Positions 1 through 64,000 of a stretch of 64,000 nucleotides of DNA are shown in pieces. A program made the position numbers and the translations under genes. Location of the stretch: NCBI GenBank assembly GCA_031316115.1, contig JALDRC010000012.1, forward strand, positions 1-64,000. Reading direction: 5' to 3'. The notes under the pieces are model-generated. The model worked only from the letters and a program-made list of their open reading frames with translations, searched no databases and had not been told where the DNA came from. This DNA comes from Nitrososphaeraceae archaeon (GTDB lineage: Archaea > Thermoproteota > Nitrososphaeria > Nitrososphaerales > Nitrososphaeraceae). Positions within the stretch are counted from its first letter, which is position 1. The number at the start of each line of letters is the position of its first letter.

Positions 1-179
1 TTTTACAGATATTACATTTTTTGAAATATCAATAACTCTTCTAATAGACAGAATAAAATTATATTTAAAAAATCAACAAAAAGAATACTTAAAAATAATT
101 GATTTGTTATGTTTTTTTATATAATATTATCATGTTATATCAAAGTAAAGATGTTTTATTAATAAAAGAGATTAAAGAT

Positions 180-1347
180 TGCTTTATCTATTATAAATAA
201 TATAAACAATTTTGAAAATATTAGATGGTTAAAAGAACCATTAGAAATAATTATACAATTACATCCTAATTTTGAGAACAAATATATGATTAGTCTTTTA
301 AAGATAGTAGATGAAAAATGCTGAAATATTGGTCAATTGGTAATACAAAGAAGTTTCTTATGATAATAAGATAACAAAATTGTATTTACAAAGACATCTA
401 TTTGAAATTTCAATTCAAATGGTAAAATTTCTTGAAAATACTGATAAAGAGAAAGAAGAATTGAGAAAAGAAATTCATGAAAAGATAGAAAAATCCTTTG
501 AAACCGAAGTAGAATTGCGATTAAAATATGGTAGAAATCAAAGGATTATAGCTTCTATGAACTATCAGGAAGCTGCTAATGAATATAAAAAAGCGTCTAA
601 TGATATAAAGTATACTAAATGTATCCAAAAAATGTATTATAATCACAAATTAGAAGATTATGAAATAACAAAATCGAAAATAGAATTTGTTCAATTCTCT
701 GTTGAAGGCACTACTGAATATGATACTATAAACAATATCTCAGATTTAAAAATTGAATTATCTAATTAAAATTTTACAGAAAATGCATTAAATCAATTGA
801 AGGAACATCCACTTTTGTCTTCGTTTCCATTACAGAGTTAAAGAACTCAGTAAATCTTCTAAACTTCTTACGGATAATTAGGATATTGAACAATATCATA
901 TTAAAAATAATAGCAGTTCGTATATTAATTTGAGTCCAATTTATCAAATTCTATATTGGATTTAAAGAAAGAGAAAAAAATTATGGAATGATTGAAGAAG
1001 ATAATATATTACTAAGTAAAAAAGAATTAGATTATCTTTTTTCTAATGAGTATATAACTTTTTTTCATATTTTAATTTCACAGATAAAAGTATTAATTAG
1101 AAAGTTACTAGAAATTAAAAAATTCAATTTTTTAAAAGAACATAAGAATGTAATAGTGTATAAAGAATTTGGAGGATCACTAGCAGAAAATGAAGTAAAA
1201 GATATCTTGGGAGAAGATATAATAGAATATCTGAAAATAAAATATACTGACATAAATGGAATTAATTTTAGAAATAAACTTTCTCATGGTTATGTTAAAG
1301 TTGATGAATTAAATAATAGAAATTCTTTTGCTATAATTTTTGCTTAA
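180..1347 (+). pseudogene. Decayed DUF4209-like protein gene
   Basis: Coding-like pieces in changing frames run through this stretch. A first piece (about 220-325) ends at an in-frame TGA. A TTG-started 129-codon frame at 380-769 carries a helical 'AANEYKKA' segment. A short piece at about 770-840 reads 'KEHPLLSSFPL'. A 119-codon frame at 988-1347 ends with 'NFRNKLSHG'. An RNxxxHG-type motif near the C terminus and a helical N-terminal part are features I associate with DUF4209 (HEPN-like) proteins of about 500-650 residues. I infer one ancestral gene broken by several stops and frameshifts. The family call rests on memory of motifs and is moderate at best; the two open frames could still be expressed as short proteins. 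Confidence 0.45.
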
Positions 1348-1440
1348 TTAAAATTGGTAAAATATGCTAAATAGATTCTAATCTATTTTATATTATTCAG
1401 TTTTGATTAACTACTTTGTTTTTACTATAACCTTAGACTA

Positions 1441-1581
1441 TTATTTTTGCACCGCTATCGATGTTACTCCCGATCGAATCATACTTTCAGATTTTGAATT
1501 TACAATCAATACTTCTGTGCTTTCTTCATATTCATAGATTTGAGGAAATTGCTTTTTTTCTGTAATATCTCGATTATCCAT
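1441..1581 (-). CDS. Possible small hypothetical protein (46 aa)
   Basis: An ATG-started minus-strand frame encodes 46 residues, beginning MDNRDITEKKQFPQ and ending GVTSIAVQK. Composition is protein-like, hydrophilic and with less Lys/Asn/Ile bias than random frames here, and the region is locally richer in GC than its surroundings. I recognise no family. It could be a real small protein, a fragment of a decayed gene, or chance. Confidence 0.25.
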   Translation of the reverse strand: MDNRDITEKKQFPQIYEYEESTEVLIVNSKSESMIRSGVTSIAVQK

Positions 1582-1868
1582 CTCTATTTTTAAAATATTA
1601 AAATTTGTAATTAAATCAATTAGACAAATTTATTTTACTTTTTAAAAATATTGATCGATTACAGCATTTACTTTTATCATATTCATACAATTGTTATATT
1701 ATTTTAAGCTCATCTATGTCGTATTGAACCTGCATATTACCAATGTTCAAAATCCCTCTAAAATCAAGAAATTGAAATTTTTATCTCAGTTTTAAGTAGA
1801 TTTCAATAATAAATCTAAATATATCTCATAAGATAACATAAATTATGACTGAATCAATAGTCTTTCGT

Positions 1869-1897
1869 ACCCAGCGTTCAAATCCTGCTAGCCCCAT
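1869..1897 (+). other. tRNA 3'-end-like fragment
   Basis: A GC-rich patch contains GTTCAAATC, the form of a tRNA T-loop, followed by a segment ending in GCCCCA like an acceptor end. The T-stem is imperfect and no 5' half (acceptor, D-arm, anticodon arm) is visible upstream. It may be a degenerate tRNA remnant or an old integration scar; chance is possible. Confidence 0.2.
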
Positions 1898-2396
1898 TGA
1901 ACTCTCTAATCATATTTTGATAAAGTCCAAGAAATAATAATGATATAATCGATATATGAAAACATTTTTTTGAAATATTTTATTTTAGAATTCATTAGGA
2001 GTTAAAATATTGTAAAAATATAATCTTAATATTTCCCAAGTTCTGAAATTTTTGATTAAATAAATTTTAATTTATCAAATCTACTTAGGATAGATAACAT
2101 ATGTTCGTTTATAAGTTATATATAATTTTTACATATTTTTAATATTTATGATTAATACCAATTTTGATATAGTCATAGCTATAAATAATCATTATTTTTC
2201 ATATTATAACTAATATTAGATTACAGTATATGAAATCAAATGTAACTAAATCTAGTAATAACAAAACAACTATGAGGAGAAAGCAATTCAAACGAATATA
2301 GTTATGTTGATATTAAAAAAAACGATAAATAAAATATATGATGTAGATTAATCGTAGATTTATTTCAATTTTTTTAAAATCACATCATTTATTATC

Positions 2397-2828
2397 CTAA
2401 TCAAGCTTTCCTTTAATCTTTGAATCTAGTTGATTAAACATGTCTAAACATTGGTTCTGTTTTTTTTCCAAGTCTAATAACTTTTGCATCAATTCTTTTT
2501 CAAATTGATTCAATTCTTCTTTGTCTGTTTTTTCCTTTATAGCTTCAAACCTTTTTTTGTAAAACCTTGTAGTAATAGTGGATAACAAAATAGTTATCAT
2601 TGCTATTCCAAATCCCATATACACCATAGCTACGAATCTACCTAAATCAGAAACAGGTACAACGTCCCCATATCCTACAGTTGTAACAGTTGCAATACAC
2701 CACCATAAAGCATCTTCTAAAGTTTTTATTTCTGAATTTGGTTCATTAGATTCTACACCGAACATTAAAAAAGTTCCTAACAATACAACACCTCCAGCAA
2801 GTATGAATAATTTTATAAGTGTATCCAT
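2397..2828 (-). CDS. Two-TM potassium channel (Ion_trans_2 type)
   Basis: A 143-residue membrane protein. Residues about 4-24 form TM1, residues 50-55 are the K+ selectivity filter TVGYGD preceded by a pore helix, and residues about 62-88 form TM2. The tail from about 92 to 140 is charged and Glu/Lys-rich with likely coiled coil, which may hold the tetramer together. There is no RCK/TrkA nucleotide-binding domain, so this is a minimal KcsA-like channel pore. Role: selective K+ flux across the cytoplasmic membrane, probably as a tetramer. It stands alone, with no operon partner. Confidence 0.9.
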   Translation of the reverse strand: MDTLIKLFILAGGVVLLGTFLMFGVESNEPNSEIKTLEDALWWCIATVTTVGYGDVVPVSDLGRFVAMVYMGFGIAMITILLSTITTRFYKKRFEAIKEKTDKEELNQFEKELMQKLLDLEKKQNQCLDMFNQLDSKIKGKLD

Positions 2829-3323
2829 ATTTGGAATTTATTAAGGACATTTGTTAAGTTTTCTATCAAATTGCAGGAATAATTTTGTCCTATCTAACAA
2901 GCTGTATTTTGGTAAGGAATTCGATATCTATTTATTAATAGATTCATATTAATTAAACCCTACAATTCATTTTTATAATATTCAATCTTAGTCTTCAGGA
3001 AATGCAACATTTTAAAGTATATCTAGCCATGATTCTTAATATTTAATAAATTCGTCCAATACTTAGGTTACTTGTTCTTTTATTTTTTGAATAGTTTCGA
3101 TATCGTTTTATTTCTTTACCTTAAATAAAGAAAATATATCAACATGCCTTTTGTACCTGAAGGTATTAATTTAATTTGAAGTATTTAAATAGAGAAAATC
3201 AAAATTTTCCAATATGGTAAATCACTATATACTTCTGTTCTAACTGGTTACCTTAATTTAACCTTGAGAACTTTGATAACCGCAAAAATTAATTTATACA
3301 TATTAAAATAAATATTATGAAAA
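2829..3323. other. Intergenic, no gene seen
   Basis: About 500 bases of AT-rich spacer between divergently oriented genes. It should hold promoters for both, but no element stands out enough to call. Confidence 0.5.
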
Positions 3324-4352
3324 ATGCTATTTACTTGGATATTGGTAATGTGTAATATTCAACCAAAACTTAATTGTAACTTTGATTTTATTAGTAAAAA
3401 TTCTTTAAAAATTGTCAAAATGAGCGTCGTTTTCTCAATTTCTATTATAGTACTTTTCCAATTATTCTATATTGATGAATTCAGGAATAAGGACAGTTTA
3501 GTTTATGCACAATCTAACTCAAAAGACAATACCTCAAAACCTACCCAATCTATTCTTGCAACCCTTGTGGATAAAGCAGTGCAAGAATTAGAGACTCCAA
3601 ATACTACAAAGTCGCTTTTAAATTTAAACCTAGTCATCCAAGCCCTAAAGGAAGCAAATTCAGATTCATCTTATGTACAGACAACAAAAGTTCTATTAGA
3701 AGATGCAGTCACTGCGATAAACGACAATGATACAGATAGAGCATCTGTATATATGGGTCTGGCAATTGACGAACTGTCAGTTGGAGATAGTAACACAGAG
3801 AGCAGTACAACACAAACACCTTCAATAGATGCAAAACCTATTGCTAGTGAAAATTTTCTTCCATATGAAAATTCAATTTTTGGAATTAAAATAAAATATC
3901 CAGATAACTGGTCGGTAAGAACATATCCATATGATCTTACATTGAATAATACTGTTGTAGGATTTTATTCTCCTTCAAAAACAGCATCAGAACTTGGAAA
4001 TATATCTGGTGTGTCTGGTCTTTTTGTGCCATATCTTGATGTATTTGTATTCTCTTCAAAAAATAATACCTTGGAAAGGGTTATCGATGAAAAAATCAAA
4101 AGAATACAAAATAGTACCTTTTTTTCGATAAGTCAATCTGAACCATCTACGTTAAAAGGAAATCAATCTGCTTATACATTAATTTATTCAACAACAGTAG
4201 GAAAAGAGGAATTATTTAAAAAGATTCAAGTTTATACAATATTTGGTGATAAGGTATATCTTATAACATTTACATCTCAAGATGCATTATTTTCGGATTA
4301 TTTACCTGTCGCCAAAAAAATGATAGATTCCTTCCAAGTCAGAAAATCGTGA
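3324..4352 (+). CDS. Exported PsbP-like domain protein
   Basis: A 342-residue protein. A hydrophobic segment lies at about residues 35-50, so the true start may be the internal ATG at 3420, giving a normal signal sequence ending near 'VYAQS'. Residues about 65-150 are helical (many 'LNLVIQALKEAN'-type turns). Residues about 180-342 form a PsbP-like domain starting with the typical 'YENSIFGIKIKYPDNW' opening. In archaea of this group such domains are common in exported proteins of unknown ligand. Likely extracellular; function unknown. No operon partner. Confidence 0.65.
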   Translation: MLFTWILVMCNIQPKLNCNFDFISKNSLKIVKMSVVFSISIIVLFQLFYIDEFRNKDSLVYAQSNSKDNTSKPTQSILATLVDKAVQELETPNTTKSLLNLNLVIQALKEANSDSSYVQTTKVLLEDAVTAINDNDTDRASVYMGLAIDELSVGDSNTESSTTQTPSIDAKPIASENFLPYENSIFGIKIKYPDNWSVRTYPYDLTLNNTVVGFYSPSKTASELGNISGVSGLFVPYLDVFVFSSKNNTLERVIDEKIKRIQNSTFFSISQSEPSTLKGNQSAYTLIYSTTVGKEELFKKIQVYTIFGDKVYLITFTSQDALFSDYLPVAKKMIDSFQVRKS

Positions 4353-4628
4353 GAATGATATACATATGAGTTGATCATTAATTCATGTTCTAATATCTTG
4401 GTGACAGATTTTGTCTAAATCTATCATATGTTTTTATTTTACAGGTATGTATATATTCATACAACTGATATCAACTAAAAATAACAATTCTTGAATAATA
4501 ATGTCCACATTTGATACCTTTATTCATGAAAAACATAGGAGTTATGAAAAAAAGGGTTATTTAGTCAGAAAATAATATAATGTTGTAGGTTTAATCCTTA
4601 AAAAAGGACTGGTATATTCTTTATGAAT

Positions 4629-6140
4629 TTATCCGACCAACTGTACAGGTGGGGGTGTCCATGTTCCATTTAAAACTTGTTCTGCAGGCAAATACATTCG
4701 CAATATCATATAGAATCCATCAGCAGGCGATGGTAACCAATTAGATTCTTTATCTGAACCAGGGTTTTGATTTTGTATATAAAGATCAAGCGAACCATCT
4801 TCATTACTGTTCAATCCTTCGGTATATTTTCCTAGCGAGTAACGGTTTAGCGGATTGTCATAGAAATATTTTTCCTGGTTATACATTGTTACTGACCAAA
4901 AACCATCCACTGGTGGTGTCTGTCCTGGAGGAAAGTGAATCACATAATTGTTGGTACCGTTATATGGATTTCCTTGACTATCAGTTTGAGAGATTGGATA
5001 AAGAGCTGCTTGTGGGATATTAGCACCAAAACCTATCTTAGCAATAGCTGCCCTAGTGAGATAGTCAGTTCCATAAATTCCGGCCTGTGTATTAATAGAC
5101 CATCCATTCACAATAGTACCGATATTTGCCACTCTTGCATTAATCAGTTTTTCACCTTCCTGTATTCCAGTTTCAAGAGCAGTTTTTATTGTGTTGTTTG
5201 CGTCAACTGAAGGTGTTTTTCCAGGTCCAATACCTATGCTAGCAAGTTTGGCTACAACCCCAGGATCTGCAGGATTCAATGGATTATCAATCATTGCTTG
5301 TCCTAATTCATCATATAGTTTGATACCAGTTGTTGGTATGTTTGCTGGTTGAGGTTTGATCGGAACCTGACTAGAAACATTTGTATCTGATGTTGTTTGT
5401 GAATTATTTTTTGTTGTATTTCCTTCAAATACTGAAAGTGGAGTCAAACTCATCTTATCCTGAATAGCATGAACATTTGGCAAATCTGAATCACCTTTAA
5501 CTAGAATCCTGTTGATAATCCAGGCAAGATTTGTAGGAGTCCATATCTTTGTCATATCTTCTGGAACTTGTCCATTCCAATTTGGACCAGCAATAAGATA
5601 TGTACCTTCTGTTCCCCCTGAAGCACGTGTTCCAAGATAGTCATAATCATTAGTATACGCATCCAAGAATTCAATTGTAATATACCTATCTTGAACAGAA
5701 GGTACTTTGAGAACAAGTGGTTCCTCTGTCAAATTCATCCATGATATACAATATAATGTATCGTCATTGGGACTTACCACATCTTTAAAACTTGCATTTA
5801 CAAGTTGAGTTGCACAATTCATTTCGTTTGCTGGACCTTGCCCAGTTACATGAGGAGTGTTAGGATTGGTAAAATAATCGAAACTTCGTTGCATATTTAT
5901 TAGTGGATATCCCCAAATATAGGCAAGTGTTGCAATATCTTCTGGTGTGTCAGAATTTGATATTTGAGCCATAGTAGTGTATAGTTGTTCTTGTGATGGC
6001 GGGGAGGAGGAATCTGGTTGAGTTTGGGTCTGATTTTGGGCATCTACTGTTTGAAAAAAGATGGCAGATAGGCCAATAGAAGAAAGAGCTACCAGTATGA
6101 TAAGAGAGCAGATTTTTATACTCTCAAAAATCTTTACCAT
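4629..6140 (-). CDS. Exported DUF1254/DUF1214 domain protein
   Basis: A 503-residue protein with an N-terminal hydrophobic export signal (about residues 8-34, ending near 'VDAQ'). Residues about 60-210 match the DUF1254 pattern ('YIWGYPLINMQRS', then 'NDDTLY' and 'RYITIEFLDAYT'). The C-terminal part (about 390-500) matches DUF1214 ('DGFWSVTMYN', 'RYSLG', 'WLPSPADGFYMILRMY'). The two-domain order is standard for the family, and the length is usual. These domains occur widely in bacteria with no settled reaction. Probably located outside the membrane. It precedes the IS630 relic and is transcribed away from it. Confidence 0.88.
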   Translation of the reverse strand: MVKIFESIKICSLIILVALSSIGLSAIFFQTVDAQNQTQTQPDSSSPPSQEQLYTTMAQISNSDTPEDIATLAYIWGYPLINMQRSFDYFTNPNTPHVTGQGPANEMNCATQLVNASFKDVVSPNDDTLYCISWMNLTEEPLVLKVPSVQDRYITIEFLDAYTNDYDYLGTRASGGTEGTYLIAGPNWNGQVPEDMTKIWTPTNLAWIINRILVKGDSDLPNVHAIQDKMSLTPLSVFEGNTTKNNSQTTSDTNVSSQVPIKPQPANIPTTGIKLYDELGQAMIDNPLNPADPGVVAKLASIGIGPGKTPSVDANNTIKTALETGIQEGEKLINARVANIGTIVNGWSINTQAGIYGTDYLTRAAIAKIGFGANIPQAALYPISQTDSQGNPYNGTNNYVIHFPPGQTPPVDGFWSVTMYNQEKYFYDNPLNRYSLGKYTEGLNSNEDGSLDLYIQNQNPGSDKESNWLPSPADGFYMILRMYLPAEQVLNGTWTPPPVQLVG

Positions 6141-6481
6141 TAGGAGGTATAAAATAAAATATTATAAATATTTTGCTTATAACAAATATTCTATTACCTG
6201 ATATTCTACTATTATTACTGTATCAAATACACAAAAAGGAAATAGGTTTAAATAGATTTTATCTAAAGATATAGAAATCATTTTATTAAATTTTTGAATC
6301 TATAGGAATAGGAGGTGTTTCTCATAAATTGATCACTGACATATACTTGGTATTATATTAATTAATGACATAAAATTGCTAACAGATAACAAAATCCGAT
6401 GATTTATCTTTACTATATCAAAAAGACATCCTTATTTTATAATCAAGGTATTTTTAACATATCTCATGAGACCACAACACC
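6141..6481. other. Intergenic flank of IS630-type element
   Basis: About 340 bases between the DUF1254 gene and the left terminal repeat of the mobile element. AT-rich, with no frame or RNA that I can support. Confidence 0.5.
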
Positions 6482-7556
6482 AACTATACTGACTAACTAA
6501 ACTTCGTAGATACATTTTTAGCTAACCGACATTCTACACATATCATAATTGCGTCATTATACGAAAATAGATAAGATTTACAACCAAGAATCTAATGCAG
6601 ATATTAAAGAAAGAATACAACTTGTAAGACGCATTACACAAGATAAACAACACATAGAAGATGTAGCAAATGAATTACACAGATGTAGAGCATGGGCTTA
6701 CAAATGGTACAAACGATACAACGAAAATGGATTAGAAGGATTGCAAGACCAACCAAGAACAGGTAGACCTCCAGATGTACCAAAAGAAACAATGCTAAAA
6801 ATAAGACAAGAATTGGCATATAGCAACACAGGATGGGATTTCAGACAAGTAATGGATCTAATTTACAAAAAGACAGGAGTAAGATATCATGAAGTACATA
6901 TCTATCGTTTGTTACACAAGTGGGGATTCAAATCCAAGGTACCAAAGAAAAGATTTGTAAATACTGCCTCTACAAATGAAAAGAAGAGCTTCAAAAAAGA
7001 GTAAAACAGGTTCTATCCAATTTAAAAACAGGTTCGACTGTAATTGTACAAGATGAATCAATATTTGTTTATGATTATATCTTCAAGCGAAAGAAGTGGA
7101 TTTCTGCGGAAAAAAGACCAATAGTTACAGTTACAGGTTGTCGTAAAAAGACTATTGTATTTGGTTGTTTATCTATAGAAGGTAAGCAATTATTTTTACA
7201 ATATGATAATTTTAACAGTAGTACATTTGTTGATTATCTGAAACAGATACAAAAGCAATTTAGTAGATCCATTATATTTGTTGATAGAGCAACACCTAAT
7301 TGTTCTAAGATAACAAAACAATATCTGGGTGAAAATAAAGATACCATAAGAGTAGAAGATTTCCCTGTTGGCTCTCCAGAATTTAATGCAGTAGAAGAAT
7401 GTTGGAGACAGGGAAAAGCATAATATTTTCTTGTTATTATCATACATTTGATTCTTTAAAGGATGTAATTTCTAGTTACTATAAAACAAGAAGATTTAAT
7501 TTAGATGTTATAAAGTATCTCGCTAGGTCTGCGTATTAATGTTATTCAGTATAGTT
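6482..7556 (+). mobile_element. IS630-type insertion sequence, decayed
   Basis: Imperfect terminal inverted repeats bracket the transposase frames: AACTATACTGACTAAC at 6482-6497 and its inverse GTTATTCAGTATAGTT at 7541-7556, 15 of 16 positions matching. Total length is about 1.08 kb, normal for IS630/Tc1-like elements, which insert at TA. The exact boundary is uncertain: the outermost AACTATAGTT-type bases could be a palindromic target rather than element sequence. The transposase is interrupted twice (see next entry). Confidence 0.75.
6549..7539 (+). pseudogene. IS630-family transposase, frame broken twice
   Basis: The first frame (6549-7004, TTG start, 151 codons) has the helix-turn-helix N-terminal part (winged HTH, 'RTGRPPDVPKE'). 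At the A6 run near 6993-6998 a -1 shift continues into the DDE catalytic domain: 'VQDESIF' (first Asp), 'IFVDRATPN' (second), 'SPEFNAVEECWR' (Glu). A second -1 shift is needed at the A4 run near 7417, after which 'FDSLKDVISSYYKTRRFNLD' runs to a stop at 7539. Frameshifted transposases exist in some IS families, so the first site could be programmed, but two disruptions suggest decay or homopolymer sequencing errors. Confidence 0.8.
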
Positions 7557-7918
7557 AACGATTTCAAAAAGATAACAAAGATCGAAAATTCAACAAACTA
7601 TTCTCTTGTAATTGTTAATTTGTATTTGTATCACTTTTTGAATTATTTTAAAGGTAACATATAAACATCTTTAGAGCAATAAATTTACTCCATAAAATTT
7701 TATTTTAAAAATGTATATGTTCTTTATCTTTAGTATCATATTAAATAAATTTAATATACATACATTTCAATAATCCAGAATGAAAAGTCATAATTAAAAA
7801 TAAGATAAAAAAGGAATAAGTAAATTTTGAGAATCATCGATGTTAGCAGTAGCAGTTTTTTCTCCATCTAGATTTCTTAGATTGACAGGATTTTGACAGA
7901 ATATACATATTCAACATG
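7557..7918. other. Intergenic, no gene seen
   Basis: About 360 AT-rich bases between the IS630 element and the 3' end of the first sulfatase gene. No supported feature. Confidence 0.5.
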
Positions 7919-9799
7919 TTAAGAGATAGGAGATTCGTTGCTAAATTTCTCTGGGATAATGTCTGCCGAAGTAATCGTAACTTGTGATTGGTTAACAGGT
8001 GGTGAAGCACTAGCTAATCCTTGATAAAATGCCTGTCCACGAGGAATTACAACACCAACATCTTTTGCGTATTCATTGTATGCTGAGATCAATTTTTGCA
8101 TAATTTCAGGATTTGTATCTGCTAGATTGACTAGTTCCGTAGGATCATCTACAATATTGTGAAGTTCCCATTTTCCGTCACCAACTGGAGGTTCATGTTT
8201 TATGGCTTTCCAATCACCCATGTATACTGCTGTATTGTTAAACATCTCGTCAGCCACTATATCTTCTGGTCCATATATGCTGTCTGTAGTTCCATTAAAG
8301 AGTGGTTTTAAAGATTTGCCCATTATAGGGTGGACTGGCATTCCATTATAGGTTGAACCTGGATGCTGAACTCCTGCGTATTCTAGAAAAGTAGGAGTAA
8401 GATCACTTACATAAGCAAATGCCTTTATAATCTCTGGGTTTGATTCACCATCGGAAGATGATGAAGAGTCTGATGATATTCCTGGATCTTTAAATATGAA
8501 TGGAACTCTTGTACCTCCTTCATACTCACTTGTCTTGAATCCAGAAAGTGGAGAGTCTGAAGTTGCGGTACCCCATGCAGCATAGTTAAATTCAGAGGTT
8601 CCGTTACCAAGGTTTGATAAAGTGTTGTTTACATTAATTGTAAAGTTCTGCATTGCTGAAGCTGAAGATGATGAGAACTGTAAGGAAAGAAATGGTCCTG
8701 GTTCACTGGTACCGTTATCTGAAACAAATACGATCAAAGTATTATCGTATTTTCCACTATCTTTAAGATATTGTATTACTTTACCAATATTATCATCCAT
8801 ATTTTCTATCATTGCAGCTCGCACTGCCAATATTCTGGATGCATAATCTTTTTGTTCTTGTGTTAGTTCTTCCCATGGTTGGTTTGGTGGTATTCTATCA
8901 GGCAGTTTCATATCTGCGTTCCAAAATCCTAGGTCTTGCTGCTTTTCAAATCTCTGTTCTCTTATTTTGTCCCATCCAATACTGTTCATCTCAGTATACT
9001 TTGCCACTGACTCTTGTGGTGATTGAAATGGTGAATGTGCAACCTGGAAAGATAGGTAACCAAAGAATGGTTTTCCATCAGTAGAATCCTTGAGGAATTC
9101 TAGCATTTTGTCAGCATATAGTTCATTTGAATATAGGTTTTTATTGCCAGGTCTAGGAATTATTTGATCATTTTCTGCAAAAGTTATTTTCTCTAATGGA
9201 GGTTCTGGGAAATCATTAAAGTGATTAGCTCCACCATTTAGCAAGGTAAAGCTTTGTTCAAAGCCTTTGTCATATGGAAAGGTTCCCTTTGTAAAGTTAT
9301 TACCAGAAAGATGCCACTTTCCTGACAAATATGTATGATACCCTGCATCTTTCAAGAGTTCTGCAACAGTAACAACTCTGTCATTTATGTAAGTTTCATA
9401 ACCTGGTTTGCCAACTTGATTTGGAGCTATTAATTCATACATTGACCCTATCCCGCCAATATGGTGATCTACACCAGTTAGTACTTCTACTCTCGCAGGA
9501 GAACATACAGGAACTGTATGATAATTTGATAAAATTTTTCCGTCTTTTGCTAAATTATCCAAATTAGGTGTTGATATTTCGCCACCAAAAGATCCTATAT
9601 CAGAATAACCAAAATCGTCTCCAAGAAACAACATAATATTAGGACGCGTATCTTCTGTGTCTGTATCTATGTCCTGTCCATCACCAGTAATAGCTTGTGC
9701 AAAACTTGTACCAAATGTATTGAACGAGGGTATGACAGTCAGACTTGAAGTAAGCAGCAGCATTAAGCTGAAAACAAAATGCTGTTTGTTAATATTCAT
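7919..9799 (-). CDS. Exported sulfatase (AslA-type), CSPAR motif
   Basis: A 626-residue alkaline-phosphatase-fold sulfatase. A signal peptide covers residues about 8-35 (…'SFAQA'). Metal site: 'FLGDDFGYSD' near 58. Sulfatase core motif at 99-103 is C-S-P-A-R followed by 'VEVLTG'; Cys99 is expected to be oxidised to formylglycine. 'GKWHLSG' and 'VFVSDNGTSEPG' are further active-site motifs. It should cleave sulfate esters of exported or environmental substrates; the substrate is not predictable. It is about half identical by eye to the next sulfatase, suggesting duplication. Maturation would depend on the FGE encoded at 12874-13851, acting before export. Confidence 0.9.
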   Translation of the reverse strand: MNINKQHFVFSLMLLLTSSLTVIPSFNTFGTSFAQAITGDGQDIDTDTEDTRPNIMLFLGDDFGYSDIGSFGGEISTPNLDNLAKDGKILSNYHTVPVCSPARVEVLTGVDHHIGGIGSMYELIAPNQVGKPGYETYINDRVVTVAELLKDAGYHTYLSGKWHLSGNNFTKGTFPYDKGFEQSFTLLNGGANHFNDFPEPPLEKITFAENDQIIPRPGNKNLYSNELYADKMLEFLKDSTDGKPFFGYLSFQVAHSPFQSPQESVAKYTEMNSIGWDKIREQRFEKQQDLGFWNADMKLPDRIPPNQPWEELTQEQKDYASRILAVRAAMIENMDDNIGKVIQYLKDSGKYDNTLIVFVSDNGTSEPGPFLSLQFSSSSASAMQNFTINVNNTLSNLGNGTSEFNYAAWGTATSDSPLSGFKTSEYEGGTRVPFIFKDPGISSDSSSSSDGESNPEIIKAFAYVSDLTPTFLEYAGVQHPGSTYNGMPVHPIMGKSLKPLFNGTTDSIYGPEDIVADEMFNNTAVYMGDWKAIKHEPPVGDGKWELHNIVDDPTELVNLADTNPEIMQKLISAYNEYAKDVGVVIPRGQAFYQGLASASPPVNQSQVTITSADIIPEKFSNESPIS

Positions 9800-10400
9800 A
9801 AAATCTTGATTGTAAATAGTTCTATTTAAAGATTAACATATTCAATAACCAAAACTTTGGACAAATTTTTTGAAACATATTATAAGAATTATAAAAAATA
9901 ATTTACTCTAAAACTGATTTTATTAGAAAAGATTATTTTATCCTAACACATAAGTCACTAAAAAACAGTATGAAAATCAAAATTCAATTCAATTAATGAA
10001 AAAAATATACGAGATCAGATTGTAGTTATAAATTTGACTGTTTTTAATTATAATATTAGATATCCGAAAAGTCATCTATTCCTCAATTTCTAGAATTCAT
10101 AATCAGATATATCAAGAATTTTCTATAGTAATTTTTGCCAAATTAGCTTTGATATAGATAAGTGCCTTTTAATTCTATAATCAGGTACAATTATTTATTC
10201 TCCTTGTATAATGATTTTTTAATAAGTTTTGAATATTGTCATCAAAATTATATACTCTTTGGATGTAGTTATTTTCTCATATAAAGCAGTTCAGATACGA
10301 TTTTTTTGTGATTGTTTTGATTTAAAATGCATTTCACAAAGTTCTATTAAAAAAAAAGAAAGTTGATTTTTCTTGTTTTGAAAAATATTTGTTTTCTTGT
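9800..10400. other. Intergenic, no gene seen
   Basis: Six hundred AT-rich bases between two sulfatase genes on the same strand. The gap makes a shared transcript unlikely; a promoter for the 7919-9799 gene should lie near the left end, but none is clear. Confidence 0.5.
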
Positions 10401-12254
10401 TTAATTGATTATGTATGGTCCTGATTTGGTTTCATTTAGAGAAAAGTAACCAGGTGCAAACATATCTGCTAAGCTTATTGTCTGCGTATTATCTGGAGTT
10501 ACATCTGGGAAAACATGCTGGGCAGATTCTGCAAATGCTTCTCCTCTAGGAATTACAACTCCTACCTCTTGAGCATATTGTTGGTAATCAGCAATCATCT
10601 TCTGTAACAACTCTGGATGCTCTGCTGACAAATCTGTATTCTCTCCTAGATCATTTGCTAGGTTGAACAATTCCCATTGTCCTGTCAAACCATCTCCAAT
10701 TGCTTTCCAGTCTCCCATTCGTGTAGTTGTGAAGTTAAAAAGTTCACCTGATATTGATTCATCTGCTGCGTGTGTTATTTCTGCAGAACCCTCAAGAACC
10801 GGCTTGAGAGATTTTCCCATCATTGGATGTACTTCATGTCCCTGATATGTTGAAGGATGTGATACTCCTGCTAACTCAAGAATTGTAGGGGTAATATCAG
10901 TTACGTATGCAAAACTAGTGATAAAATTGGAAGTTGTATTATTGCTAGATGGTACTGATGTTTCTGGTAACTTTACAACAAATGGAGGTCTGGTGCCACC
11001 TTCATAAAAGCTTGTCTTGAAACCTGAAAACGGTGCAACAGCTACATAGGAACCCCATGCTCCATAGTTAAAATCAGAAGTCTGTGTGCCTAGATTTGGA
11101 AGGCTGTTGTTTATTCCAGCTACAAATTGTTCTGCATGTGACAAGTCGACCCCACTAGCATATTTGAAAAGTCTCATTTCAAAGGGTTCGCTACTGGCAT
11201 TGTCTGAGGTAAACATTATAAAAGTATTGTCATATTTTCCTGTATCCTTTAGGTATTGTATCACTTTACCAATGTTGTTATCCATGTCTTCTATCATTGC
11301 TGAATGTACTGCTAATACTCTTGCAGCATATGCCTTTTGATCATCACTTAGGTTATCCCATTGCTCATTTGGAGGAAGTCGTCCGGGATCTGTCATATTG
11401 GAAGCCCAGAATCCTAGTTCCTTTTGTTTTTCAAATCTTTGATCTCTTATTTTATCCCATCCTTCACTGTATATCTTGTCGTATTTGTCAATAAGTTCTT
11501 GACTAGGAGCCATAAATGGACTGTGAGCTACCTGAAATGCAAGGTATGCAAAGAATGGTTTATTGTTCGGCTCGATATTTTTTAGATATTCAAGGAGTTT
11601 GTCGGTATAAAGGGAATTTGAAAAGAGTGTACCATTTCCGGGTCTATCAACTTTTGTTCCATTCTCCATGAATGTAACTGGATATCCAGGTATGTATTGT
11701 GCAGAACTGAAATGATTAGATCCGTCTTGAAGAAGGGTGAAAGTATTGGAAAATCCTCTTGCAGATGGGGCGGTTCCAGGTTCATAGCCATGCCCAGAAA
11801 GATGCCATTTGCCGGACATCAAGGTATCATATCCTGCATCTTTTAGTAACTCTGCAACAGTTACCACATTGTCATTTATGTAAGTCTCATAACCTGGTTG
11901 TCCTTCCTGATTTGGGGCTATAAGTTCAAACATTGTACCTATCCCTCCAATATGCCAGTCTACTCCTGTAAGTAAGGATACTCTGGCAGGTGAACAAGTA
12001 GGTGCAGTATGGTAATCCATTAAAATTTTTCCATCTTTAGCAAGTGCCTCTAGATTTGGCGTTGATATCTCACTTCCAAATGAACCTATATCAGAATAGC
12101 CAAAATCGTCACCTACTATTACTAGAAAATTTGGTTTATTTTCAGAAGTTTGTGCATATATGTTGGAAACCGATCCAACCGCTAAGACTGCAATGAAAAT
12201 TGTTAGCGCGGGAAATGAATACCTATATTTTTTTGTACAAGTAATGAAATCCAT
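10401..12254 (-). CDS. Exported sulfatase (AslA-type), CSPAR motif
   Basis: A 617-residue paralogue of the previous sulfatase. It has a Lys/Arg-rich N terminus and a hydrophobic signal (about residues 14-35, 'IYAQT'), 'IVGDDFGYSD' for metal binding, formylglycine motif C87-S-P-A-R with 'VSLLTG', 'SGKWHLSGHG' and 'MFTSDNASSEP'. Order and spacing of motifs match the 7919-9799 protein, and both end with a similar 'VGVVIPRG' block, so they arose by duplication. Expected role: sulfate ester hydrolysis outside the membrane. The C terminus ('SGPYIIN') also matches the gene relic at 17139. Confidence 0.9.
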   Translation of the reverse strand: MDFITCTKKYRYSFPALTIFIAVLAVGSVSNIYAQTSENKPNFLVIVGDDFGYSDIGSFGSEISTPNLEALAKDGKILMDYHTAPTCSPARVSLLTGVDWHIGGIGTMFELIAPNQEGQPGYETYINDNVVTVAELLKDAGYDTLMSGKWHLSGHGYEPGTAPSARGFSNTFTLLQDGSNHFSSAQYIPGYPVTFMENGTKVDRPGNGTLFSNSLYTDKLLEYLKNIEPNNKPFFAYLAFQVAHSPFMAPSQELIDKYDKIYSEGWDKIRDQRFEKQKELGFWASNMTDPGRLPPNEQWDNLSDDQKAYAARVLAVHSAMIEDMDNNIGKVIQYLKDTGKYDNTFIMFTSDNASSEPFEMRLFKYASGVDLSHAEQFVAGINNSLPNLGTQTSDFNYGAWGSYVAVAPFSGFKTSFYEGGTRPPFVVKLPETSVPSSNNTTSNFITSFAYVTDITPTILELAGVSHPSTYQGHEVHPMMGKSLKPVLEGSAEITHAADESISGELFNFTTTRMGDWKAIGDGLTGQWELFNLANDLGENTDLSAEHPELLQKMIADYQQYAQEVGVVIPRGEAFAESAQHVFPDVTPDNTQTISLADMFAPGYFSLNETKSGPYIIN

Positions 12255-12873
12255 TTAGAAACGAGTGAGCTATATAGTAGATAAATCTTTCCTATAAGAA
12301 ATACGTAGAATAATGATCTTAAATTATAATATACCTTTATTATTACCAATAATAAAAAAATACATATTACATTTTATAAAATCATTAAAATGATTATTTA
12401 GTATAATTTAGAATATTGGTTGTTGTAAATATTGAAAATAACTTTAAGATACATGATTATCAATAATAAAAAATTGATTGATATTGTAGATATTGTGATT
12501 TTAAGAATAATTAGAAATAATTGTTATTCTTTAAACAAACTATTATCTATCCTAGATAGATATGTAGGTCTAATTTTCTCTTGATATTAGATTTTCTTTT
12601 GGTCAAATAATCATAAATAAATAAGATAATAAAGATAAAGAAACTATATTTTGACATAATACAAAAATTAGAAATACTATTCTATTCCAAATTGGAATTG
12701 AAATCGTCTTAAATTAACATATGTACTCATCAGAAATTATATTACTTGTACTTTAAAACATATTGAATGAATTATCTAAGATAATTGAGAAAAAATATGA
12801 AGTTTTCAATATAATCACGTGTTTCTAAGTACAATTTGAATTTGTAAATATTGAAAAGTAGTATTATATATCA
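12255..12873. other. Intergenic, no gene seen
   Basis: About 620 strongly AT-rich bases between the second sulfatase and the FGE gene. No open frame or RNA that I can support. Confidence 0.5.
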
Positions 12874-13851
12874 TTATGTTTTCCTGATAATACACCTGAA
12901 TCCGATATGTGTCATCCCTGTATCGATCATCTGTGGTTGTCTAGCTGCTGGTCTGTATCGTAAACAATAATTCGGAGCGCAGATATGAGAACCACCTTTC
13001 ACTACTTTTCTTGGAATCTTAAACTGTGGTTGTCTAGGATCATAACTGTATTCTGGTGATATTACTCTTGGATTTATAGATGGTGTGCAACAAGTTTTGA
13101 CCTTGGCAGCAGATTCATCTAAATGTGGAACATACCAGTCCGATGTCCACTCCCAAACGTTACCGGCCATATCAAATAAACCATAGCCATTGGGATCGAA
13201 GGAACCAACAGGAGATGTGCCTTCATATTTATCTATTAATAAATTCTGATATGGAAATTCACCCTGCCAGGTATTAGCCATGGGTTTGATGAGTTGTGTA
13301 TCCTCATTCCCCCACGTAAAATCCATTCCATCTAATCCACCTCTTGCTGCAAACTCCCATTCTGCTTCCGTGGGGAGTTCTTTTCCTGCCCATTTTGCAT
13401 AGGCTTGTGCGTCTTCATAAGCAATGTGAACTACAGGATGATCATCTAATCCAATAATGGTGTCACCGGGGCCAAGCGGATGTTTCCAACTGGCTCCTTT
13501 CACCCATCGCCACCAATTGGCATAGTTTTTCAGATCGACAGGTTCATTTCTTTTCTCAAAAACCATTGAACCTGGAACAAGATCTTCTTCTGGCACTGCA
13601 GGAAATTCAGCTGGATTCAATGGTCTTTCTGCAATCGTCATATAATTAGTTTCCATTACAAAGTCATTAAATGCTTTGTTAGTTATCGGATATTTATCCA
13701 TCCAAAAACTGTCAACTGTAACTTTATGTACAGGTTTTTCTTCTGGGTAAAATCTATCTGAACCCATCATAAAACTCCCACCAGCTATAAAAACCATATT
13801 TTCCTGTTTAGGCATGTTTTTTTCTTTATTAAATTCTTTTGTGTCTAACAT
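12874..13851 (-). CDS. Formylglycine-generating enzyme (SUMF1/FGE)
   Basis: A 325-residue protein of the FGE-sulfatase domain family. Diagnostic segments: 'MVFIAGGSFMMGSD' at about 19-32, 'ELPTEAEWEFAARGG' near 158-172, 'GLFDMAGNVWEWTSDWY' near 224-240 and the active-site block 'GGSHICAPNYCLRYRPAAR', where C291 and C296 correspond to the copper-binding cysteine pair of aerobic FGE. It oxidises the motif Cys of sulfatases to formylglycine using O2 and a reductant. No signal peptide, so it acts in the cytoplasm, before export. It follows the third sulfatase by 28 bases, clearly an operon. The start may be the internal Met13. Confidence 0.93.
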   Translation of the reverse strand: MLDTKEFNKEKNMPKQENMVFIAGGSFMMGSDRFYPEEKPVHKVTVDSFWMDKYPITNKAFNDFVMETNYMTIAERPLNPAEFPAVPEEDLVPGSMVFEKRNEPVDLKNYANWWRWVKGASWKHPLGPGDTIIGLDDHPVVHIAYEDAQAYAKWAGKELPTEAEWEFAARGGLDGMDFTWGNEDTQLIKPMANTWQGEFPYQNLLIDKYEGTSPVGSFDPNGYGLFDMAGNVWEWTSDWYVPHLDESAAKVKTCCTPSINPRVISPEYSYDPRQPQFKIPRKVVKGGSHICAPNYCLRYRPAARQPQMIDTGMTHIGFRCIIRKT

Positions 13852-13879
13852 ATTGCATTTAGTGTTGTGTTATTATATA

Positions 13880-15466
13880 TCAATGGCTTGCAACACCTTC
13901 TGTCATTTTTGCTATTGCCTCATCGATTGTAAACGTATTTGGTTTCTGAACAGGTGGGAACTCTTTAAAGGTTTCTGCAAACTTGCCTGCTGCATACTGT
14001 GCTAAGTATATAAAATAAGCATGGTGTACCATCCATTCCCAGTACGAATTAGAAGTGGTATCAGCGAATTCATATGGATCGGTACGTAGGTTGAAAATTT
14101 TTGGAATGCGAAGACGTATGAATGGGTCAGCCCATACTTGCAGAGTTCCCTTGGTACGTTGTTCCATGAAAACGAACTTCCAATTATCAAAGCGTATGCC
14201 AAGCACATCACCATCATCACTGAAATAGAAATAGATATTGCGTGGACTTTCTTTTACTTCACCAGTAAGATATGGTAGCAAGTCAAAACCATCGATATGA
14301 TTTTTATATGTTCGTCCATTGAATTTGTGTCCATTTTTAAGTTTTTCTACCACTTCTTTATCACCTGCCATGGCTAAAAAGGTTGGCAACCAATCATGGT
14401 GCTGAACGATTCCATTTGATATTGAACCAGCCTTGATCTTACCAGGCCAGCGAACTAACAACGGAACACGGAATGCACCTTCCCAGTTGGTATTCTTTTC
14501 ACTACGGAATGGGGTCGTGGCTCCATCTGGCCAAGTATTACTATGTGGGCCGTTATCAGTGGAATACATGACGAAGGTGTCTTCAGCAATTCCGAGTTCG
14601 TCGAGCAGATCAAGCAATTGTCCAACATGTTTATCATGGTCGATCATTGTATCATGATATGGAGACTGCCAACGACCTGCCTGGCCCTTGCTTGAAGGTT
14701 TAGGATGGGTAATAAAGTGCATATGAGTCGTATTGAACCATATAAAAAATGGTTTTCCATCTTTATGCTGCTTTTTGATAAAATCTTTGGTGGCTAAAAC
14801 AAATTCGTCATCGCAGGTTTCCATCCGTTTTGAAGTAAGCGGTCCTGTATCCTCAATTTTTTGCTTGCCAACTTTTCCCCATCGTGGCATTTCTGTAGGA
14901 TCATCAGTATCTGTCGCCCAGGAATGGATAACGCCACGAGGACCGAATGTTTCAAAGAATTTGGGAAACTCTGTTTTAGAAGGATATCCTTCCATTTCAG
15001 GCTCCTCCTCTGCATTGAGATGATAGAGATTGCCGAAGAACTCATCAAATCCGTGGTTTGTAGGCAACATATGGTTAAGATCACCTAAATGGTTCTTACC
15101 GAATTGGCCAGTAGCATATCCTTGGTCCTTTAGCAAAGTGGCTATAGTAACTATTTTTTCGCTCATTCCTACAGGTGCACCAGGCATACCTACTTTGGAT
15201 AATCCTGTGCGGTAAACGCTTTGTCCTGTAATAAAAGATGAACGACCAGCTGTACAGGACTGTTCACCATAAGCGTCTGTGAACATCATTCCTTCCTTTG
15301 CAATACGGTCAATATTGGGTGTTTGATAACCCATCAATCCATGCGAATAACAACTAAGATTGGTTATTCCAATATCATCACCCCAAATAACAAGAATGTT
15401 AGGTTGTTTTTGTTTTGAGTTTTCCATTTTACTCACTCTTTTATCCTTGATAGTTTTACTTAACAA
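13880..15466 (-). CDS. Sulfatase with CTAGR motif, cytosolic-looking
   Basis: A 528-residue sulfatase without signal peptide; Met14 ('MENSKQKQPN') is an equally good start. Motifs: 'VIWGDDIGITN' (metal), C71-T-A-G-R (formylglycine site of CxAxR form), 'GQFGKNHLGD', 'YSTDNGPHS'. It is clearly a different subfamily from the two exported sulfatases. First gene of a two-gene operon with FGE, the arrangement often seen for a sulfatase with its own activator. Base composition is noticeably richer in GC than neighbours, which with codon preferences hints at separate, possibly horizontal, origin; this is an impression, not a calculation. Substrate unknown. Confidence 0.92.
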   Translation of the reverse strand: MLSKTIKDKRVSKMENSKQKQPNILVIWGDDIGITNLSCYSHGLMGYQTPNIDRIAKEGMMFTDAYGEQSCTAGRSSFITGQSVYRTGLSKVGMPGAPVGMSEKIVTIATLLKDQGYATGQFGKNHLGDLNHMLPTNHGFDEFFGNLYHLNAEEEPEMEGYPSKTEFPKFFETFGPRGVIHSWATDTDDPTEMPRWGKVGKQKIEDTGPLTSKRMETCDDEFVLATKDFIKKQHKDGKPFFIWFNTTHMHFITHPKPSSKGQAGRWQSPYHDTMIDHDKHVGQLLDLLDELGIAEDTFVMYSTDNGPHSNTWPDGATTPFRSEKNTNWEGAFRVPLLVRWPGKIKAGSISNGIVQHHDWLPTFLAMAGDKEVVEKLKNGHKFNGRTYKNHIDGFDLLPYLTGEVKESPRNIYFYFSDDGDVLGIRFDNWKFVFMEQRTKGTLQVWADPFIRLRIPKIFNLRTDPYEFADTTSNSYWEWMVHHAYFIYLAQYAAGKFAETFKEFPPVQKPNTFTIDEAIAKMTEGVASH

Positions 15467-15836
15467 TTTCTGATTGGGAAAAACTAGCCTTCTGTTGTAG
15501 CAAGGTTGTTGTAGCGATTAGCATAATTCAACAATAGCTCACATTTTAATGATGAAAAAATTTATTTCAAGAATTTATTCTTATAGCATAATCATTCTTT
15601 CTAATAGATATTATAGATTAGAAATCCATTTTGTCTAGAAGATTGAAATTAGTTTTACTGTCAATATACTTTATCTGCTTATGCTTTTACAATTAGGTAG
15701 TACTTTAAAATCTTTTTTATCAAAGGTACAATATAGATAGCATAAAAAAAATAGGAAAAAAAATAGTTGGTTTTATTTGTTTGATGTTTCAAACTAGTTT
15801 ATCTATGAATTCAGATTTATTTATTTACCAATGGAT
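15467..15836. other. Intergenic, promoter region of sulfatase-FGE operon
   Basis: About 370 AT-rich bases upstream of the sulfatase-FGE operon and downstream of the HAD gene. It must contain the operon promoter. No individual element is convincing. Confidence 0.4.
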
Positions 15837-16952
15837 TTATTTACCATTATTAGGATATATTTGGTTGAAATCATTTTCCATACTAACTACAACCCAATCT
15901 CTCTGTTTTGATTCTTCTAATATGTTTTCTGCACCTTTTTCATATCCAAATTCTCGTACAGGATCGTCATGGTGTATTATCATTTCTAGAGATTTTTTAG
16001 GTAAATTGTTGTCATCAGTGTATTTGAGCATCTGAAGATCTCCATCTGAATTGCCTACAGCTATAATTGGAACCATACCTATATGTAATGCTATATTGGC
16101 TGGTTTTTCATATTTATCATCAAATGAATTAAGAACTGGTTCCTTGAAAATATAGGACTTGTTGTTATTTATTTCTGCATTGGTAGAATTTATCTGGTCT
16201 ACGTATTTGTATTTACTGCTACTTCCTACTATTTGATAATTTGGTATGCCATATACCGAAGAAAGAGATTCTCTTATAAAGTCTATACCACCACCAGAAA
16301 CGATAAATACCTTAAATTGATTGTCCTTTAGATAATCGATTAGCTCAAGCATTGGTTGATAAACCATATCTACAAACAACATTTTTGTTGCTGGATTACG
16401 GGCAGTTTGACTCCAGTTATTTACCAATTTATCAAACTCTATTTCTGACAGATTTGAATTAATTTTGACAAGGAGATCCATAGCTTCTTTTTCACTAATA
16501 CCATGTATTGCAGTCATATTTTTATCTAGGATTTGTTTATAAGGATACTCATCTTTCAGAGATGGATTTTTAGAGACGATATAGGGTATCCTATCCATAG
16601 AAAAATAAACTTGAAAAACAATAGGTTTTTCTGCCCATAATGTACCATCGTTATCAAAAACTGCGATTCTATCATCAGATAAAATATAATTATTAGAGTC
16701 TAGTGGGTTAGTTACATTTTCAACAAATTTTATTATGTTCTGTTTTACAGTATTATTGTTCCAAGAAGGCAAAGGATCTGCAATTAGAAGATCATTACTG
16801 GCAGTATTTGTTATTTCAGTATTAGTATAATTAGTTTGAGCAAATATTGATTGTGGTGTTGTATTTGATAGATTTATATTTAATCCAGGTATTAACAATA
16901 AACCCAAAACTATAGTTATTGATGTTACTAAAATTAAACTTGTTAAACTCAT
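15837..16952 (-). CDS. Exported HAD-family phosphatase
   Basis: A 371-residue protein with an N-terminal hydrophobic anchor or signal (about residues 4-38, 'IFAQT'). HAD motif I is 'VFDNDGTLW' with nucleophile D100 and acid/base D102. Motif II is in 'VFIVSGGG' near 218, and motif IV is 'VGNSDGD' near 305. The architecture resembles the phosphoserine-phosphatase-like HAD group with a helical cap (about 110-200). It probably removes phosphate from an external small molecule; no substrate can be named. It lies just beyond the sulfatase operon on the same strand, so it may share the task of scavenging sulfate or phosphate esters. Confidence 0.85.
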   Translation of the reverse strand: MSLTSLILVTSITIVLGLLLIPGLNINLSNTTPQSIFAQTNYTNTEITNTASNDLLIADPLPSWNNNTVKQNIIKFVENVTNPLDSNNYILSDDRIAVFDNDGTLWAEKPIVFQVYFSMDRIPYIVSKNPSLKDEYPYKQILDKNMTAIHGISEKEAMDLLVKINSNLSEIEFDKLVNNWSQTARNPATKMLFVDMVYQPMLELIDYLKDNQFKVFIVSGGGIDFIRESLSSVYGIPNYQIVGSSSKYKYVDQINSTNAEINNNKSYIFKEPVLNSFDDKYEKPANIALHIGMVPIIAVGNSDGDLQMLKYTDDNNLPKKSLEMIIHHDDPVREFGYEKGAENILEESKQRDWVVVSMENDFNQIYPNNGK

Positions 16953-17592
16953 TTTAGTACAGATAGATAGAACATACTTATATATTTTCTTTCTGCTATT
17001 TGTATCTAGAAAAAATAGAGAAATTGATCTAACTAGATTGTAAATAAATAAATTAAAAAATCAATAGACAGTTCGAAAATAAAATTTAATTTCTAAAAAC
17101 AACAAAAGAATGGAAAGTCAAGGTAGTTCCTTTTCTGATTAATTGTTTGTGTATGGTCCAGATCTGATGTCACCATATTTGAAGTAATCAGGTATTAACA
17201 TATACTATCGATTTGGATGACGGTTTTTGATAATAACATTGCTGATTATAATATTTTAATGGTATTATATAATATTTTGAGAATCGTCATCGTTTTATTA
17301 AAAAGAATAGGAAGATTTGTGATCTATAGGATGGATACTATTTGATGCAATTATTCATTTATTTACATGTATTAGCTGCGAAACAGGTGATAGAATTTCA
17401 CTGATTCCGACAGATACTTCTTTCTACCTTTGTTGGAAGACCTCAACAAAATAAGATGTAGATTAGATTTTATGGAATCAATTTGCATGAATCCAAAAGG
17501 GACAATGTACCAGTTTTATGGACCATTGTTTGAATCAAAATATTTGTTAACTGTAAATTTATTAATCCTCACTTCATAAAATTGATTACCAG
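16953..17592. other. Intergenic with sulfatase relic
   Basis: This gap holds the C-terminal relic of a sulfatase gene at its left part (listed separately). The rest is AT-rich with no supported gene and should include the promoter of the following plus-strand gene. Confidence 0.5.
17139..17225 (-). pseudogene. C-terminal relic of a sulfatase gene
   Basis: Read on the minus strand, this segment encodes 'MLIPDYFKYGDIRSGPYTNN' then stop, matching the end of the 10401-12254 sulfatase ('MFAPGYFSLNETKSGPYIIN', stop). Similarity appears to continue a little upstream ('VIQIDS' against 'TQTISLAD') but needs a frame change. Nothing resembling the catalytic domain remains. I infer a deleted third copy of the exported sulfatase. 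Confidence 0.7.
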
Positions 17593-18420
17593 ATGTATCA
17601 ACAAATTTTAATGTTAATTTTTGTTAGTTTTGCTTTGCTATATCTTGTATCTTCTATATCTTTTTTTCCAAGCCTATCTATCGAAAAAGTATCGGCACAG
17701 ATTGAAATGCCAAATCTCCAAAATGGAACTTCAGGAAAAGTATTGCAAAAAATTGAAAATGCTACTGCTGGTGCTGTAGCAAAAACTGAGCAAAAAATTG
17801 AAAATGCCACTGCTGGTGCTGTAGCAAAAACTGACTTTGGTAATTTAAAAAAATTGCTTTCAACTCCGTTCACAATAATCACAGCAATAAGCGAGGTTCC
17901 AGAAATTCAATTAGTTGGAGTAAACTTTGGGGATACTGACTTAACTGTAACTTTGAAACAAGTAAATCAAAACAACGTTACTATGAGTAATTCTACAACA
18001 TCAGTGACTGTTATTGCTATCAGAGTTCCTGTTAGCAGCCTTGAAGATATACTATCTCTAATAAAAGATGTAGATTTAATTCGCGAAGAATCAGATACCA
18101 ATCTGTCTGGAACCACTACTGATAAGCGTTTGGCTAGTCTTCTGGGAGAGGCTGGAAAATTATTAGGAGAACAGAATCAGTCAGATCCAATTAGATCAAT
18201 TAAACCATTTCAATTGTTAAAAGACATTCAGTTGGGAACAGGAAGTCTAGTAGCTGGTGACTGGCAGTATCCACGTACTGTTACAATGGGATTATGGGGT
18301 ATATCATCTTTTTTTAATACAGAGAATAATAAAAATGAGCCTGCGTCTGCACATCTGTTAACTATATTCGTTGTTCCTTATGTGGGAGCCACTAACCTAG
18401 GAAGTATTGCATTGGATTAA
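17593..18420 (+). CDS. Exported protein with tandem 15-residue repeat
   Basis: A 275-residue protein with a signal peptide (about residues 4-36, 'KVSAQI'). Residues about 52-81 hold two copies of a 15-residue unit 'KIENATAGAVAKTE', each with an N-A-T glycosylation sequon. The remainder is mixed alpha/beta ('VPEIQLVGVNFGDTDLTVTL', 'AIRVPVSSLEDILSLIKDVDLI') and ends hydrophobic. I recognise no family. Probably a surface or secreted protein. It leads a run of plus-strand exported genes (RTX-like genes follow). Confidence 0.7.
   Translation: MYQQILMLIFVSFALLYLVSSISFFPSLSIEKVSAQIEMPNLQNGTSGKVLQKIENATAGAVAKTEQKIENATAGAVAKTDFGNLKKLLSTPFTIITAISEVPEIQLVGVNFGDTDLTVTLKQVNQNNVTMSNSTTSVTVIAIRVPVSSLEDILSLIKDVDLIREESDTNLSGTTTDKRLASLLGEAGKLLGEQNQSDPIRSIKPFQLLKDIQLGTGSLVAGDWQYPRTVTMGLWGISSFFNTENNKNEPASAHLLTIFVVPYVGATNLGSIALD
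17746..17835 (+). repeat. 45-bp tandem duplication in coding sequence
   Basis: Two adjacent 45-bp units (17746-17790 and 17791-17835) differ at only a few bases. They encode the duplicated 15-residue segment of the surrounding exported protein and look like a recent in-frame duplication. Confidence 0.9.
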
Positions 18421-18679
18421 GAAAAACGAACATTTTAAATAATATCACTTTTCTGACTTCGAGTGGCTTAAATTTATGATCTCTATCTAGTATTTTATTT
18501 GATGTAATTTTGTCGGCTAGTAAGAAAATTCTATTATATTGATATTATAAAAATAACTGCTATTGGCTAATGTTTCATATGACAATATTTTTTCAGAATT
18601 TTTTTAAGAATTTTTTTTGAATTGAGAATATAGAAATTCTTTGTGAAAAATTAATTAACTTGAATTACTGATTTTAATT

Positions 18680-19354
18680 GTGAATCAAGGCAGTTTTGTA
18701 CTACCTTTTAACGTCAAGTTATTACTAGTTATTTTTGGATTATCATTTATTTTTATCGGTTTATTACCATCTTTGTATGTCTCGATTTATGGTAGTGATG
18801 ATGCAGGGGTTACAAAACTAAAAAAAGTCAATAAGAAAATTAAAGACCTTGATTTTAATTCTGGTGTTTTCTTTGGAAATGTAGAGACATGCACTAATAA
18901 TGCTGGATGTATTGGAACAAACAAAGATGATATAATTTATGGTGGAGCTGGTGGCTCGGTATTTGCATTAAAGGGTGATGATATGATCTATGGTGGAGCT
19001 GATAGTCTTTTATATGGAGGAGATGATGATGATTTGATTCTAGGTGGTGCCGGAAAAGGACTACTTGATGGAGGGCATGGTGATGATGTATTGTTAGCAG
19101 GTGTAGGAAACCAACTACTTGTGGGAGGGAATGGCAATGACAAGTTATTTGGTGGTACAGGCGACACGGTTATGGATGGAGGTTCTGGAGCTAATCATTT
19201 TGACTGTCCTCTCACTTTGTTGGGTTTAGCCAGAGGAGTAGTACTTGACTACAGTCCAGACAAAGGCGATACAGTATCTGGATCATGTAAGATAATAGCA
19301 AACGCAGGGGATGCACGTTCAAGCAGCATACCAGACATTGAACTCCCAGATTAG
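18680..19354 (+). CDS. Exported RTX-like (hemolysin-type Ca-binding repeat) protein
   Basis: A 224-residue protein with GTG start. Residues about 12-35 are a signal or anchor. Residues about 75-165 contain successive Gly/Asp-rich nonapeptide-like units such as 'GGDDDDLILGGAG' and 'GGNGNDKLFGGTG', the form of RTX beta-roll repeats that bind Ca2+. The tail 'GVVLDYSPDKGDTVSGSC' is the usual capping strand and includes one of three or four Cys residues that could form disulfides outside the cell. No catalytic domain. Role: surface or secreted structural Ca-binding protein. A paralogue follows 139 bases downstream. Confidence 0.85.
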   Translation: MNQGSFVLPFNVKLLLVIFGLSFIFIGLLPSLYVSIYGSDDAGVTKLKKVNKKIKDLDFNSGVFFGNVETCTNNAGCIGTNKDDIIYGGAGGSVFALKGDDMIYGGADSLLYGGDDDDLILGGAGKGLLDGGHGDDVLLAGVGNQLLVGGNGNDKLFGGTGDTVMDGGSGANHFDCPLTLLGLARGVVLDYSPDKGDTVSGSCKIIANAGDARSSSIPDIELPD

Positions 19355-19493
19355 ATAAAATTGAATAATCCCTAAAAAGAGATATTAGTAATCGTTACAA
19401 ATTTTTTATCATAAAACAAATTCTAGTATTTTTTTATAATTCACTTTATCTTATTTCTTAATAGTAATAGATCAATGAATAATATATCATAAT

Positions 19494-20405
19494 ATGATTC
19501 ATAGAGTTGTTATATCCATCATCATTCCGACTAGTATCATATTCCTTGCTTTTCTCGGAAATTTCATTCATGTTTCATTTACACAATCATCAGATTCTGA
19601 AGAATCAGATAGTCCCGAGTCTTCAATTAACACCATAGTGGAAGATTTAGATCGATTATTATCTGATCTTAAATCGTTAGAGAATCTCGAAGAGGAATTA
19701 GAATTACCAGACTATCCAATCACTAACATAGTAGAAAAGTTAAGCAGGATACTATTAGAACTTAAATCCTTAGGTACTCTTGAAGGTGATTCAGATCAAC
19801 AAGAATCTTCAAACACCAACATAGTACAAGATTTGATCCGTTTATTATTAGAGTTTAAATCTTTAGAAAATCTTGGAGAGTCAGGGTGTCTTCTAAGCGG
19901 TCTTACAGGAGATACTTCTGGCATTACAAAAAAAGGAAACCTTATAACCGGAACTAATTGTGATGATAAAATCAATGGAGGTAAAAGTAACGAAATAATA
20001 TACACGTTAGCAGGAATCGATGAGGCTTATGCAAAAGATGGAAATGATATAATTTATGGTGGTTCGGGAGATGATAAGCTATATGGTGGAAATGGCGATG
20101 ATATTATAATGGCAGGAGGGGGAAGCAATTTACTAGATGGAGGACCAGGAAGTGATGTATTGATTAGTGGTCTTGGAAATAACCTTTTAGTTGGAGGTTC
20201 TGGAAATGATTTTCTCATAGGTGGAACTGGTTCTACAATTATGTATGGAGCAGGTGGAAGCAACAGTTTTGACTGTGGACTTGGACCTGGAATAGTGCTA
20301 GATTACAATCCATCAAATGGAGACACGGTAGCAGGAGAATGCAAGATACTCAATAATATGGGGACAAATATTGATAGTGAAATTGAAATAAAACCACCTG
20401 GATAG
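19494..20405 (+). CDS. Exported RTX-like protein with N-terminal helical repeats
   Basis: A 303-residue protein. A signal peptide is at about residues 5-30. Residues about 45-130 contain three copies of a roughly 38-residue acidic helical unit with the core 'NIVxDLxRLLxxLKSLENL'. Residues about 180-265 are RTX-like Gly/Asp repeats ('GGSGDDKLYGGNGDDIIMAGG'), then the capping segment 'GIVLDYNPSNGDTVAGEC'. The end closely resembles the preceding gene, so the pair arose by duplication and the helical repeats were gained or lost. Likely a Ca-binding surface protein, with the helical repeats acting as spacer or oligomerisation module. Confidence 0.83.
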   Translation: MIHRVVISIIIPTSIIFLAFLGNFIHVSFTQSSDSEESDSPESSINTIVEDLDRLLSDLKSLENLEEELELPDYPITNIVEKLSRILLELKSLGTLEGDSDQQESSNTNIVQDLIRLLLEFKSLENLGESGCLLSGLTGDTSGITKKGNLITGTNCDDKINGGKSNEIIYTLAGIDEAYAKDGNDIIYGGSGDDKLYGGNGDDIIMAGGGSNLLDGGPGSDVLISGLGNNLLVGGSGNDFLIGGTGSTIMYGAGGSNSFDCGLGPGIVLDYNPSNGDTVAGECKILNNMGTNIDSEIEIKPPG

Positions 20406-21043
20406 ATTTATCAAATATTTTTTATTTGGAATATTCAAAGTATCAAATTTATAAGGATATTCATATTTTAATTCCCTTTATTTAAATCCTTATTGACTTT
20501 TTATTCTCAATTATTTTAATCTACTTAAGTTTTCTAGAATCATTAGAGTTATGATTCTTTATATGATTGATGGATAGATATATGAAGATGTTCATAAATT
20601 GATTTTAAAATTTGGAATTGTGAAAATTGATATAAAATTATTTTTGTTATTTTTTTTTGAAAATTTAGTCTGAAATAAATTTAGAATATTCTTTTCTAAT
20701 ACTATCATAGGTATTACGTCGAGTTTGAACCTAGCATACATACGAAAGGGAAGAGACTCTAACAATGATTTTCATATATTCAGGTCATAAACAATTATCC
20801 TCATTATTTTCAGAAGGCTATTTTTGGTACTTTAAATGACTACAACAAACAACTCAAACATAAGCTATTATCTCCAAATTAAAAATTTTTACCAGAAATA
20901 TAAAGTGTTAGTAAAGTGTTTCTAACTCTTCGCTAACGTCAAACCCAATAATTTTATGGTTTTTATCTATTATATTTTTTTAGTTACTAAATAATTTTTA
21001 ACATAGATATTATTCATTAATATCATATTCCAATTAGGAATAA
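20406..21043. other. Intergenic with one GC-richer island
   Basis: About 640 bases, AT-rich apart from a patch at 20715-20772 that contains GAACCTAGC and ATGATTTT and resembles an island at 59565-59640. No protein frame. Confidence 0.45.
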
Positions 21044-21442
21044 ATGACAGATAAAGAATCTTCTTACCCATTATCACCTCAAGACCATACAGAAAATAAA
21101 ACCTTTATTCAACAATTTATTGACTTTCTCAAAACTTTTGGTGTTATAGGGTTAGCAATAGGATTTATTATCGGTGTGGCTTCGACTGATTTAGTCAATT
21201 CTTTGGTTGAAGATATTATAAATCCACTTATTGGTCTTGTCCTTCCTTCTGGAAGTTTAGAAAACCTATCAGCTAATGTTACAAGTATTTCTGGTGTTGA
21301 ATCTGAATTCAAGTACGGTAATTTGATCTCAAAGATTTTGAATTTTCTTATCATTGCATTGGTAGTATTTATAGCTTATAAAGTATTATCGAAATACAAG
21401 ATTGTAGAAGATAAAACGAAACCGGAAACCAAAGATAAATAA
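21044..21442 (+). CDS. mscL: Large-conductance mechanosensitive channel (MscL)
   Basis: A 132-residue protein. An amphipathic N-terminal segment 'FIDFLKTFGVIGLAIGFIIGVA' leads into TM1 (about residues 30-55), a loop with 'NPLIGLVLPSGS', then TM2 (about 100-122) and a charged tail 'KYKIVEDKTKPE'. Length, two-TM layout and Gly/Ala-rich TM1 match MscL, which opens under membrane tension as an emergency osmotic valve. It stands alone between RTX-like genes. The periplasmic-side loop is long but within the family range. Confidence 0.85.
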   Translation: MTDKESSYPLSPQDHTENKTFIQQFIDFLKTFGVIGLAIGFIIGVASTDLVNSLVEDIINPLIGLVLPSGSLENLSANVTSISGVESEFKYGNLISKILNFLIIALVVFIAYKVLSKYKIVEDKTKPETKDK

Positions 21443-22182
21443 TATTTATAATAATATTTGTAGTATATTATCTCCAAGATGTCGATTCAATCTTTATTGA
21501 CTAATTATATTCATTTTTTTTGATTTTTTTAAAGGTAGATAACGATTCTTTAAAAATATAAATAAAATCTATTTATTTTTTAATAGTAAACTTTCTTTCA
21601 TCGTATGAAAGTTCTAGTCCGATGTTTTTCACATGGTGAAAATATTTTGGATATAGAGAGAGCGTTATTTTTGAGTTTAATTTAGGATATGTTCTTAATT
21701 CGATTTTTAAGTCAAATTTTTATTTTTATATGTATCGTTCAAACTGTCCAATCTCTAGGCTATTTTAGAACTAAGAATTATAATAACATATAATAAATAT
21801 GTGAATAAATCAATATTTTTATTAATTGATATTAAAATAAATTTTATCAAAATATAATGCGTAGTATTACTTAATATAATATTGAGTATTGGCTATTTTA
21901 TAATATTTTAGTAACATAAAGTTGTGTTCTGTGACCTTGTCGTATACACTTGAATATAATCAATGTAAATAATTAATTCTAGTAAAGATATTTTAATCAC
22001 TTAAATTCATAGATAATTTTGATAGAAATAATTTTTTTATTTTTCAAACTAGATCACCTATTTTCACTTGTCATGAATTTGACTTGATTTCACCATGTTG
22101 ATTAACCTCAAGGATAAGAACAAGATACTTGTATTTAAGATCTTAAGTTATAGCAAATTGGTATTTATTAAACATTTGAATA
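21443..22182. other. Intergenic, no gene seen
   Basis: About 740 very AT-rich bases between two convergent genes (MscL and the RTX-like gene). No supported feature. Confidence 0.5.
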
Positions 22183-23133
22183 TTACTTGAAAAATTTGAA
22201 TATGTTTGAAACTGGATTATTTTCCTCTGGACCAGTTTGTGCTCCATTTTGAGTATTACTCTCGGTATTAGGATCTTGGGTATTATCCGTTACAATGTTT
22301 TCTTCAGAACCAGTATTTGTTTGGTCCAAAACTCCTTGATTTTCATTTTGAGGATTGACTATTTCTTCTTGTTGCTGAACTTGCTGTTGAGATTGTTGCT
22401 GAACTTGCTGTTGAGATTGTTGTTGAACTTGCTGTTGAGATTGTTGTTGAACTTGCTGTTGTTCTGAATTGGTAACAGGTTGGGTTGTATCAGTGGCTGG
22501 ATTAATAGTTTCACAATCATTACCTGGAATTACATCTCCTTCTGCTTGATTAAAATCAGAAACTTTGTCTTTACCTGTACCACAGATGAATTTGTCTGAA
22601 CCTGGACCACCTATAAAGACATCATTTCCTGGTCCACCTATTAATACATCATTTCCGCTATAACCAAATAATCGATCATTCCCTTCTCCACCATCTATTT
22701 GATCATTACCGCTTTTACCTCTCAAAAAATCTCTTCCTTGTTCACCAAAAATTGTATCATTTCCATCTCCACCACTTATATCATCCCCTGCTTCTTTTCC
22801 ATAAATAAAATCATTACCTCCTAAGCCATTAATTTTATCTTGGTTGATGGTACCCGTGATGTTATCAGCGTTCTCTGTACCATTTATCTCCTCACCCCAT
22901 GCTTCCTTTAAAATAACAAGGGGATTATGCGAGGTTCCAGGAGAGTAATCGCTGTTTATATTTATGGATATATTTGAACCTAAGAGAAGGGGTGACAAAG
23001 ATATTATTACAAAACAAAATAAATTTCTTGTATTTATTTTTTGAAACAACTTTAATATTTTAGAATCAGATTGCAACATAATATAGGGGAAATTTCCTCT
23101 ATTTTTATTTTTATCTGTTATTTTGGTTAACAT
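22183..23133 (-). CDS. Exported RTX-like protein with Gln-rich tail
   Basis: A 316-residue protein with a hydrophobic segment at about 35-60 (export signal; the annotated start may be too far upstream, and Met19 is an alternative). Residues about 80-190 are RTX-like repeats ('GGDGNDTIFGEQGRDFLRG', 'GGPGNDVFIGGPGSDKFICG') followed by the cap 'DKVSDFNQAEGDVIPGNDC'. Residues about 222-255 are an almost pure 8-residue repeat 'QQVQQQSQ', then an Asn/Gly-rich linker and a short aromatic end. It is a close paralogue of the protein at 47563-48273 in the repeat domain. Probable Ca-binding surface protein. Confidence 0.85.
   Translation of the reverse strand: MLTKITDKNKNRGNFPYIMLQSDSKILKLFQKINTRNLFCFVIISLSPLLLGSNISININSDYSPGTSHNPLVILKEAWGEEINGTENADNITGTINQDKINGLGGNDFIYGKEAGDDISGGDGNDTIFGEQGRDFLRGKSGNDQIDGGEGNDRLFGYSGNDVLIGGPGNDVFIGGPGSDKFICGTGKDKVSDFNQAEGDVIPGNDCETINPATDTTQPVTNSEQQQVQQQSQQQVQQQSQQQVQQQSQQQVQQQEEIVNPQNENQGVLDQTNTGSEENIVTDNTQDPNTESNTQNGAQTGPEENNPVSNIFKFFK
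22371..22463 (-). repeat. 24-bp tandem repeat, nearly four copies
   Basis: About 3.9 copies of a 24-bp unit (plus-strand form GTTGCTGAACTTGCTGTTGA plus GATT) encode the Gln-rich 8-residue repeat of the RTX-like protein. Copies differ by single bases. Copy number is expected to vary between strains. Confidence 0.9.
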
Positions 23134-23936
23134 TATTATTTATGAAAAAAAATACTACTTTAATCCAGGTAGGTAAAAAATAGATATTCATTTAATTAAA
23201 TATTCCTGACTTATGCAAAATATGGTTTAATTTTTTCCTCATCACATGATGCTGAAACATTTAATTCTCTTGATAACATATAGTATAAACTAAAATTCCA
23301 AATCAGCCACGAATTTGGAACAAGCAATTCTAAGAAGATCAAAGGAATAGAAGTTTCGTGGCTTTGAGTTTAATTCACTTCCAAACAATTTATTGACAAA
23401 TCATCAGAAATTCGTAAATTCTCAATTAATTTAAATCCAGTAGAATATATTTGAAATAAAAGAAAAATAGAATCTTTCTTTCCATCGTTATGTTTTAAAT
23501 GATTATAGTTTCCGGAATGATTAGAAGATGTCCCTAATTAAAAATGAATAAATCTATTATAGGTTTGGATAAAGCAATTGAAACTAGGTTTGAAAGGAAA
23601 ATCTAGGTCGGAAATGAAATCATTCTTGATTGGTATAAGGAAGAGAATTTTGATATTTCGGTAAATCCTGAATCATATGAACCTATATCAAATCTAGCTC
23701 AAGTCTAGATAAATTCAAAATACGTAATTAGAATTGAGTTCTGTTTGGATAGAAACCTTTCAAATAAAATAACCTAAAAAAATACATTCCTCATACAATA
23801 AAACTATATGACAGAATCCTATTCCATTAACAAATTAAAGTATAATTTATTCTAAAGAAAAATAACTTTCTAGTATTATATTTATGCATTTAAGCAACTT
23901 TTAGATTTAAATTATCCTTTCAAGGATACATCATAT
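23134..23936. other. Intergenic with inverted repeat and decayed frame
   Basis: About 800 bases. It holds a separated inverted repeat GCCACGAA (23306-23313) / TTCGTGGC (23355-23362) and a frame with two amber codons at 23544-23777 (listed separately). The right end must contain the alba promoter; 'AGTATTATATTTATGC' near 23872 is a plausible TATA region. Confidence 0.45.
23544..23777 (+). pseudogene. Frame with two in-frame TAG codons
   Basis: From an ATG, 78 codons read as protein-like sequence ('MNKSIIGLDKAIETRFERKI', 'ILDWYKEENFDISVNPESYE', 'YVIRIEFCLDRN') interrupted only by two TAG codons, ending at TAA. Composition and the 'ILDWYKEENFDISVNPESYEP' segment look like real protein. I recognise no family. 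Most likely a decayed gene; readthrough of amber codons is possible but unsupported. Confidence 0.35.
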
Positions 23937-24260
23937 ATGTCAGAGGAAGCTCAGGAAAAAAGTACTGAAGTACAGCACAACCAAATGCAAATAAGAGATG
24001 CAATATACATTGGAAAAAAACCATTAATGGCCTATGTTACATCAACATTAATACAACTTGCAAACCAACCGACTGTGACTATTAAAGCTAGAGGATTAAG
24101 CATTGGAAGAGCAGTAGATGTATCTCAGATAATCTTAAAAAGGATGGAAAATGCGGGTTATGCTATAGGAGATGTAAAAATAGGATCAGAAACAGTACAA
24201 TCAGAAGAGGGAAGAACAAGAAACGTTTCCACTATAGAAATAGAAATTAAAAGGACCTAA
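23937..24260 (+). CDS. albA: Chromatin protein Alba
   Basis: A 107-residue Alba-family protein. The core 'AIYIGKKPLMAYVTSTLIQL' includes the Lys pair (K27, K28) that contacts nucleic acid and is acetylated in Sulfolobus. 'VTIKARGLSIGRAVDVSQII' is the family signature, and the C-terminal strand ends 'RNVSTIEIEIKR'. It forms dimers that coat DNA or RNA in the cytoplasm. The N terminus of about 17 polar residues is longer than usual. Monocistronic; the next gene starts about 100 bases on. Confidence 0.95.
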   Translation: MSEEAQEKSTEVQHNQMQIRDAIYIGKKPLMAYVTSTLIQLANQPTVTIKARGLSIGRAVDVSQIILKRMENAGYAIGDVKIGSETVQSEEGRTRNVSTIEIEIKRT

Positions 24261-24362
24261 ACCAAGAATATTAGTTAGTCGTAACAGATCAAACTAACAT
24301 CAATTTTTGTTATTTTAGCTTAGTCTTTATACCCATATTCGTTGTTATATTATACTATATAG

Positions 24363-25025
24363 ATGGATAAAATTGCTGCACTATACCTTGCTCATCTCAA
24401 TCCTTTTACAAAAGCCCATGAAGAAATAATAAAAAACTTAACAAAAAGGTATGTAGTGTATATATTTCCAGTAAGATTTTTACTGAATGGAATTGAAATC
24501 AATACAAAGAGTTTTCCATTTTCATATGAACTAAGAAAGTTAATGATTAGAAAAGTCTTTCCTAATCAAGATAATGTTATTGTATCTCCGAATTACACAT
24601 TTTATTCACCATTTATTAGATATCTTCCTCCATTATTCTCTCCCTATTCTTGGAAGATAAGAGAACAGGTTGTTAACACGATTTCAGAAAATAGGTTTAT
24701 ATCATATACAGGTGATAGAATCGAAAGATATACCCTTAAAATATATAGATTTCATCCTCTAAAATCCAAAAGGCTTCCGATTTCCGCTTCATTTGTTAAG
24801 GAGCTATTATACCAGGAAGCAGAAAAGAATACTTCTCAACAACAAGATACCTTGAATAAAAAAAGTCATTCTACAAACCGTGATGATACATGGGAGGATA
24901 AAGTTCCTGAACCAGTGGTAAAGGTAATAAGAGACAATTGGTCTGTTATCCAAAAGTATGTAAATATAAAAGATGAGACACTAAAAATAGCAGGGGTTAA
25001 ATTTCCAAAAAAAGGCTTTTTTTGA
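24363..25025 (+). CDS. Nucleotidyltransferase-like (HIGH superfamily) protein
   Basis: A 220-residue protein starting 'MDKIAALYLAHLNPFTKAHE'. This resembles the phosphate-binding loop of cytidylyltransferase/NMN-adenylyltransferase-like enzymes, where the usual HxGH is present as 'NPFTKAH'. A distal 'LPISASFVKELL' resembles the ISxTxIR motif, with A and K replacing typical residues. Residues about 155-180 form a polar insertion. It may transfer an AMP or CMP group to a small substrate, but the altered motifs leave this open. It ends 50 bases before the ilvE-type gene and may be cotranscribed with it. Confidence 0.6.
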   Translation: MDKIAALYLAHLNPFTKAHEEIIKNLTKRYVVYIFPVRFLLNGIEINTKSFPFSYELRKLMIRKVFPNQDNVIVSPNYTFYSPFIRYLPPLFSPYSWKIREQVVNTISENRFISYTGDRIERYTLKIYRFHPLKSKRLPISASFVKELLYQEAEKNTSQQQDTLNKKSHSTNRDDTWEDKVPEPVVKVIRDNWSVIQKYVNIKDETLKIAGVKFPKKGFF

Positions 25026-25075
25026 TTTAATAAAGAAAACTTATATTAATTCTTAACTTCACGTTTCATAGATAA

Positions 25076-25999
25076 ATGAAGACAAAAGGTGCTCAATATG
25101 TATGGTTCGATGGAAAATTTGTAGAATGGGAAAAAGCCCAGATTCCAATTACAACCCATGCATTACATTACGGAACTTCAATATTTGAAGGAGTTAGAGC
25201 CTATGGCTCAAAAGATAATTTATATATTTTTAAATTAAGAGAGCACATCGAAAGGATTTTCAGATCTGGCATTATTTATTCCATAAAGATCAATCATTCG
25301 ATAGAGGATATAATGAATGGAATTATATCGTTACTACGGAAATGTAACATTCGAGAATCCTGTTATATCAGACCAATTACTTTTGTTGGACTACATGGAA
25401 TAGATCTAAATGTAAGCTTGAATTCTCCTACCCACACGGTAGTTATAGTCTTCCCTTTCGCCCGTTATTTTGATCCTAATGGAATTAAAGTAGGAATATC
25501 ATCATGGAGAAGAATTCATGATTCAGCTACTCCACCTATAGCAAAAGCAGGGGGAAATTATCTTAACTCAGTTCTAGCAACCCAAGAATGTAAAAGGAAT
25601 GGCTACGATGAAGCTATTATGCTGGATAAAGATGGAAACGTAAGTGAAGCCCCGGGAGAAAATATCTTTATTGTTAAAAACAAAGTAATCTACACTCCTG
25701 ATATGTCTTCATCTATTCTTATGGGGATAACAAGAGATACTGTCATAACTTTAGCAAGGGATTTGGGGTATGAAATAGTGGAACGTCCTATATCCAGAAC
25801 AGAACTTTACATAGCTGACGAGATATTTCTTACCGGTACTGCTGCTGAAATTGTTGGTGTTACAGGTGTTGATGGTAGAGAAATAAGTAACGGTAGAGAA
25901 GGAGACATTACATCCTCAATAAGAAAGTTGTACGAAAAAATCGTTTTTGGAGAAAAAACACCTGAAAAGTATGCCTCATGGATCACTCCTGTCTGGTAG
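25076..25999 (+). CDS. ilvE: Branched-chain amino acid aminotransferase
   Basis: A 307-residue fold-type IV PLP enzyme of standard length. Motifs: 'HALHYGTSIFEGVRAY' near 29-44, 'RPITFVG' near 98, 'AKAGGNYLNS' with the PLP-binding Lys near 159, 'GNVSEAPGENIFIV' near 191-204, and 'ADEIFLTGTAAEI' near 249. It transfers the amino group between glutamate and the 2-oxo acids of Leu, Ile and Val in the cytoplasm. The next gene follows after 76 bases on the same strand. Confidence 0.93.
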   Translation: MKTKGAQYVWFDGKFVEWEKAQIPITTHALHYGTSIFEGVRAYGSKDNLYIFKLREHIERIFRSGIIYSIKINHSIEDIMNGIISLLRKCNIRESCYIRPITFVGLHGIDLNVSLNSPTHTVVIVFPFARYFDPNGIKVGISSWRRIHDSATPPIAKAGGNYLNSVLATQECKRNGYDEAIMLDKDGNVSEAPGENIFIVKNKVIYTPDMSSSILMGITRDTVITLARDLGYEIVERPISRTELYIADEIFLTGTAAEIVGVTGVDGREISNGREGDITSSIRKLYEKIVFGEKTPEKYASWITPVW

Positions 26000-26075
26000 G
26001 CAAGCATAGAACGCATAATTCAACAATTTATAACCAATTATATTTCAGATATTTCTAGCTAGAAAAGGTAATATA

Positions 26076-27092
26076 ATGACGCTTTTAGAGGGACATCAAA
26101 AGGATCTCAATGATAGTAAAAAGAAACTGGAAAGAGACGATTTTGATTCTGGAGGAATAGGAATAATAGGTGTTGGCGGATGGGGAAAAAATCACGCAAG
26201 AGTACTAGCTGAGATGGGAGTTTTGAAAGCTATTTGTGATATGGATATTATGAAGGCCAAATCGCTTGGTGAAAAATATAATGTAGATAGTTTCGCTTCA
26301 GTTGACGAAATGATAAACACAAAAAAGTTGGATGGTTGTCTTGTCTGCACACCTACCAAAACCCATCATCTTGTTTCTAAAAAACTTATGGAAAATAAGA
26401 TAAATGTCTTTGTTGAAAAACCACTTTCCTATTCCTTTAAGGAATGTGAGGAGATGATCAAGACAGCAAAGAAAAATAAGGTTGTACTAACATGCGGCTA
26501 TATTGAAAGGTTTAATCCCGCTGTACGTGATGTTAAAAAGATCCTAAGTGAGAAAACTTATGGAGAGGTATTAATGATGGAATTTCATAGGGAAAATAGG
26601 ATGCCTTTACATATCAAGGATGTAGGTATAATTTATGATACGGCTGTCCATGATATCGATACTGCGATGTATTTCTTTGGAATTAAACCCCAAGTAGTTT
26701 TTGCACGAGCAGGAAACATATTTCATTCCTTTGAGGACTTCTCAACCATTATTTTAGGATTTGGAGTGGATAAAGTAGCTGTAATATCATCAAATTGGAT
26801 CACTCCTAAAAAAGTAAGAAAATTTAGTGTTGTCTGTACTGAAGGTATTATTAATGGCGACTTTATCAAGCAAGAAATCACAGTAGAAGATTCAGGATCA
26901 TCAATCACCCCAAGAAGAACTAATCTTGTAGAACCTCTTTCGTTAGAACTTAAAAATTTTGTTGACGTTACCAAAGGAAAAATAACCGATCCTGAAGTAT
27001 CTTCTAGAGAAGCAGCGAATGTAACAAAGATCGCTGAAGCGGCACTTTTATCTAGTAAAACTGGATCTCCGATATACCTAAATTTGGAGTAA
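26076..27092 (+). CDS. Gfo/Idh/MocA-type oxidoreductase
   Basis: A 338-residue NAD(P)-dependent oxidoreductase. The Rossmann start 'IGIIGVGGWGKNHARVLAEM' lies at about 27-46 after a charged N-terminal extension. 'CTPTKTHH' and 'VEKPLSYSFKECEEM' give the typical EKP motif, and 'YDTAVHDIDTAMYFFG' carries the catalytic Asp/His pair of the C-terminal domain. Relatives oxidise sugars or nucleotide sugars (WlbA/WbpB type) or inositols. Neighbouring sugar-related genes favour a nucleotide-sugar role; this is inference. The next gene starts 11 bases downstream, so the two are likely cotranscribed. Confidence 0.88.
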   Translation: MTLLEGHQKDLNDSKKKLERDDFDSGGIGIIGVGGWGKNHARVLAEMGVLKAICDMDIMKAKSLGEKYNVDSFASVDEMINTKKLDGCLVCTPTKTHHLVSKKLMENKINVFVEKPLSYSFKECEEMIKTAKKNKVVLTCGYIERFNPAVRDVKKILSEKTYGEVLMMEFHRENRMPLHIKDVGIIYDTAVHDIDTAMYFFGIKPQVVFARAGNIFHSFEDFSTIILGFGVDKVAVISSNWITPKKVRKFSVVCTEGIINGDFIKQEITVEDSGSSITPRRTNLVEPLSLELKNFVDVTKGKITDPEVSSREAANVTKIAEAALLSSKTGSPIYLNLE

Positions 27093-27102
27093 ACTGGCAA
27101 AC

Positions 27103-27537
27103 ATGAAAAAAAATTTTCTTGATATTTTAGCATGTCCAATTGATAAACACTATCCACTTGAATTAATTGAATTAGATATTAAAGAGGAAGTTTACTCGGA
27201 TAATAACAACGATAAAGATCAAGCTAAAGAAAACGATAATGTAAATACACAACTTAAAGAAAAACATTCTGATCACCCAAAAAACGAGAAGAATGGCATT
27301 AGTTCTAAAGACAAAAACTTAAAGGTTAATCATATTCAGGAAGAACAAATTTCTGTGATAATAGATGGAATTTTATATTGTGAAAAGTGCTCGCGTTTTT
27401 ATCCTATTATTGATGAAATACCTATTATGTTACCTGATGAACTTCGAGAGAAGAACAAAGATTTGAAATTTTTAGAAAAATGGCAAAAAGACATACCAGA
27501 AAAGATTCTGAAATTTGCTAAACCGTGGCATCTGTAA
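27103..27537 (+). CDS. Trm112-like zinc protein with low-complexity insertion
   Basis: A 144-residue protein. 'FLDILACPIDKHYPLELIE' at the start and 'ILYCEKCSRFYPIIDEIPIMLPDE' after residue 85 are the two halves of a Trm112 domain, with Cys residues that would bind zinc. In archaea Trm112 activates several methyltransferases acting on tRNA and protein. Between the halves, residues about 30-80 are a charged Asn/Asp/Lys-rich stretch that normal Trm112 proteins lack. It sits tightly after the oxidoreductase gene. The domain call is good; the partner is unknown. Confidence 0.8.
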   Translation: MKKNFLDILACPIDKHYPLELIELDIKEEVYSDNNNDKDQAKENDNVNTQLKEKHSDHPKNEKNGISSKDKNLKVNHIQEEQISVIIDGILYCEKCSRFYPIIDEIPIMLPDELREKNKDLKFLEKWQKDIPEKILKFAKPWHL

Positions 27538-27627
27538 AAATATTTCAAGATAGAACTAGAACAATGGACAAGATGAAAAAAGAAAAAAAGACATGAATAT
27601 ATATATAATCAAAATAAGTTTACTGAA

Positions 27628-28266
27628 ATGAAGGTAAAAAATAAGAGGGAAATTAAACATAGTAAAAAAATAAATCCAAATATCAAAAAGGTTGTCTCAA
27701 AAAGTGTTTCTGATAAAAAATTGAGAATCAAAGATAAAGGAAAGAAAACAATCAAACAGAAGAAGAAAAATGAACGAAATAATAATTTGGTAACTAACTA
27801 TATTTCCAGCAAAGCTAAGATTGGAAATAATGTGAAAATCTGGCACTTCACCTATGTAGGAGACAATTCAATTATTGGTGATAATGTCATGATTGGATCT
27901 CTTGTACATATCGATTACAATGTGAAAATAGGAGAAAATACTAGGATAGAGGGATCTGTATATATTCCACCGTTGACTACGATAGGAAAGAATGTATTCA
28001 TAGGACCTGGAGCCACATTTACAAATGATCCATATCCTATGAGTCCCAAAATGATTGGTACGATTGTACAAGATGGTGCAATAATTGCTGCACGTTCAGT
28101 AATAAAACCTGGAGTTACCATAGGAAAAAATGCTGTTGTAGGCATGGGATCAATTGTAACAAAAGATGTTCCGGAAGAAACAGTAGTAATTGGTCATCCG
28201 GCTAGAATAGCGTATTCAAAAAAAGAATACGATATGAAAAAATTAAAGTGGGAATCAGATAATTAA
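27628..28266 (+). CDS. Left-handed beta-helix acyltransferase
   Basis: A 212-residue protein. The first 55 residues are very Lys-rich ('KKTIKQKKKNERNN') and probably disordered; Met1 is the only obvious start. From residue 56 a hexapeptide-repeat beta helix begins ('YISSKAKIGNNVKIWHFTYV', 'GDNVMIGSLVHI', 'TIGKNVFIGPGATFTNDPYP') and ends 'IVTKDVPEETVVIGHPAR'. This layout is that of WlbB/WbpD-type N-acetyltransferases that acetylate amino-sugar nucleotides. The Gfo/Idh neighbour supports that role. Specificity is inferred only. Confidence 0.83.
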   Translation: MKVKNKREIKHSKKINPNIKKVVSKSVSDKKLRIKDKGKKTIKQKKKNERNNNLVTNYISSKAKIGNNVKIWHFTYVGDNSIIGDNVMIGSLVHIDYNVKIGENTRIEGSVYIPPLTTIGKNVFIGPGATFTNDPYPMSPKMIGTIVQDGAIIAARSVIKPGVTIGKNAVVGMGSIVTKDVPEETVVIGHPARIAYSKKEYDMKKLKWESDN

Positions 28267-28439
28267 TTTTAAAGAAAATTTAGAATTAAAAGGTCACAGG
28301 AAAGAAATAAGAAAGATCTCATTTTTATATTCTATTTAGATAGAATATAGCAGGTTAAAACTTTTATTTTGATATTTTTCAGTGTCATTATATATCTATA
28401 TTGATCAGCACAACTTTATGTCTGTATCTAGAATTAAGA

Positions 28440-29600
28440 TCATGCTATAACTTCACATACAGGGTTTGCCTTGACTATAATAGATTCAGTCAAATTATTT
28501 TTGGTTAAAAAATTATAGTCATTCTTTGAACAAGCAATAGAGATTGTGGTTTTATCACTTGGATAGTTATCCAGAGAGTTATTTCCTCCACGCTCCACTT
28601 CACCTATATAATCTCGCAATTTTGATTCTAGTAAAGAAAAGACTTCCATTTTATCCCCTCTCATTTCGTGTACATCTAATGTCCATGAAATAGATATTCG
28701 GGTTCTACTAGCTTTTAATTCCTTCTTCTTTAATAAAGAACGGATTTTATCAATTAAATTTTTCAGATAACTTTCAATGCTTTTTATGGTACCATTGACT
28801 AAGTATATCAAAGGATTATTTCCTTGCAGAGATTGTTGAATTATTCGCAGATCGTGTAACCCATTAGTTATATCATCCAAATACAAATCCTTATAAAAAT
28901 TATCAATTAAATGGTTATCTACTTCAAAACCACTTGCGTATTTACAGACTTCCAGGATGCTGGCAATACCAGAATAATGTCTTAGTATTCTAGCAACATA
29001 AGTTAGCTCAACGGAGGAGATATTTGCAAAATTAATTTGATGGTTGTAGATATCATAAAGTAGTTTTTCTAGGAATAAATCTTTTTTTGGAGTAATGCTT
29101 CCAAGAATTGTATTAGAAGACAAAATGGGTCCAGAGTTAACAGGCATATAATAGTATGTAAGTAAATCTCCTATCATCATTCCTGTGGTATGTTCTATAA
29201 TATCGATATTTTCATTATTACCCCCTATCCCAGTTGGTAATGTATAGATAATTGATGTATCTTTATTGATAGATTTGATGGCATCAATAAACTTTGAAGA
29301 TATATCTACTTTTACATCTTGACCTATTTTTCTTATTTTTGGTGAAAAAAATAGATATGAAGCATTGTTAATAACCTCTTCCAATGGTTGAGCCTCAAGT
29401 AAAGACTCATCTTCCATAAGGTCACTAGCCCGTGGATAGGTCCTTGTTATGTCATTATTTAACTGAATACCAAGCTTGGTTGACTCGTCAACTATCGATA
29501 CTTTATACCCAGTATTAGTTAGTGACGATGCAAAGTTATATCCTTCCGTGCTTAATCCGAATATAACTAGCTTTGGAGGCGAGTGCAAATTAGATATCAA
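28440..29600 (-). CDS. Divergent UDP-sugar dehydrogenase-like protein
   Basis: A 386-residue protein. The N-terminal Rossmann region 'KLVIFGLSTEGYNFASSL' and the central 'SIIYTLPTGIGGNNENIDIIEHTTG' resemble nucleotide-sugar dehydrogenases (UDP-glucose or UDP-ManNAc dehydrogenase fold), as does the helical dimer region around 'RILRHYSGIASILEVCKYA'. I do not find the catalytic Cys motif (GxCxPKD-like) of active enzymes, so it may have lost dehydrogenase chemistry. It lies on the strand opposite to its sugar-related neighbours and ends about 170 bases from the acyltransferase gene (convergent). Family placement is moderately sure; activity is not. Confidence 0.6.
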   Translation of the reverse strand: MISNLHSPPKLVIFGLSTEGYNFASSLTNTGYKVSIVDESTKLGIQLNNDITRTYPRASDLMEDESLLEAQPLEEVINNASYLFFSPKIRKIGQDVKVDISSKFIDAIKSINKDTSIIYTLPTGIGGNNENIDIIEHTTGMMIGDLLTYYYMPVNSGPILSSNTILGSITPKKDLFLEKLLYDIYNHQINFANISSVELTYVARILRHYSGIASILEVCKYASGFEVDNHLIDNFYKDLYLDDITNGLHDLRIIQQSLQGNNPLIYLVNGTIKSIESYLKNLIDKIRSLLKKKELKASRTRISISWTLDVHEMRGDKMEVFSLLESKLRDYIGEVERGGNNSLDNYPSDKTTISIACSKNDYNFLTKNNLTESIIVKANPVCEVIA

Positions 29601-29749
29601 AATACAAATTTCTCCTTAGTAAATTTATTGATTTCTTTTACCTAATTCTTTTATGGTAGATGATACATGTATTATATACAACCAAATATTTTTTTATTTT
29701 AAACAAAGAAAAGTATTCATTTCTTTAAAATTTTAAATATTATATCAAT

Positions 29750-30922
29750 TTGAGGATTTGGTTTGATATTCTTACACCCAAACAAATTATGTTTTTCAAG
29801 TATTTTGTTCAAGATCTCCACGAAGATGGGCATGAAATATTATGTACGGGAAGAAAGTATAGAGAATTAACGGAATTAGCCAAAATTCAAGATATAAATA
29901 TAAAGATAGTCGGGAGGCATGGTGGGAATGATAGGTATGAAAAACTAATAGCTAGTATAGAAAGGACTAGAAAACTTTCAGACATTATTAAATCCTTTGA
30001 ACCTAACCTGACAGTTTCTTTCTCTTCCCCAGAAGCTTGTCGTGTATCATTTGGGTTAAATGTGGACCACTTCATCTTTAACGATTCTCCTCATGCCGAA
30101 GCTGTGGGAAGACTTTGTATTCCTCTTTCTACCAGACTATTTTGTCCTTGGGTAATACCTTACAAGGCATGGAAAAATTTTGGCATAAATAAATCAAGGA
30201 TTGTAAGATACAAGGCATTAGATCCTGTCGTTTGGATCAGGAAACAACTAGAATACAGCGAAAAAATTCAATATTATCATTATGACAACTCACAACGTGA
30301 GAAGAAAAGAGTTAATACAATTTTAGTTAGACCTGAAGAAGTTAAAGCATCGTACATAGCAGACAGAACTAATATACAAAATTCGGTAACTTTAATCGAT
30401 AGTATCATAGAAAAATTTTCTCTTTCTTGTAATATACTGATTCTGGCACGATATCAAGATCAAGTGGATTTCTTCAAGAATAGATATCAACATAAAGCAT
30501 GCGTGTTGGAAAATGTTGTTGATGGTATTTCGCTGTTAAAGGATATCGATATTTTTGTAGGGGCAGGAGGTACAATGAGTGCAGAGGCAGTATTACTTGG
30601 GAAGCCTGTTATTTCAATTTCTCCTATCGATTTTTACGTAGAAAACTTTCTGATAAATTCAGGGTTTATCAAAAAAATCAGAAATCAGAATGAATTATGT
30701 AAATATATATCGTATATTATTTCCCATTTAAGAATTAAAGATGTTATTAAAAAGAAAAAACCGAAAATAAAGATCATAGAAACAGGAAATACAAATATCG
30801 AATCGATTGCCGATCAACAATCGTCAGCATTTAAAAGAAAATTATTTGAAAAGTCTGCAAATCTAATTAATAGTATGGACGATCCTATAAAGATATTTAA
30901 AAAATTTATTAAAAATCCATAA
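29750..30922 (+). CDS. DUF354 protein, GT-B-fold epimerase-like
   Basis: A 390-residue protein with TTG start ('MRIWFDILTPKQIMFFKYF'), the typical DUF354 opening. 'VSFSSPEACRVSFGL', 'FNDSPHAEAVGRLCIPLS' and 'FVGAGGTMSAEAVLLGKPVI' (about residues 272-290) are family blocks. The fold is GT-B, as in UDP-GlcNAc 2-epimerase and MurG. No proven reaction; a nucleotide-sugar substrate is likely. It starts divergently from the dehydrogenase-like gene, 150 bases away. The last 50 residues are Lys-rich. Confidence 0.82.
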   Translation: MRIWFDILTPKQIMFFKYFVQDLHEDGHEILCTGRKYRELTELAKIQDINIKIVGRHGGNDRYEKLIASIERTRKLSDIIKSFEPNLTVSFSSPEACRVSFGLNVDHFIFNDSPHAEAVGRLCIPLSTRLFCPWVIPYKAWKNFGINKSRIVRYKALDPVVWIRKQLEYSEKIQYYHYDNSQREKKRVNTILVRPEEVKASYIADRTNIQNSVTLIDSIIEKFSLSCNILILARYQDQVDFFKNRYQHKACVLENVVDGISLLKDIDIFVGAGGTMSAEAVLLGKPVISISPIDFYVENFLINSGFIKKIRNQNELCKYISYIISHLRIKDVIKKKKPKIKIIETGNTNIESIADQQSSAFKRKLFEKSANLINSMDDPIKIFKKFIKNP

Positions 30923-30961
30923 CATTATAATCCAAGTAATTAATACGGAGTACTGCCCGGA

Positions 30962-31057
30962 AGCCCGGTGGAGGGAAAATAGCAACCCGCCGAATGTAGT
31001 GGCCAAGCATAAAGGCCTTTGGAGCCTTTGACCCCAGTTCGAATCTGGGCCGGGCTA
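30962..31057 (+). tRNA. tRNA-Gln (TTG) with a 23-nt intron in the D-arm
   Basis: Acceptor stem AGCCCGG (30962-30968) pairs perfectly with CCGGGCT (31050-31056), and A31057 is the discriminator base. T-arm CCCAG-TTCGAAT-CTGGG and anticodon arm AAGGC-CTTTGGA-GCCTT are canonical and give anticodon TTG (Gln). Between acceptor stem and D-arm there is an extra 23-nt insert (see intron). The spliced product would be 73 nt with D-arm TGGTGTAGTGGCC, as in normal tRNA-Gln. No encoded CCA. Confidence 0.92.
30972..30994 (+). other. Non-canonical tRNA intron
   Basis: The insert AGGGAAAATAGCAACCCGCC plus GAA separates G10 from T11 of tRNA-Gln. It can form a small hairpin (GGG/CCC plus flanking TGG/CCG), as required for a bulge-helix-bulge splice site cut by the tRNA endonuclease. 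The exact junction could shift by a base or two. Multiple intron positions are known in tRNAs of this archaeal group. Confidence 0.7.
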
Positions 31058-31179
31058 TTATATGATAATTCTATTATGATGTACTTAAATTAGAAACAAA
31101 TAATTTATGCTTTAAAACTCAGTTAAAAATATATATTTTTCAAAAAGTAAGATATGGTACTTTCATCATAATTCACATA

Positions 31180-32697
31180 TTATTTTTCAGATTCTTTACA
31201 ATTATGGATAATAAGCTCTTCAAGATCTTTGAATGTTCGATCTAATTTACTCTTTCTTTGTGATAGAATCTTGTTCATTTCCTCTATAGTGTTTTCTAGA
31301 AAGACTACCATTTTTTTTTGTTCTTCTGGATTTGGAGAACCTTCCGATCTTCTAAGGTATACAGACTTTTCGAGATTAGAATTCTTAATAATCTCTACTA
31401 AATCTGCAGGATTTGATACTAAATCTAGGGAGTTAATAACTTTATAAATTTCCTCTTTTGGTAATTTATTTAATGGCAAATTTTTATGATGTTTTATTGC
31501 GTATTCTACCAAATTCCCTATCAATTGATGAGTTTTGCGAAATGGAATTTTATATTTTATGACCATCTCCTCTGCGATATCTAATGCATTTCCATATCCA
31601 AGATTTACTTGATTTCGAGCTATATCTTCATTTACTTTAAATGTGTCTATAATTCCGGTGATAATAACCAAGGAATTTTTTACAATTTCAGTTGATTTCC
31701 ATATCAGAGATTTCAGATCTTGCAAGTCTCTGCTATAACCGCTAGGAAGATTTTTTACTATATTCATAGCAGTAAAAAGATTTCCAATCACTAAGGAAGA
31801 ATGGGAACGAAGAATTTCTAGAGGATCAGGATTTTTCTTTTGGGGCATCACACTTGAAGTAGAACTGTACTTATCATCTAGTTCTATATAATTAAACTCA
31901 GATGTAGACCATAAAATAAAATCTTCCGAAATACGATTTAGAGAAGTCATAAGAAGTGCCAGTATGGATAGAAATTCTATTATTACATCTCGGCAGGTTG
32001 TAGCATCTATGGAGTTTACAATAAGTCCTTCAAATCCCAACAGAGAAGCTGTAAACTCTCTATCTATTGGTATACCCGTACCTCCAATAGCACAAGCCCC
32101 AAGAGGGGATTTATTTATCCTATTAAATACTGAATTGATTCTTTCATTATCACGTAAAAGATTGTATGAATAAGATAATAGATAGTGAGAGAATGTTCCA
32201 ATTTGTGCCTGTTGTAAATGTGTATATAAAGCAACTATAGTTGTTTGGAATTCTTTAGATCTTTTAATTAAAGAAATAATCAAGTCGATGATGTCTTCTG
32301 ATATTATAAGTATATCGTCCCTAACTCTCAGTAGAATATCTAATACCACTTGATCATTTCTAGAACGTCCAGTGTGAATCTTTCCCCCTATTTCTATTCC
32401 TAAATCCTGTATAACCAAAGATTCAACCTGTTCATGTATATCTTCAGCACTGGAGTTAAAGTTTGATAAAAACTCTAAAGCTTTATTCCTGTCATTAAAG
32501 CCACGCTTTAATTTGTTCAGCGATGCTAGTATTTTTGAAAGATCTTCTTGATTTAAAATTCCTATTTTTCTTAACATTAAACAATGAGCTTGAGTTCCAA
32601 TAATATCATAATAAAATAAGTTAAGGTCATCTTCTAATGAAGAAAGAAAATCAAGTACTTTTTTATCTAGATTTTCTTTCTGTCTAGATCTGTACAA
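31180..32697 (-). CDS. argH: Argininosuccinate lyase
   Basis: A 505-residue member of the fumarase/aspartase superfamily, of usual length. It shows 'GGKIHTGRSRNDQVVLD' near 112-128 and the signature 'SSVMPQKKNPDPLEILR' near 282-298 with the catalytic Ser loop. It splits argininosuccinate to arginine and fumarate, the last step of arginine synthesis, as a tetramer in the cytoplasm. The gene is convergent with tRNA-Gln and divergent from the DUF59 gene. Confidence 0.95.
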   Translation of the reverse strand: MYRSRQKENLDKKVLDFLSSLEDDLNLFYYDIIGTQAHCLMLRKIGILNQEDLSKILASLNKLKRGFNDRNKALEFLSNFNSSAEDIHEQVESLVIQDLGIEIGGKIHTGRSRNDQVVLDILLRVRDDILIISEDIIDLIISLIKRSKEFQTTIVALYTHLQQAQIGTFSHYLLSYSYNLLRDNERINSVFNRINKSPLGACAIGGTGIPIDREFTASLLGFEGLIVNSIDATTCRDVIIEFLSILALLMTSLNRISEDFILWSTSEFNYIELDDKYSSTSSVMPQKKNPDPLEILRSHSSLVIGNLFTAMNIVKNLPSGYSRDLQDLKSLIWKSTEIVKNSLVIITGIIDTFKVNEDIARNQVNLGYGNALDIAEEMVIKYKIPFRKTHQLIGNLVEYAIKHHKNLPLNKLPKEEIYKVINSLDLVSNPADLVEIIKNSNLEKSVYLRRSEGSPNPEEQKKMVVFLENTIEEMNKILSQRKSKLDRTFKDLEELIIHNCKESEK

Positions 32698-32862
32698 ATA
32701 TATTTATCAGTATTAAACAGAAAAAGGATATAATATATTTATCGCTAAATAACGTAACCATTGAAATATCGCAATGAACATAACCAAACGACACATGTAT
32801 TTTTAATAATTTAAGATTATGACTACCAATAATTAAATATGGATTAGGATAAAAATTAAAGG

Positions 32863-33183
32863 ATGTCTGAGGACTTACAGAATACTAGAAGATTAATTTT
32901 TGATGAATTATCTAAAATAGTTGATCCTGAAATAGGGGTTTCTATTATGGAATTAGAATTGATTGACAAGGTAGATATAAACAAAAATAAAGTAGATGTC
33001 GATTTGCATTTAACAAGTCCTTTTTGTCCTGCAGTATTTGGGTTCAAAATAGCACAAGACGTAAGAGATAATATTTATAAGATAGGAAATATTCAAGAGG
33101 TGAAAATTAACGTCAGCAATCATTTTATGGCAGAGGCAATTAATAAACAAGTTAACGAAAGCAAATATCCTGATAAAACCTAA
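32863..33183 (+). CDS. DUF59 / SufT-like Fe-S assembly protein
   Basis: A 106-residue MIP18-family (DUF59) protein. 'LSKIVDPEIGVSIMELELID' at about 15-34 and 'LHLTSPFCPAVFGF' (Cys near 58) are family hallmarks; the Cys is the one thought to matter in iron-sulfur transfer. In other organisms these proteins help mature Fe-S proteins. Single-domain and of normal length. Divergent from argH with about 165 bases between starts. Confidence 0.9.
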   Translation: MSEDLQNTRRLIFDELSKIVDPEIGVSIMELELIDKVDINKNKVDVDLHLTSPFCPAVFGFKIAQDVRDNIYKIGNIQEVKINVSNHFMAEAINKQVNESKYPDKT

Positions 33184-33752
33184 ATGAAAAATCCGGATTG
33201 AATATTTATACAAAAGATAATTCAAGTAGTATAAACAAAAGGTCTATTATAGTATAAATAATATGTTCTATTTCCGAAACTTGTTTGTTCTACGGATTTG
33301 AATAAATCCAGAAAAATATTATCCAAAAATGATATTAAATGCTTTGTTCATTCAAAATGGTAGTTAGACTCGTTCACCAAACAAATTCATTAGACAAATA
33401 TAATCGATTCAGATAGGGTACATAAATCATTTAACAAATGTTAATGATCTTATCTTATCTATAGATTTGATGAATTGGCTAAGTTATTGGTAATTATATG
33501 AATGAAATTAGCTGTAGAAAACTACTGACCCGTCTGGCTGGGATGTATTTTTCCCTGTATTTTAGGATTAGTAAAATTTTGATTAGAATTAAGTATCTTT
33601 TTACATTTTTTAATTATTTTACAATAAAATAGGTTTTCAACTACTAGTTTTTGTTAGTAAATTTAATATTTTTATTTAATTCCATCGCCACATTAAAAAA
33701 AGACCTGTTCCGTCTTTTTTTACAACATCTTTGAATAACCAAATCATATTTT
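33184..33752. other. Intergenic, no gene seen
   Basis: About 570 bases. One slightly GC-richer patch (33526-33556, ACTGACCCGTCTGGCTGG core) might be transcribed, but nothing supports a gene. The rest is AT-rich spacer. Confidence 0.45.
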
Positions 33753-34234
33753 TCAGAAAGGATAATTCACCTGTCGTAGTAGAATTAAAAACACAGAACC
33801 AGCACTGTTAAACAACCAGTCTTTTTTATAATCACCTATTGCTTGAAAGGTAGAAGTCGCAATATCCCCATTAGTTGAAATGAATTCTGGCCTACCAGAA
33901 ATATAGACGGACAAATTTTCGATAGGTACCACTTTGACTGTTCCGTTAACATTGACGTCAATATTACCTCCAAGTATACCTATTCCAGAAAAAGATCCGG
34001 TAGTTGTATTTTGATTACATTCCACATTAGATTTGTTATCAATTTCCTGAGTAAATGTTCGACATAAAGTGGATTTATTATAGTGAGATTAGCAAAATGA
34101 TTAGTTGTAGAAGGTGACCATTCAAATTCAATTGCAGTATTGTCGGACATGGCATAGACTTTCCCGTGTGATTTGGTATATGTATCCAAGTTAAGAGAAA
34201 TGAAAATAGTAAAAACTACAACGATTCTAATCAA
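33753..34234 (-). pseudogene. Exported hypothetical protein gene, frameshifted
   Basis: Two overlapping minus-strand frames complement each other. The upstream one (34234-33980, TTG start) has a signal peptide and 'IEFEWSPSTTNHFANLTI'. The downstream frame continues 'NKSTLCRTFTQEIDNKSNVE' and 'TTTGSFSGIGILGGNIDVNV' to a stop at 33753. A single frame change near 34065-34080 joins them into a protein of about 150-160 residues with two Cys. The family is unknown. It is either a decayed gene or a sequencing indel. Confidence 0.55.
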
Positions 34235-34509
34235 TGAGTATTCTATTTTCTAAGATTTTATTTTCATAGGGATTATGACCTATGTTATATTTAAAGTGAT
34301 AAATATTCTTTTTTCTGTATTTACTAGACTATCCACTCTACTTTTTTAGAAATTTTAATTTTGATTTAATATCACATTGCTTCATGGTCTGGAATTCCTG
34401 CCTTTTCGAAGTGTGGATAAATTTATCGATATGTATGCTACTTTTGATTTTTGACTGTTATTAATAATATAAACAGATTGAAAAGTTGCTAACTTTTTTA
34501 TATCTGCTA

Positions 34510-36912
34510 TTATTTATTGTCTGCTTCTTTAGATATTATATCTTTCATTTCTATTGGCGATTTTAATCTAGTTATATTCTTTCCAAATATCATATCTACT
34601 CCCCAATCAATAAGAACTCGTAACTTGTTTTCTAAGCTTGGTAGATTAGACAAATAGAAAAATCTCCAAATTCCCCATGCAAAAACTCCTTTTATAGAAT
34701 GACCAAATATCATTGCTACTCCATTTCTTTTTCCTATTGTTGCCATTATGCCTCTAGTCTGATATGAATATTCTATTTTCTTTTTTTGTTTATCATTAAC
34801 TTGATTGTCTTCTTTTTCTTCTTTTTCTTCTTTTTGCTTTTTGGAATTTTTTCTAGATTCAAAATCATTTTTTATACCTAAAATGATATTTTCTGCTGCA
34901 ACTTTTCCTTGTCGTATTGCGTGTTGTGCAGTTGGAGGATAGGGATTGCCGGTTTGTGGATCTGTTATCAATGCACAGTCTCCAATAGCATAAACATCTG
35001 TAAATCCTTTTATCTGCAAATATTTGTCTGTAATTACTTTACCAGTTCTTTGATCATGTTCACAAGGAATGGTGACAACAGATCTTTCTGGTACTACTCC
35101 TGCAGTCCAAACAATAGTATTAGCTATTATCTCTTTTCCGTCTTTTAACAAAATTCTTTTAGGACCATTTATTGTTAACATATCTTTTTTACTAATGTTA
35201 TTCAGTCCTATTGGTTGTACGTCTAGCACTCTGTTATTTAAAAGAACCTCAACATCTTTCTTTTTTAGCTCCTCTAAAGCGAAATCAGCAAGTTGTTCAG
35301 GCAGTTCTGGTAAAATTCTTGATCCAGAGTTTACAAGAATGACTTTAACATCAGTTAAATCGATGTTTTGATAATAATCCAGTATAGATTCTTTTATAAA
35401 GTCATTTAATTCCCCAACTGTTTCTACACCTGCAAATCCACCACCTACTACTACATATGTTGTAAGACTTTTTTTCAAATGTCTTAGGTGGATTGGATCA
35501 GGATAATGATCATCCGTCAAACTAAAAATTGCGTTATCCTTTTCTCCTTGTTCTTCATCTCTTGCTGTTGTTGTAATTGATACTTGTTTTTCTTCAATGA
35601 GGAGGATATCAGATTGTTCCAAAGTACTGATGATATGACTTCTGATGGAAAATGCATCATAAAGGGTTTTCATTGTAAAAGATGCCTTTTCGATATTTTT
35701 GTTTCCATAGAAATTTGTATTACTTCCTAAAGCTAAAACAAGGTAATCATATTTTAAAGATTGTGAAAAATAATTTTCATCGATTCTTGAAGTATCAAAA
35801 GACGGTTTTATTGAATCTGAATATTGATGGATTTCAGATGATGGTGGAGAAGAGGAAGAGTACTTTTGTGATAAATTCAAGTTTGATTCAATGCCAAGTA
35901 ATCCAGAATCTAAAAGGGAATTTGTAAATTCAATTCTTTTATTGTCTAGATCTATTGATTCAATGCGTGATTCTATAAATCTGGCTCTTTTACAGAATGC
36001 TCTTAATGGTGCAGCAACATGTCTTGTCTCTATCATTCCAGATGATACTTCATGCAACATAGGTGTGAAAAGAAAGAAATTGTCTTGACTCAGTAGAGTA
36101 ATATCTACTCTGATATCATTTTGAAAAGCTTTTTGAAGTTGTTTGAGAACTTGTATTCCTCCAAAACCTCCTCCCAAAATAATTATTTTTCTCTGTTCTA
36201 TAGGCTCCCTACCATGGACTAATTTCAAATGTTTTTTTATAATATCTATTCTTGAAAATGATACATTACATATAGTGCATTTGTATCTAGAACCAAATTT
36301 AATAGATAAAAAGGAGGAAACAATACCGACTGTAATCCCAAATATTAGATTAATTATCAAGGAATTTATCAAAATATCTGGTTTATTGTATTCCATCTCT
36401 TCAAGTATTTCATTTTCAGATAATGTCGGATATAGTTCAGCAGTAGTACGTGCACTTTCGGGCATTAGAACAAATTGATTGATAGGAATAGCCCACACAA
36501 TAAAAATAATACTACCAGCAAAAATTCCATATAAAAGTCCATTAACTGGTTTACTAATGTTTAAAATATTGGTTCTATACAAAAAAATACCCGTTATAAT
36601 ACCTATAGAGATAGCTGTAATTATATGAATAACAAAGCCTGCTAAAGCTGCATGTGAAGAATATACACCAATGACATGCCCGTATATTATCCAGGACATA
36701 TAGTATGGTTCTCCACTAAATAATTCCAAAATTGTTCTAGGTAAAACCATTGTTAATCCACCAATTATAGCAGATATAACAACGAAAAATACTTCACGTT
36801 TTAAAGAAAAATCGATTTTAATTAAATTGTTATCATTAGAAAGTTGACGATCTTTTTTAATTTTTAACTTCATAAATTTTAGATCCATCAATTTTTTTAT
36901 ATCTATTTCCAT
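34510..36912 (-). CDS. Membrane domain-C2H2 zinc finger-type II NADH dehydrogenase fusion
   Basis: An 800-residue fusion. Residues about 40-205 hold about five hydrophobic segments. Residues 212-233 are an exact C2H2 finger (C212, C215, H228, H233; spacing C-x2-C-x12-H-x4-H). From residue 242 an NDH-2-like flavoprotein follows, with the FAD motif 'ILGGGFGG' at 245-252, the NAD(P) motif 'VVGGGFAG' at about 488-495 and 'AIGDCALI' near 650. Polar inserts lie at about 330-385 and 440-475, and another Lys/Glu-rich insert near 695-720. NDH-2 enzymes pass electrons from NADH to quinone without pumping protons. Divergent from a DoxX gene with 114 bases between. Confidence 0.88.
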   Translation of the reverse strand: MEIDIKKLMDLKFMKLKIKKDRQLSNDNNLIKIDFSLKREVFFVVISAIIGGLTMVLPRTILELFSGEPYYMSWIIYGHVIGVYSSHAALAGFVIHIITAISIGIITGIFLYRTNILNISKPVNGLLYGIFAGSIIFIVWAIPINQFVLMPESARTTAELYPTLSENEILEEMEYNKPDILINSLIINLIFGITVGIVSSFLSIKFGSRYKCTICNVSFSRIDIIKKHLKLVHGREPIEQRKIIILGGGFGGIQVLKQLQKAFQNDIRVDITLLSQDNFFLFTPMLHEVSSGMIETRHVAAPLRAFCKRARFIESRIESIDLDNKRIEFTNSLLDSGLLGIESNLNLSQKYSSSSPPSSEIHQYSDSIKPSFDTSRIDENYFSQSLKYDYLVLALGSNTNFYGNKNIEKASFTMKTLYDAFSIRSHIISTLEQSDILLIEEKQVSITTTARDEEQGEKDNAIFSLTDDHYPDPIHLRHLKKSLTTYVVVGGGFAGVETVGELNDFIKESILDYYQNIDLTDVKVILVNSGSRILPELPEQLADFALEELKKKDVEVLLNNRVLDVQPIGLNNISKKDMLTINGPKRILLKDGKEIIANTIVWTAGVVPERSVVTIPCEHDQRTGKVITDKYLQIKGFTDVYAIGDCALITDPQTGNPYPPTAQHAIRQGKVAAENIILGIKNDFESRKNSKKQKEEKEEKEDNQVNDKQKKKIEYSYQTRGIMATIGKRNGVAMIFGHSIKGVFAWGIWRFFYLSNLPSLENKLRVLIDWGVDMIFGKNITRLKSPIEMKDIISKEADNK

Positions 36913-37026
36913 TTTTCATTTTAATCAGAATTCTCGGTACCTTACCTTTTTTAGAATTTATTGAAATATTTTGTTTGAATAAAAAATATTACTGTAGATA
37001 TTTCCAAATTACTGAAGAAGGAAACA

Positions 37027-37524
37027 GTGAATGAAAAAGATTGCCAGATTTTCGAATACAATCAATATATATCATTAAAAACATTAAAAAAAGCGTTGAA
37101 TGAACAGGTAAAAATATTTCAGTTTTCGCCTATCCCCTTGAGGATAATAGCAGGAATTGGATTTGTTCTCCATGGGCTTCCTAAACTTCTGGATATTCCA
37201 GGTACTCAGAACTCATTTATCAACATGGGATTACCACCAGAAATGGCAATAGTTATAGGACTTTTAGAATTGATAGGTGGTTTGGCTATTTTGCTAGGTT
37301 TTTTAACAAGAATTGCAGCAGGATTATTAGCAATAGATATGATAGGTGCTATTTTACAGGTAAAACTATCAAAAGGATTTATTGGCGGATATGAGTTAGA
37401 TTTATTGTATCTTGCCATAATGATAAGTTTGATGATCACTGGACCTGGTAGATTGTCTATAGAGAGAAATATTCTTAAAAGAGAAATTTTTCCAAAATTA
37501 ACTAATCCAACAAATAAAAAGTAG
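37027..37524 (+). CDS. DoxX-family membrane protein
   Basis: A 165-residue protein with a polar N terminus of about 35 residues, then four hydrophobic segments (about 38-60, 73-93, 97-115, 130-150). 'RIIAGIGFVLHGLPKLLDIPG' and 'GLLELIGGLAILLGFLTRIAA' are DoxX-family blocks. Family members include the small subunit of thiosulfate:quinone oxidoreductase, but most have no assigned reaction. It shares an intergenic region with the NDH-2 fusion, which suggests quinone-linked work at the membrane. Confidence 0.85.
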   Translation: MNEKDCQIFEYNQYISLKTLKKALNEQVKIFQFSPIPLRIIAGIGFVLHGLPKLLDIPGTQNSFINMGLPPEMAIVIGLLELIGGLAILLGFLTRIAAGLLAIDMIGAILQVKLSKGFIGGYELDLLYLAIMISLMITGPGRLSIERNILKREIFPKLTNPTNKK

Positions 37525-37568
37525 GCATATAAAAAATATTTTATTATAGACTTTATTATTTTTTATTA

Positions 37569-37576
37569 ATGTCACC
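37569..37576 (+). repeat. 8-bp target-site duplication, left copy
   Basis: ATGTCACC directly outside the left terminal repeat of the IS6-family element; identical to 38298-38305. Confidence 0.9.
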
Positions 37577-38297
37577 GGCTGTGTTAATTTAAGATAATAT
37601 TCACCTCCTTTAATAAAAAATCATGATTATTATTCACTATAGTATCATTATACATAGAAACAAAGAATTGTATCCAGTTATATACATGAAATAGATTACA
37701 TTTTTGTTTGATACAAGGATAGTAATCATCAAAACTTTCTATCATGTCTTTCAAAAACTGATTTACTTTTTCCATCAAACTTTTTTCTATTGAAGAATGC
37801 AGATAGTGCTTTAATCCAATTATATTACATGCTTCATCATACCAGGTACCACCATCTGTATAAATGGTATGTTTACCGTATCTGGATACAAGAGATCTGA
37901 TGAATTTTTCAGCTACCAGCATGTTTCTCTCTTCTGAGATATAGATTCCAAGCATAGAACTGAAAACAGGTTCAATACAAACCCATAACCAGAAATGTTT
38001 TTGTCCTATCTGAATGATGGTTTCGTCTATTATGAAAGCAGTTACTCTTTTTCTTTTGTAAATCTGAGAGGAACCAAACCTTTGTATCCAATTCCAAACA
38101 GACACATGACTTCTTTTCTCGTCTCTAAATATAATCAATGCTTTAGATACATTTCGTAAACTTAAACCAAGAAAGTACAGGTAAAGAGAATAGAGTACAA
38201 TAGAGGAAGAGGTTTTATTCCTTTCAAATTTGATTTTATTCATATCATATTTAGAATATTCTTAGATCTAGCTTTTACTGCTTATCTGAACAGATCC
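37577..38297 (-). mobile_element. IS6-family insertion sequence, complete
   Basis: A 721-bp element. Terminal inverted repeats are GGCTGTGTTAATTTAAG (37577-37593) and, inverted, GGATCTGTTCAGATAAG (38297-38281), 13 of 17 matching, with the GG(C/A)TxTGTT start typical of IS6/IS26 elements. It is flanked by a perfect 8-bp direct repeat ATGTCACC, the known duplication length for this family. One intact transposase gene inside. The perfect duplication indicates that the insertion is recent and unrearranged. Confidence 0.92.
37584..38243 (-). CDS. IS6-family transposase
   Basis: A 219-residue DDE transposase of IS6/IS240 type. The N-terminal HTH-like region (about 10-60, '[12 protein letters not shown]') is followed by the catalytic core: '[12 protein letters not shown]' (Asp near 70), '[15 protein letters not shown]' (Asp near 130) and '[17 protein letters not shown]' (Glu near 153), with the canonical 'FDDYYPC' and 'HVYNWIQFF' after it. 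Length is normal and no frameshift is present, so it is probably active. It fills almost the whole element. Confidence 0.93.
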
Positions 38298-38305
38298 ATG
38301 TCACC
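38298..38305 (+). repeat. 8-bp target-site duplication, right copy
   Basis: ATGTCACC directly outside the right terminal repeat of the IS6-family element; identical to 37569-37576. Confidence 0.9.
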
Positions 38306-38861
38306 CATTGACTAATATAAAGTTCTATAAACTTATTTTCATAGTATGAACGAGTTAAAGGAGATTTAATTATTAGCTCCTGCTAAGAGAATAATATCTT
38401 TTGTACATTTATTGGAACAGATGAACTTCTTACGAGTATATCAAAATTATAATTGATACAAATATTTTATTTGTTAGTTTGGTTCCTCTCAAATTTTCAG
38501 TTTTATACTCAAATTTAAAATAGATTATTAATTCAGTTTTTTCAAATAGTAGAAGAACTATGAGCCATATATATGGCTCATAATGGCATTGATTGAAGTT
38601 GGAGCAATTCGGATTTAGATTTTTTGCCACTCTTAACCGAATGTTTGGGTAATACTAATACGATATAAAGAATTAATTATGCATTTTGTTTACATTGCAA
38701 TCATATGTATTCATTGTTATAGCCTTATTTTAGAAGATAAAATAAAACTAGATTTTTTTATAATAATAAACAATCAACTGATCTTAATATTTTATTATAT
38801 ATATTATAACTAATAATATAGTTTATCCATTAATTCCTATTAGTAGTAATAAAATATCCAG
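38306..38861. other. Intergenic with a 24-bp palindrome
   Basis: About 550 AT-rich bases. Contains a perfect palindrome (38559-38582) and a weak AGGAG/CTCCT hairpin near 38357-38381. No protein gene supported. Confidence 0.5.
38559..38582. repeat. Perfect 24-bp palindrome
   Basis: TATGAGCCATAT followed at once by its reverse complement ATATGGCTCATA, with no spacer and no mismatch. It lies in a non-coding gap about 280 bases upstream of a small plus-strand frame. It could be a dimer-binding operator, a cruciform, or a terminator-like hairpin. Length and GC-bearing arms make chance less likely in such AT-rich sequence. Confidence 0.6.
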
Positions 38862-39062
38862 ATGTCTAATAACATTATATTCATTCCTAGAGGATTCAGA
38901 AATATACAAGTGTTTGAAGTTTCCCATGAACAATATTTTATCCAAAAAATAAATGATATAAAAAATGAAGAAACCAGATTTAGTTCTAGTCTTTCAGAAC
39001 AAGATTTAAAACGACATGTCAATAAAATAATAAATGAACTTAAGAATAGAAAAGAAAAATAA
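38862..39062 (+). CDS. Small hypothetical protein (66 aa)
   Basis: An ATG-started frame of 66 residues beginning MSNNIIFIPRGFRNIQVFEV and ending with a charged helix ('LKRHVNKIINELKNRKEK'). Composition is balanced and protein-like, with a beta-like N half and a helical C half. I recognise no family. No neighbour gives context. Confidence 0.45.
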   Translation: MSNNIIFIPRGFRNIQVFEVSHEQYFIQKINDIKNEETRFSSSLSEQDLKRHVNKIINELKNRKEK

Positions 39063-40063
39063 TAAAATAAAAATATACTAATGATATTTAATATTAATTA
39101 AAAAAAATTATTTAATTAAGCAACCCAGATTTATCATAGTCATAAGGGAATTATAGATAAATTTATGATAGACTGAATATGGCTATTTATGGATGTAAGA
39201 ATAATGACAATTATAATAATACAGGTTAAAGTTCTATAGAAGATAGTCTGGCAGCTATCGAGCTATGCAAATCATTTGAAAGAATAACAAACGAATGAAT
39301 TGGAATAAGGAAGAATTAGTTCAATCTAGATGTTGTAAATAATATATATATCTAAACTATGGAATGATTACTTGAGAGACATTAGTTGGCAGGATTGCTA
39401 CAGATTCACGTGATCAATTCACTTTCTTTGGATCTGCCCTAAATTTAGCAAGTAGACGCGAAGAATAAGATGAAATTGGTCAATCAATTATTTCATAACA
39501 TACAAAGAGTAAAATAGATAGATAATTAGAAAAAAGAATTTCAGATAAAGGAAATAAAAATCATCAGGGATAATGATAGAATAAAATCATATGAATATAT
39601 AGGCAGATATTATGAACTATTAATTACTTGAGGTATATAGTTTTCTTCTTGACTTGTTTTTTGAAAAATTCAATTTTTACATTGTCATCACAGGAAAATT
39701 TCCCATAAACTAATTTCTTTTTCTTGATAAATAACACAAATAATAGACGAAAATTAAGGGATAAGAAGAAACGGATAAAAGTCATATTTGACCTATTTTA
39801 CCTTGATTGTTTAACTGATATACCAGTATATTGACTATCTTGAATGTGAATTTGATATGACTTTTTGTGTGAAAAAAATAAATGAAATTTTTGATATCAT
39901 TAATAATAGAGTTCAGGAAGAATTTAGGCTATAGAAAATGACATAAATAGATATTGATTATTTTTCTTGGAAAATAAACAAAAATTTCTTTAAAAATAAG
40001 ATTGCAATTAATTGCATTTGATTCACTGAACTTAAAACAATTCAGCCTCAGAATAATAATGTT
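39063..40063. other. Long intergenic stretch with a possible gene relic
   Basis: About 1 kb with no intact gene. Around 39391-39468, one frame reads 'GRIATDSRDQFTFFGSALNLASRREE' before a stop, reminiscent of nucleotide cyclase domains (FGxxxNxAxR) and perhaps a relic. The remainder is AT-rich. Confidence 0.35.
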
Positions 40064-40255
40064 ATGGTCTTATCTTGTAAGGGGTTTTGCGATAGAATTC
40101 CAAATATCATTAAAGGAGGAAATGAATCTTTATATCAAAAAGGTTTCAAAAGATGTAGTGAATGTAATATCTACATATTGTTAAATGACAACCGATGTCC
40201 ATGTTGTAAATATAGATTGAGATGGAAGCGAAGGGAAAAACCGAGCAAAGTCTAG
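40064..40255 (+). CDS. C4 zinc-ribbon mini-protein
   Basis: A 63-residue protein. An N-terminal 'CKGFC' pair is followed by 'GFKRCSECNIYIL' and 'DNRCPCCKYRLRWKRR', giving paired Cys of a zinc ribbon (CxxC…CPCC) and a basic tail. I recall very similar mini-proteins, often in several copies, in genomes of this archaeal group. Likely a nucleic-acid-binding or protein-binding zinc ribbon. An overlapping 60-codon frame starting at 40002 is a shadow. Confidence 0.75.
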   Translation: MVLSCKGFCDRIPNIIKGGNESLYQKGFKRCSECNIYILLNDNRCPCCKYRLRWKRREKPSKV

Positions 40256-40740
40256 AGGATTATTTACCATGATTTGGATATAAAAATCGTAGAATTTTTT
40301 ATCACGATTCTAACTATCTTTAAGTAGATAAAAATAACAGTAACCGAATATGTTTTACTAAATAATTATTTTACTTGATATATCAGAGTTATTATCGTTT
40401 ATTGAATATTATTCCAATCATCTATAATATCATATGCAAGCATAAATAATTTCCCCACCTTTAACTAGAGATTGTTTATAATTCTCCAGTTCACATAATT
40501 TGACTAGAATTCTTGATCTAAATATATTAACAGTAGTAAATTATACAACACAGCTTAGAAAACCAAAAAAAACTTTATTATCTCTCTTTTTTTTACAAAC
40601 TGATAATCTACGAACTAAAAGTCAATTTTAAATTTTGTAGCAAAAGTATACTAAAGAAAAATCCTGTCAATTATCGAATAATATCAATATTTAACGTCTT
40701 AAAATAAATTTAAAGAAAAGAAATCAGTTAAATTTGGAAG
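40256..40740. other. Intergenic, no gene seen
   Basis: About 485 AT-rich bases between the zinc-ribbon gene and the end of the sdh operon (convergent). T-rich runs near 40586-40596 could serve as a terminator for one side. Confidence 0.45.
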
Positions 40741-41643
40741 CTATTGTTTTTTTTGCATTTTGTCTTTATTCGATCTATCGTGTAAAGATGATACCTTCTT
40801 TTCATTTTTTGAAAATCTTAGTAGATGATTTCTAAGTAGTTGAATACCTAAAGCTGGGTCTACACCTTTAGGACAGACATGACTACATGAACCAGCAAAA
40901 TGACATCTCCAAATACCGTGTCTATCGTCTATAATATTAAATCTCTTAGAATTGTCAGAGTCTCTAGAGTCTGAATAATATCTATAAGCTTGAGCCAGTG
41001 CTTGTGGACCAGGAAATTTTGTATCAGTTGCTACGGTTGGGCACGCAGAATAACACAAACCACATTTTATACAGTATGAGAATTGCAAAAATTTGTCTAA
41101 CTCCTCAGGAGTTTGTGAAAATTCAGTTAGTTCACTTTTATCTTCCATGTCAGCATGTTCATTTTGAATATATGGCATGATATTTCTGTGATGTTCAAAG
41201 AATTGCGAAAAGTCCGTAACTAAATCACGTATATATGGAAAGTTGGAAAGTGGTTCGCAAGTAATGGTATCTCCTTCTAACTCATCTATCTTCGTATAAC
41301 AGGCTAAACGTGGCTTGCCATTTATTTTCATGCCACAAGAGCCACATGAAGCCATTCTACAAGAATATCTAATTCCAATACTACTATCCTGATAACTCTT
41401 AGCATATAGTAATGCATCTAGGACAGTAGTCCATTTTTTAACTGGAACTTTAAAATTATCATAATGCGCTGAATCTATTTGACCATCCTTACGAGCATTA
41501 ATTCTGAAGACCTTCAGATTAATACTGCCGACTATATTTTTATCGACTCCATCCTTATTCTTCTTAAATTTGGAACCAGTTTGTTTCTTTTCATTTAAAT
41601 TTTTTTCATCAGTAAGATTTTCAACATTATTAGTTTGGTTCAT
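40741..41643 (-). CDS. sdhB: Succinate dehydrogenase iron-sulfur subunit
   Basis: A 300-residue subunit of complex II. The 2Fe-2S ligands are in 'CRMASCGSCGMKINGKPRLAC'-type spacing (about residues 100-120), the 4Fe-4S ligands in 'CIKCGLCYSACP' (about 193-204), and the next cluster in 'CHFAGSCSHVCPKGVDP' (about 244-260). It relays electrons from the SdhA flavin to the membrane quinone site. N- and C-terminal Lys/Asn-rich tails extend it beyond the usual 230-260 residues. Last gene of the A-C-D-B operon, 26 bases after sdhD. Confidence 0.93.
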   Translation of the reverse strand: MNQTNNVENLTDEKNLNEKKQTGSKFKKNKDGVDKNIVGSINLKVFRINARKDGQIDSAHYDNFKVPVKKWTTVLDALLYAKSYQDSSIGIRYSCRMASCGSCGMKINGKPRLACYTKIDELEGDTITCEPLSNFPYIRDLVTDFSQFFEHHRNIMPYIQNEHADMEDKSELTEFSQTPEELDKFLQFSYCIKCGLCYSACPTVATDTKFPGPQALAQAYRYYSDSRDSDNSKRFNIIDDRHGIWRCHFAGSCSHVCPKGVDPALGIQLLRNHLLRFSKNEKKVSSLHDRSNKDKMQKKQ

Positions 41644-41669
41644 TTCTAAATCACATATTATTTATTCAT

Positions 41670-42059
41670 TTAAAGTAAAGATAGACCGTTTGCAACTATT
41701 ATTGTCCTTGTCCCATAGACAACTATTCCAATCATCGCAATAATTACAAAAATATTTACTGCTCTTTCCCATATTACATTTTGTCTTAATTCCAATAATA
41801 TAATTCTTAGACCATTAAAACCATGTATCGCGATCAGAACAAGAATAGATTCAAGCAAAATTGCATAAAAAATATTCTTGTAATTTAATATCACATTTTC
41901 GTATTCTAATGACATGTTATAAGGCATTATTAAGCGCATCATTATGTGTATGGCCACCACTACAAGAGCACAAACTCCGGTAATATAGTGTATCTTCATT
42001 ATCTGGCTTTCCCTCAAAAGAGATTTTCCCTTGTTGTAGTTTTTTAAACCATTTTTCAT
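41670..42059 (-). CDS. sdhD: Succinate dehydrogenase membrane anchor (SdhD-like)
   Basis: A 129-residue protein with three hydrophobic helices (about 23-42, 62-90, 100-122). His residues in 'IHYITGVCALVVVAIHI' and 'IAIHGFNGLRIILLEL' are good candidates for heme or quinone-site ligands. Assignment comes from position between SdhC and SdhB and from the three-helix layout; the sequence itself is weakly conserved. It begins six bases after sdhC ends. Confidence 0.8.
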   Translation of the reverse strand: MKNGLKNYNKGKSLLRESQIMKIHYITGVCALVVVAIHIMMRLIMPYNMSLEYENVILNYKNIFYAILLESILVLIAIHGFNGLRIILLELRQNVIWERAVNIFVIIAMIGIVVYGTRTIIVANGLSLL

Positions 42060-42065
42060 TAAATC

Positions 42066-42566
42066 TCATTCACCTCCAAACAAAACACTTGCCCCATATA
42101 ACATCGCGACTGCGCATAATACAAGAGCTATCCATATTCCGGATTGTTGTCTGGTATTAATTGATGTTGGTTCATATGGATAATCAGGTCTTCCTGGCTT
42201 TCCCAAACCTTTTCCAGATTCGGTGAAAATCAATCTTATACCGTTTACTGTATGAAAAGTACTCGCACCAATAACCAATATTAAAAAGAGATGTCCCCAA
42301 ATTGTCTGTGTCATTTCCAACATAGTGGCCCAAGCATCTGGTCCATCAACAAGAGAGCTCGTTTCATAAACATGTCCTATAAAATATATCAGGAGGAATA
42401 CACCAGTTAGACGCTGTAGCCAATATGAAACTCTTTCCCATCCGTACCTGGAAGGATTGAGCCATCCTTTTAATCCTTCTCTATTAGATCTAATATTGGT
42501 AGTAGTATTAAGATCATCAGGTTTTGAATTGGTTTTTGTCAAGTCAACACTGTCAGGTTTTGTCAT
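42066..42566 (-). CDS. sdhC: Succinate dehydrogenase cytochrome b subunit
   Basis: A 166-residue membrane subunit. A polar N terminus of about 40 residues precedes 'RVSYWLQRLTGVFLLIYFIGH' (TM1), TM2 with 'WGHLFLILVIGASTFHTVNGIR' and TM3 at about 142-163. The 'FHTVNGIRL' segment with its His is the usual heme-b ligand of SdhC. It anchors SdhAB and forms the quinone site together with SdhD. The start codon directly follows the sdhA stop, showing translational coupling. Confidence 0.9.
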   Translation of the reverse strand: MTKPDSVDLTKTNSKPDDLNTTTNIRSNREGLKGWLNPSRYGWERVSYWLQRLTGVFLLIYFIGHVYETSSLVDGPDAWATMLEMTQTIWGHLFLILVIGASTFHTVNGIRLIFTESGKGLGKPGRPDYPYEPTSINTRQQSGIWIALVLCAVAMLYGASVLFGGE

Positions 42567-44294
42567 TTAGTACTTCCTCTCCACTGGGGCGTATCTAGTA
42601 AACACCACTGGATGCCAAGTCATTTTAGGTTCTCCCTCATGGTTAAAATAAGCAAGAGTATGTTTTAAAAAATTGACATCATCTCTATTAGGATAGTCTA
42701 TTCTAGAATGCGCACCTCTTGATTCTCTTCTATTTATAGCTCCTAATAATACAACCTCAGCGGTTCTTAACATGGCATCAACTTCCATGACATTTACAAA
42801 ATTGGTATTATATTCCTTTGACTTGTCATTTAGATGTTTCCATGCCTGCCCCTTTAACATCCTAACTTTTTTTAGACCTTCTAGAAGAGGTTGTTCTGTT
42901 CGAAAGACATAGGCCTTTTCATCCATAGTATCTGTCATTTCCTTTCTTACTTCATATGGATTAACATCCCCTTTCCCTCGAAATATTCCATCATAGATTC
43001 TTTTTTCTTCAGTTTTAACCTGGTCTAGTGCAAAATCTAGTGTTTTATTTTTATTCTTAAATTCCATCGCATATTTTGCGGCAAGTTCCCCAGTTATCCT
43101 ACCCCATACTATACACTCTGAAGTAGAGTTTGCTCCTAACCTATTAGCACCGTGAAGGCTGTTACAAGCTGCCTCACCTGCTGCCCAAAGTCCTGTTAGT
43201 TCTGTTTGCCCATCCAAGTTTGTATGGATTCCTCCCATCATATAATGACAAACGGGTCTAATCTCTATGGGTTCGTCAATAACATCGACTCCTGAAAATT
43301 TAATTCCAATCTCTCTTATTCCAGCAAGTTTTTCCTTTATCTTCTCATCTCCAAGATGGGTCAAATCTAATTTTAAACAATCATAACCGGATTCATGTTT
43401 AAATCCCCTACCTTCCTGTATTTCCATTATCATAGATCTAGATACTACGTCTCTAGGAGCCAATTCCACCTTTTCAGGAGCATATTTTTTCATAAATCGT
43501 TCGTTTTTATTATTTATTAAATAACCTCCTTCTCCTCTAGCACCCTCGGTTATGAGTATACCAGATGGCAATATTCCCGTAGGATGAAATTGAACAAATT
43601 CCATATCTTTCATTGCTAGACCTGCTCTAAATGCCATATCTATCCCATCAGGAGTAGAAGAGTATGCATAGGTAGAGAAACTGTAAATTCTACCAGCTCC
43701 CCCAGTACATATAATTCCAGAAGGAGCTTTTACTTTTAAAAAATCTCCACTCTTTAACTCAATGGCTGTTACTCCTCTAAAAGAATTATTTTCCTTTAAA
43801 ATACTGGTGCAGAACCATTCGTTATAAAAATTGATATTATCGAATTTAAGACAGGTATCGTATAGAGTTTGCATTTCGTAAAACCCCACTTTGTCCTGGG
43901 CATAGGTTGCTCTTGGAAAGGAATAACCACCGAATTTTCTTTGGCCGATCCTTCCATCTTCCCGTCTTGACCAAGGCATACCCCAATGGTCTAATTGATA
44001 TATTTCATGTGGTATATTTTTAGCCAATCTTTCTGCTACATCCTGATCCGCAAGGAAATCGCTTCCTTTTATGGTGTCGTAAATGTGTGATTCTTGGTTA
44101 TCTCCTTCATCTTCAAAAATTACTGCTGCAGTCCCTCCTTCGGCTGAAACTGAATGTGATCGCATTACCTGAACTTTTGAAAAAACACCGATGCTGATTT
44201 TTTTTGGTTCAATAAATGCAGCAGCGATTGCTGCCCTCAATCCGGCAAGACCTGAGCCTATAATGATAAGATCATGGTGAATTGTATCTGTCAC
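42567..44294 (-). CDS. sdhA: Succinate dehydrogenase flavoprotein subunit
   Basis: A 575-residue flavoprotein of normal length. 'IIGSGLAGLRAAIAA' binds FAD. 'RSHSVSAEGGTAAV' contains H47 at the place of the covalent flavin His. 'FVQFHPTGIL', 'TEGARGEGGYLIN' and 'HGANRLGANS' are active-site and FAD blocks. It oxidises succinate to fumarate in the TCA cycle and starts the four-gene operon. Promoter must lie in the 277-base gap upstream; 'AAGTATATTTG' on the minus strand near 44338 is a candidate TATA region. Confidence 0.95.
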   Translation of the reverse strand: MTDTIHHDLIIIGSGLAGLRAAIAAAFIEPKKISIGVFSKVQVMRSHSVSAEGGTAAVIFEDEGDNQESHIYDTIKGSDFLADQDVAERLAKNIPHEIYQLDHWGMPWSRREDGRIGQRKFGGYSFPRATYAQDKVGFYEMQTLYDTCLKFDNINFYNEWFCTSILKENNSFRGVTAIELKSGDFLKVKAPSGIICTGGAGRIYSFSTYAYSSTPDGIDMAFRAGLAMKDMEFVQFHPTGILPSGILITEGARGEGGYLINNKNERFMKKYAPEKVELAPRDVVSRSMIMEIQEGRGFKHESGYDCLKLDLTHLGDEKIKEKLAGIREIGIKFSGVDVIDEPIEIRPVCHYMMGGIHTNLDGQTELTGLWAAGEAACNSLHGANRLGANSTSECIVWGRITGELAAKYAMEFKNKNKTLDFALDQVKTEEKRIYDGIFRGKGDVNPYEVRKEMTDTMDEKAYVFRTEQPLLEGLKKVRMLKGQAWKHLNDKSKEYNTNFVNVMEVDAMLRTAEVVLLGAINRRESRGAHSRIDYPNRDDVNFLKHTLAYFNHEGEPKMTWHPVVFTRYAPVERKY

Positions 44295-44571
44295 AGTAAT
44301 TATTATCCCGTAGACGAGTTAGATATGTAATACAAATATACTTTATGTTTGATAGGTAAGGATTTTAAAACTTGATTATAATTTTTTGTAAAAATAATCC
44401 AAAGATAGAATTATAAGATGAATTTATTCAATTAAAAATTTAAAGTGACATGCAGATGAGATTTCGGATGGTATCGTAATATTAAATCTAAATTAGAATG
44501 GTCTTAGGCATGAATAATTCTATTTTCCTTACACATTTAATTACCAGTTTACTAGTTATTCCGTTGTATAA

Positions 44572-44832
44572 ATGGTTATAAATAATTACAAAAAAGTTTT
44601 CCTTGCTCCTAACACATCTGATCAAGAGATAATACAAAAAGCTAAAAAAATACTAGTTGAAAATGGCATCAATGAGAATGATATTCAAATAAACTACAAT
44701 ACTAATGAACTGGAGGTAGGTGATTTATTCATTAGTTATGATCCACCAGATCTAGTAGTTAGAAATGTCTATGAAAAAAAGTTAAGCGGTATTATAAAAA
44801 TGAAGAGTCTAGAAATGTTGAGATTGGACTAA
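44572..44832 (+). CDS. Small hypothetical protein (86 aa)
   Basis: An ATG-started 86-residue frame with sensible composition: an N-terminal helix ('TSDQEIIQKAKKILVENGI'), a strand-rich middle ('ELEVGDLFISYDPPDLVV') and a short end. It overlaps the 3' end of hisS by 24 bases, tail to tail. I recognise no family; the fold could be a small alpha/beta domain. Confidence 0.55.
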   Translation: MVINNYKKVFLAPNTSDQEIIQKAKKILVENGINENDIQINYNTNELEVGDLFISYDPPDLVVRNVYEKKLSGIIKMKSLEMLRLD

Positions 44833-46110
44833 AATAGAAGATATTCTATTCTCTATTCCATTTAAATCCTCCAAGAACTCTGAACCCGTTTCCATATTCC
44901 TTATCCTAACCTTTCCTATGGCTATTTCTTCTGGTCCAATAATTAACACCAGCTTTGCAGATTTAGCTGATGCTTCACTTAGTTGTTTTTTTAGTGCCTT
45001 ATTTGAAAAATCATATTCGATACAATATTTTTTTTTTCTTAAAAAATTACCGAGCTTTAATACATGTTTTCGGACATCATTTCCAGAATTTGCAATGTAA
45101 ATTAAATTATTTTCCTCTGATGGAACGATATTTTTGTGGGATTGTAATGCTAAAATAATTCTTTCAACACCACCCGCTGCTCCAGCAGCTCCTATATCTG
45201 AACGTCCAAAAACTATAGGGAGTTTGTCATAACGACCACCGCCTACAAGTGAACCTACATTAGATTCATTGTCAAAAACTTCAAAAACCATCCCCGAATA
45301 ATAATCCAAACCTCTTACTATCCCTAAATTAATCCGTATATTGTTTACATTCCTATATCTTAGAGATAAAAATAATTTTTCTAGATATTTTATACTTTCG
45401 AGATTACTTATCTTTGGATTCGACTTTATACTATCTATATCACCTTTAATTTTTGAGAATTCCAATAAGTCCCTCAATATATTTTGATCAAAGCTTCCTT
45501 TGTATTCATCACAAACATTTTGTATACCTTTTTTAGGTACCTTATCTATGGCTCTGAAGATTTCAGTTAACATATTTTCATCTTGAATTTTGAAATTTGC
45601 CTTGATGTACTCCTCGATTATTCTTCTATCGCTTATTTCTATTATAATGCTATCACCAAAACCAAGTTTAAGGAAAAAATTTGAAACAAATTCTATCGTT
45701 TCTGCATCAGAGTCTAGACTGAAATTATCGTATATCTCAATGTCCCATTGATGGAAATATCTATAACGACCTGCTTGAGGTTCATCATATCTCCAAACTC
45801 CACCAAAAGTCGCCAACTTTACTGGTATACGCATATCTCTTCTTGATGTAGCGAATCTAGTCATCCCAACGGTCAAATCATAACGTAGAGCTATATTACG
45901 GCCACCTTTGTCCATAAATCCATATATTTCATTTATTATAGATGGTCCACTTTTTGCTTCTAATGTAGATAAGAGTTCAAGAGGAGATGGATCTACCACC
46001 TGGAAATTGTATGCTTTAACAAGTTCAAAAAATGTCTTCTGTATATATCTCATATAAAAAGTATCATTATTGGTTAAATCTCGCATACCCCTAGGCAAAT
46101 CTATTTTCAA
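44809..46110 (-). CDS. hisS: Histidyl-tRNA synthetase
   Basis: A 433-residue class II synthetase of usual length. Motif 1 lies in 'VDPSPLELLSTLEAKSGPS', motif 2 in 'GRYRYFHQWDIEIY' (about 117-130), the histidine-binding segments are 'RYDLTVGMTRFA' and 'GLDYYSGMVFEVF', and motif 3 is 'GAAGGVERIILAL'. The C-terminal anticodon-binding domain starts near residue 330. It charges tRNA-His. Single gene, divergent from the archease gene with 222 bases between. Confidence 0.95.
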   Translation of the reverse strand: MKIDLPRGMRDLTNNDTFYMRYIQKTFFELVKAYNFQVVDPSPLELLSTLEAKSGPSIINEIYGFMDKGGRNIALRYDLTVGMTRFATSRRDMRIPVKLATFGGVWRYDEPQAGRYRYFHQWDIEIYDNFSLDSDAETIEFVSNFFLKLGFGDSIIIEISDRRIIEEYIKANFKIQDENMLTEIFRAIDKVPKKGIQNVCDEYKGSFDQNILRDLLEFSKIKGDIDSIKSNPKISNLESIKYLEKLFLSLRYRNVNNIRINLGIVRGLDYYSGMVFEVFDNESNVGSLVGGGRYDKLPIVFGRSDIGAAGAAGGVERIILALQSHKNIVPSEENNLIYIANSGNDVRKHVLKLGNFLRKKKYCIEYDFSNKALKKQLSEASAKSAKLVLIIGPEEIAIGKVRIRNMETGSEFLEDLNGIENRISSILVQSQHF

Positions 46111-46332
46111 ATTAAAATATCTGATGAAAATTTGGAATTTAGATTTTCCGCTTTAATAGAATATTAGATAGACTGGTATTTCAAAATCGTTTGTTAATGA
46201 AAAAATCGAAATTGATATAAAAGACAAAAGTAAATAACAATATTTATAATCGTATCATAGATAAAAATGTAAACCAAGATGAGTGGTTTTAATAAAATAG
46301 TTAAGTACAGGTAATAAAAAGTCAAAATAGGA

Positions 46333-46881
46333 ATGGAACAACGCTATAGATATCTTGAGCATATGACAGATTTGGTAATAGAAGCATACGGCAATAATAT
46401 TGCGGAATGCTTTGAGAATTCAGCAATTGCTACCATAGATGCAATGTTTGATATCTCAAAAGTTGAATCAAAAAACAAGGTTAGGATAATAGCGACGGGA
46501 TTTGATTTAAAAAGTCTCTTATATGATTGGATCGAAAAAATACTATTAGCAATATATGTCGATAAATTAGTTATACACAGTTTTGAATATGTTGATCTTA
46601 TTCAGAATATAAAAGAAGATCAAGTTATAAAAAAAAAAATTATTTCATTAAGTAAAGATAAAATAAATAAACCATCAATAGAACTTGAAAATACATTATT
46701 TGATCTAATTTCAAATGAAAGCGATACAACATTAATGATTGAAGCAATAGGTATAGGAGAACCTCCTAATATTTTAAAACATGATTATAAAGTAGAAGTT
46801 AAATCTATTACTTACCATGAAATGGATATTAGGTTTGATAACAATATAGGATATATATTTAAATTTTTACTAGATTTATGA
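46333..46881 (+). CDS. Archease
   Basis: A 182-residue protein starting 'MEQRYRYLEHMTDLVIEAYG', the archease opening with the 'EHMTDL' metal-ligand stretch. 'NSAIATIDAMFD' and 'LLYDWIEKILLAIY' are also typical, and the last residues 'GYIFKFLLDL' carry the distal metal ligand. Archease speeds up the RNA ligase RtcB, which seals tRNA exons after intron removal; this fits the intron-bearing tRNA genes in the window. Residues about 90-130 are a Lys/Ile-rich stretch longer than usual. Confidence 0.9.
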   Translation: MEQRYRYLEHMTDLVIEAYGNNIAECFENSAIATIDAMFDISKVESKNKVRIIATGFDLKSLLYDWIEKILLAIYVDKLVIHSFEYVDLIQNIKEDQVIKKKIISLSKDKINKPSIELENTLFDLISNESDTTLMIEAIGIGEPPNILKHDYKVEVKSITYHEMDIRFDNNIGYIFKFLLDL

Positions 46882-47562
46882 TTAAACATGTATGAACTTA
46901 AATAAAGTCAATGATTCGTAAAACCAATAATTATACTATATAATTTTATAAATAGAAGATTTATTTCTATTCTTTTAATGGAGTTTAAAATTTCTATATG
47001 TCTATTATCAAGTAAATTAAATTATCAAATAATTTTACTTATTATAATAGATTGAATAAATTATAAATAATTTGCTTTTTTTGAATTTTTTCTTTTTTAT
47101 AATATATAGTCAATTTATAAATTCTTCTAATTAAATATATATAAAATTAAGAAACCTAATTCTTATTTCTTTATAGAAATTATTTGAAATTAGAATATAC
47201 ATAACAAAAGAGAATATAAATAAATTTAATTTGACAAGTAAACAATCTGATAAGAGCAAGTATTTGATAGAGTTTAATGAATTTGAGAATTAAAATTGGA
47301 TTGTCCTGAATAGATCTCATTTAATTGTTCCATTCCAAAATTTATTATACTATAAACTACATTTTGATCTTTTTGGAAACTACACTAAAAGCAGAAAAAG
47401 CTAAAATTGCTACTTAAACTAAATACATTTGAAAATGAATGTCATAATACCGCTAAATAATATTTTAAGAAAGAATATTCTAAATAATATTGAGGTATTT
47501 TTTTTAGAGAACGGTATATCGATACTTCCTTAAATCATTTTTTACTAGATAACCTTACAATA
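46882..47562. other. Intergenic, no gene seen
   Basis: About 680 very AT-rich bases upstream of the RTX-like gene. No supported frame or RNA. Confidence 0.5.
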
Positions 47563-48273
47563 ATGAATAATAATAAAATACCATTAGTTGATTGTTTTAG
47601 TCCTTCAGCATTTTTGGGATTTGTGGCAAAAAAAAGAGAATATCTTATTGTTTTATCTGCTGGAATTTGTTTTATATCAGGATTTTATTTAAGTTATAAT
47701 AATATCCCAGGAGATCAAAAATTTTCTTTTACTAATCTTGCCTTTGCTGAAGAAATAGGAGGAAGCGATAATCAGGATAAGCTTATAGGTACTGAACAAA
47801 CAGACACAATTAAAGGGTTCGGTGGTAATGATACCATCTTTGGCAAAAATGGAGGTGATGATATAAGTGGTGGAGATGGGAGTGATGTTATTTATGGAGA
47901 TAATGGTAGAGATTTTCTGAAGGGAAAATCGGGAGACGACCGAGTTGAGGGTGGACAAGGAAATGACAGAATCTACGGGGACAGTGGAAATGATATTCTA
48001 ATAGGTGGACCAGGAAATGATTTAATTCTAGGTGGTCCAGGGAAAGATATTTTTATATGCAATGATGGAAAAGATACTATAGCAGATTTTAATCTTACTG
48101 ACGGTGATATGACACCAGAAGATGATTGTGAAAATATTACTACAAAAAATGAAAACACTGAAAAGGAAATAATATCTACTAGCAGCTACGAAACTGAAAG
48201 GACGGATTATGATAGAAGTAGTGTAACAAACTTTTTTGAGTATTTAGATCATATATTGCCTGTGGTAAATTAA
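47563..48273 (+). CDS. Exported RTX-like protein
   Basis: A 236-residue protein. A hydrophobic signal lies at about residues 28-48, then 'LAFAEEIGGSDNQD'. RTX-like repeats cover residues about 70-160 ('GGDGSDVIYGDNGRDFLKGK', 'GGPGNDLILGGPGKDIFIC'), then 'DTIADFNLTDGDMTPEDDC'. The repeat domain is the close paralogue of the one at 22183-23133, 24 kb away, but the Gln-rich tail is absent and replaced by an acidic 45-residue end. Probable Ca-binding surface protein. Confidence 0.85.
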   Translation: MNNNKIPLVDCFSPSAFLGFVAKKREYLIVLSAGICFISGFYLSYNNIPGDQKFSFTNLAFAEEIGGSDNQDKLIGTEQTDTIKGFGGNDTIFGKNGGDDISGGDGSDVIYGDNGRDFLKGKSGDDRVEGGQGNDRIYGDSGNDILIGGPGNDLILGGPGKDIFICNDGKDTIADFNLTDGDMTPEDDCENITTKNENTEKEIISTSSYETERTDYDRSSVTNFFEYLDHILPVVN

Positions 48274-49140
48274 AATTTATTAAAATCTTCTTCTTATATT
48301 TATGAACAAGTCAGTAAAAGAATAAACGGAGTTAAATCTCGATTTGTTACTTATTTTTAAGGGATTTTAAAAAGCATATCTTTGAAGATCTAACTATAAT
48401 ATTGGCGGTACAGTAGTTTTTTGAATTTTTTATTAAAAAAAGAAAAAAAGAATAAACAATACTTTATTTATCTTAGTAATTTAATATCTTAATATTAATC
48501 AATAGAAAAATAATAATTTTTTATTAGTTAGTAATTATGTATAAATTCATAATAGTATATATCATATTTTTACACTACAACAAAAAGTATATTATATTTT
48601 ACCTTATAATAAAAGAATATCATGTAATATAAAACTATATCGAAATAAATAATTTTAATCGAAAATTTTTATGTGGAAAAATTTGCTTTAAATTAAAAAT
48701 ATAATATGAATAATTTCAAATTAAAAATTGTTTATAGTCTTTGGTTACGGAAAGCAAAGAAAGTTTTTGATTGTTAAATATAATTCTCTGTTCATATTCT
48801 GTATATTTTTTCAATTGAAATGAAACATTCTCTCAACATAACATGGTCGCACAAAATAATCATATAGTAATGCTAAGTGGTAATTATGACAATCTTCTTA
48901 TTTTTCACCAATGATAGTTGAAGACATAGTTATAAAAAGAAAAATACGTAAAGTTGTCAAATAAGATATATTTATTTATAATAAGGATTTAGTAACTAAA
49001 TATTCATCAAAAATATTTAATTTTATATACATTTGATAATTATTAGAAAAAGAAATGAAAGATCTAGAACATATCAATAAATAGATTAAAAAAACGCTAT
49101 TTAATTGAATTTAAATCGTAATTTATCAAATTAAGAAATT
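48274..49140. other. Long intergenic stretch, no gene seen
   Basis: About 870 very AT-rich bases. I see no supported coding frame, RNA or repeat. Confidence 0.5.
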
Positions 49141-49581
49141 TTAATCTTGGTCTAGATTGTTTTTGATCTTTGCAATGTGTGGAATTCTAGGAACAGCTAC
49201 CGCAAATGCTACTGCGATAATAGCAACTACATAAAATTGAAATCCTATAGCCATACCTATAGCTGCTGAAAACCATATACTAGCAGCAGTAGTAAGGTTA
49301 GTTACTTTTTTATCGATTTCACCCTTAAGAATCATCCCTGCTCCCAAAAATCCAATTCCACTTACTATCTGAGCTGCTATACGTGAAGTTGAGTTTGGAT
49401 CTATTACAGAGGATATATATGCAAACATCATAGATCCTCCTATAACAAGGGAATTTGTACTAATACCAGCAGGTTTTCCTCTTGATTCTCTCTCTGCTCC
49501 GATTATAAAACCAGCAGCAAGTGAGAGAATTATACCTATAATGAATTCAATTTGTAATCCAATATGCCATGGTTCCACCAT
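49141..49581 (-). CDS. MgtC/SapB-family membrane protein
   Basis: A 146-residue protein with four hydrophobic segments (about 8-25, 40-58, 64-82, 100-130). 'GFIIGAERESRGKPAGISTNSL' is the MgtC signature with the conserved Glu-Arg pair, and 'QIVSGIGFLGAGMIL' is the second family block. It lacks the soluble C-terminal ACT-like domain of long MgtC forms. Family members affect magnesium or membrane-potential homeostasis. It starts two bases after the TerC gene ends, so the two form an operon. Confidence 0.9.
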   Translation of the reverse strand: MVEPWHIGLQIEFIIGIILSLAAGFIIGAERESRGKPAGISTNSLVIGGSMMFAYISSVIDPNSTSRIAAQIVSGIGFLGAGMILKGEIDKKVTNLTTAASIWFSAAIGMAIGFQFYVVAIIAVAFAVAVPRIPHIAKIKNNLDQD

Positions 49582-49582
49582 T

Positions 49583-50608
49583 CTATTTAACCTCCATCCG
49601 TGTCTTATTCGATTTTTTTGATTTTATTAGAGAAACAATAATTGCTAAACCCAGAATTAGTGTTATTATAATTAAGGATAAAGTAAGTGGAATTTTATAA
49701 AATTCAGAAATTAACATTTTTACACCTATGAACAATAGTAACGAAATTAATGCAGGTTTAAGATAATAAAATTTGTCCATTACCCCTGCTAAAAGTAAGT
49801 AAAGACTCCTCAATCCCAGAATAGCGAATATATTTGAGGTAATCACGATAAAGTAATCTGATGATATTGCAAGTACAGCAGGTATAGAGTCTAAAGCAAA
49901 TAAAAGATCCGTCATTTCTATTATAACAAGAGCTACTAACATTGGAGTAGCATACAAAATACCGTTACTATTTACTAAAAACTTATTTGATTTAAGTTTC
50001 AAGTCAAGAGGTACGAACTTTTTTAATATTCTAACAGCTAGATTTTTTTCCAATTCTATTTTTTTTTCTTTTTTCTGAAGTAATAATCTAATTGCAGTTA
50101 TTATAAGTAATCCTCCAAAAACATATATCATCCAATGAAAACTGTCTAAAAGTGATACACCGACCAACACTAGTAAAATTCGGAATACAATTGCACTAAG
50201 AATACCCACAGATAAGATTTTATGTTGATAGATATATGGGATAGAAAGGGTCGAAAAAATTAAAAGAAAAACAAACATATTATCAACACTGAGACTTTTT
50301 TCAAGAGTATATGCAGTAACAAATTCTAGCATTTTTTCGTAGCCCATGTTAAAAAATATAATTCCTGAAAATATTCCTGCTAATGAGATCCATACTATTG
50401 TCCATTTCAAAGCTTTTTTAGTTTCTTCTTGTCCAATTGAGTAATGAGTTTGGTCCAACTCTTCAAGTTCTGTCTGACTAGAAATATTTTGTTTTTTTAT
50501 AGATTGTAACCTTCTAACTAAACCCAGGTCAATAGATAAGGCGATACCAACAAATAAACCAAAAATTATCCATATGATTGAATCGTCTGTTAAGAATCCA
50601 ATTTCCAA
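49583..50608 (-). CDS. TerC-family integral membrane protein
   Basis: A 341-residue membrane protein with about eight to nine hydrophobic segments. 'KSLSVDNMFVFLLIFS' (about 103-118) and 'MTDLLFALDSIPAVLAIS' (about 232-249) carry the acidic residues typical of TerC, which are proposed to bind metal ions. Relatives export Mn2+ or confer tellurite resistance. A polar cytoplasmic loop lies near 30-65 and another near 180-205. First gene of the pair with MgtC, together probably a divalent-metal homeostasis unit. Confidence 0.9.
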   Translation of the reverse strand: MEIGFLTDDSIIWIIFGLFVGIALSIDLGLVRRLQSIKKQNISSQTELEELDQTHYSIGQEETKKALKWTIVWISLAGIFSGIIFFNMGYEKMLEFVTAYTLEKSLSVDNMFVFLLIFSTLSIPYIYQHKILSVGILSAIVFRILLVLVGVSLLDSFHWMIYVFGGLLIITAIRLLLQKKEKKIELEKNLAVRILKKFVPLDLKLKSNKFLVNSNGILYATPMLVALVIIEMTDLLFALDSIPAVLAISSDYFIVITSNIFAILGLRSLYLLLAGVMDKFYYLKPALISLLLFIGVKMLISEFYKIPLTLSLIIITLILGLAIIVSLIKSKKSNKTRMEVK

Positions 50609-50941
50609 AGTTGAAATTGTACAGATATGATACTATTTTATAATTGAGTCCACATTGTACTACTTTGTATAACCTTTGAATGGAAAGTGTTAATATTAAA
50701 GGATCTGATGTAAGAGATTTTACTTCGTTCAAAAGACAAATATCGATGTTTTGGATTATGATTTTGATTAGGAGAGGAATTTATTTTTATATGATAACTA
50801 AATACATTCTTTTTAGTAATTGGATATTTATACTCTAATTAAAAAATTGAAACTGTTTATTATTTGTTCAAGATAATTATATTTGAAATATTTATCAAAT
50901 CTAGTTGTTTTTTATATGCAAATCATTATTTTATCGTATTT
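50609..50941. other. Intergenic, no gene seen
   Basis: About 330 AT-rich bases upstream of the TerC-MgtC operon; its promoter should be here but I cannot assign it. Confidence 0.45.
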
Positions 50942-51484
50942 TTACTTCATAGGGATATCGATGGATAAAGTCGTTTCATTCATAGAAATTTTTATTTTTT
51001 TCTTGAATAAATCTTCAAATAGTTCAGAAATTACTCCTTTTATATAAAGTGACCATTTTATTCCTAAATCATGTTGAATTCTAAAAGAAAAAGTTCCATC
51101 ATTTTTAACTTCGATAGTGTGTTGCATCCATGAGACTGTTAACCATGATCTTAAAACCTCTATAAAATTTTCTATAGATTGAACATCATTGATAAATGTC
51201 ATTATTCCCCTGAAGTGTTCTTTTTCAATATTCTGTGAGATTTGTATAATATCGTTTTCATCCAAGCGTTTCAACATTTCTATTAAAAAAGGCTTTGTCA
51301 TTGGTAATAATCCTGCTTTTCTTTCATACCTTTCCCATTGGAGATGATTTAATAGGATCTTTTGTACTAGGGAATTTAAAGTAATATTTTCTAACTTTGA
51401 TTCATTTTTAAGATCTTTGATAACATTAGATTTTAATCTAAATGTAATTGTCTCGGTTTTCGGGGAATCACTCTTTGGCTGCAA
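50942..51484 (-). CDS. Putative ribbon-helix-helix protein
   Basis: A 180-residue protein. Residues about 10-52 ('ETITFRLKSNVIKDLKNESK', then 'NITLNSLVQKILLNHL') have the strand-helix-helix pattern of RHH DNA-binding domains. The remainder (about 60-180) is a separate alpha/beta domain with 'GTFSFRIQHDLGIKWSLYIKG', which I associate with uncharacterised proteins of this archaeal group. Likely a transcription regulator with a sensor-like C-terminal part. No adjacent operon shows what it controls. Confidence 0.6.
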   Translation of the reverse strand: MQPKSDSPKTETITFRLKSNVIKDLKNESKLENITLNSLVQKILLNHLQWERYERKAGLLPMTKPFLIEMLKRLDENDIIQISQNIEKEHFRGIMTFINDVQSIENFIEVLRSWLTVSWMQHTIEVKNDGTFSFRIQHDLGIKWSLYIKGVISELFEDLFKKKIKISMNETTLSIDIPMK

Positions 51485-52181
51485 TTAATAATATTTTAGA
51501 ATTCAAGACTAATAAATTTCTATTTTGTATATTTTAAAATAAAAAGGGATAAAAAGAAAAATTTAGATATATTTAGAATCTACTCACGAATTAAAAGCAA
51601 CTAGTGATTATAATGTATTAAGCTGTTATGATTAACTTTGCTACAATGTAATCTTCTGTTACATTTGGTTCGTCAATCACTCTATTTACTTTCACACTAT
51701 TTGGTTATTACTTTTCTAATTGAGAAAACATATTTCTAACTAATAAAATAATTAAGAATAAACTTTGTATAATAGTCCTAAAATATATATCTGTAAAATC
51801 TAATCATGTTTTTTCATTTAGTGTAAATCGTTTTCATTGTCTATCTCCGATTTTACATTCTAAATTTTAGTTATTGAGAAGTAAAAATATTGATAACGTA
51901 TGAGTGAGATGCTTGAGATTGGATATAATTTAGATAACAAATATGGCGAAGATAAGCTTTAATTGTTGTAAAGATTGAATAAGAATTATGTATAATTAAC
52001 AGAAATTTTGTATTTAAAAATTTTTAATTTCTTATATTAAAAATACTAATATCAAATAAGCATAAATTTTACAAGGAAAATTACTGAAACTTTAAATATC
52101 AAAATTTCCTCTTTATATTATCTGAAAGAAGTAGATAAAGCAGTCGTTACTGTCCTTGTAGATAATTCAATAGATTATCTT
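51485..52181. other. Intergenic; includes N-terminal codons of the MBL gene
   Basis: About 700 bases, AT-rich. The last 60-130 bases read in frame with the following MBL gene and encode plausible N-terminal residues, so the non-coding part is shorter. Nothing else supported. Confidence 0.5.
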
Positions 52182-53144
52182 TTGCCAACTTCTTCTAATA
52201 CAACTAGACCACAAATGTTAACTAATGAGAAACTAAATAAATTTTCATCTCCTATCGCTGAACACGGTTTTTCTGCATTGGTAAGTATTGCCAGAACTTC
52301 TAGTAGAATCAACAAAAATTTAAATAGAGAATCTAACACTTTTGAAAATAAAGATAATACATTTCTTTTCGATACAGGAATAAGTGAAAACAGCGTAATA
52401 CATAATTCAAAAATATTTGAAATAGATTTATCTACTATTGATGGAATTATATTGAGTCATGGTCATTTTGATCATTTTACCGGTATTTATAATATAGTAG
52501 AAAAGGTGATTTCTCTTAGTTTACGATCGAAAGTTGACATATTTACGCATCCAGATGCTTTTTTGAAAAGATGGGAAATTTGTCCAGATGGAAGGAAAGT
52601 AAAGTTACCTTTTTTAGACGAACAAAGATTAAGAATGGTCGGTGGACAAATACATAAAAATAAAAAACCTTTGTTTATCCCAAATAATGATGACTATTCT
52701 ATTTTAATTACTGGGGAAATTCCTAGAAAAACAAATTTTGAAAAAGGATACCCCTTCCAATATGCTGAAGATGCTAGCGATGAAAAAAAACTAATTCACG
52801 ATCCTTTGGTCAAAGATGATCAAGCAATAATTATTAATGTGAAAAATAAAGGCCTTGTAATATTAACAGGTTGTGGTCATGCAGGAATTATAAATACAAT
52901 AAAATATTCTAAAGAACTAACAGGAATAAATGAACTTTATGCAGTTATAGGAGGGTTTCATTTACCAACTAGTAATAAGATTTATGAAAATGCTTTATAT
53001 CCCACCTTAGATGAGCTTCAAAAATCTGATCCGAAATACATAATACCTTGTCATTGTACCGGTTGGAAGGCGACTAATAAAATAATAGATCTTATGCCAG
53101 ACAAATTTATACAGCCAAGTGTAGGTACGGTATTTACTTTTTAA
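52182..53144 (+). CDS. MBL-fold metallohydrolase (COG1237 type)
   Basis: A 320-residue metallo-beta-lactamase-fold protein. 'LSHGHFDHFTG' is the HxHxDH metal motif, 'ILTGCGHAGIINT' the distal His, and 'VIGGFHL' and 'IPCHCTGW' later ligand-region segments. Relatives include the methanopterin-related dihydropterin-aminobenzene phosphate synthases and uncharacterised hydrolases. The TTG at 52182 is probably not the real start: in-frame codons upstream read 'LKEVDKAVVTVLVDNSIDYL', the expected first strand of the domain, open back to 52050. No ATG, GTG or TTG lies there, so a rare start (CTG 52122 or ATT 52104) or an indel is implied. Confidence 0.82.
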   Translation: MPTSSNTTRPQMLTNEKLNKFSSPIAEHGFSALVSIARTSSRINKNLNRESNTFENKDNTFLFDTGISENSVIHNSKIFEIDLSTIDGIILSHGHFDHFTGIYNIVEKVISLSLRSKVDIFTHPDAFLKRWEICPDGRKVKLPFLDEQRLRMVGGQIHKNKKPLFIPNNDDYSILITGEIPRKTNFEKGYPFQYAEDASDEKKLIHDPLVKDDQAIIINVKNKGLVILTGCGHAGIINTIKYSKELTGINELYAVIGGFHLPTSNKIYENALYPTLDELQKSDPKYIIPCHCTGWKATNKIIDLMPDKFIQPSVGTVFTF

Positions 53145-53291
53145 ATATTAAAAGATCTATGAAATAAAACATTAAATTATGTTATTTAAAAGATAAAATT
53201 ATTTTATTACATTTAAGATCTGTGATAAAAAAACTAAAATGATGGTTGTTTTTATTTTGTCTAAACTATTTTAAAAAAAAAAGAATGTTGA

Positions 53292-54245
53292 CTATTTATT
53301 TGATATATCCTTGTTTGTATATGCTCCATATGATAAGAACAGTTTCTGACCTGTTGAATTAAAGTTGTTGTCTATATATGCATCCTCTACTTCGGATTGA
53401 CTCAATGGTCTATCCCAGATCCTTATTTCATCGATATCTCCTGTAAAGAATTTATCTTCATCCAATGAATTAGCACCTATTCTTAATGGTTGTGTCCCTG
53501 TAGTATCAGGTTTTGAAGCGTTAGTAAATTGCGTATCTATTAGTTTACCATCGATATAAAGTGCAACTTCTGTTCCATTAAATGTAACTGCAGTATGATG
53601 CCACTTGCCATCATTATATTTACTTGTTGAGTTGACAAAGAAATTTTCACCTGATATGTCTTCAAATCCACCCTCTACCTGATTGGTATTTGTAATCCAT
53701 ACTCCATAATTCATGTTCATTCCCTCTTCGTCGGAATTCATTCCGCCTTTGTTTACCATGTGACCTGGATTAGTGTAGTTCTCCGATGTCTTAAACCAAG
53801 TAACTATACTAAATTTGGTTAGATTTGGGGTTAAATTATCAGACACATCTTGATAGTCTTGGTTTTTCAACGAGTAGAATGGTTCGTATTTATATTCTGC
53901 TGTTTGATTGGCTTGTGCCATGGTGGTGTTGCCTGTGGCCATGGTTGTATTTGCTTGTGCCATGGTTGTATTTGCTTGTTCCACGCTCGTGTTTGCTTGT
54001 TCCATGCTGGCGTTGCCTGTGGCCATGGTGTTGTTCGGTGTGGCCATGGTGTTGTTAGGTGTGGCCATGGTGGTGTTTGCTTGGGCCATGGTGGTGTTTG
54101 CTTGGGCCATTGTCGTGTTTGCTTGTAGTGGTGTAGAGATCTGTGCGTTTGCAGGAAAAATTGAAAATGACATTATCACGGCTAAAAAGGATGATACGGC
54201 TACTAATGCGATAGCGATGATTGTGGTATTACTTTTATCGTGCAT
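53292..54245 (-). CDS. Exported LamG-domain protein with Asn/Thr-rich stalk
   Basis: A 317-residue protein. A signal peptide (about residues 8-35) ends 'PANAQ'. Residues about 41-118 are eleven or so 7-residue units of the type 'QANTTMA', nearly every one with an N-x-S/T sequon. Residues about 125-300 form a LamG/concanavalin-like jelly roll ('FSIVTWFKTSENYTN', 'KWHHTAVTFNGTEVALYIDG', 'GDIDEIRIWDRPLSQSEVED'). Such domains bind glycans. The design is that of a glycan-binding head on a glycosylated surface stalk. No membrane anchor is seen at the C terminus. Confidence 0.87.
   Translation of the reverse strand: MHDKSNTTIIAIALVAVSSFLAVIMSFSIFPANAQISTPLQANTTMAQANTTMAQANTTMATPNNTMATPNNTMATGNASMEQANTSVEQANTTMAQANTTMATGNTTMAQANQTAEYKYEPFYSLKNQDYQDVSDNLTPNLTKFSIVTWFKTSENYTNPGHMVNKGGMNSDEEGMNMNYGVWITNTNQVEGGFEDISGENFFVNSTSKYNDGKWHHTAVTFNGTEVALYIDGKLIDTQFTNASKPDTTGTQPLRIGANSLDEDKFFTGDIDEIRIWDRPLSQSEVEDAYIDNNFNSTGQKLFLSYGAYTNKDISNK
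53892..54125 (-). repeat. 21-bp tandem repeats encoding Asn/Thr stalk
   Basis: About eleven degenerate 21-bp units (plus-strand cores such as GCCATGGTTGTATTTGCTTG) encode the seven-residue stalk of the LamG protein. The block is much richer in GC than the window and produces long spurious frames on the opposite strand. Copy number likely varies. Confidence 0.9.
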
Positions 54246-55152
54246 TCTAGAGTATAGAATTCTAGAAAACTTTATAAAGATATTGTAAGAAACTTCTAAT
54301 TTCTTAACGTTATAAAAGAATAGAAATCAATTATAAAACTTTTTATGGTTTATTTTATTAAGAATTAAAAGATAAGATTTTTCAAAAATATTGATTGGAA
54401 CAATTTTATTACTAAAATAGTCAAAACTGTTGCAAAATGCGACGTAACTATTTTAGTCAGAATAAAATTTTGATTTACCTATCTTGATCTTTTGGTTCCT
54501 AATATTCTTTTTAAGAGACAAAAGATTCAATAAATATATCAATCAACTCAAAAAAAAAAAAATAAAAAAATACGATAGCAAGGATAGTTTTATTACAAGC
54601 TCTTTTGAACTTGTTGAATTTGAGAAAAAAATTATAAATTATTTTTGTATACATTTCCATAAATTTTTGATATAATGATATATCTTATTATTAAATTTTA
54701 GCTGAAATATGAATACTGTATTAACAATAAACATTACAATATCACTCAATTTTGATTAGGATTGAGTAATTGCAAAATCAATTCTCTATATTATCTAGGA
54801 CAATAAAGAAAATATTACATATAATGATTATAATATCTAGATATTTAAATGATACACCAATATTATATCATTTAACATATTAACATACTATGATAAATAT
54901 TTGTATATATGATCTGTACATATATACAAATCGAATATTAGAAGACATATCATAGGTAATTATAAATAGAATGACCTAGTTTTAATAAAAACTCAAAATA
55001 CTCTAAAAGCATAGCTGTCATAAATTTGCAATCAATATCTAATTATCACATCAATATTTTTCTTATTTCAATTTAAGATCTTAGTTTCAGAATATTTGTA
55101 TTATTATATATTTAACAAAAAATCTTAAATATCATTTTCAGAAAAAAGGTAT
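54246..55152. other. Long intergenic stretch with an inverted repeat
   Basis: About 900 AT-rich bases. A 63-codon TTG-started frame at 54484-54675 is built around poly-A runs and I do not trust it. A perfect 13-bp inverted repeat is at 54899-54931. Otherwise nothing seen. Confidence 0.5.
54899..54931. repeat. Perfect 13-bp inverted repeat, 7-nt loop
   Basis: ATTTGTATATATG and CATATATACAAAT flank the loop ATCTGTA. It is perfectly complementary over 13 bp but AT-rich. It sits about 220 bases upstream of the thioredoxin gene, so an operator for a dimeric regulator is possible; the low complexity makes this tentative. Confidence 0.45.
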
Positions 55153-55530
55153 ATGGAGAGAGGGGAAAATAATAACAGTAGGTATGATAATGATATTAAC
55201 AATTCGGAAATTCACCAAATTCTAGAGTTATCCGAAAAGAATTTTGATTCATATATAAAAAGTGAAAAACCCATCCTAGTTGATTTTTGGGCTACATGGT
55301 GCGGACCATGTAAATTTATGTTACCAGTTTTTGACAGACTTGCAAAAAAATATTCTTCTAAGGTAAATTTTGGACGAATAAATGTAGATGACTATCAATC
55401 TATTGCTGTAAAGTACGATGTGTATGCTATCCCAACATTTATTATATTTACTAATGGAAAAATAACTGATCGTGCTGTTGGAGCTGTTGGAGAAAAAGGA
55501 TTAGAAAATTTGTTGGAAAAATACAAATAA
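55153..55530 (+). CDS. trxA: Thioredoxin
   Basis: A 125-residue thioredoxin. 'VDFWATWCGPCKFM' carries the CGPC redox pair (C50, C53), 'VDDYQSIAVKYDVYAIPTF' has the cis-proline loop, and 'GAVGEKGLENLL' ends the domain. A polar N-terminal extension of about 25 residues precedes the fold. It reduces protein disulfides in the cytoplasm. Single gene, convergent with the translation cluster. Confidence 0.94.
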   Translation: MERGENNNSRYDNDINNSEIHQILELSEKNFDSYIKSEKPILVDFWATWCGPCKFMLPVFDRLAKKYSSKVNFGRINVDDYQSIAVKYDVYAIPTFIIFTNGKITDRAVGAVGEKGLENLLEKYK

Positions 55531-55645
55531 AAAAGACAAAAAAACAAGATCTACATAATAGCAATAACAAAATAGACAATATCTAGATTTGGAACATTTT
55601 TACGTTATTATAAAATCTACCTTATTGCCTATTTATTCAATATAC

Positions 55646-57496
55646 CTAGATATAACCAAAAGCAGGATCTTTGGTTCTTTTTAACCGCAATATATTTTCA
55701 AATACTTCTTTCTCTTCATCGTTTAAACGATGTTCGAATCTATCGGTTAAAGTTTTTGCTTGCTTACTTGAGAGGTCAGTAAGAAAGATATCGCCTTCGT
55801 TTATCTGTCTCCCTATGGTGGGTCCACGTATAGATACTGCAACTTGCATCCCCTTTGTAGCTTCATCAAGATTTTTACCCTTGTCTTGGATTTGATGAAT
55901 TGTACCTACTTTTCCTCCTTCTACAGTGATCACGTTAATTTTTTGTCTTAGTTTTCCTACGAGTATTTCAGCTCCAAACACAGCAGGATCGTTTCTCCTA
56001 AACACAAAACCTTTTAAGAATTGAAATTTGCAGATTGGCGGGATTTCATTAAAGATTATTGAATCTGCATGTTCTTTTTGGTATTGTACCCAATCCGTGT
56101 AAGATCGGATCAGATTATAAATTATATTTTCTTTAAAGATAGTTACTTTTCGTTCCGATGCCTCTTTCTCCGCATCGTCCAGTACCTTCACATTGAAGCC
56201 CAAAATAACCCCTAGATATCTGTCTTTTTCTTTAACTGCGAATGAGGCAAGAACATCTCTTCTAGTAATATTTCCTATATCTGCAGTCTGAATTGGAATA
56301 CTGGCTTTTTTTAGCATTTCAATTATTGCTTCAAGCGATCCAAGAGTGTCACATTTTAAAACTACACCATTGGAATCGGTATTACTTATGAAGGTACCCT
56401 TTACTTCTGATTCTATTAATGACTTAACCTGTTCTTCATTATTTTTGTTTATAACATAAATAGGAGTCCCTGCTAGAACGCCATCTAGATCTTGGGAGAC
56501 AACTTTTAATCCAGCAGCTGATAATACTTCATCAACTGACCGAAACTTATCTCGAGGGTCTCTCATTTCATCAAGAGGTTTTGGAAGCAATAAAGCCTTT
56601 AATTTTGTTACTACAATATCATCTCTTTTGGCAACCATAACGGTATCGCCTTGTTTTAAAGTACCATCTAGAAGAATAATATTTGCAGATGGACCCAGAC
56701 CTGGTTCCTCATTTACTTCAAGAACTATTCCTCTCACGTATTCATCTTTCCTTTCCAATCTCTTTTTTAAATACTGCTGAGTTAGTCCGACCAATACTGT
56801 CATGAGTTCGGGTATACCAACACCAGTAACAGCACTTATAGGCACAATTCCGAGTTCTTTATCAAACTGTTTCACCCTCCAAAATGCTTCAGAATTATAG
56901 CCTAATCTCGAGAGAGAACCGACAACAGTATAGATTTTTTCGTCTAATTGGGTTAGAATACTTTGATCCTGTAGTTTTATTTCTTCAGTTATAAATTGTA
57001 ATTTGCTATCTTTTTGACTATGACGACTAGCCAAATTCCTTTTTTTTATATTTTTGGAAAACTTTGTATGAGAATCTTTCCATCCAGAAATCATATCTAC
57101 TTTGTTTAGAGCAACCACGAATGGAACTTTTCTTTTCTTTAAAATCTCGATACTTTCGATTGTTTGTGGTTCAAAGCCTTTATTTACATCTGCTACTACG
57201 ATGGCGATATCTGCTGCTGAACCTCCTCTGCTTCTAAGATTAGCAAATACTTCATGTCCGGGGGTATCAATAAATAATAACCCAGGAATCTTTTCGTCAG
57301 CTTTTGCTAGTTTTTCATATAAAGGACCAGTAATTTTCTTTATGGTTTCAATGGGAAAGAAACTTGCACCTATATGTTGGGTAATGCCTCCAGCTTCCCT
57401 AGATTGAACTGCAGTTCCTCTAATTTTATCTAAAAGAGAGGTTTTTCCCGAGTCTACATGACCCAACACTACTACTACTGGTTGTCTTAAATTCAC
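55646..57496 (-). CDS. infB: Translation initiation factor aIF5B (IF2 type)
   Basis: A 616-residue GTPase. G1 is 'GHVDSGKT' (12-19), G3 'DTPGHE' (about 76-81), G4 'NKVD' (about 130), and the C-terminal domains include 'GPTIGRQINEGDIFLTDLS'. Length and lack of a long N-terminal extension match archaeal aIF5B. It promotes ribosomal subunit joining with initiator tRNA. Its start overlaps the end of ndk by four bases, in the conserved archaeal gene order L7Ae-S28e-L24e-NDK-aIF5B. Confidence 0.95.
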   Translation of the reverse strand: MNLRQPVVVVLGHVDSGKTSLLDKIRGTAVQSREAGGITQHIGASFFPIETIKKITGPLYEKLAKADEKIPGLLFIDTPGHEVFANLRSRGGSAADIAIVVADVNKGFEPQTIESIEILKKRKVPFVVALNKVDMISGWKDSHTKFSKNIKKRNLASRHSQKDSKLQFITEEIKLQDQSILTQLDEKIYTVVGSLSRLGYNSEAFWRVKQFDKELGIVPISAVTGVGIPELMTVLVGLTQQYLKKRLERKDEYVRGIVLEVNEEPGLGPSANIILLDGTLKQGDTVMVAKRDDIVVTKLKALLLPKPLDEMRDPRDKFRSVDEVLSAAGLKVVSQDLDGVLAGTPIYVINKNNEEQVKSLIESEVKGTFISNTDSNGVVLKCDTLGSLEAIIEMLKKASIPIQTADIGNITRRDVLASFAVKEKDRYLGVILGFNVKVLDDAEKEASERKVTIFKENIIYNLIRSYTDWVQYQKEHADSIIFNEIPPICKFQFLKGFVFRRNDPAVFGAEILVGKLRQKINVITVEGGKVGTIHQIQDKGKNLDEATKGMQVAVSIRGPTIGRQINEGDIFLTDLSSKQAKTLTDRFEHRLNDEEKEVFENILRLKRTKDPAFGYI

Positions 57497-57921
57497 TTAG
57501 ATTTACGACTATCAAAAATCACATTGGACTCTTTTATGAAGCTTTCATAAGAATCCGATGCATGTATTATATTTTCCGTAATTCCTAAGCCATAATCACC
57601 TCTTATAGTACCAGGTTGAGCATCAAAAGACCTCGTTGAACCAATCATCAATCTTACTGTATTTATGGCATTCTCACCTTCCAAAATACATGCTACTACT
57701 TTTGAAGAAATTATAAACGATACAAGTTCATGAAAAAATGGTTTTGATTTATGTGCGGAATAAAACTCTTCTGCTTTTTCTTTTGAAAAATTATAGGATT
57801 TTAACTCTTTTATTACAAATCCTTTTTCTTCGAATCTTGATAATATTTTTCCAGTTAATTTTCTGGCAAATGCATCTGGTTTAACAACAATTAAGGTTTG
57901 TTCTGACATTACATTTAACAC
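57493..57921 (-). CDS. ndk: Nucleoside diphosphate kinase
   Basis: A 142-residue protein with 'LIVVKPDAFARKLTGKILSR', 'IGSTRSFDAQPGTIRGDYG' and the active-site His in 'NIIHASDS' (H120). It equilibrates nucleoside tri- and diphosphates. The start may be the second Met ('MSEQTLIVV', 57909), which fits other family members better. Coupled to infB by a four-base overlap. Confidence 0.94.
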   Translation of the reverse strand: MLNVMSEQTLIVVKPDAFARKLTGKILSRFEEKGFVIKELKSYNFSKEKAEEFYSAHKSKPFFHELVSFIISSKVVACILEGENAINTVRLMIGSTRSFDAQPGTIRGDYGLGITENIIHASDSYESFIKESNVIFDSRKSK

Positions 57922-58037
57922 TTCATTTTCATTATTATTATTTTTTATTTCTGCCTTGATTCTGATTTATAAAAGGTTATTTTATTTCTCCAATGTGTCG
58001 ATTTACTTTATTAATTAAATCAATGTTTACTAGTATA

Positions 58038-58250
58038 TTATTTTGTAACTTTAAGACCGCCTTTGACATATTTCTTGGTCCATTTTAGTTTTCTAGGATC
58101 TCTTTTTAGTAGTCTTAGGTTTTTCTTACATTTGTTGGAACATGTCCATTGAATGGATCCGTCGTTCTTTGCTAGCATTACTCCAGTTCCAGAATTAATA
58201 TGTTTTCCACAAAAGAAACAATTGCGCAGAGAAGCCGCTGTTTTACTCAT
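58038..58250 (-). CDS. rpl24e: Ribosomal protein L24e
   Basis: A 70-residue ribosomal protein with zinc ligands 'CFFCG' (C11, C14) and 'WTCSNKC', then the basic 'LLKRDPRKLKWTKKY' segment. It binds the large subunit near the subunit interface. Part of the conserved ribosomal cluster, 90 bases downstream of rps28e. Confidence 0.95.
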   Translation of the reverse strand: MSKTAASLRNCFFCGKHINSGTGVMLAKNDGSIQWTCSNKCKKNLRLLKRDPRKLKWTKKYVKGGLKVTK

Positions 58251-58340
58251 TTTTTATTAAACCTAAACCGTCATAGCCGTTTATAAATTATAGGTAATAT
58301 ATTTTATTTTCCATGTTTGTTATCTTTATTGTTATTATCA

Positions 58341-58559
58341 TTATTTGATTTTTCGAGCCTCTCGTTCGGTTTCACGTAACATAAGTATGTCATTCATACG
58401 GACTGCTCCCTTTACATTTCGTGTAAGTATCCTTCCCTTATCCTTACCTTCCAATACTTTTACTCTTACCTGTATAACTTCTCCAGCGATCCCTGTTCTG
58501 CCAACAATTTGAATTATTTCAGCTGGAACGACCTTTTCTTCCACATTTTTGCTGCTCAT
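58341..58559 (-). CDS. rps28e: Ribosomal protein S28e
   Basis: A 72-residue OB-fold small-subunit protein: '[20 protein letters not shown]', '[13 protein letters not shown]' and the family end '[14 protein letters not shown]'. Located at the mRNA exit region of the small subunit. It starts 25 bases after the L7Ae gene, on the same transcript. Confidence 0.96.
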
Positions 58560-58584
58560 TAATTATCTTTCTCCTTGTAAATTT

Positions 58585-58974
58585 CTATTTGTCAGTATCT
58601 GGTTTTGTATTCTGTTTCTTTAATGTATTTATTATTTCGTCGACGATATGTTGAGAATCGCCCGCTTCTAATATTGTTGCCGCTGCTGAACCTACAGATA
58701 TTCCTAATGATTCGCCTAGTTGTTGTTTACTTGGTACAAATACATAAGGAGAATTTCGTTCTTCACATATAATAGGAAGATGGGCTACAACTTCAGGAGG
58801 TTCGACGTCTTCTGCTATAACTGCTAATTTACTTACTCCACGTTCGATAGCTTTGGTTGTTTCATTTGTCCCCTTTCTAACCTTACCACTTTCTTTTGCA
58901 ACTCTAACTGCTTCATAAATGGCGCTAACTAAATCCTTTGGAACCTCAAATTTTACATAATATGGTTTGCTCAT
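58585..58974 (-). CDS. rpl7ae: Ribosomal protein L7Ae
   Basis: A 129-residue kink-turn-binding protein. '[20 protein letters not shown]' carries the RNA-contacting 'GTNETTK', then '[23 protein letters not shown]' and '[16 protein letters not shown]'. It is a large-subunit protein and also the core of C/D and H/ACA guide RNPs and RNase P in archaea. First gene of the cluster; a TTATAAAA box on the minus strand at 59079-59086 could be its promoter. Confidence 0.96.
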
Positions 58975-60735
58975 TAATTACTATCACCCATTGGGATCAT
59001 CCATTTTTTAACAAAATGTAGCCTATTAAAACGTTACCTCATCTTTTTGAGTTATAGAATAAAGAGTATTATTGAATGTTTTATAACGGGTTATTGGTGT
59101 TTTTATAATATTTTTTTTAATAGTAAATAAATCATCCTCTATTATTTAGTTAAATATTGACAAATAAATACAATAAAAAAACTTTAAAAATAGTATATTA
59201 TCATCCTTTAGTAAAACTGTTCTGACTTATTTATTCTACAGTTAGCCCTCTACCATGTAAACACAGATGACTCTTATAATCATATCAAATACTTCGATGA
59301 GTTTACGAATTTCTAATTTTCACTCTCCTTTCTTTTTCTAATTATTTGGATTTCTGAAATAAACTAATAAGCATTAATATTATCTATTTCAATACTAGTG
59401 CTAAAATTAAATATGATTGTACCTATTCATGAAAGTGCTTTTCCAATGTAATTTTAAACACAAACTGATCTATTGCATATATTATCGATCAATTGGACAT
59501 TTTTAAAATCAAGATTTGTTCTCTATTCCTTTTTTCTATCTATATTATGTGTACAAGTTCTTAGTTTGTGAGATCTCGAACCTAGCTGGCTATTGTGCGA
59601 TTGCTGGTAATGAGCTCGTATGATTTTATTTTTTTTTTGTTTTAAAAACAGGAGATAAAGTTTTTAGAATAAATAGTTTATACATAAATGATGACTAACT
59701 CAGTTTTTTAATATTTCTATTTACAAAGTTTATAAAAAGATTTTAGTTCAGTATTAATAGATCGAGATAATAGATACAGATTAATCGGGATAAATCATAA
59801 TATAATGCTCTGTTAAGATAAATTTTTTGGATTATATTCAATAGATCACTTAAAATTGAGCACAGACTATAATAGAACATGGAAGAATAATGCTCAATTA
59901 TCCCTTACCTTAACAGAACCTATTATAACTTTCAAAGATATAAATTTACTATCTAATTATTTAAAAATATGTTTAATAATATATGTATATATAGACATAT
60001 AAGGTTACTCAAATTAATAACAAAAATTCATCTTATCATATAACACATAATTATTAATATTTTTTCTCTCTTATTCTAATTGCGGATAATTAACTATAAG
60101 TTTTATTTTTTTGAATTATCTAAGCAGTATCAATAACGAAATTATGATAATAGTAAAATTTAGGAAATAGATATGATTGCAATTTTATTAGAAAGATACA
60201 TAGAAAATTATTTTATTCTTCTGTAATTATAAAAATCTAGTGTTTTCTAAGTATTGTAATTTGCTTTATTTTTTAATTAAATAAATGTTATTTGAAATAA
60301 ATAACTTCAATTGAATTCGATATCACAATAACGGTAAAATAAAATTGAATATATCTATAGTGTTGGATTATCGTCTAGAATTTTCTCCAATAAAATCTGT
60401 TATTTTTTTCGTTAGTTTACAATGGCTAAATTACACGAATATCTGTTTTCGAGGTTTATTAGATTAATTATGCGAAATTTAAAAAATGAACAAAATTTCA
60501 ATAACGAGATAAAATTAATTATGTTATTTAACCTCAAATTTTCTTATATAATTAATGTTTACAAGATAAAAATAAATATATCATTATAATAAATATCACT
60601 TAAAATTTGAAGGAAAATATAAAGTTATATTTTATATCAATCAGAAAGTTCAGGAAATGCTTTATAATGTGAAAGTAGATATGGATTGGATTATTTGAAA
60701 CTTGATACTATTAAATACATAAAACAGGGATAAAT
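58975..60735. other. Longest gene-free stretch (1.76 kb)
   Basis: Very AT-rich apart from a GC-richer patch at 59565-59625 that may be a small RNA gene (listed separately). No supported protein frame. The left end holds the promoter of the ribosomal cluster. Confidence 0.5.
59565..59640 (+). ncRNA. Candidate small RNA
   Basis: A compact island of balanced base composition (GAGATCTCGAACCTAGCTGG core, then GAGCTCGTATGATTTT) inside 1.8 kb of AT-rich spacer. It is preceded by TCTATATTA-type TATA sequence 20-30 bases upstream and followed by a run of T (59624-59639) like an archaeal terminator. GAG/CTC segments could pair. It shares GAACCTAGC and, about 40 bases on, ATGATTTT with an island at 20727-20772. 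No known RNA family recognised. Confidence 0.3.
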
Positions 60736-60933
60736 ATGAAGAAACGTAGTACCTCGAATTTTAACACTCAAAAAACTAATACGAAAAAAGGTAGAAAAGA
60801 TTACGATCACAACAATCCAGTTAAAAGATGCAGTGTATGTTATACATTATCCGGATGGCATTGTTATGATTGTGGAAGTGATTATTGTAATCAACATTTC
60901 CAAGCACACAAGGATAACAATCAATGTAAATAA
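60736..60933 (+). CDS. Small zinc-finger protein (65 aa)
   Basis: An ATG-started 65-residue protein. A basic polar N half ('TQKTNTKKGRKDYDHNN') is followed by 'RCSVCYTLSGWHCYDCGSDYC', then 'NQHFQAHKDNNQC'. The pattern CxxC, CxxC, C and H/H resembles a cross-brace finger such as B-box. Likely binds zinc; protein or nucleic-acid partner unknown. No operon. Confidence 0.65.
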   Translation: MKKRSTSNFNTQKTNTKKGRKDYDHNNPVKRCSVCYTLSGWHCYDCGSDYCNQHFQAHKDNNQCK

Positions 60934-61240
60934 GCTTACCGAGGAATTTCTAAAGCTTTAAGCAGATAATTTTGGATATTCAAAGTAGTAAGTTAAAATA
61001 GCAAAATAAAAAATTAAATAAATTATTTCAAGTCTGATTTGCAAATTTGTTTTTTATATTTAACTAATTTATAATAGATTTGTATTGTTCTGAATAACGT
61101 AATTTAATTAATACACAATCAGAAAAAGATGACATAGGTTATTAAAAAATAAATCACAAGGTAAAGAAAAAGAAAAAATTTTCTGTAATAAATTTGTCGC
61201 AATTCTATTTTAGAACTTGTACACTCACGTGATAAGAAGA
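60934..61240. other. Intergenic, no gene seen
   Basis: About 300 AT-rich bases between the zinc-finger gene and the 3' end of tRNA-Leu. No supported feature. Confidence 0.5.
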
Positions 61241-61402
61241 TGCGGGAGGTGGGATTTGAACCCACGAATCCCTGAGGAACAGGGTTTTAGGATACGATCA
61301 TAGCGCTGTTATTGTGCTGACCAATTCATTCTAAGCCTCGCACTATCCATCACATGCATGATAGATAGACCTGCGCCGTTGGCCAGGCTTGGCAACCCCC
61401 GC
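61241..61402 (-). tRNA. tRNA-Leu with a long intron (anticodon probably TAA)
   Basis: On the minus strand, acceptor GCGGGGG (61402-61396) pairs with CTCCCGC (61248-61242), with A61241 as discriminator. The D-arm is TTGCCAAGCCTGGCCAACGG, the T-arm is GTGGG-TTCAAAT-CCCAC, and there is a long variable arm (TCC/GGGA). These make a class II tRNA with Leu-like D-arm. The gene is 162 bases, about 77 longer than mature tRNA-Leu, so the anticodon arm contains an intron. With splicing at 33/34 the anticodon would be TAA, but junctions are uncertain. A TTTTTAAG box lies 18-25 bases upstream. Confidence 0.85.
61290..61366 (-). other. Intron within tRNA-Leu, approximate borders
   Basis: About 77 nt separate the 5' half (ending GCAGGTCT) from the 3' half (starting TAAAACCCTG). 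At its 5' side, CTATC-T-ATCA…TGAT-G-GATAG forms a strong hairpin; alternatively GGATA can pair with TATCC at the 3' border. The canonical 37/38 site would give a non-Leu anticodon, so the site appears non-canonical, or two introns are nested. Borders could shift by several bases. Confidence 0.5.
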
Positions 61403-61472
61403 ATATCTGTAGTGTGTAAAACTTAAAAAGCCAAATTTATCTATTCTTAAATTTATAGAGTATTGATTTAAG

Positions 61473-62909
61473 ATGAAACAAGACAAGTCAAGAAAAAGAC
61501 TATTTGGAACTAATGGAGTTCGGGGTATTTTTGGAAAGGATCTAACCATTGAGTTAACAATTGACCTTATTTATTCACTTTCAACTTATTTTAAATATGG
61601 TCCAATCATAGTCGGATGTGACGGCAGAAAATCTAATGAGATTCTTTCTAATGTTGTTACGTCGACCTTGAATTCTGGTGGATTAGATGTGATTTATGCA
61701 GGAAAAGTTCCAACACCATGTCTTCAGTTTGCCATAAAGAATAAGAAATGCAATGGTGGAATAATGATTACAGCTTCACACAATCCTCCAGAATATAATG
61801 GAATAAAGCCCTGTTCTAAGGAAGGGGTAGAAATATCAAGAGAAGATGAGTTAATAGTTGAAGAGATTTTCTATTCCAAAAAATTCGCCAAAATCGATGG
61901 AACTAATAAGACTTACAAAGATGATTCGGTCATCAGAGAATATATTGATAAAGTCCAAAGTTTAATTGATGTTGATAAGATTAAATCTAGGGCTTTTAAA
62001 GTTGTGCTCGATCTTGGAAATGGTGTCCAATCTTTAGTTGCGCCTTACCTATTAAAAAATCTTGGTTGCGAGGTTATAACAGTTTATAGCGATATTGATG
62101 GAAACTTCCCTGGTAGAGGACCAGAACCTACTGTTGAAAACCTCAATACGTTATCAAAAATGGTCAAAGATAATAATGCTGATTTCGGGGTCGCATATGA
62201 TGGAGATGGAGATAGAAGTATCTTTTGTGATGAGAAAGGTGTAATTCATCCGGGGGACAGAACTGCCGCCTTATTAGTAAAATATCTTTTAAATACCAAA
62301 CATAAAAATGCAGAAATTATTTGTCCTATAAATACAACCATGAATGTTTCTCTTGTAGCTCAGGAACTTAATTCTAAAGTAATAGAAACCAAAGTAGGGA
62401 GTGTAGAAGTTTCAAGGGAAATGTTGAAAAGAAATGCCATAATAGGATTAGAAGAAAATGGAGGTTTTATGTACGGAAAAATAAATCAGGTCAGAGATGG
62501 TACTATGACAACTGCTTTGATTTTAGAGATGCTTGCAAATAGTAACTCTTTTGATAATGATTTTGATAGCAATTTAAAAAATAATCAAACAACCAATACC
62601 GAGGAGTTTAGAACATTCTCAGAGCTCATAGGTTCTTTAAGAAAGATCTACCAGTTTAAAACTAAATTTCAATGCAAATCCAAGGAAATAGCGGATAAAA
62701 TAATCACCGAATGTATAAAACATGGAAATCCTATGAAGATAGATACCCTTGATGGGGCAAAAATATGGATTGATGAAGAAACATGGGTAATGGTACGCCC
62801 TAGTGGAACTGAGCCACTAGTGAGGATGTATGCAGAATCGACATCAGAAACTTTGTTGGATTCTAAAGTAAGAGAATACACACGTATTATTGAAAACATG
62901 ATAAAATAA
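61473..62909 (+). CDS. glmM: Phosphoglucosamine/phosphohexose mutase
   Basis: A 478-residue alpha-D-phosphohexomutase. The N-terminal 'RLFGTNGVRGIFG' is typical, the phosphoserine loop is 'ITASHNPPEYNG' (S102), the metal loop 'AYDGDGDRSIF' (D243, D245, D247), the sugar loop 'GLEENGGFMYG' and the phosphate loop 'VRPSGTEPLVRMY'. Opening and loop sequences favour the phosphoglucosamine branch, feeding UDP-GlcNAc synthesis; phosphomannomutase activity cannot be excluded. Divergent from tRNA-Leu. Confidence 0.9.
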   Translation: MKQDKSRKRLFGTNGVRGIFGKDLTIELTIDLIYSLSTYFKYGPIIVGCDGRKSNEILSNVVTSTLNSGGLDVIYAGKVPTPCLQFAIKNKKCNGGIMITASHNPPEYNGIKPCSKEGVEISREDELIVEEIFYSKKFAKIDGTNKTYKDDSVIREYIDKVQSLIDVDKIKSRAFKVVLDLGNGVQSLVAPYLLKNLGCEVITVYSDIDGNFPGRGPEPTVENLNTLSKMVKDNNADFGVAYDGDGDRSIFCDEKGVIHPGDRTAALLVKYLLNTKHKNAEIICPINTTMNVSLVAQELNSKVIETKVGSVEVSREMLKRNAIIGLEENGGFMYGKINQVRDGTMTTALILEMLANSNSFDNDFDSNLKNNQTTNTEEFRTFSELIGSLRKIYQFKTKFQCKSKEIADKIITECIKHGNPMKIDTLDGAKIWIDEETWVMVRPSGTEPLVRMYAESTSETLLDSKVREYTRIIENMIK

Positions 62910-63233
62910 ATTTGGAAATTTATTTTCATATTTTATTTACGGAAATCATGAATCGAATATTAAGATAATTTTCCGATCTAGATTTGATTTTAATATTTTG
63001 ATTGATCCATGGTAGATATCTAGAGTTATAAACAAATTTCAACATTATTGAACGTAGATTTAAAGTCTCCTATGAGCATAATACAAATAATTTTCAAGAT
63101 AGTATAGTGTGATACAAAAAAAATTTTTTAGTATATTTTACCATTTTAATCAGGAACTCAACTTATTTTTCTTCTGGGATATTTAAGAAAAGAACTAAAT
63201 TAACAAGCTTATAATTATCTGGCAATTCGAAAA
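62910..63233. other. Intergenic, no gene seen
   Basis: About 320 AT-rich bases between two genes of the same strand; it should carry the purU promoter. Nothing definite. Confidence 0.5.
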
Positions 63234-64000
63234 ATGAAACGAGAAAACGACAGTAAAAAAAAGAAAGATATGGATAAAACACTAATTGAAATTACTGTCA
63301 TTGGAAAAGACAGAAAAGGTGTAGTCGCAGAAATAACAAATTTTATCTTTAAAAATGAAGGAAATATAGAAAAGATAAATCAGAATGTCGTAAGAGGTCT
63401 TTTTGGAATGCAGTTAGAGGCTTCTTTTAACAAAGTGATTCAAGACCAACTCAATTCTGGTTTAAAAATTCTTGCAAAAAACTTAAAAATGGAGATCAAA
63501 GTCCATTATCAGGAACCAAACAGGCTTCCAAATATAGCAGTGTTAGTAAGTAATGAGGAACATTGTCTACTTCGGATTTTGGAATCATATGATAAGAACG
63601 AACTAAAGGCAAATATACCAATAATAATTGCGAGTTCTGAAAATCTAAAAGCAATAGTAAAAAAATATGGCATTACATTTGTTGTAGTAGATCACAAAGA
63701 CCAATTCCAAGCTGAGAAGGAGATCTTGGAACTTTTTGAGGATTTCAATATTGATCTGGTAGTATTAGCCCGATACATGCGTATATTGACTCCAAATTTT
63801 GTCTGGAGATATCCTAACAAAATAATAAATATTCATCCATCATTATTACCTGCTTTTCCAGGAGCTTTTGCATACGTACAAGCATATGAAAGAGGAGCAA
63901 AAATTGTAGGCTGTACCGCACATTTTGTAACAGAAGATTTAGACCAAGGACCTATAATTTGTCAGAATTCGTTTAAAGTATCCGACCATGATGATGTAGA
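63234..64000 (+). CDS. purU: Formyltetrahydrofolate deformylase-like, cut by window end
   Basis: An open frame of 255 codons runs off the window. After a Lys-rich start (Met13 is an alternative) comes an ACT domain ('IEITVIGKDRKGVVAEITNF', about 18-85), then a formyltransferase-like hydrolase domain with 'NIAVLVSNEEHCL', 'DLVVLARYMRILTPNF' and the catalytic 'INIHPSLLPAFPGA', 'GCTAHFVTEDLDQGPII'. PurU splits 10-formyl-THF to formate and THF. Missing only about 30 residues at the C terminus, judged by usual length of about 285. Confidence 0.9.
   Translation, partial: MKRENDSKKKKDMDKTLIEITVIGKDRKGVVAEITNFIFKNEGNIEKINQNVVRGLFGMQLEASFNKVIQDQLNSGLKILAKNLKMEIKVHYQEPNRLPNIAVLVSNEEHCLLRILESYDKNELKANIPIIIASSENLKAIVKKYGITFVVVDHKDQFQAEKEILELFEDFNIDLVVLARYMRILTPNFVWRYPNKIINIHPSLLPAFPGAFAYVQAYERGAKIVGCTAHFVTEDLDQGPIICQNSFKVSDHDDV

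Follow-up and report, generated by a model that had tools for sequence, protein, structure and literature searches.

Overall architecture of the locus

The window analysed here is a 64,000-nucleotide stretch, positions 1 to 64,000 of contig JALDRC010000012.1 from a Nitrososphaeraceae archaeon. The source genome is 98.8% complete and encodes archaeal AmoA, marking the organism as an ammonia-oxidising archaeon. AmoA was identified with the PF12942 profile; the PF02461 profile for AMO matched no control genome and was uninformative. On the minus strand, a single open reading frame of 800 residues with an ATG start encodes, in order, a membrane bundle, a zinc finger of the C2H2 type and an entire type II NADH dehydrogenase (NDH-2). 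The features of the locus are as follows.

34510..36912, minus strand: complete fusion gene, 800 aa (open reading frame; architecture recurrent in two archaeal families)
36295..36804, minus strand: predicted membrane domain, residues 37-206 (AF2 model pLDDT 92.8; hydropathy; paralogues weakly DUF6789-like)
36214..36285, minus strand: C2H2 finger, residues 210-233, with C212, C215, H228, H233 and core F219 (exact motif; conserved ligands; predicted beta-beta-alpha fold)
34579..36189, minus strand: NDH-2 flavoprotein, residues 242-778, with FAD, NAD(P)H and membrane-binding C-terminal domains (Pfam; PDB by sequence; Foldseek; motifs)
34777..35922, minus strand: span with three variable polar inserts and conserved NDH-2 core between them (column identity; pLDDT; comparison with Nitrosopumilaceae)
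37027..37524, plus strand: DoxX-family membrane protein, divergent neighbour of the fusion (Pfam DoxX, E 6e-20)

That membrane domain, finger and NDH-2 lie in one polypeptide was the central claim of the original prediction, and it holds. The frame is uninterrupted across 34510..36912 and the same architecture recurs in other genomes of two families; thus, the fusion is not an assembly artefact, and we rejected both an assembly chimera and a pair of separate genes as its source. The membrane-finger-NDH-2 arrangement is real and is conserved in two families of ammonia-oxidising archaea.

The surroundings of the gene are variable. Nitrosocosmicus sp. SS likewise has a DoxX homologue next to its fusion gene, and two Nitrosopumilaceae have one downstream within about 0.6 kb, but such a gene is absent at most other fusion loci inspected, and we found no conserved operon partner. 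A succinate dehydrogenase-like operon of four genes, recognised by eye, is located about 4 kb away (40741-44294, minus strand). Related transposase-like genes occur near the fusion (37584-38243) and, elsewhere in the same genome (contig C18, L003), near a stand-alone paralogue of the membrane domain. Further away in the window, three arylsulfatase-like genes (7919-9799, 10401-12254 and 13880-15466, all minus strand) and a formylglycine-generating-enzyme-like gene between them (12874-13851) were identified by eye from their translations; in this ammonia oxidiser, 7919-15466 could possibly be a cluster for sulfatase maturation. GGxGxD calcium-binding (RTX-like) repeats, also recognised by eye, mark four proteins within 18680-20405, 22183-23133 and 47563-48273 that look secreted.

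The NDH-2 flavoprotein

In Pfam, Pyr_redox_2 covers residues 242-669 above its cut-off and NDH2_C, the membrane-interaction domain, covers residues 720-778 (36.1 bits against a cut-off of 27.7). By sequence, the nearest solved chains are NDH-2s, including the M. smegmatis (9mqy), S. aureus, C. thermarum and yeast enzymes. By fold, the closest structures are likewise NDH-2s, with target-normalised Foldseek TM-scores of up to 0.90, the value for 4nwz. The NDH-2 family is defined by two GxGxxG motifs, a catalytic Glu, YD, GD and AQxAxQ/AQxAxR (PMC5299459), and here these correspond to GGGFGG at 247-252, GGGFAGVE ending in the catalytic E497, Y388D389, G644D645 and the quinone motif AQHAIR. E497 is invariant in all 24 copies of a diverse alignment whose other members are 40-66% identical to the protein encoded at 34510-36912. 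The predicted NDH-2 identity is thus confirmed by domain models, solved structures, fold and motifs. We considered and discarded sulfide:quinone oxidoreductase and CoA-disulfide reductase, since their models fall far short of cut-off and the nearest matches are NDH-2s. The protein is a predicted NAD(P)H:quinone oxidoreductase.

Residue 528 is N, S, H, Q or A across the clade, whereas the aligned position is Asp or Glu in 9mqy and 5na1. By Rossmann-fold rules, a non-acidic residue here, in place of the acidic one of classical NDH-2s, may relax the preference for NADH, so the substrate may be NADH or NADPH.

The core is interrupted by polar inserts at residues of about 331-382, 437-478 and 681-712. 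The original prediction had noted such inserts, and they are real; they are, however, poorly conserved (19-22% column identity versus 71-79% in most of the NDH-2 core), largely of low pLDDT and mostly missing from Nitrosopumilaceae copies; a Nitrosopumilaceae protein that lacks them has about 640 aa.

The membrane bundle

Hydropathy and the AF2 models agree on four long helices and a short helix at 71-80. The membrane part foreseen originally is therefore present, but not as five full helices. The predicted topology of the bundle agrees with the positive-inside rule.

The fusion's own membrane domain has no match to DUF6789 in Pfam, whereas stand-alone bundle paralogues match this family (PF20587) weakly, the best at E 5e-5 with 23.8 bits against a cut-off of 27.1. 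The bundle is a remote relative of DUF6789, and structural searches returned no relatives at E <= 0.001 in the PDB or among viral models. A haem site in the bundle was considered, as H96 is invariant (60/60), but the other conserved His, at position 188, is replaced by Asn in this genus, and we make no such claim. At two further loci (L036 and L037, in G047 and G048), a divergently encoded stand-alone copy of the membrane domain adjoins the fusion gene (plus strand, near 3300-3900).

The C2H2 finger

The C-x2-C-x12-H-x4-H spacing given in the original prediction is found exactly, as C212-x2-C215-x12-H228-x4-H233. With F219 in the hydrophobic core, the segment conforms to the finger consensus C-x2-4-C-x12-H-x3-5-H and is predicted to bind zinc. 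The whole protein contains just five Cys and 15 His, and about 1e-5 such motifs are expected from composition; this figure and the conservation of the ligands across copies led us to reject a chance motif. The Pfam C2H2 models match residues 209-233 below cut-off, the best at 16.4 versus 27 bits for the whole fusion protein and at 18.3 bits for the N-terminal part alone. Short C2H2 models often overlook single divergent fingers.

A model of bundle plus finger built from a 60-row alignment (mean pLDDT 92.8) predicts the beta-beta-alpha fold, with a pLDDT of 83-89 in the finger block, and in a Foldseek search it weakly retrieves C2H2 fingers. Helix 177-207 continues straight into strand 209-212. 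The finger lies three residues past the last membrane helix and about eight ahead of the first FAD-domain strand. The junction between TM4 and the finger has no indels in the alignments. In the full-length model, from a 20-row alignment, the pLDDT of the finger is ~63 and its packing against the NDH-2 is not resolved.

The ligands and core of the finger are constrained. C212, F219, H228 and H233 are invariant in 24/24 diverse copies from two families, and C215 is Cys in 23; the exception (L034, the same gene as L159) is an intact copy with His, still a possible zinc ligand. Orthologues without the Cys and His residues would have spoken against the original prediction, and these ligands are instead kept. 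Among 35 distinct fingers, all have Cys, Cys/His, His and His at the ligand positions, as the search pattern itself demanded, and one other spacing was seen (C-x3-C in L052). The dN/dS of the finger is ~0.04-0.1 in the three pairs that carry sufficient synonymous and non-synonymous differences. Serious loss of ligands is confined to disrupted copies, namely the frameshifted L039/L054, the stop-riddled L053 and the fragment L104; some fusion copies are truncated or frameshifted, perhaps through assembly.

These data bear on the idea that domain shuffling among the genomes' C2H2 fingers left this one behind as a neutral remnant. In its favour, there are ~35 weak C2H2 matches in the same genome, and in the NDH-2 tree described below the finger and the membrane part seem to have been lost together in several lineages. 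Invariant ligands and core across two families, purifying selection and the restriction of ligand loss to broken genes nevertheless make this reading extremely unlikely.

The variable positions of the finger are also informative. Residues 221, 223, 224 and 227, which read DNA in classical fingers, vary across the clade while the core is constant, and this argues for a structural or protein-contact role. Binding of nucleic acid, by which the finger would give the enzyme, its mRNA or the chromosome a membrane tether, is accordingly very improbable. The helix start FSRID in this genus does resemble DNA-binding fingers (R at -1, D at +2), and a Foldseek search with the finger model recovers DNA-binding C2H2 fingers (Kaiso, BCL6 and ZNF484), albeit weakly and at E > 1 as the match is short. 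However, positions -1, 2, 3 and 6 are unconserved across the clade, the protein has no other nucleic-acid domain, and single fingers bind DNA weakly.

Distribution and evolution

Of the 70 Nitrososphaeraceae genomes sampled, at least 22, from nine genera, carry the fusion, full or partly assembled. A 300-genome scan of the class located it in at least 15 Nitrosopumilaceae genomes as well, two of these cases being cut by contig ends. Named carriers include Nitrosopumilus sp. D6, Nitrosopumilus sp. H13 and Nitrosocosmicus sp. SS; the remaining genomes were placed in families through kinship and named relatives. A single-protein query against the contigs returned nothing, whereas an alignment query gave matches. 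The original prediction had suggested looking for the same domain order elsewhere, and the search was positive in two families with Cys and His kept. The distribution within the family is patchy (22/70) and genus g12 yielded no fusion, indicating that the fusion is not essential to the lifestyle.

The collected NDH-2 loci show four architectures: membrane-finger-NDH-2, finger-NDH-2, NDH-2 alone and a bacterial membrane-NDH-2 that lacks the finger. An N-terminal finger on an NDH-2 without membrane domain is seen in Ca. Nitrosopumilus salaria BD31 (L191), CSP1-1 (L181) and B16T1B3 (L182). Conversely, proteins of about 200-237 aa combine the membrane domain with a C-terminal finger in the absence of NDH-2 (L024 in G016, L152 in G204 and the C2HC-like L154 in G323). 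From these stand-alone proteins, the membrane-finger pair is evidently a reusable unit.

A tree of 102 rows places every finger-bearing NDH-2 within a single archaeal clade (62 rows, SH-aLRT 97), in which bare NDH-2s are interspersed. The tree fits an early fusion followed by later losses, with weak inner forks and a midpoint root that do not fix the order of gain and loss. In the bacterial proteins, from Armatimonadetes CSP1-3 (L200) and Chloroflexi B84T3L11 (L234), a helical membrane domain directly precedes the NDH-2 as in the archaeal fusion, but a plain linker takes the place of the finger. Since they are remote from the archaeal clade in the tree, they probably represent an independent fusion. 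At both of these loci (Sysuimicrobiota and Chloroflexota), a membrane gene with GPLTL-type repeats lies downstream. Separately, one frame of Bacterium HR10 (L194, 4809-6941) joins an NDH-2 to a C-terminal Rieske [2Fe-2S] domain.

Proposed role of the finger

A classical C2H2 finger within a respiratory membrane enzyme is unexpected. We consider it somewhat better than an even bet that the protein is a membrane-anchored NAD(P)H:quinone oxidoreductase of the NDH-2 type in which the finger serves as a zinc-stabilised structural joint or docking module. The four-helix bundle would anchor the enzyme in the membrane, with the N and C termini both cytoplasmic, and the finger would hold the flavoprotein in a set position above bundle and quinone pool. 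Electrons from NAD(P)H would reach quinone by way of FAD in the NDH-2 body, and no protons would be pumped. A structural or docking role is favoured by the constrained ligands and core, the indel-free junction, the low dN/dS and the confinement of damage to broken copies, and the likeliest role of the finger is that of a zinc-stiffened joint. Counting against a joint are the presence of the finger on stand-alone membrane proteins, the sub-threshold Pfam C2H2 scores and the low pLDDT in the full-length model. Moreover, the finger is kept on NDH-2s without a membrane domain, so it is not only a joint between membrane and enzyme, nor a mere spacer.

These same architectures lend some weight to the finger being a docking site for another protein, such as a redox donor, a respiratory complex or a regulatory subunit, in which case it need not organise the enzyme at all. 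C2H2 fingers frequently bind proteins, and position 222, beside the variable DNA-reading positions, is mostly hydrophobic (I in 28/35). Yet no conserved partner gene adjoins the fusion, the neighbourhoods vary widely and DoxX is an occasional neighbour, leaving docking of this kind rather unlikely.

The original prediction favoured a sensor of zinc or redox state, through thiol oxidation, that gates electron entry into the quinone pool. The location of the finger between membrane and FAD domain would suit such a function, and regulatory EF-hand or CxxC insertions have been described in other NDH-2s (PMC5299459). Those insertions are elsewhere, however, between the GD motif and helix 7 (PMC5299459). 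The finger itself is an ordinary tight four-ligand finger with a conserved core, one intact copy has His in place of C215, and many close NDH-2s carry no finger. We therefore regard a sensor as improbable, and it is just as doubtful that zinc occupancy or thiol redox state shifts the flavoprotein over the bundle and thereby sets the rate of electron entry from NAD(P)H. A joint or docking module fits better, given the standard four ligands and core, the tight and fixed junction with the membrane helix and the plain linker in the bacterial proteins. The archaea offer natural comparisons, with and without the membrane part and with and without the finger, that make the role of the finger testable.

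Physiological context

Ammonia-oxidising archaea abound in soils and in the sea, and the route by which reductant enters their respiratory chain is not well established. Apart from the fusion, no NDH-2 was found in the genome. Other weak matches from the NDH-2 search look, from their sequences, like sulfide:quinone oxidoreductase (SQR), CoA-disulfide reductase or glutathione reductase. The genome encodes the 49 kDa subunit of complex I, and NuoF, its 51 kDa NADH-binding subunit, was not found by a search that matched nine control genomes. Because it is the sole NDH-2 found and the 51 kDa subunit was not found, the fusion is the best candidate for an NAD(P)H-to-quinone route, and it is plausibly the main entry of NAD(P)H electrons to the quinone pool. 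Elsewhere in this genome, a 60-residue segment (C6:23404-23583, L002) with 47% identity to residues 708-766 and a stop codon is a relic of an NDH-2 C terminus and, by its sequence, a decayed second copy.

Comparison with known NDH-2s

In open-licence papers dealing with NDH-2 or with C2H2 fingers in this group of archaea, covered mostly at the level of titles and abstracts, we found no description of this architecture. The fusion shares both dinucleotide-binding domains and NDH2_C with the NDH-2s of S. aureus (5na1), C. thermarum (4nwz) and M. smegmatis (9mqy) and with yeast Ndi1 (4g6g), as well as the catalytic Glu (E497, equivalent to E172) and the YD, GD and AQxAxR motifs. It differs from all four in its extra N-terminal bundle, its C2H2 finger, its variable polar inserts and the lack of an acidic residue 528. 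With the DUF6789 (PF20587) membrane proteins, similarity is limited to the stand-alone bundle paralogues and does not reach the curated threshold. NDH-2s that bear EF-hand or CxxC insertions (PMC5299459) likewise combine the enzyme with an additional metal-binding or Cys element. Those insertions lie between the GD motif and helix 7, whereas the finger of the archaeal fusion precedes the FAD domain and comes after a membrane bundle.
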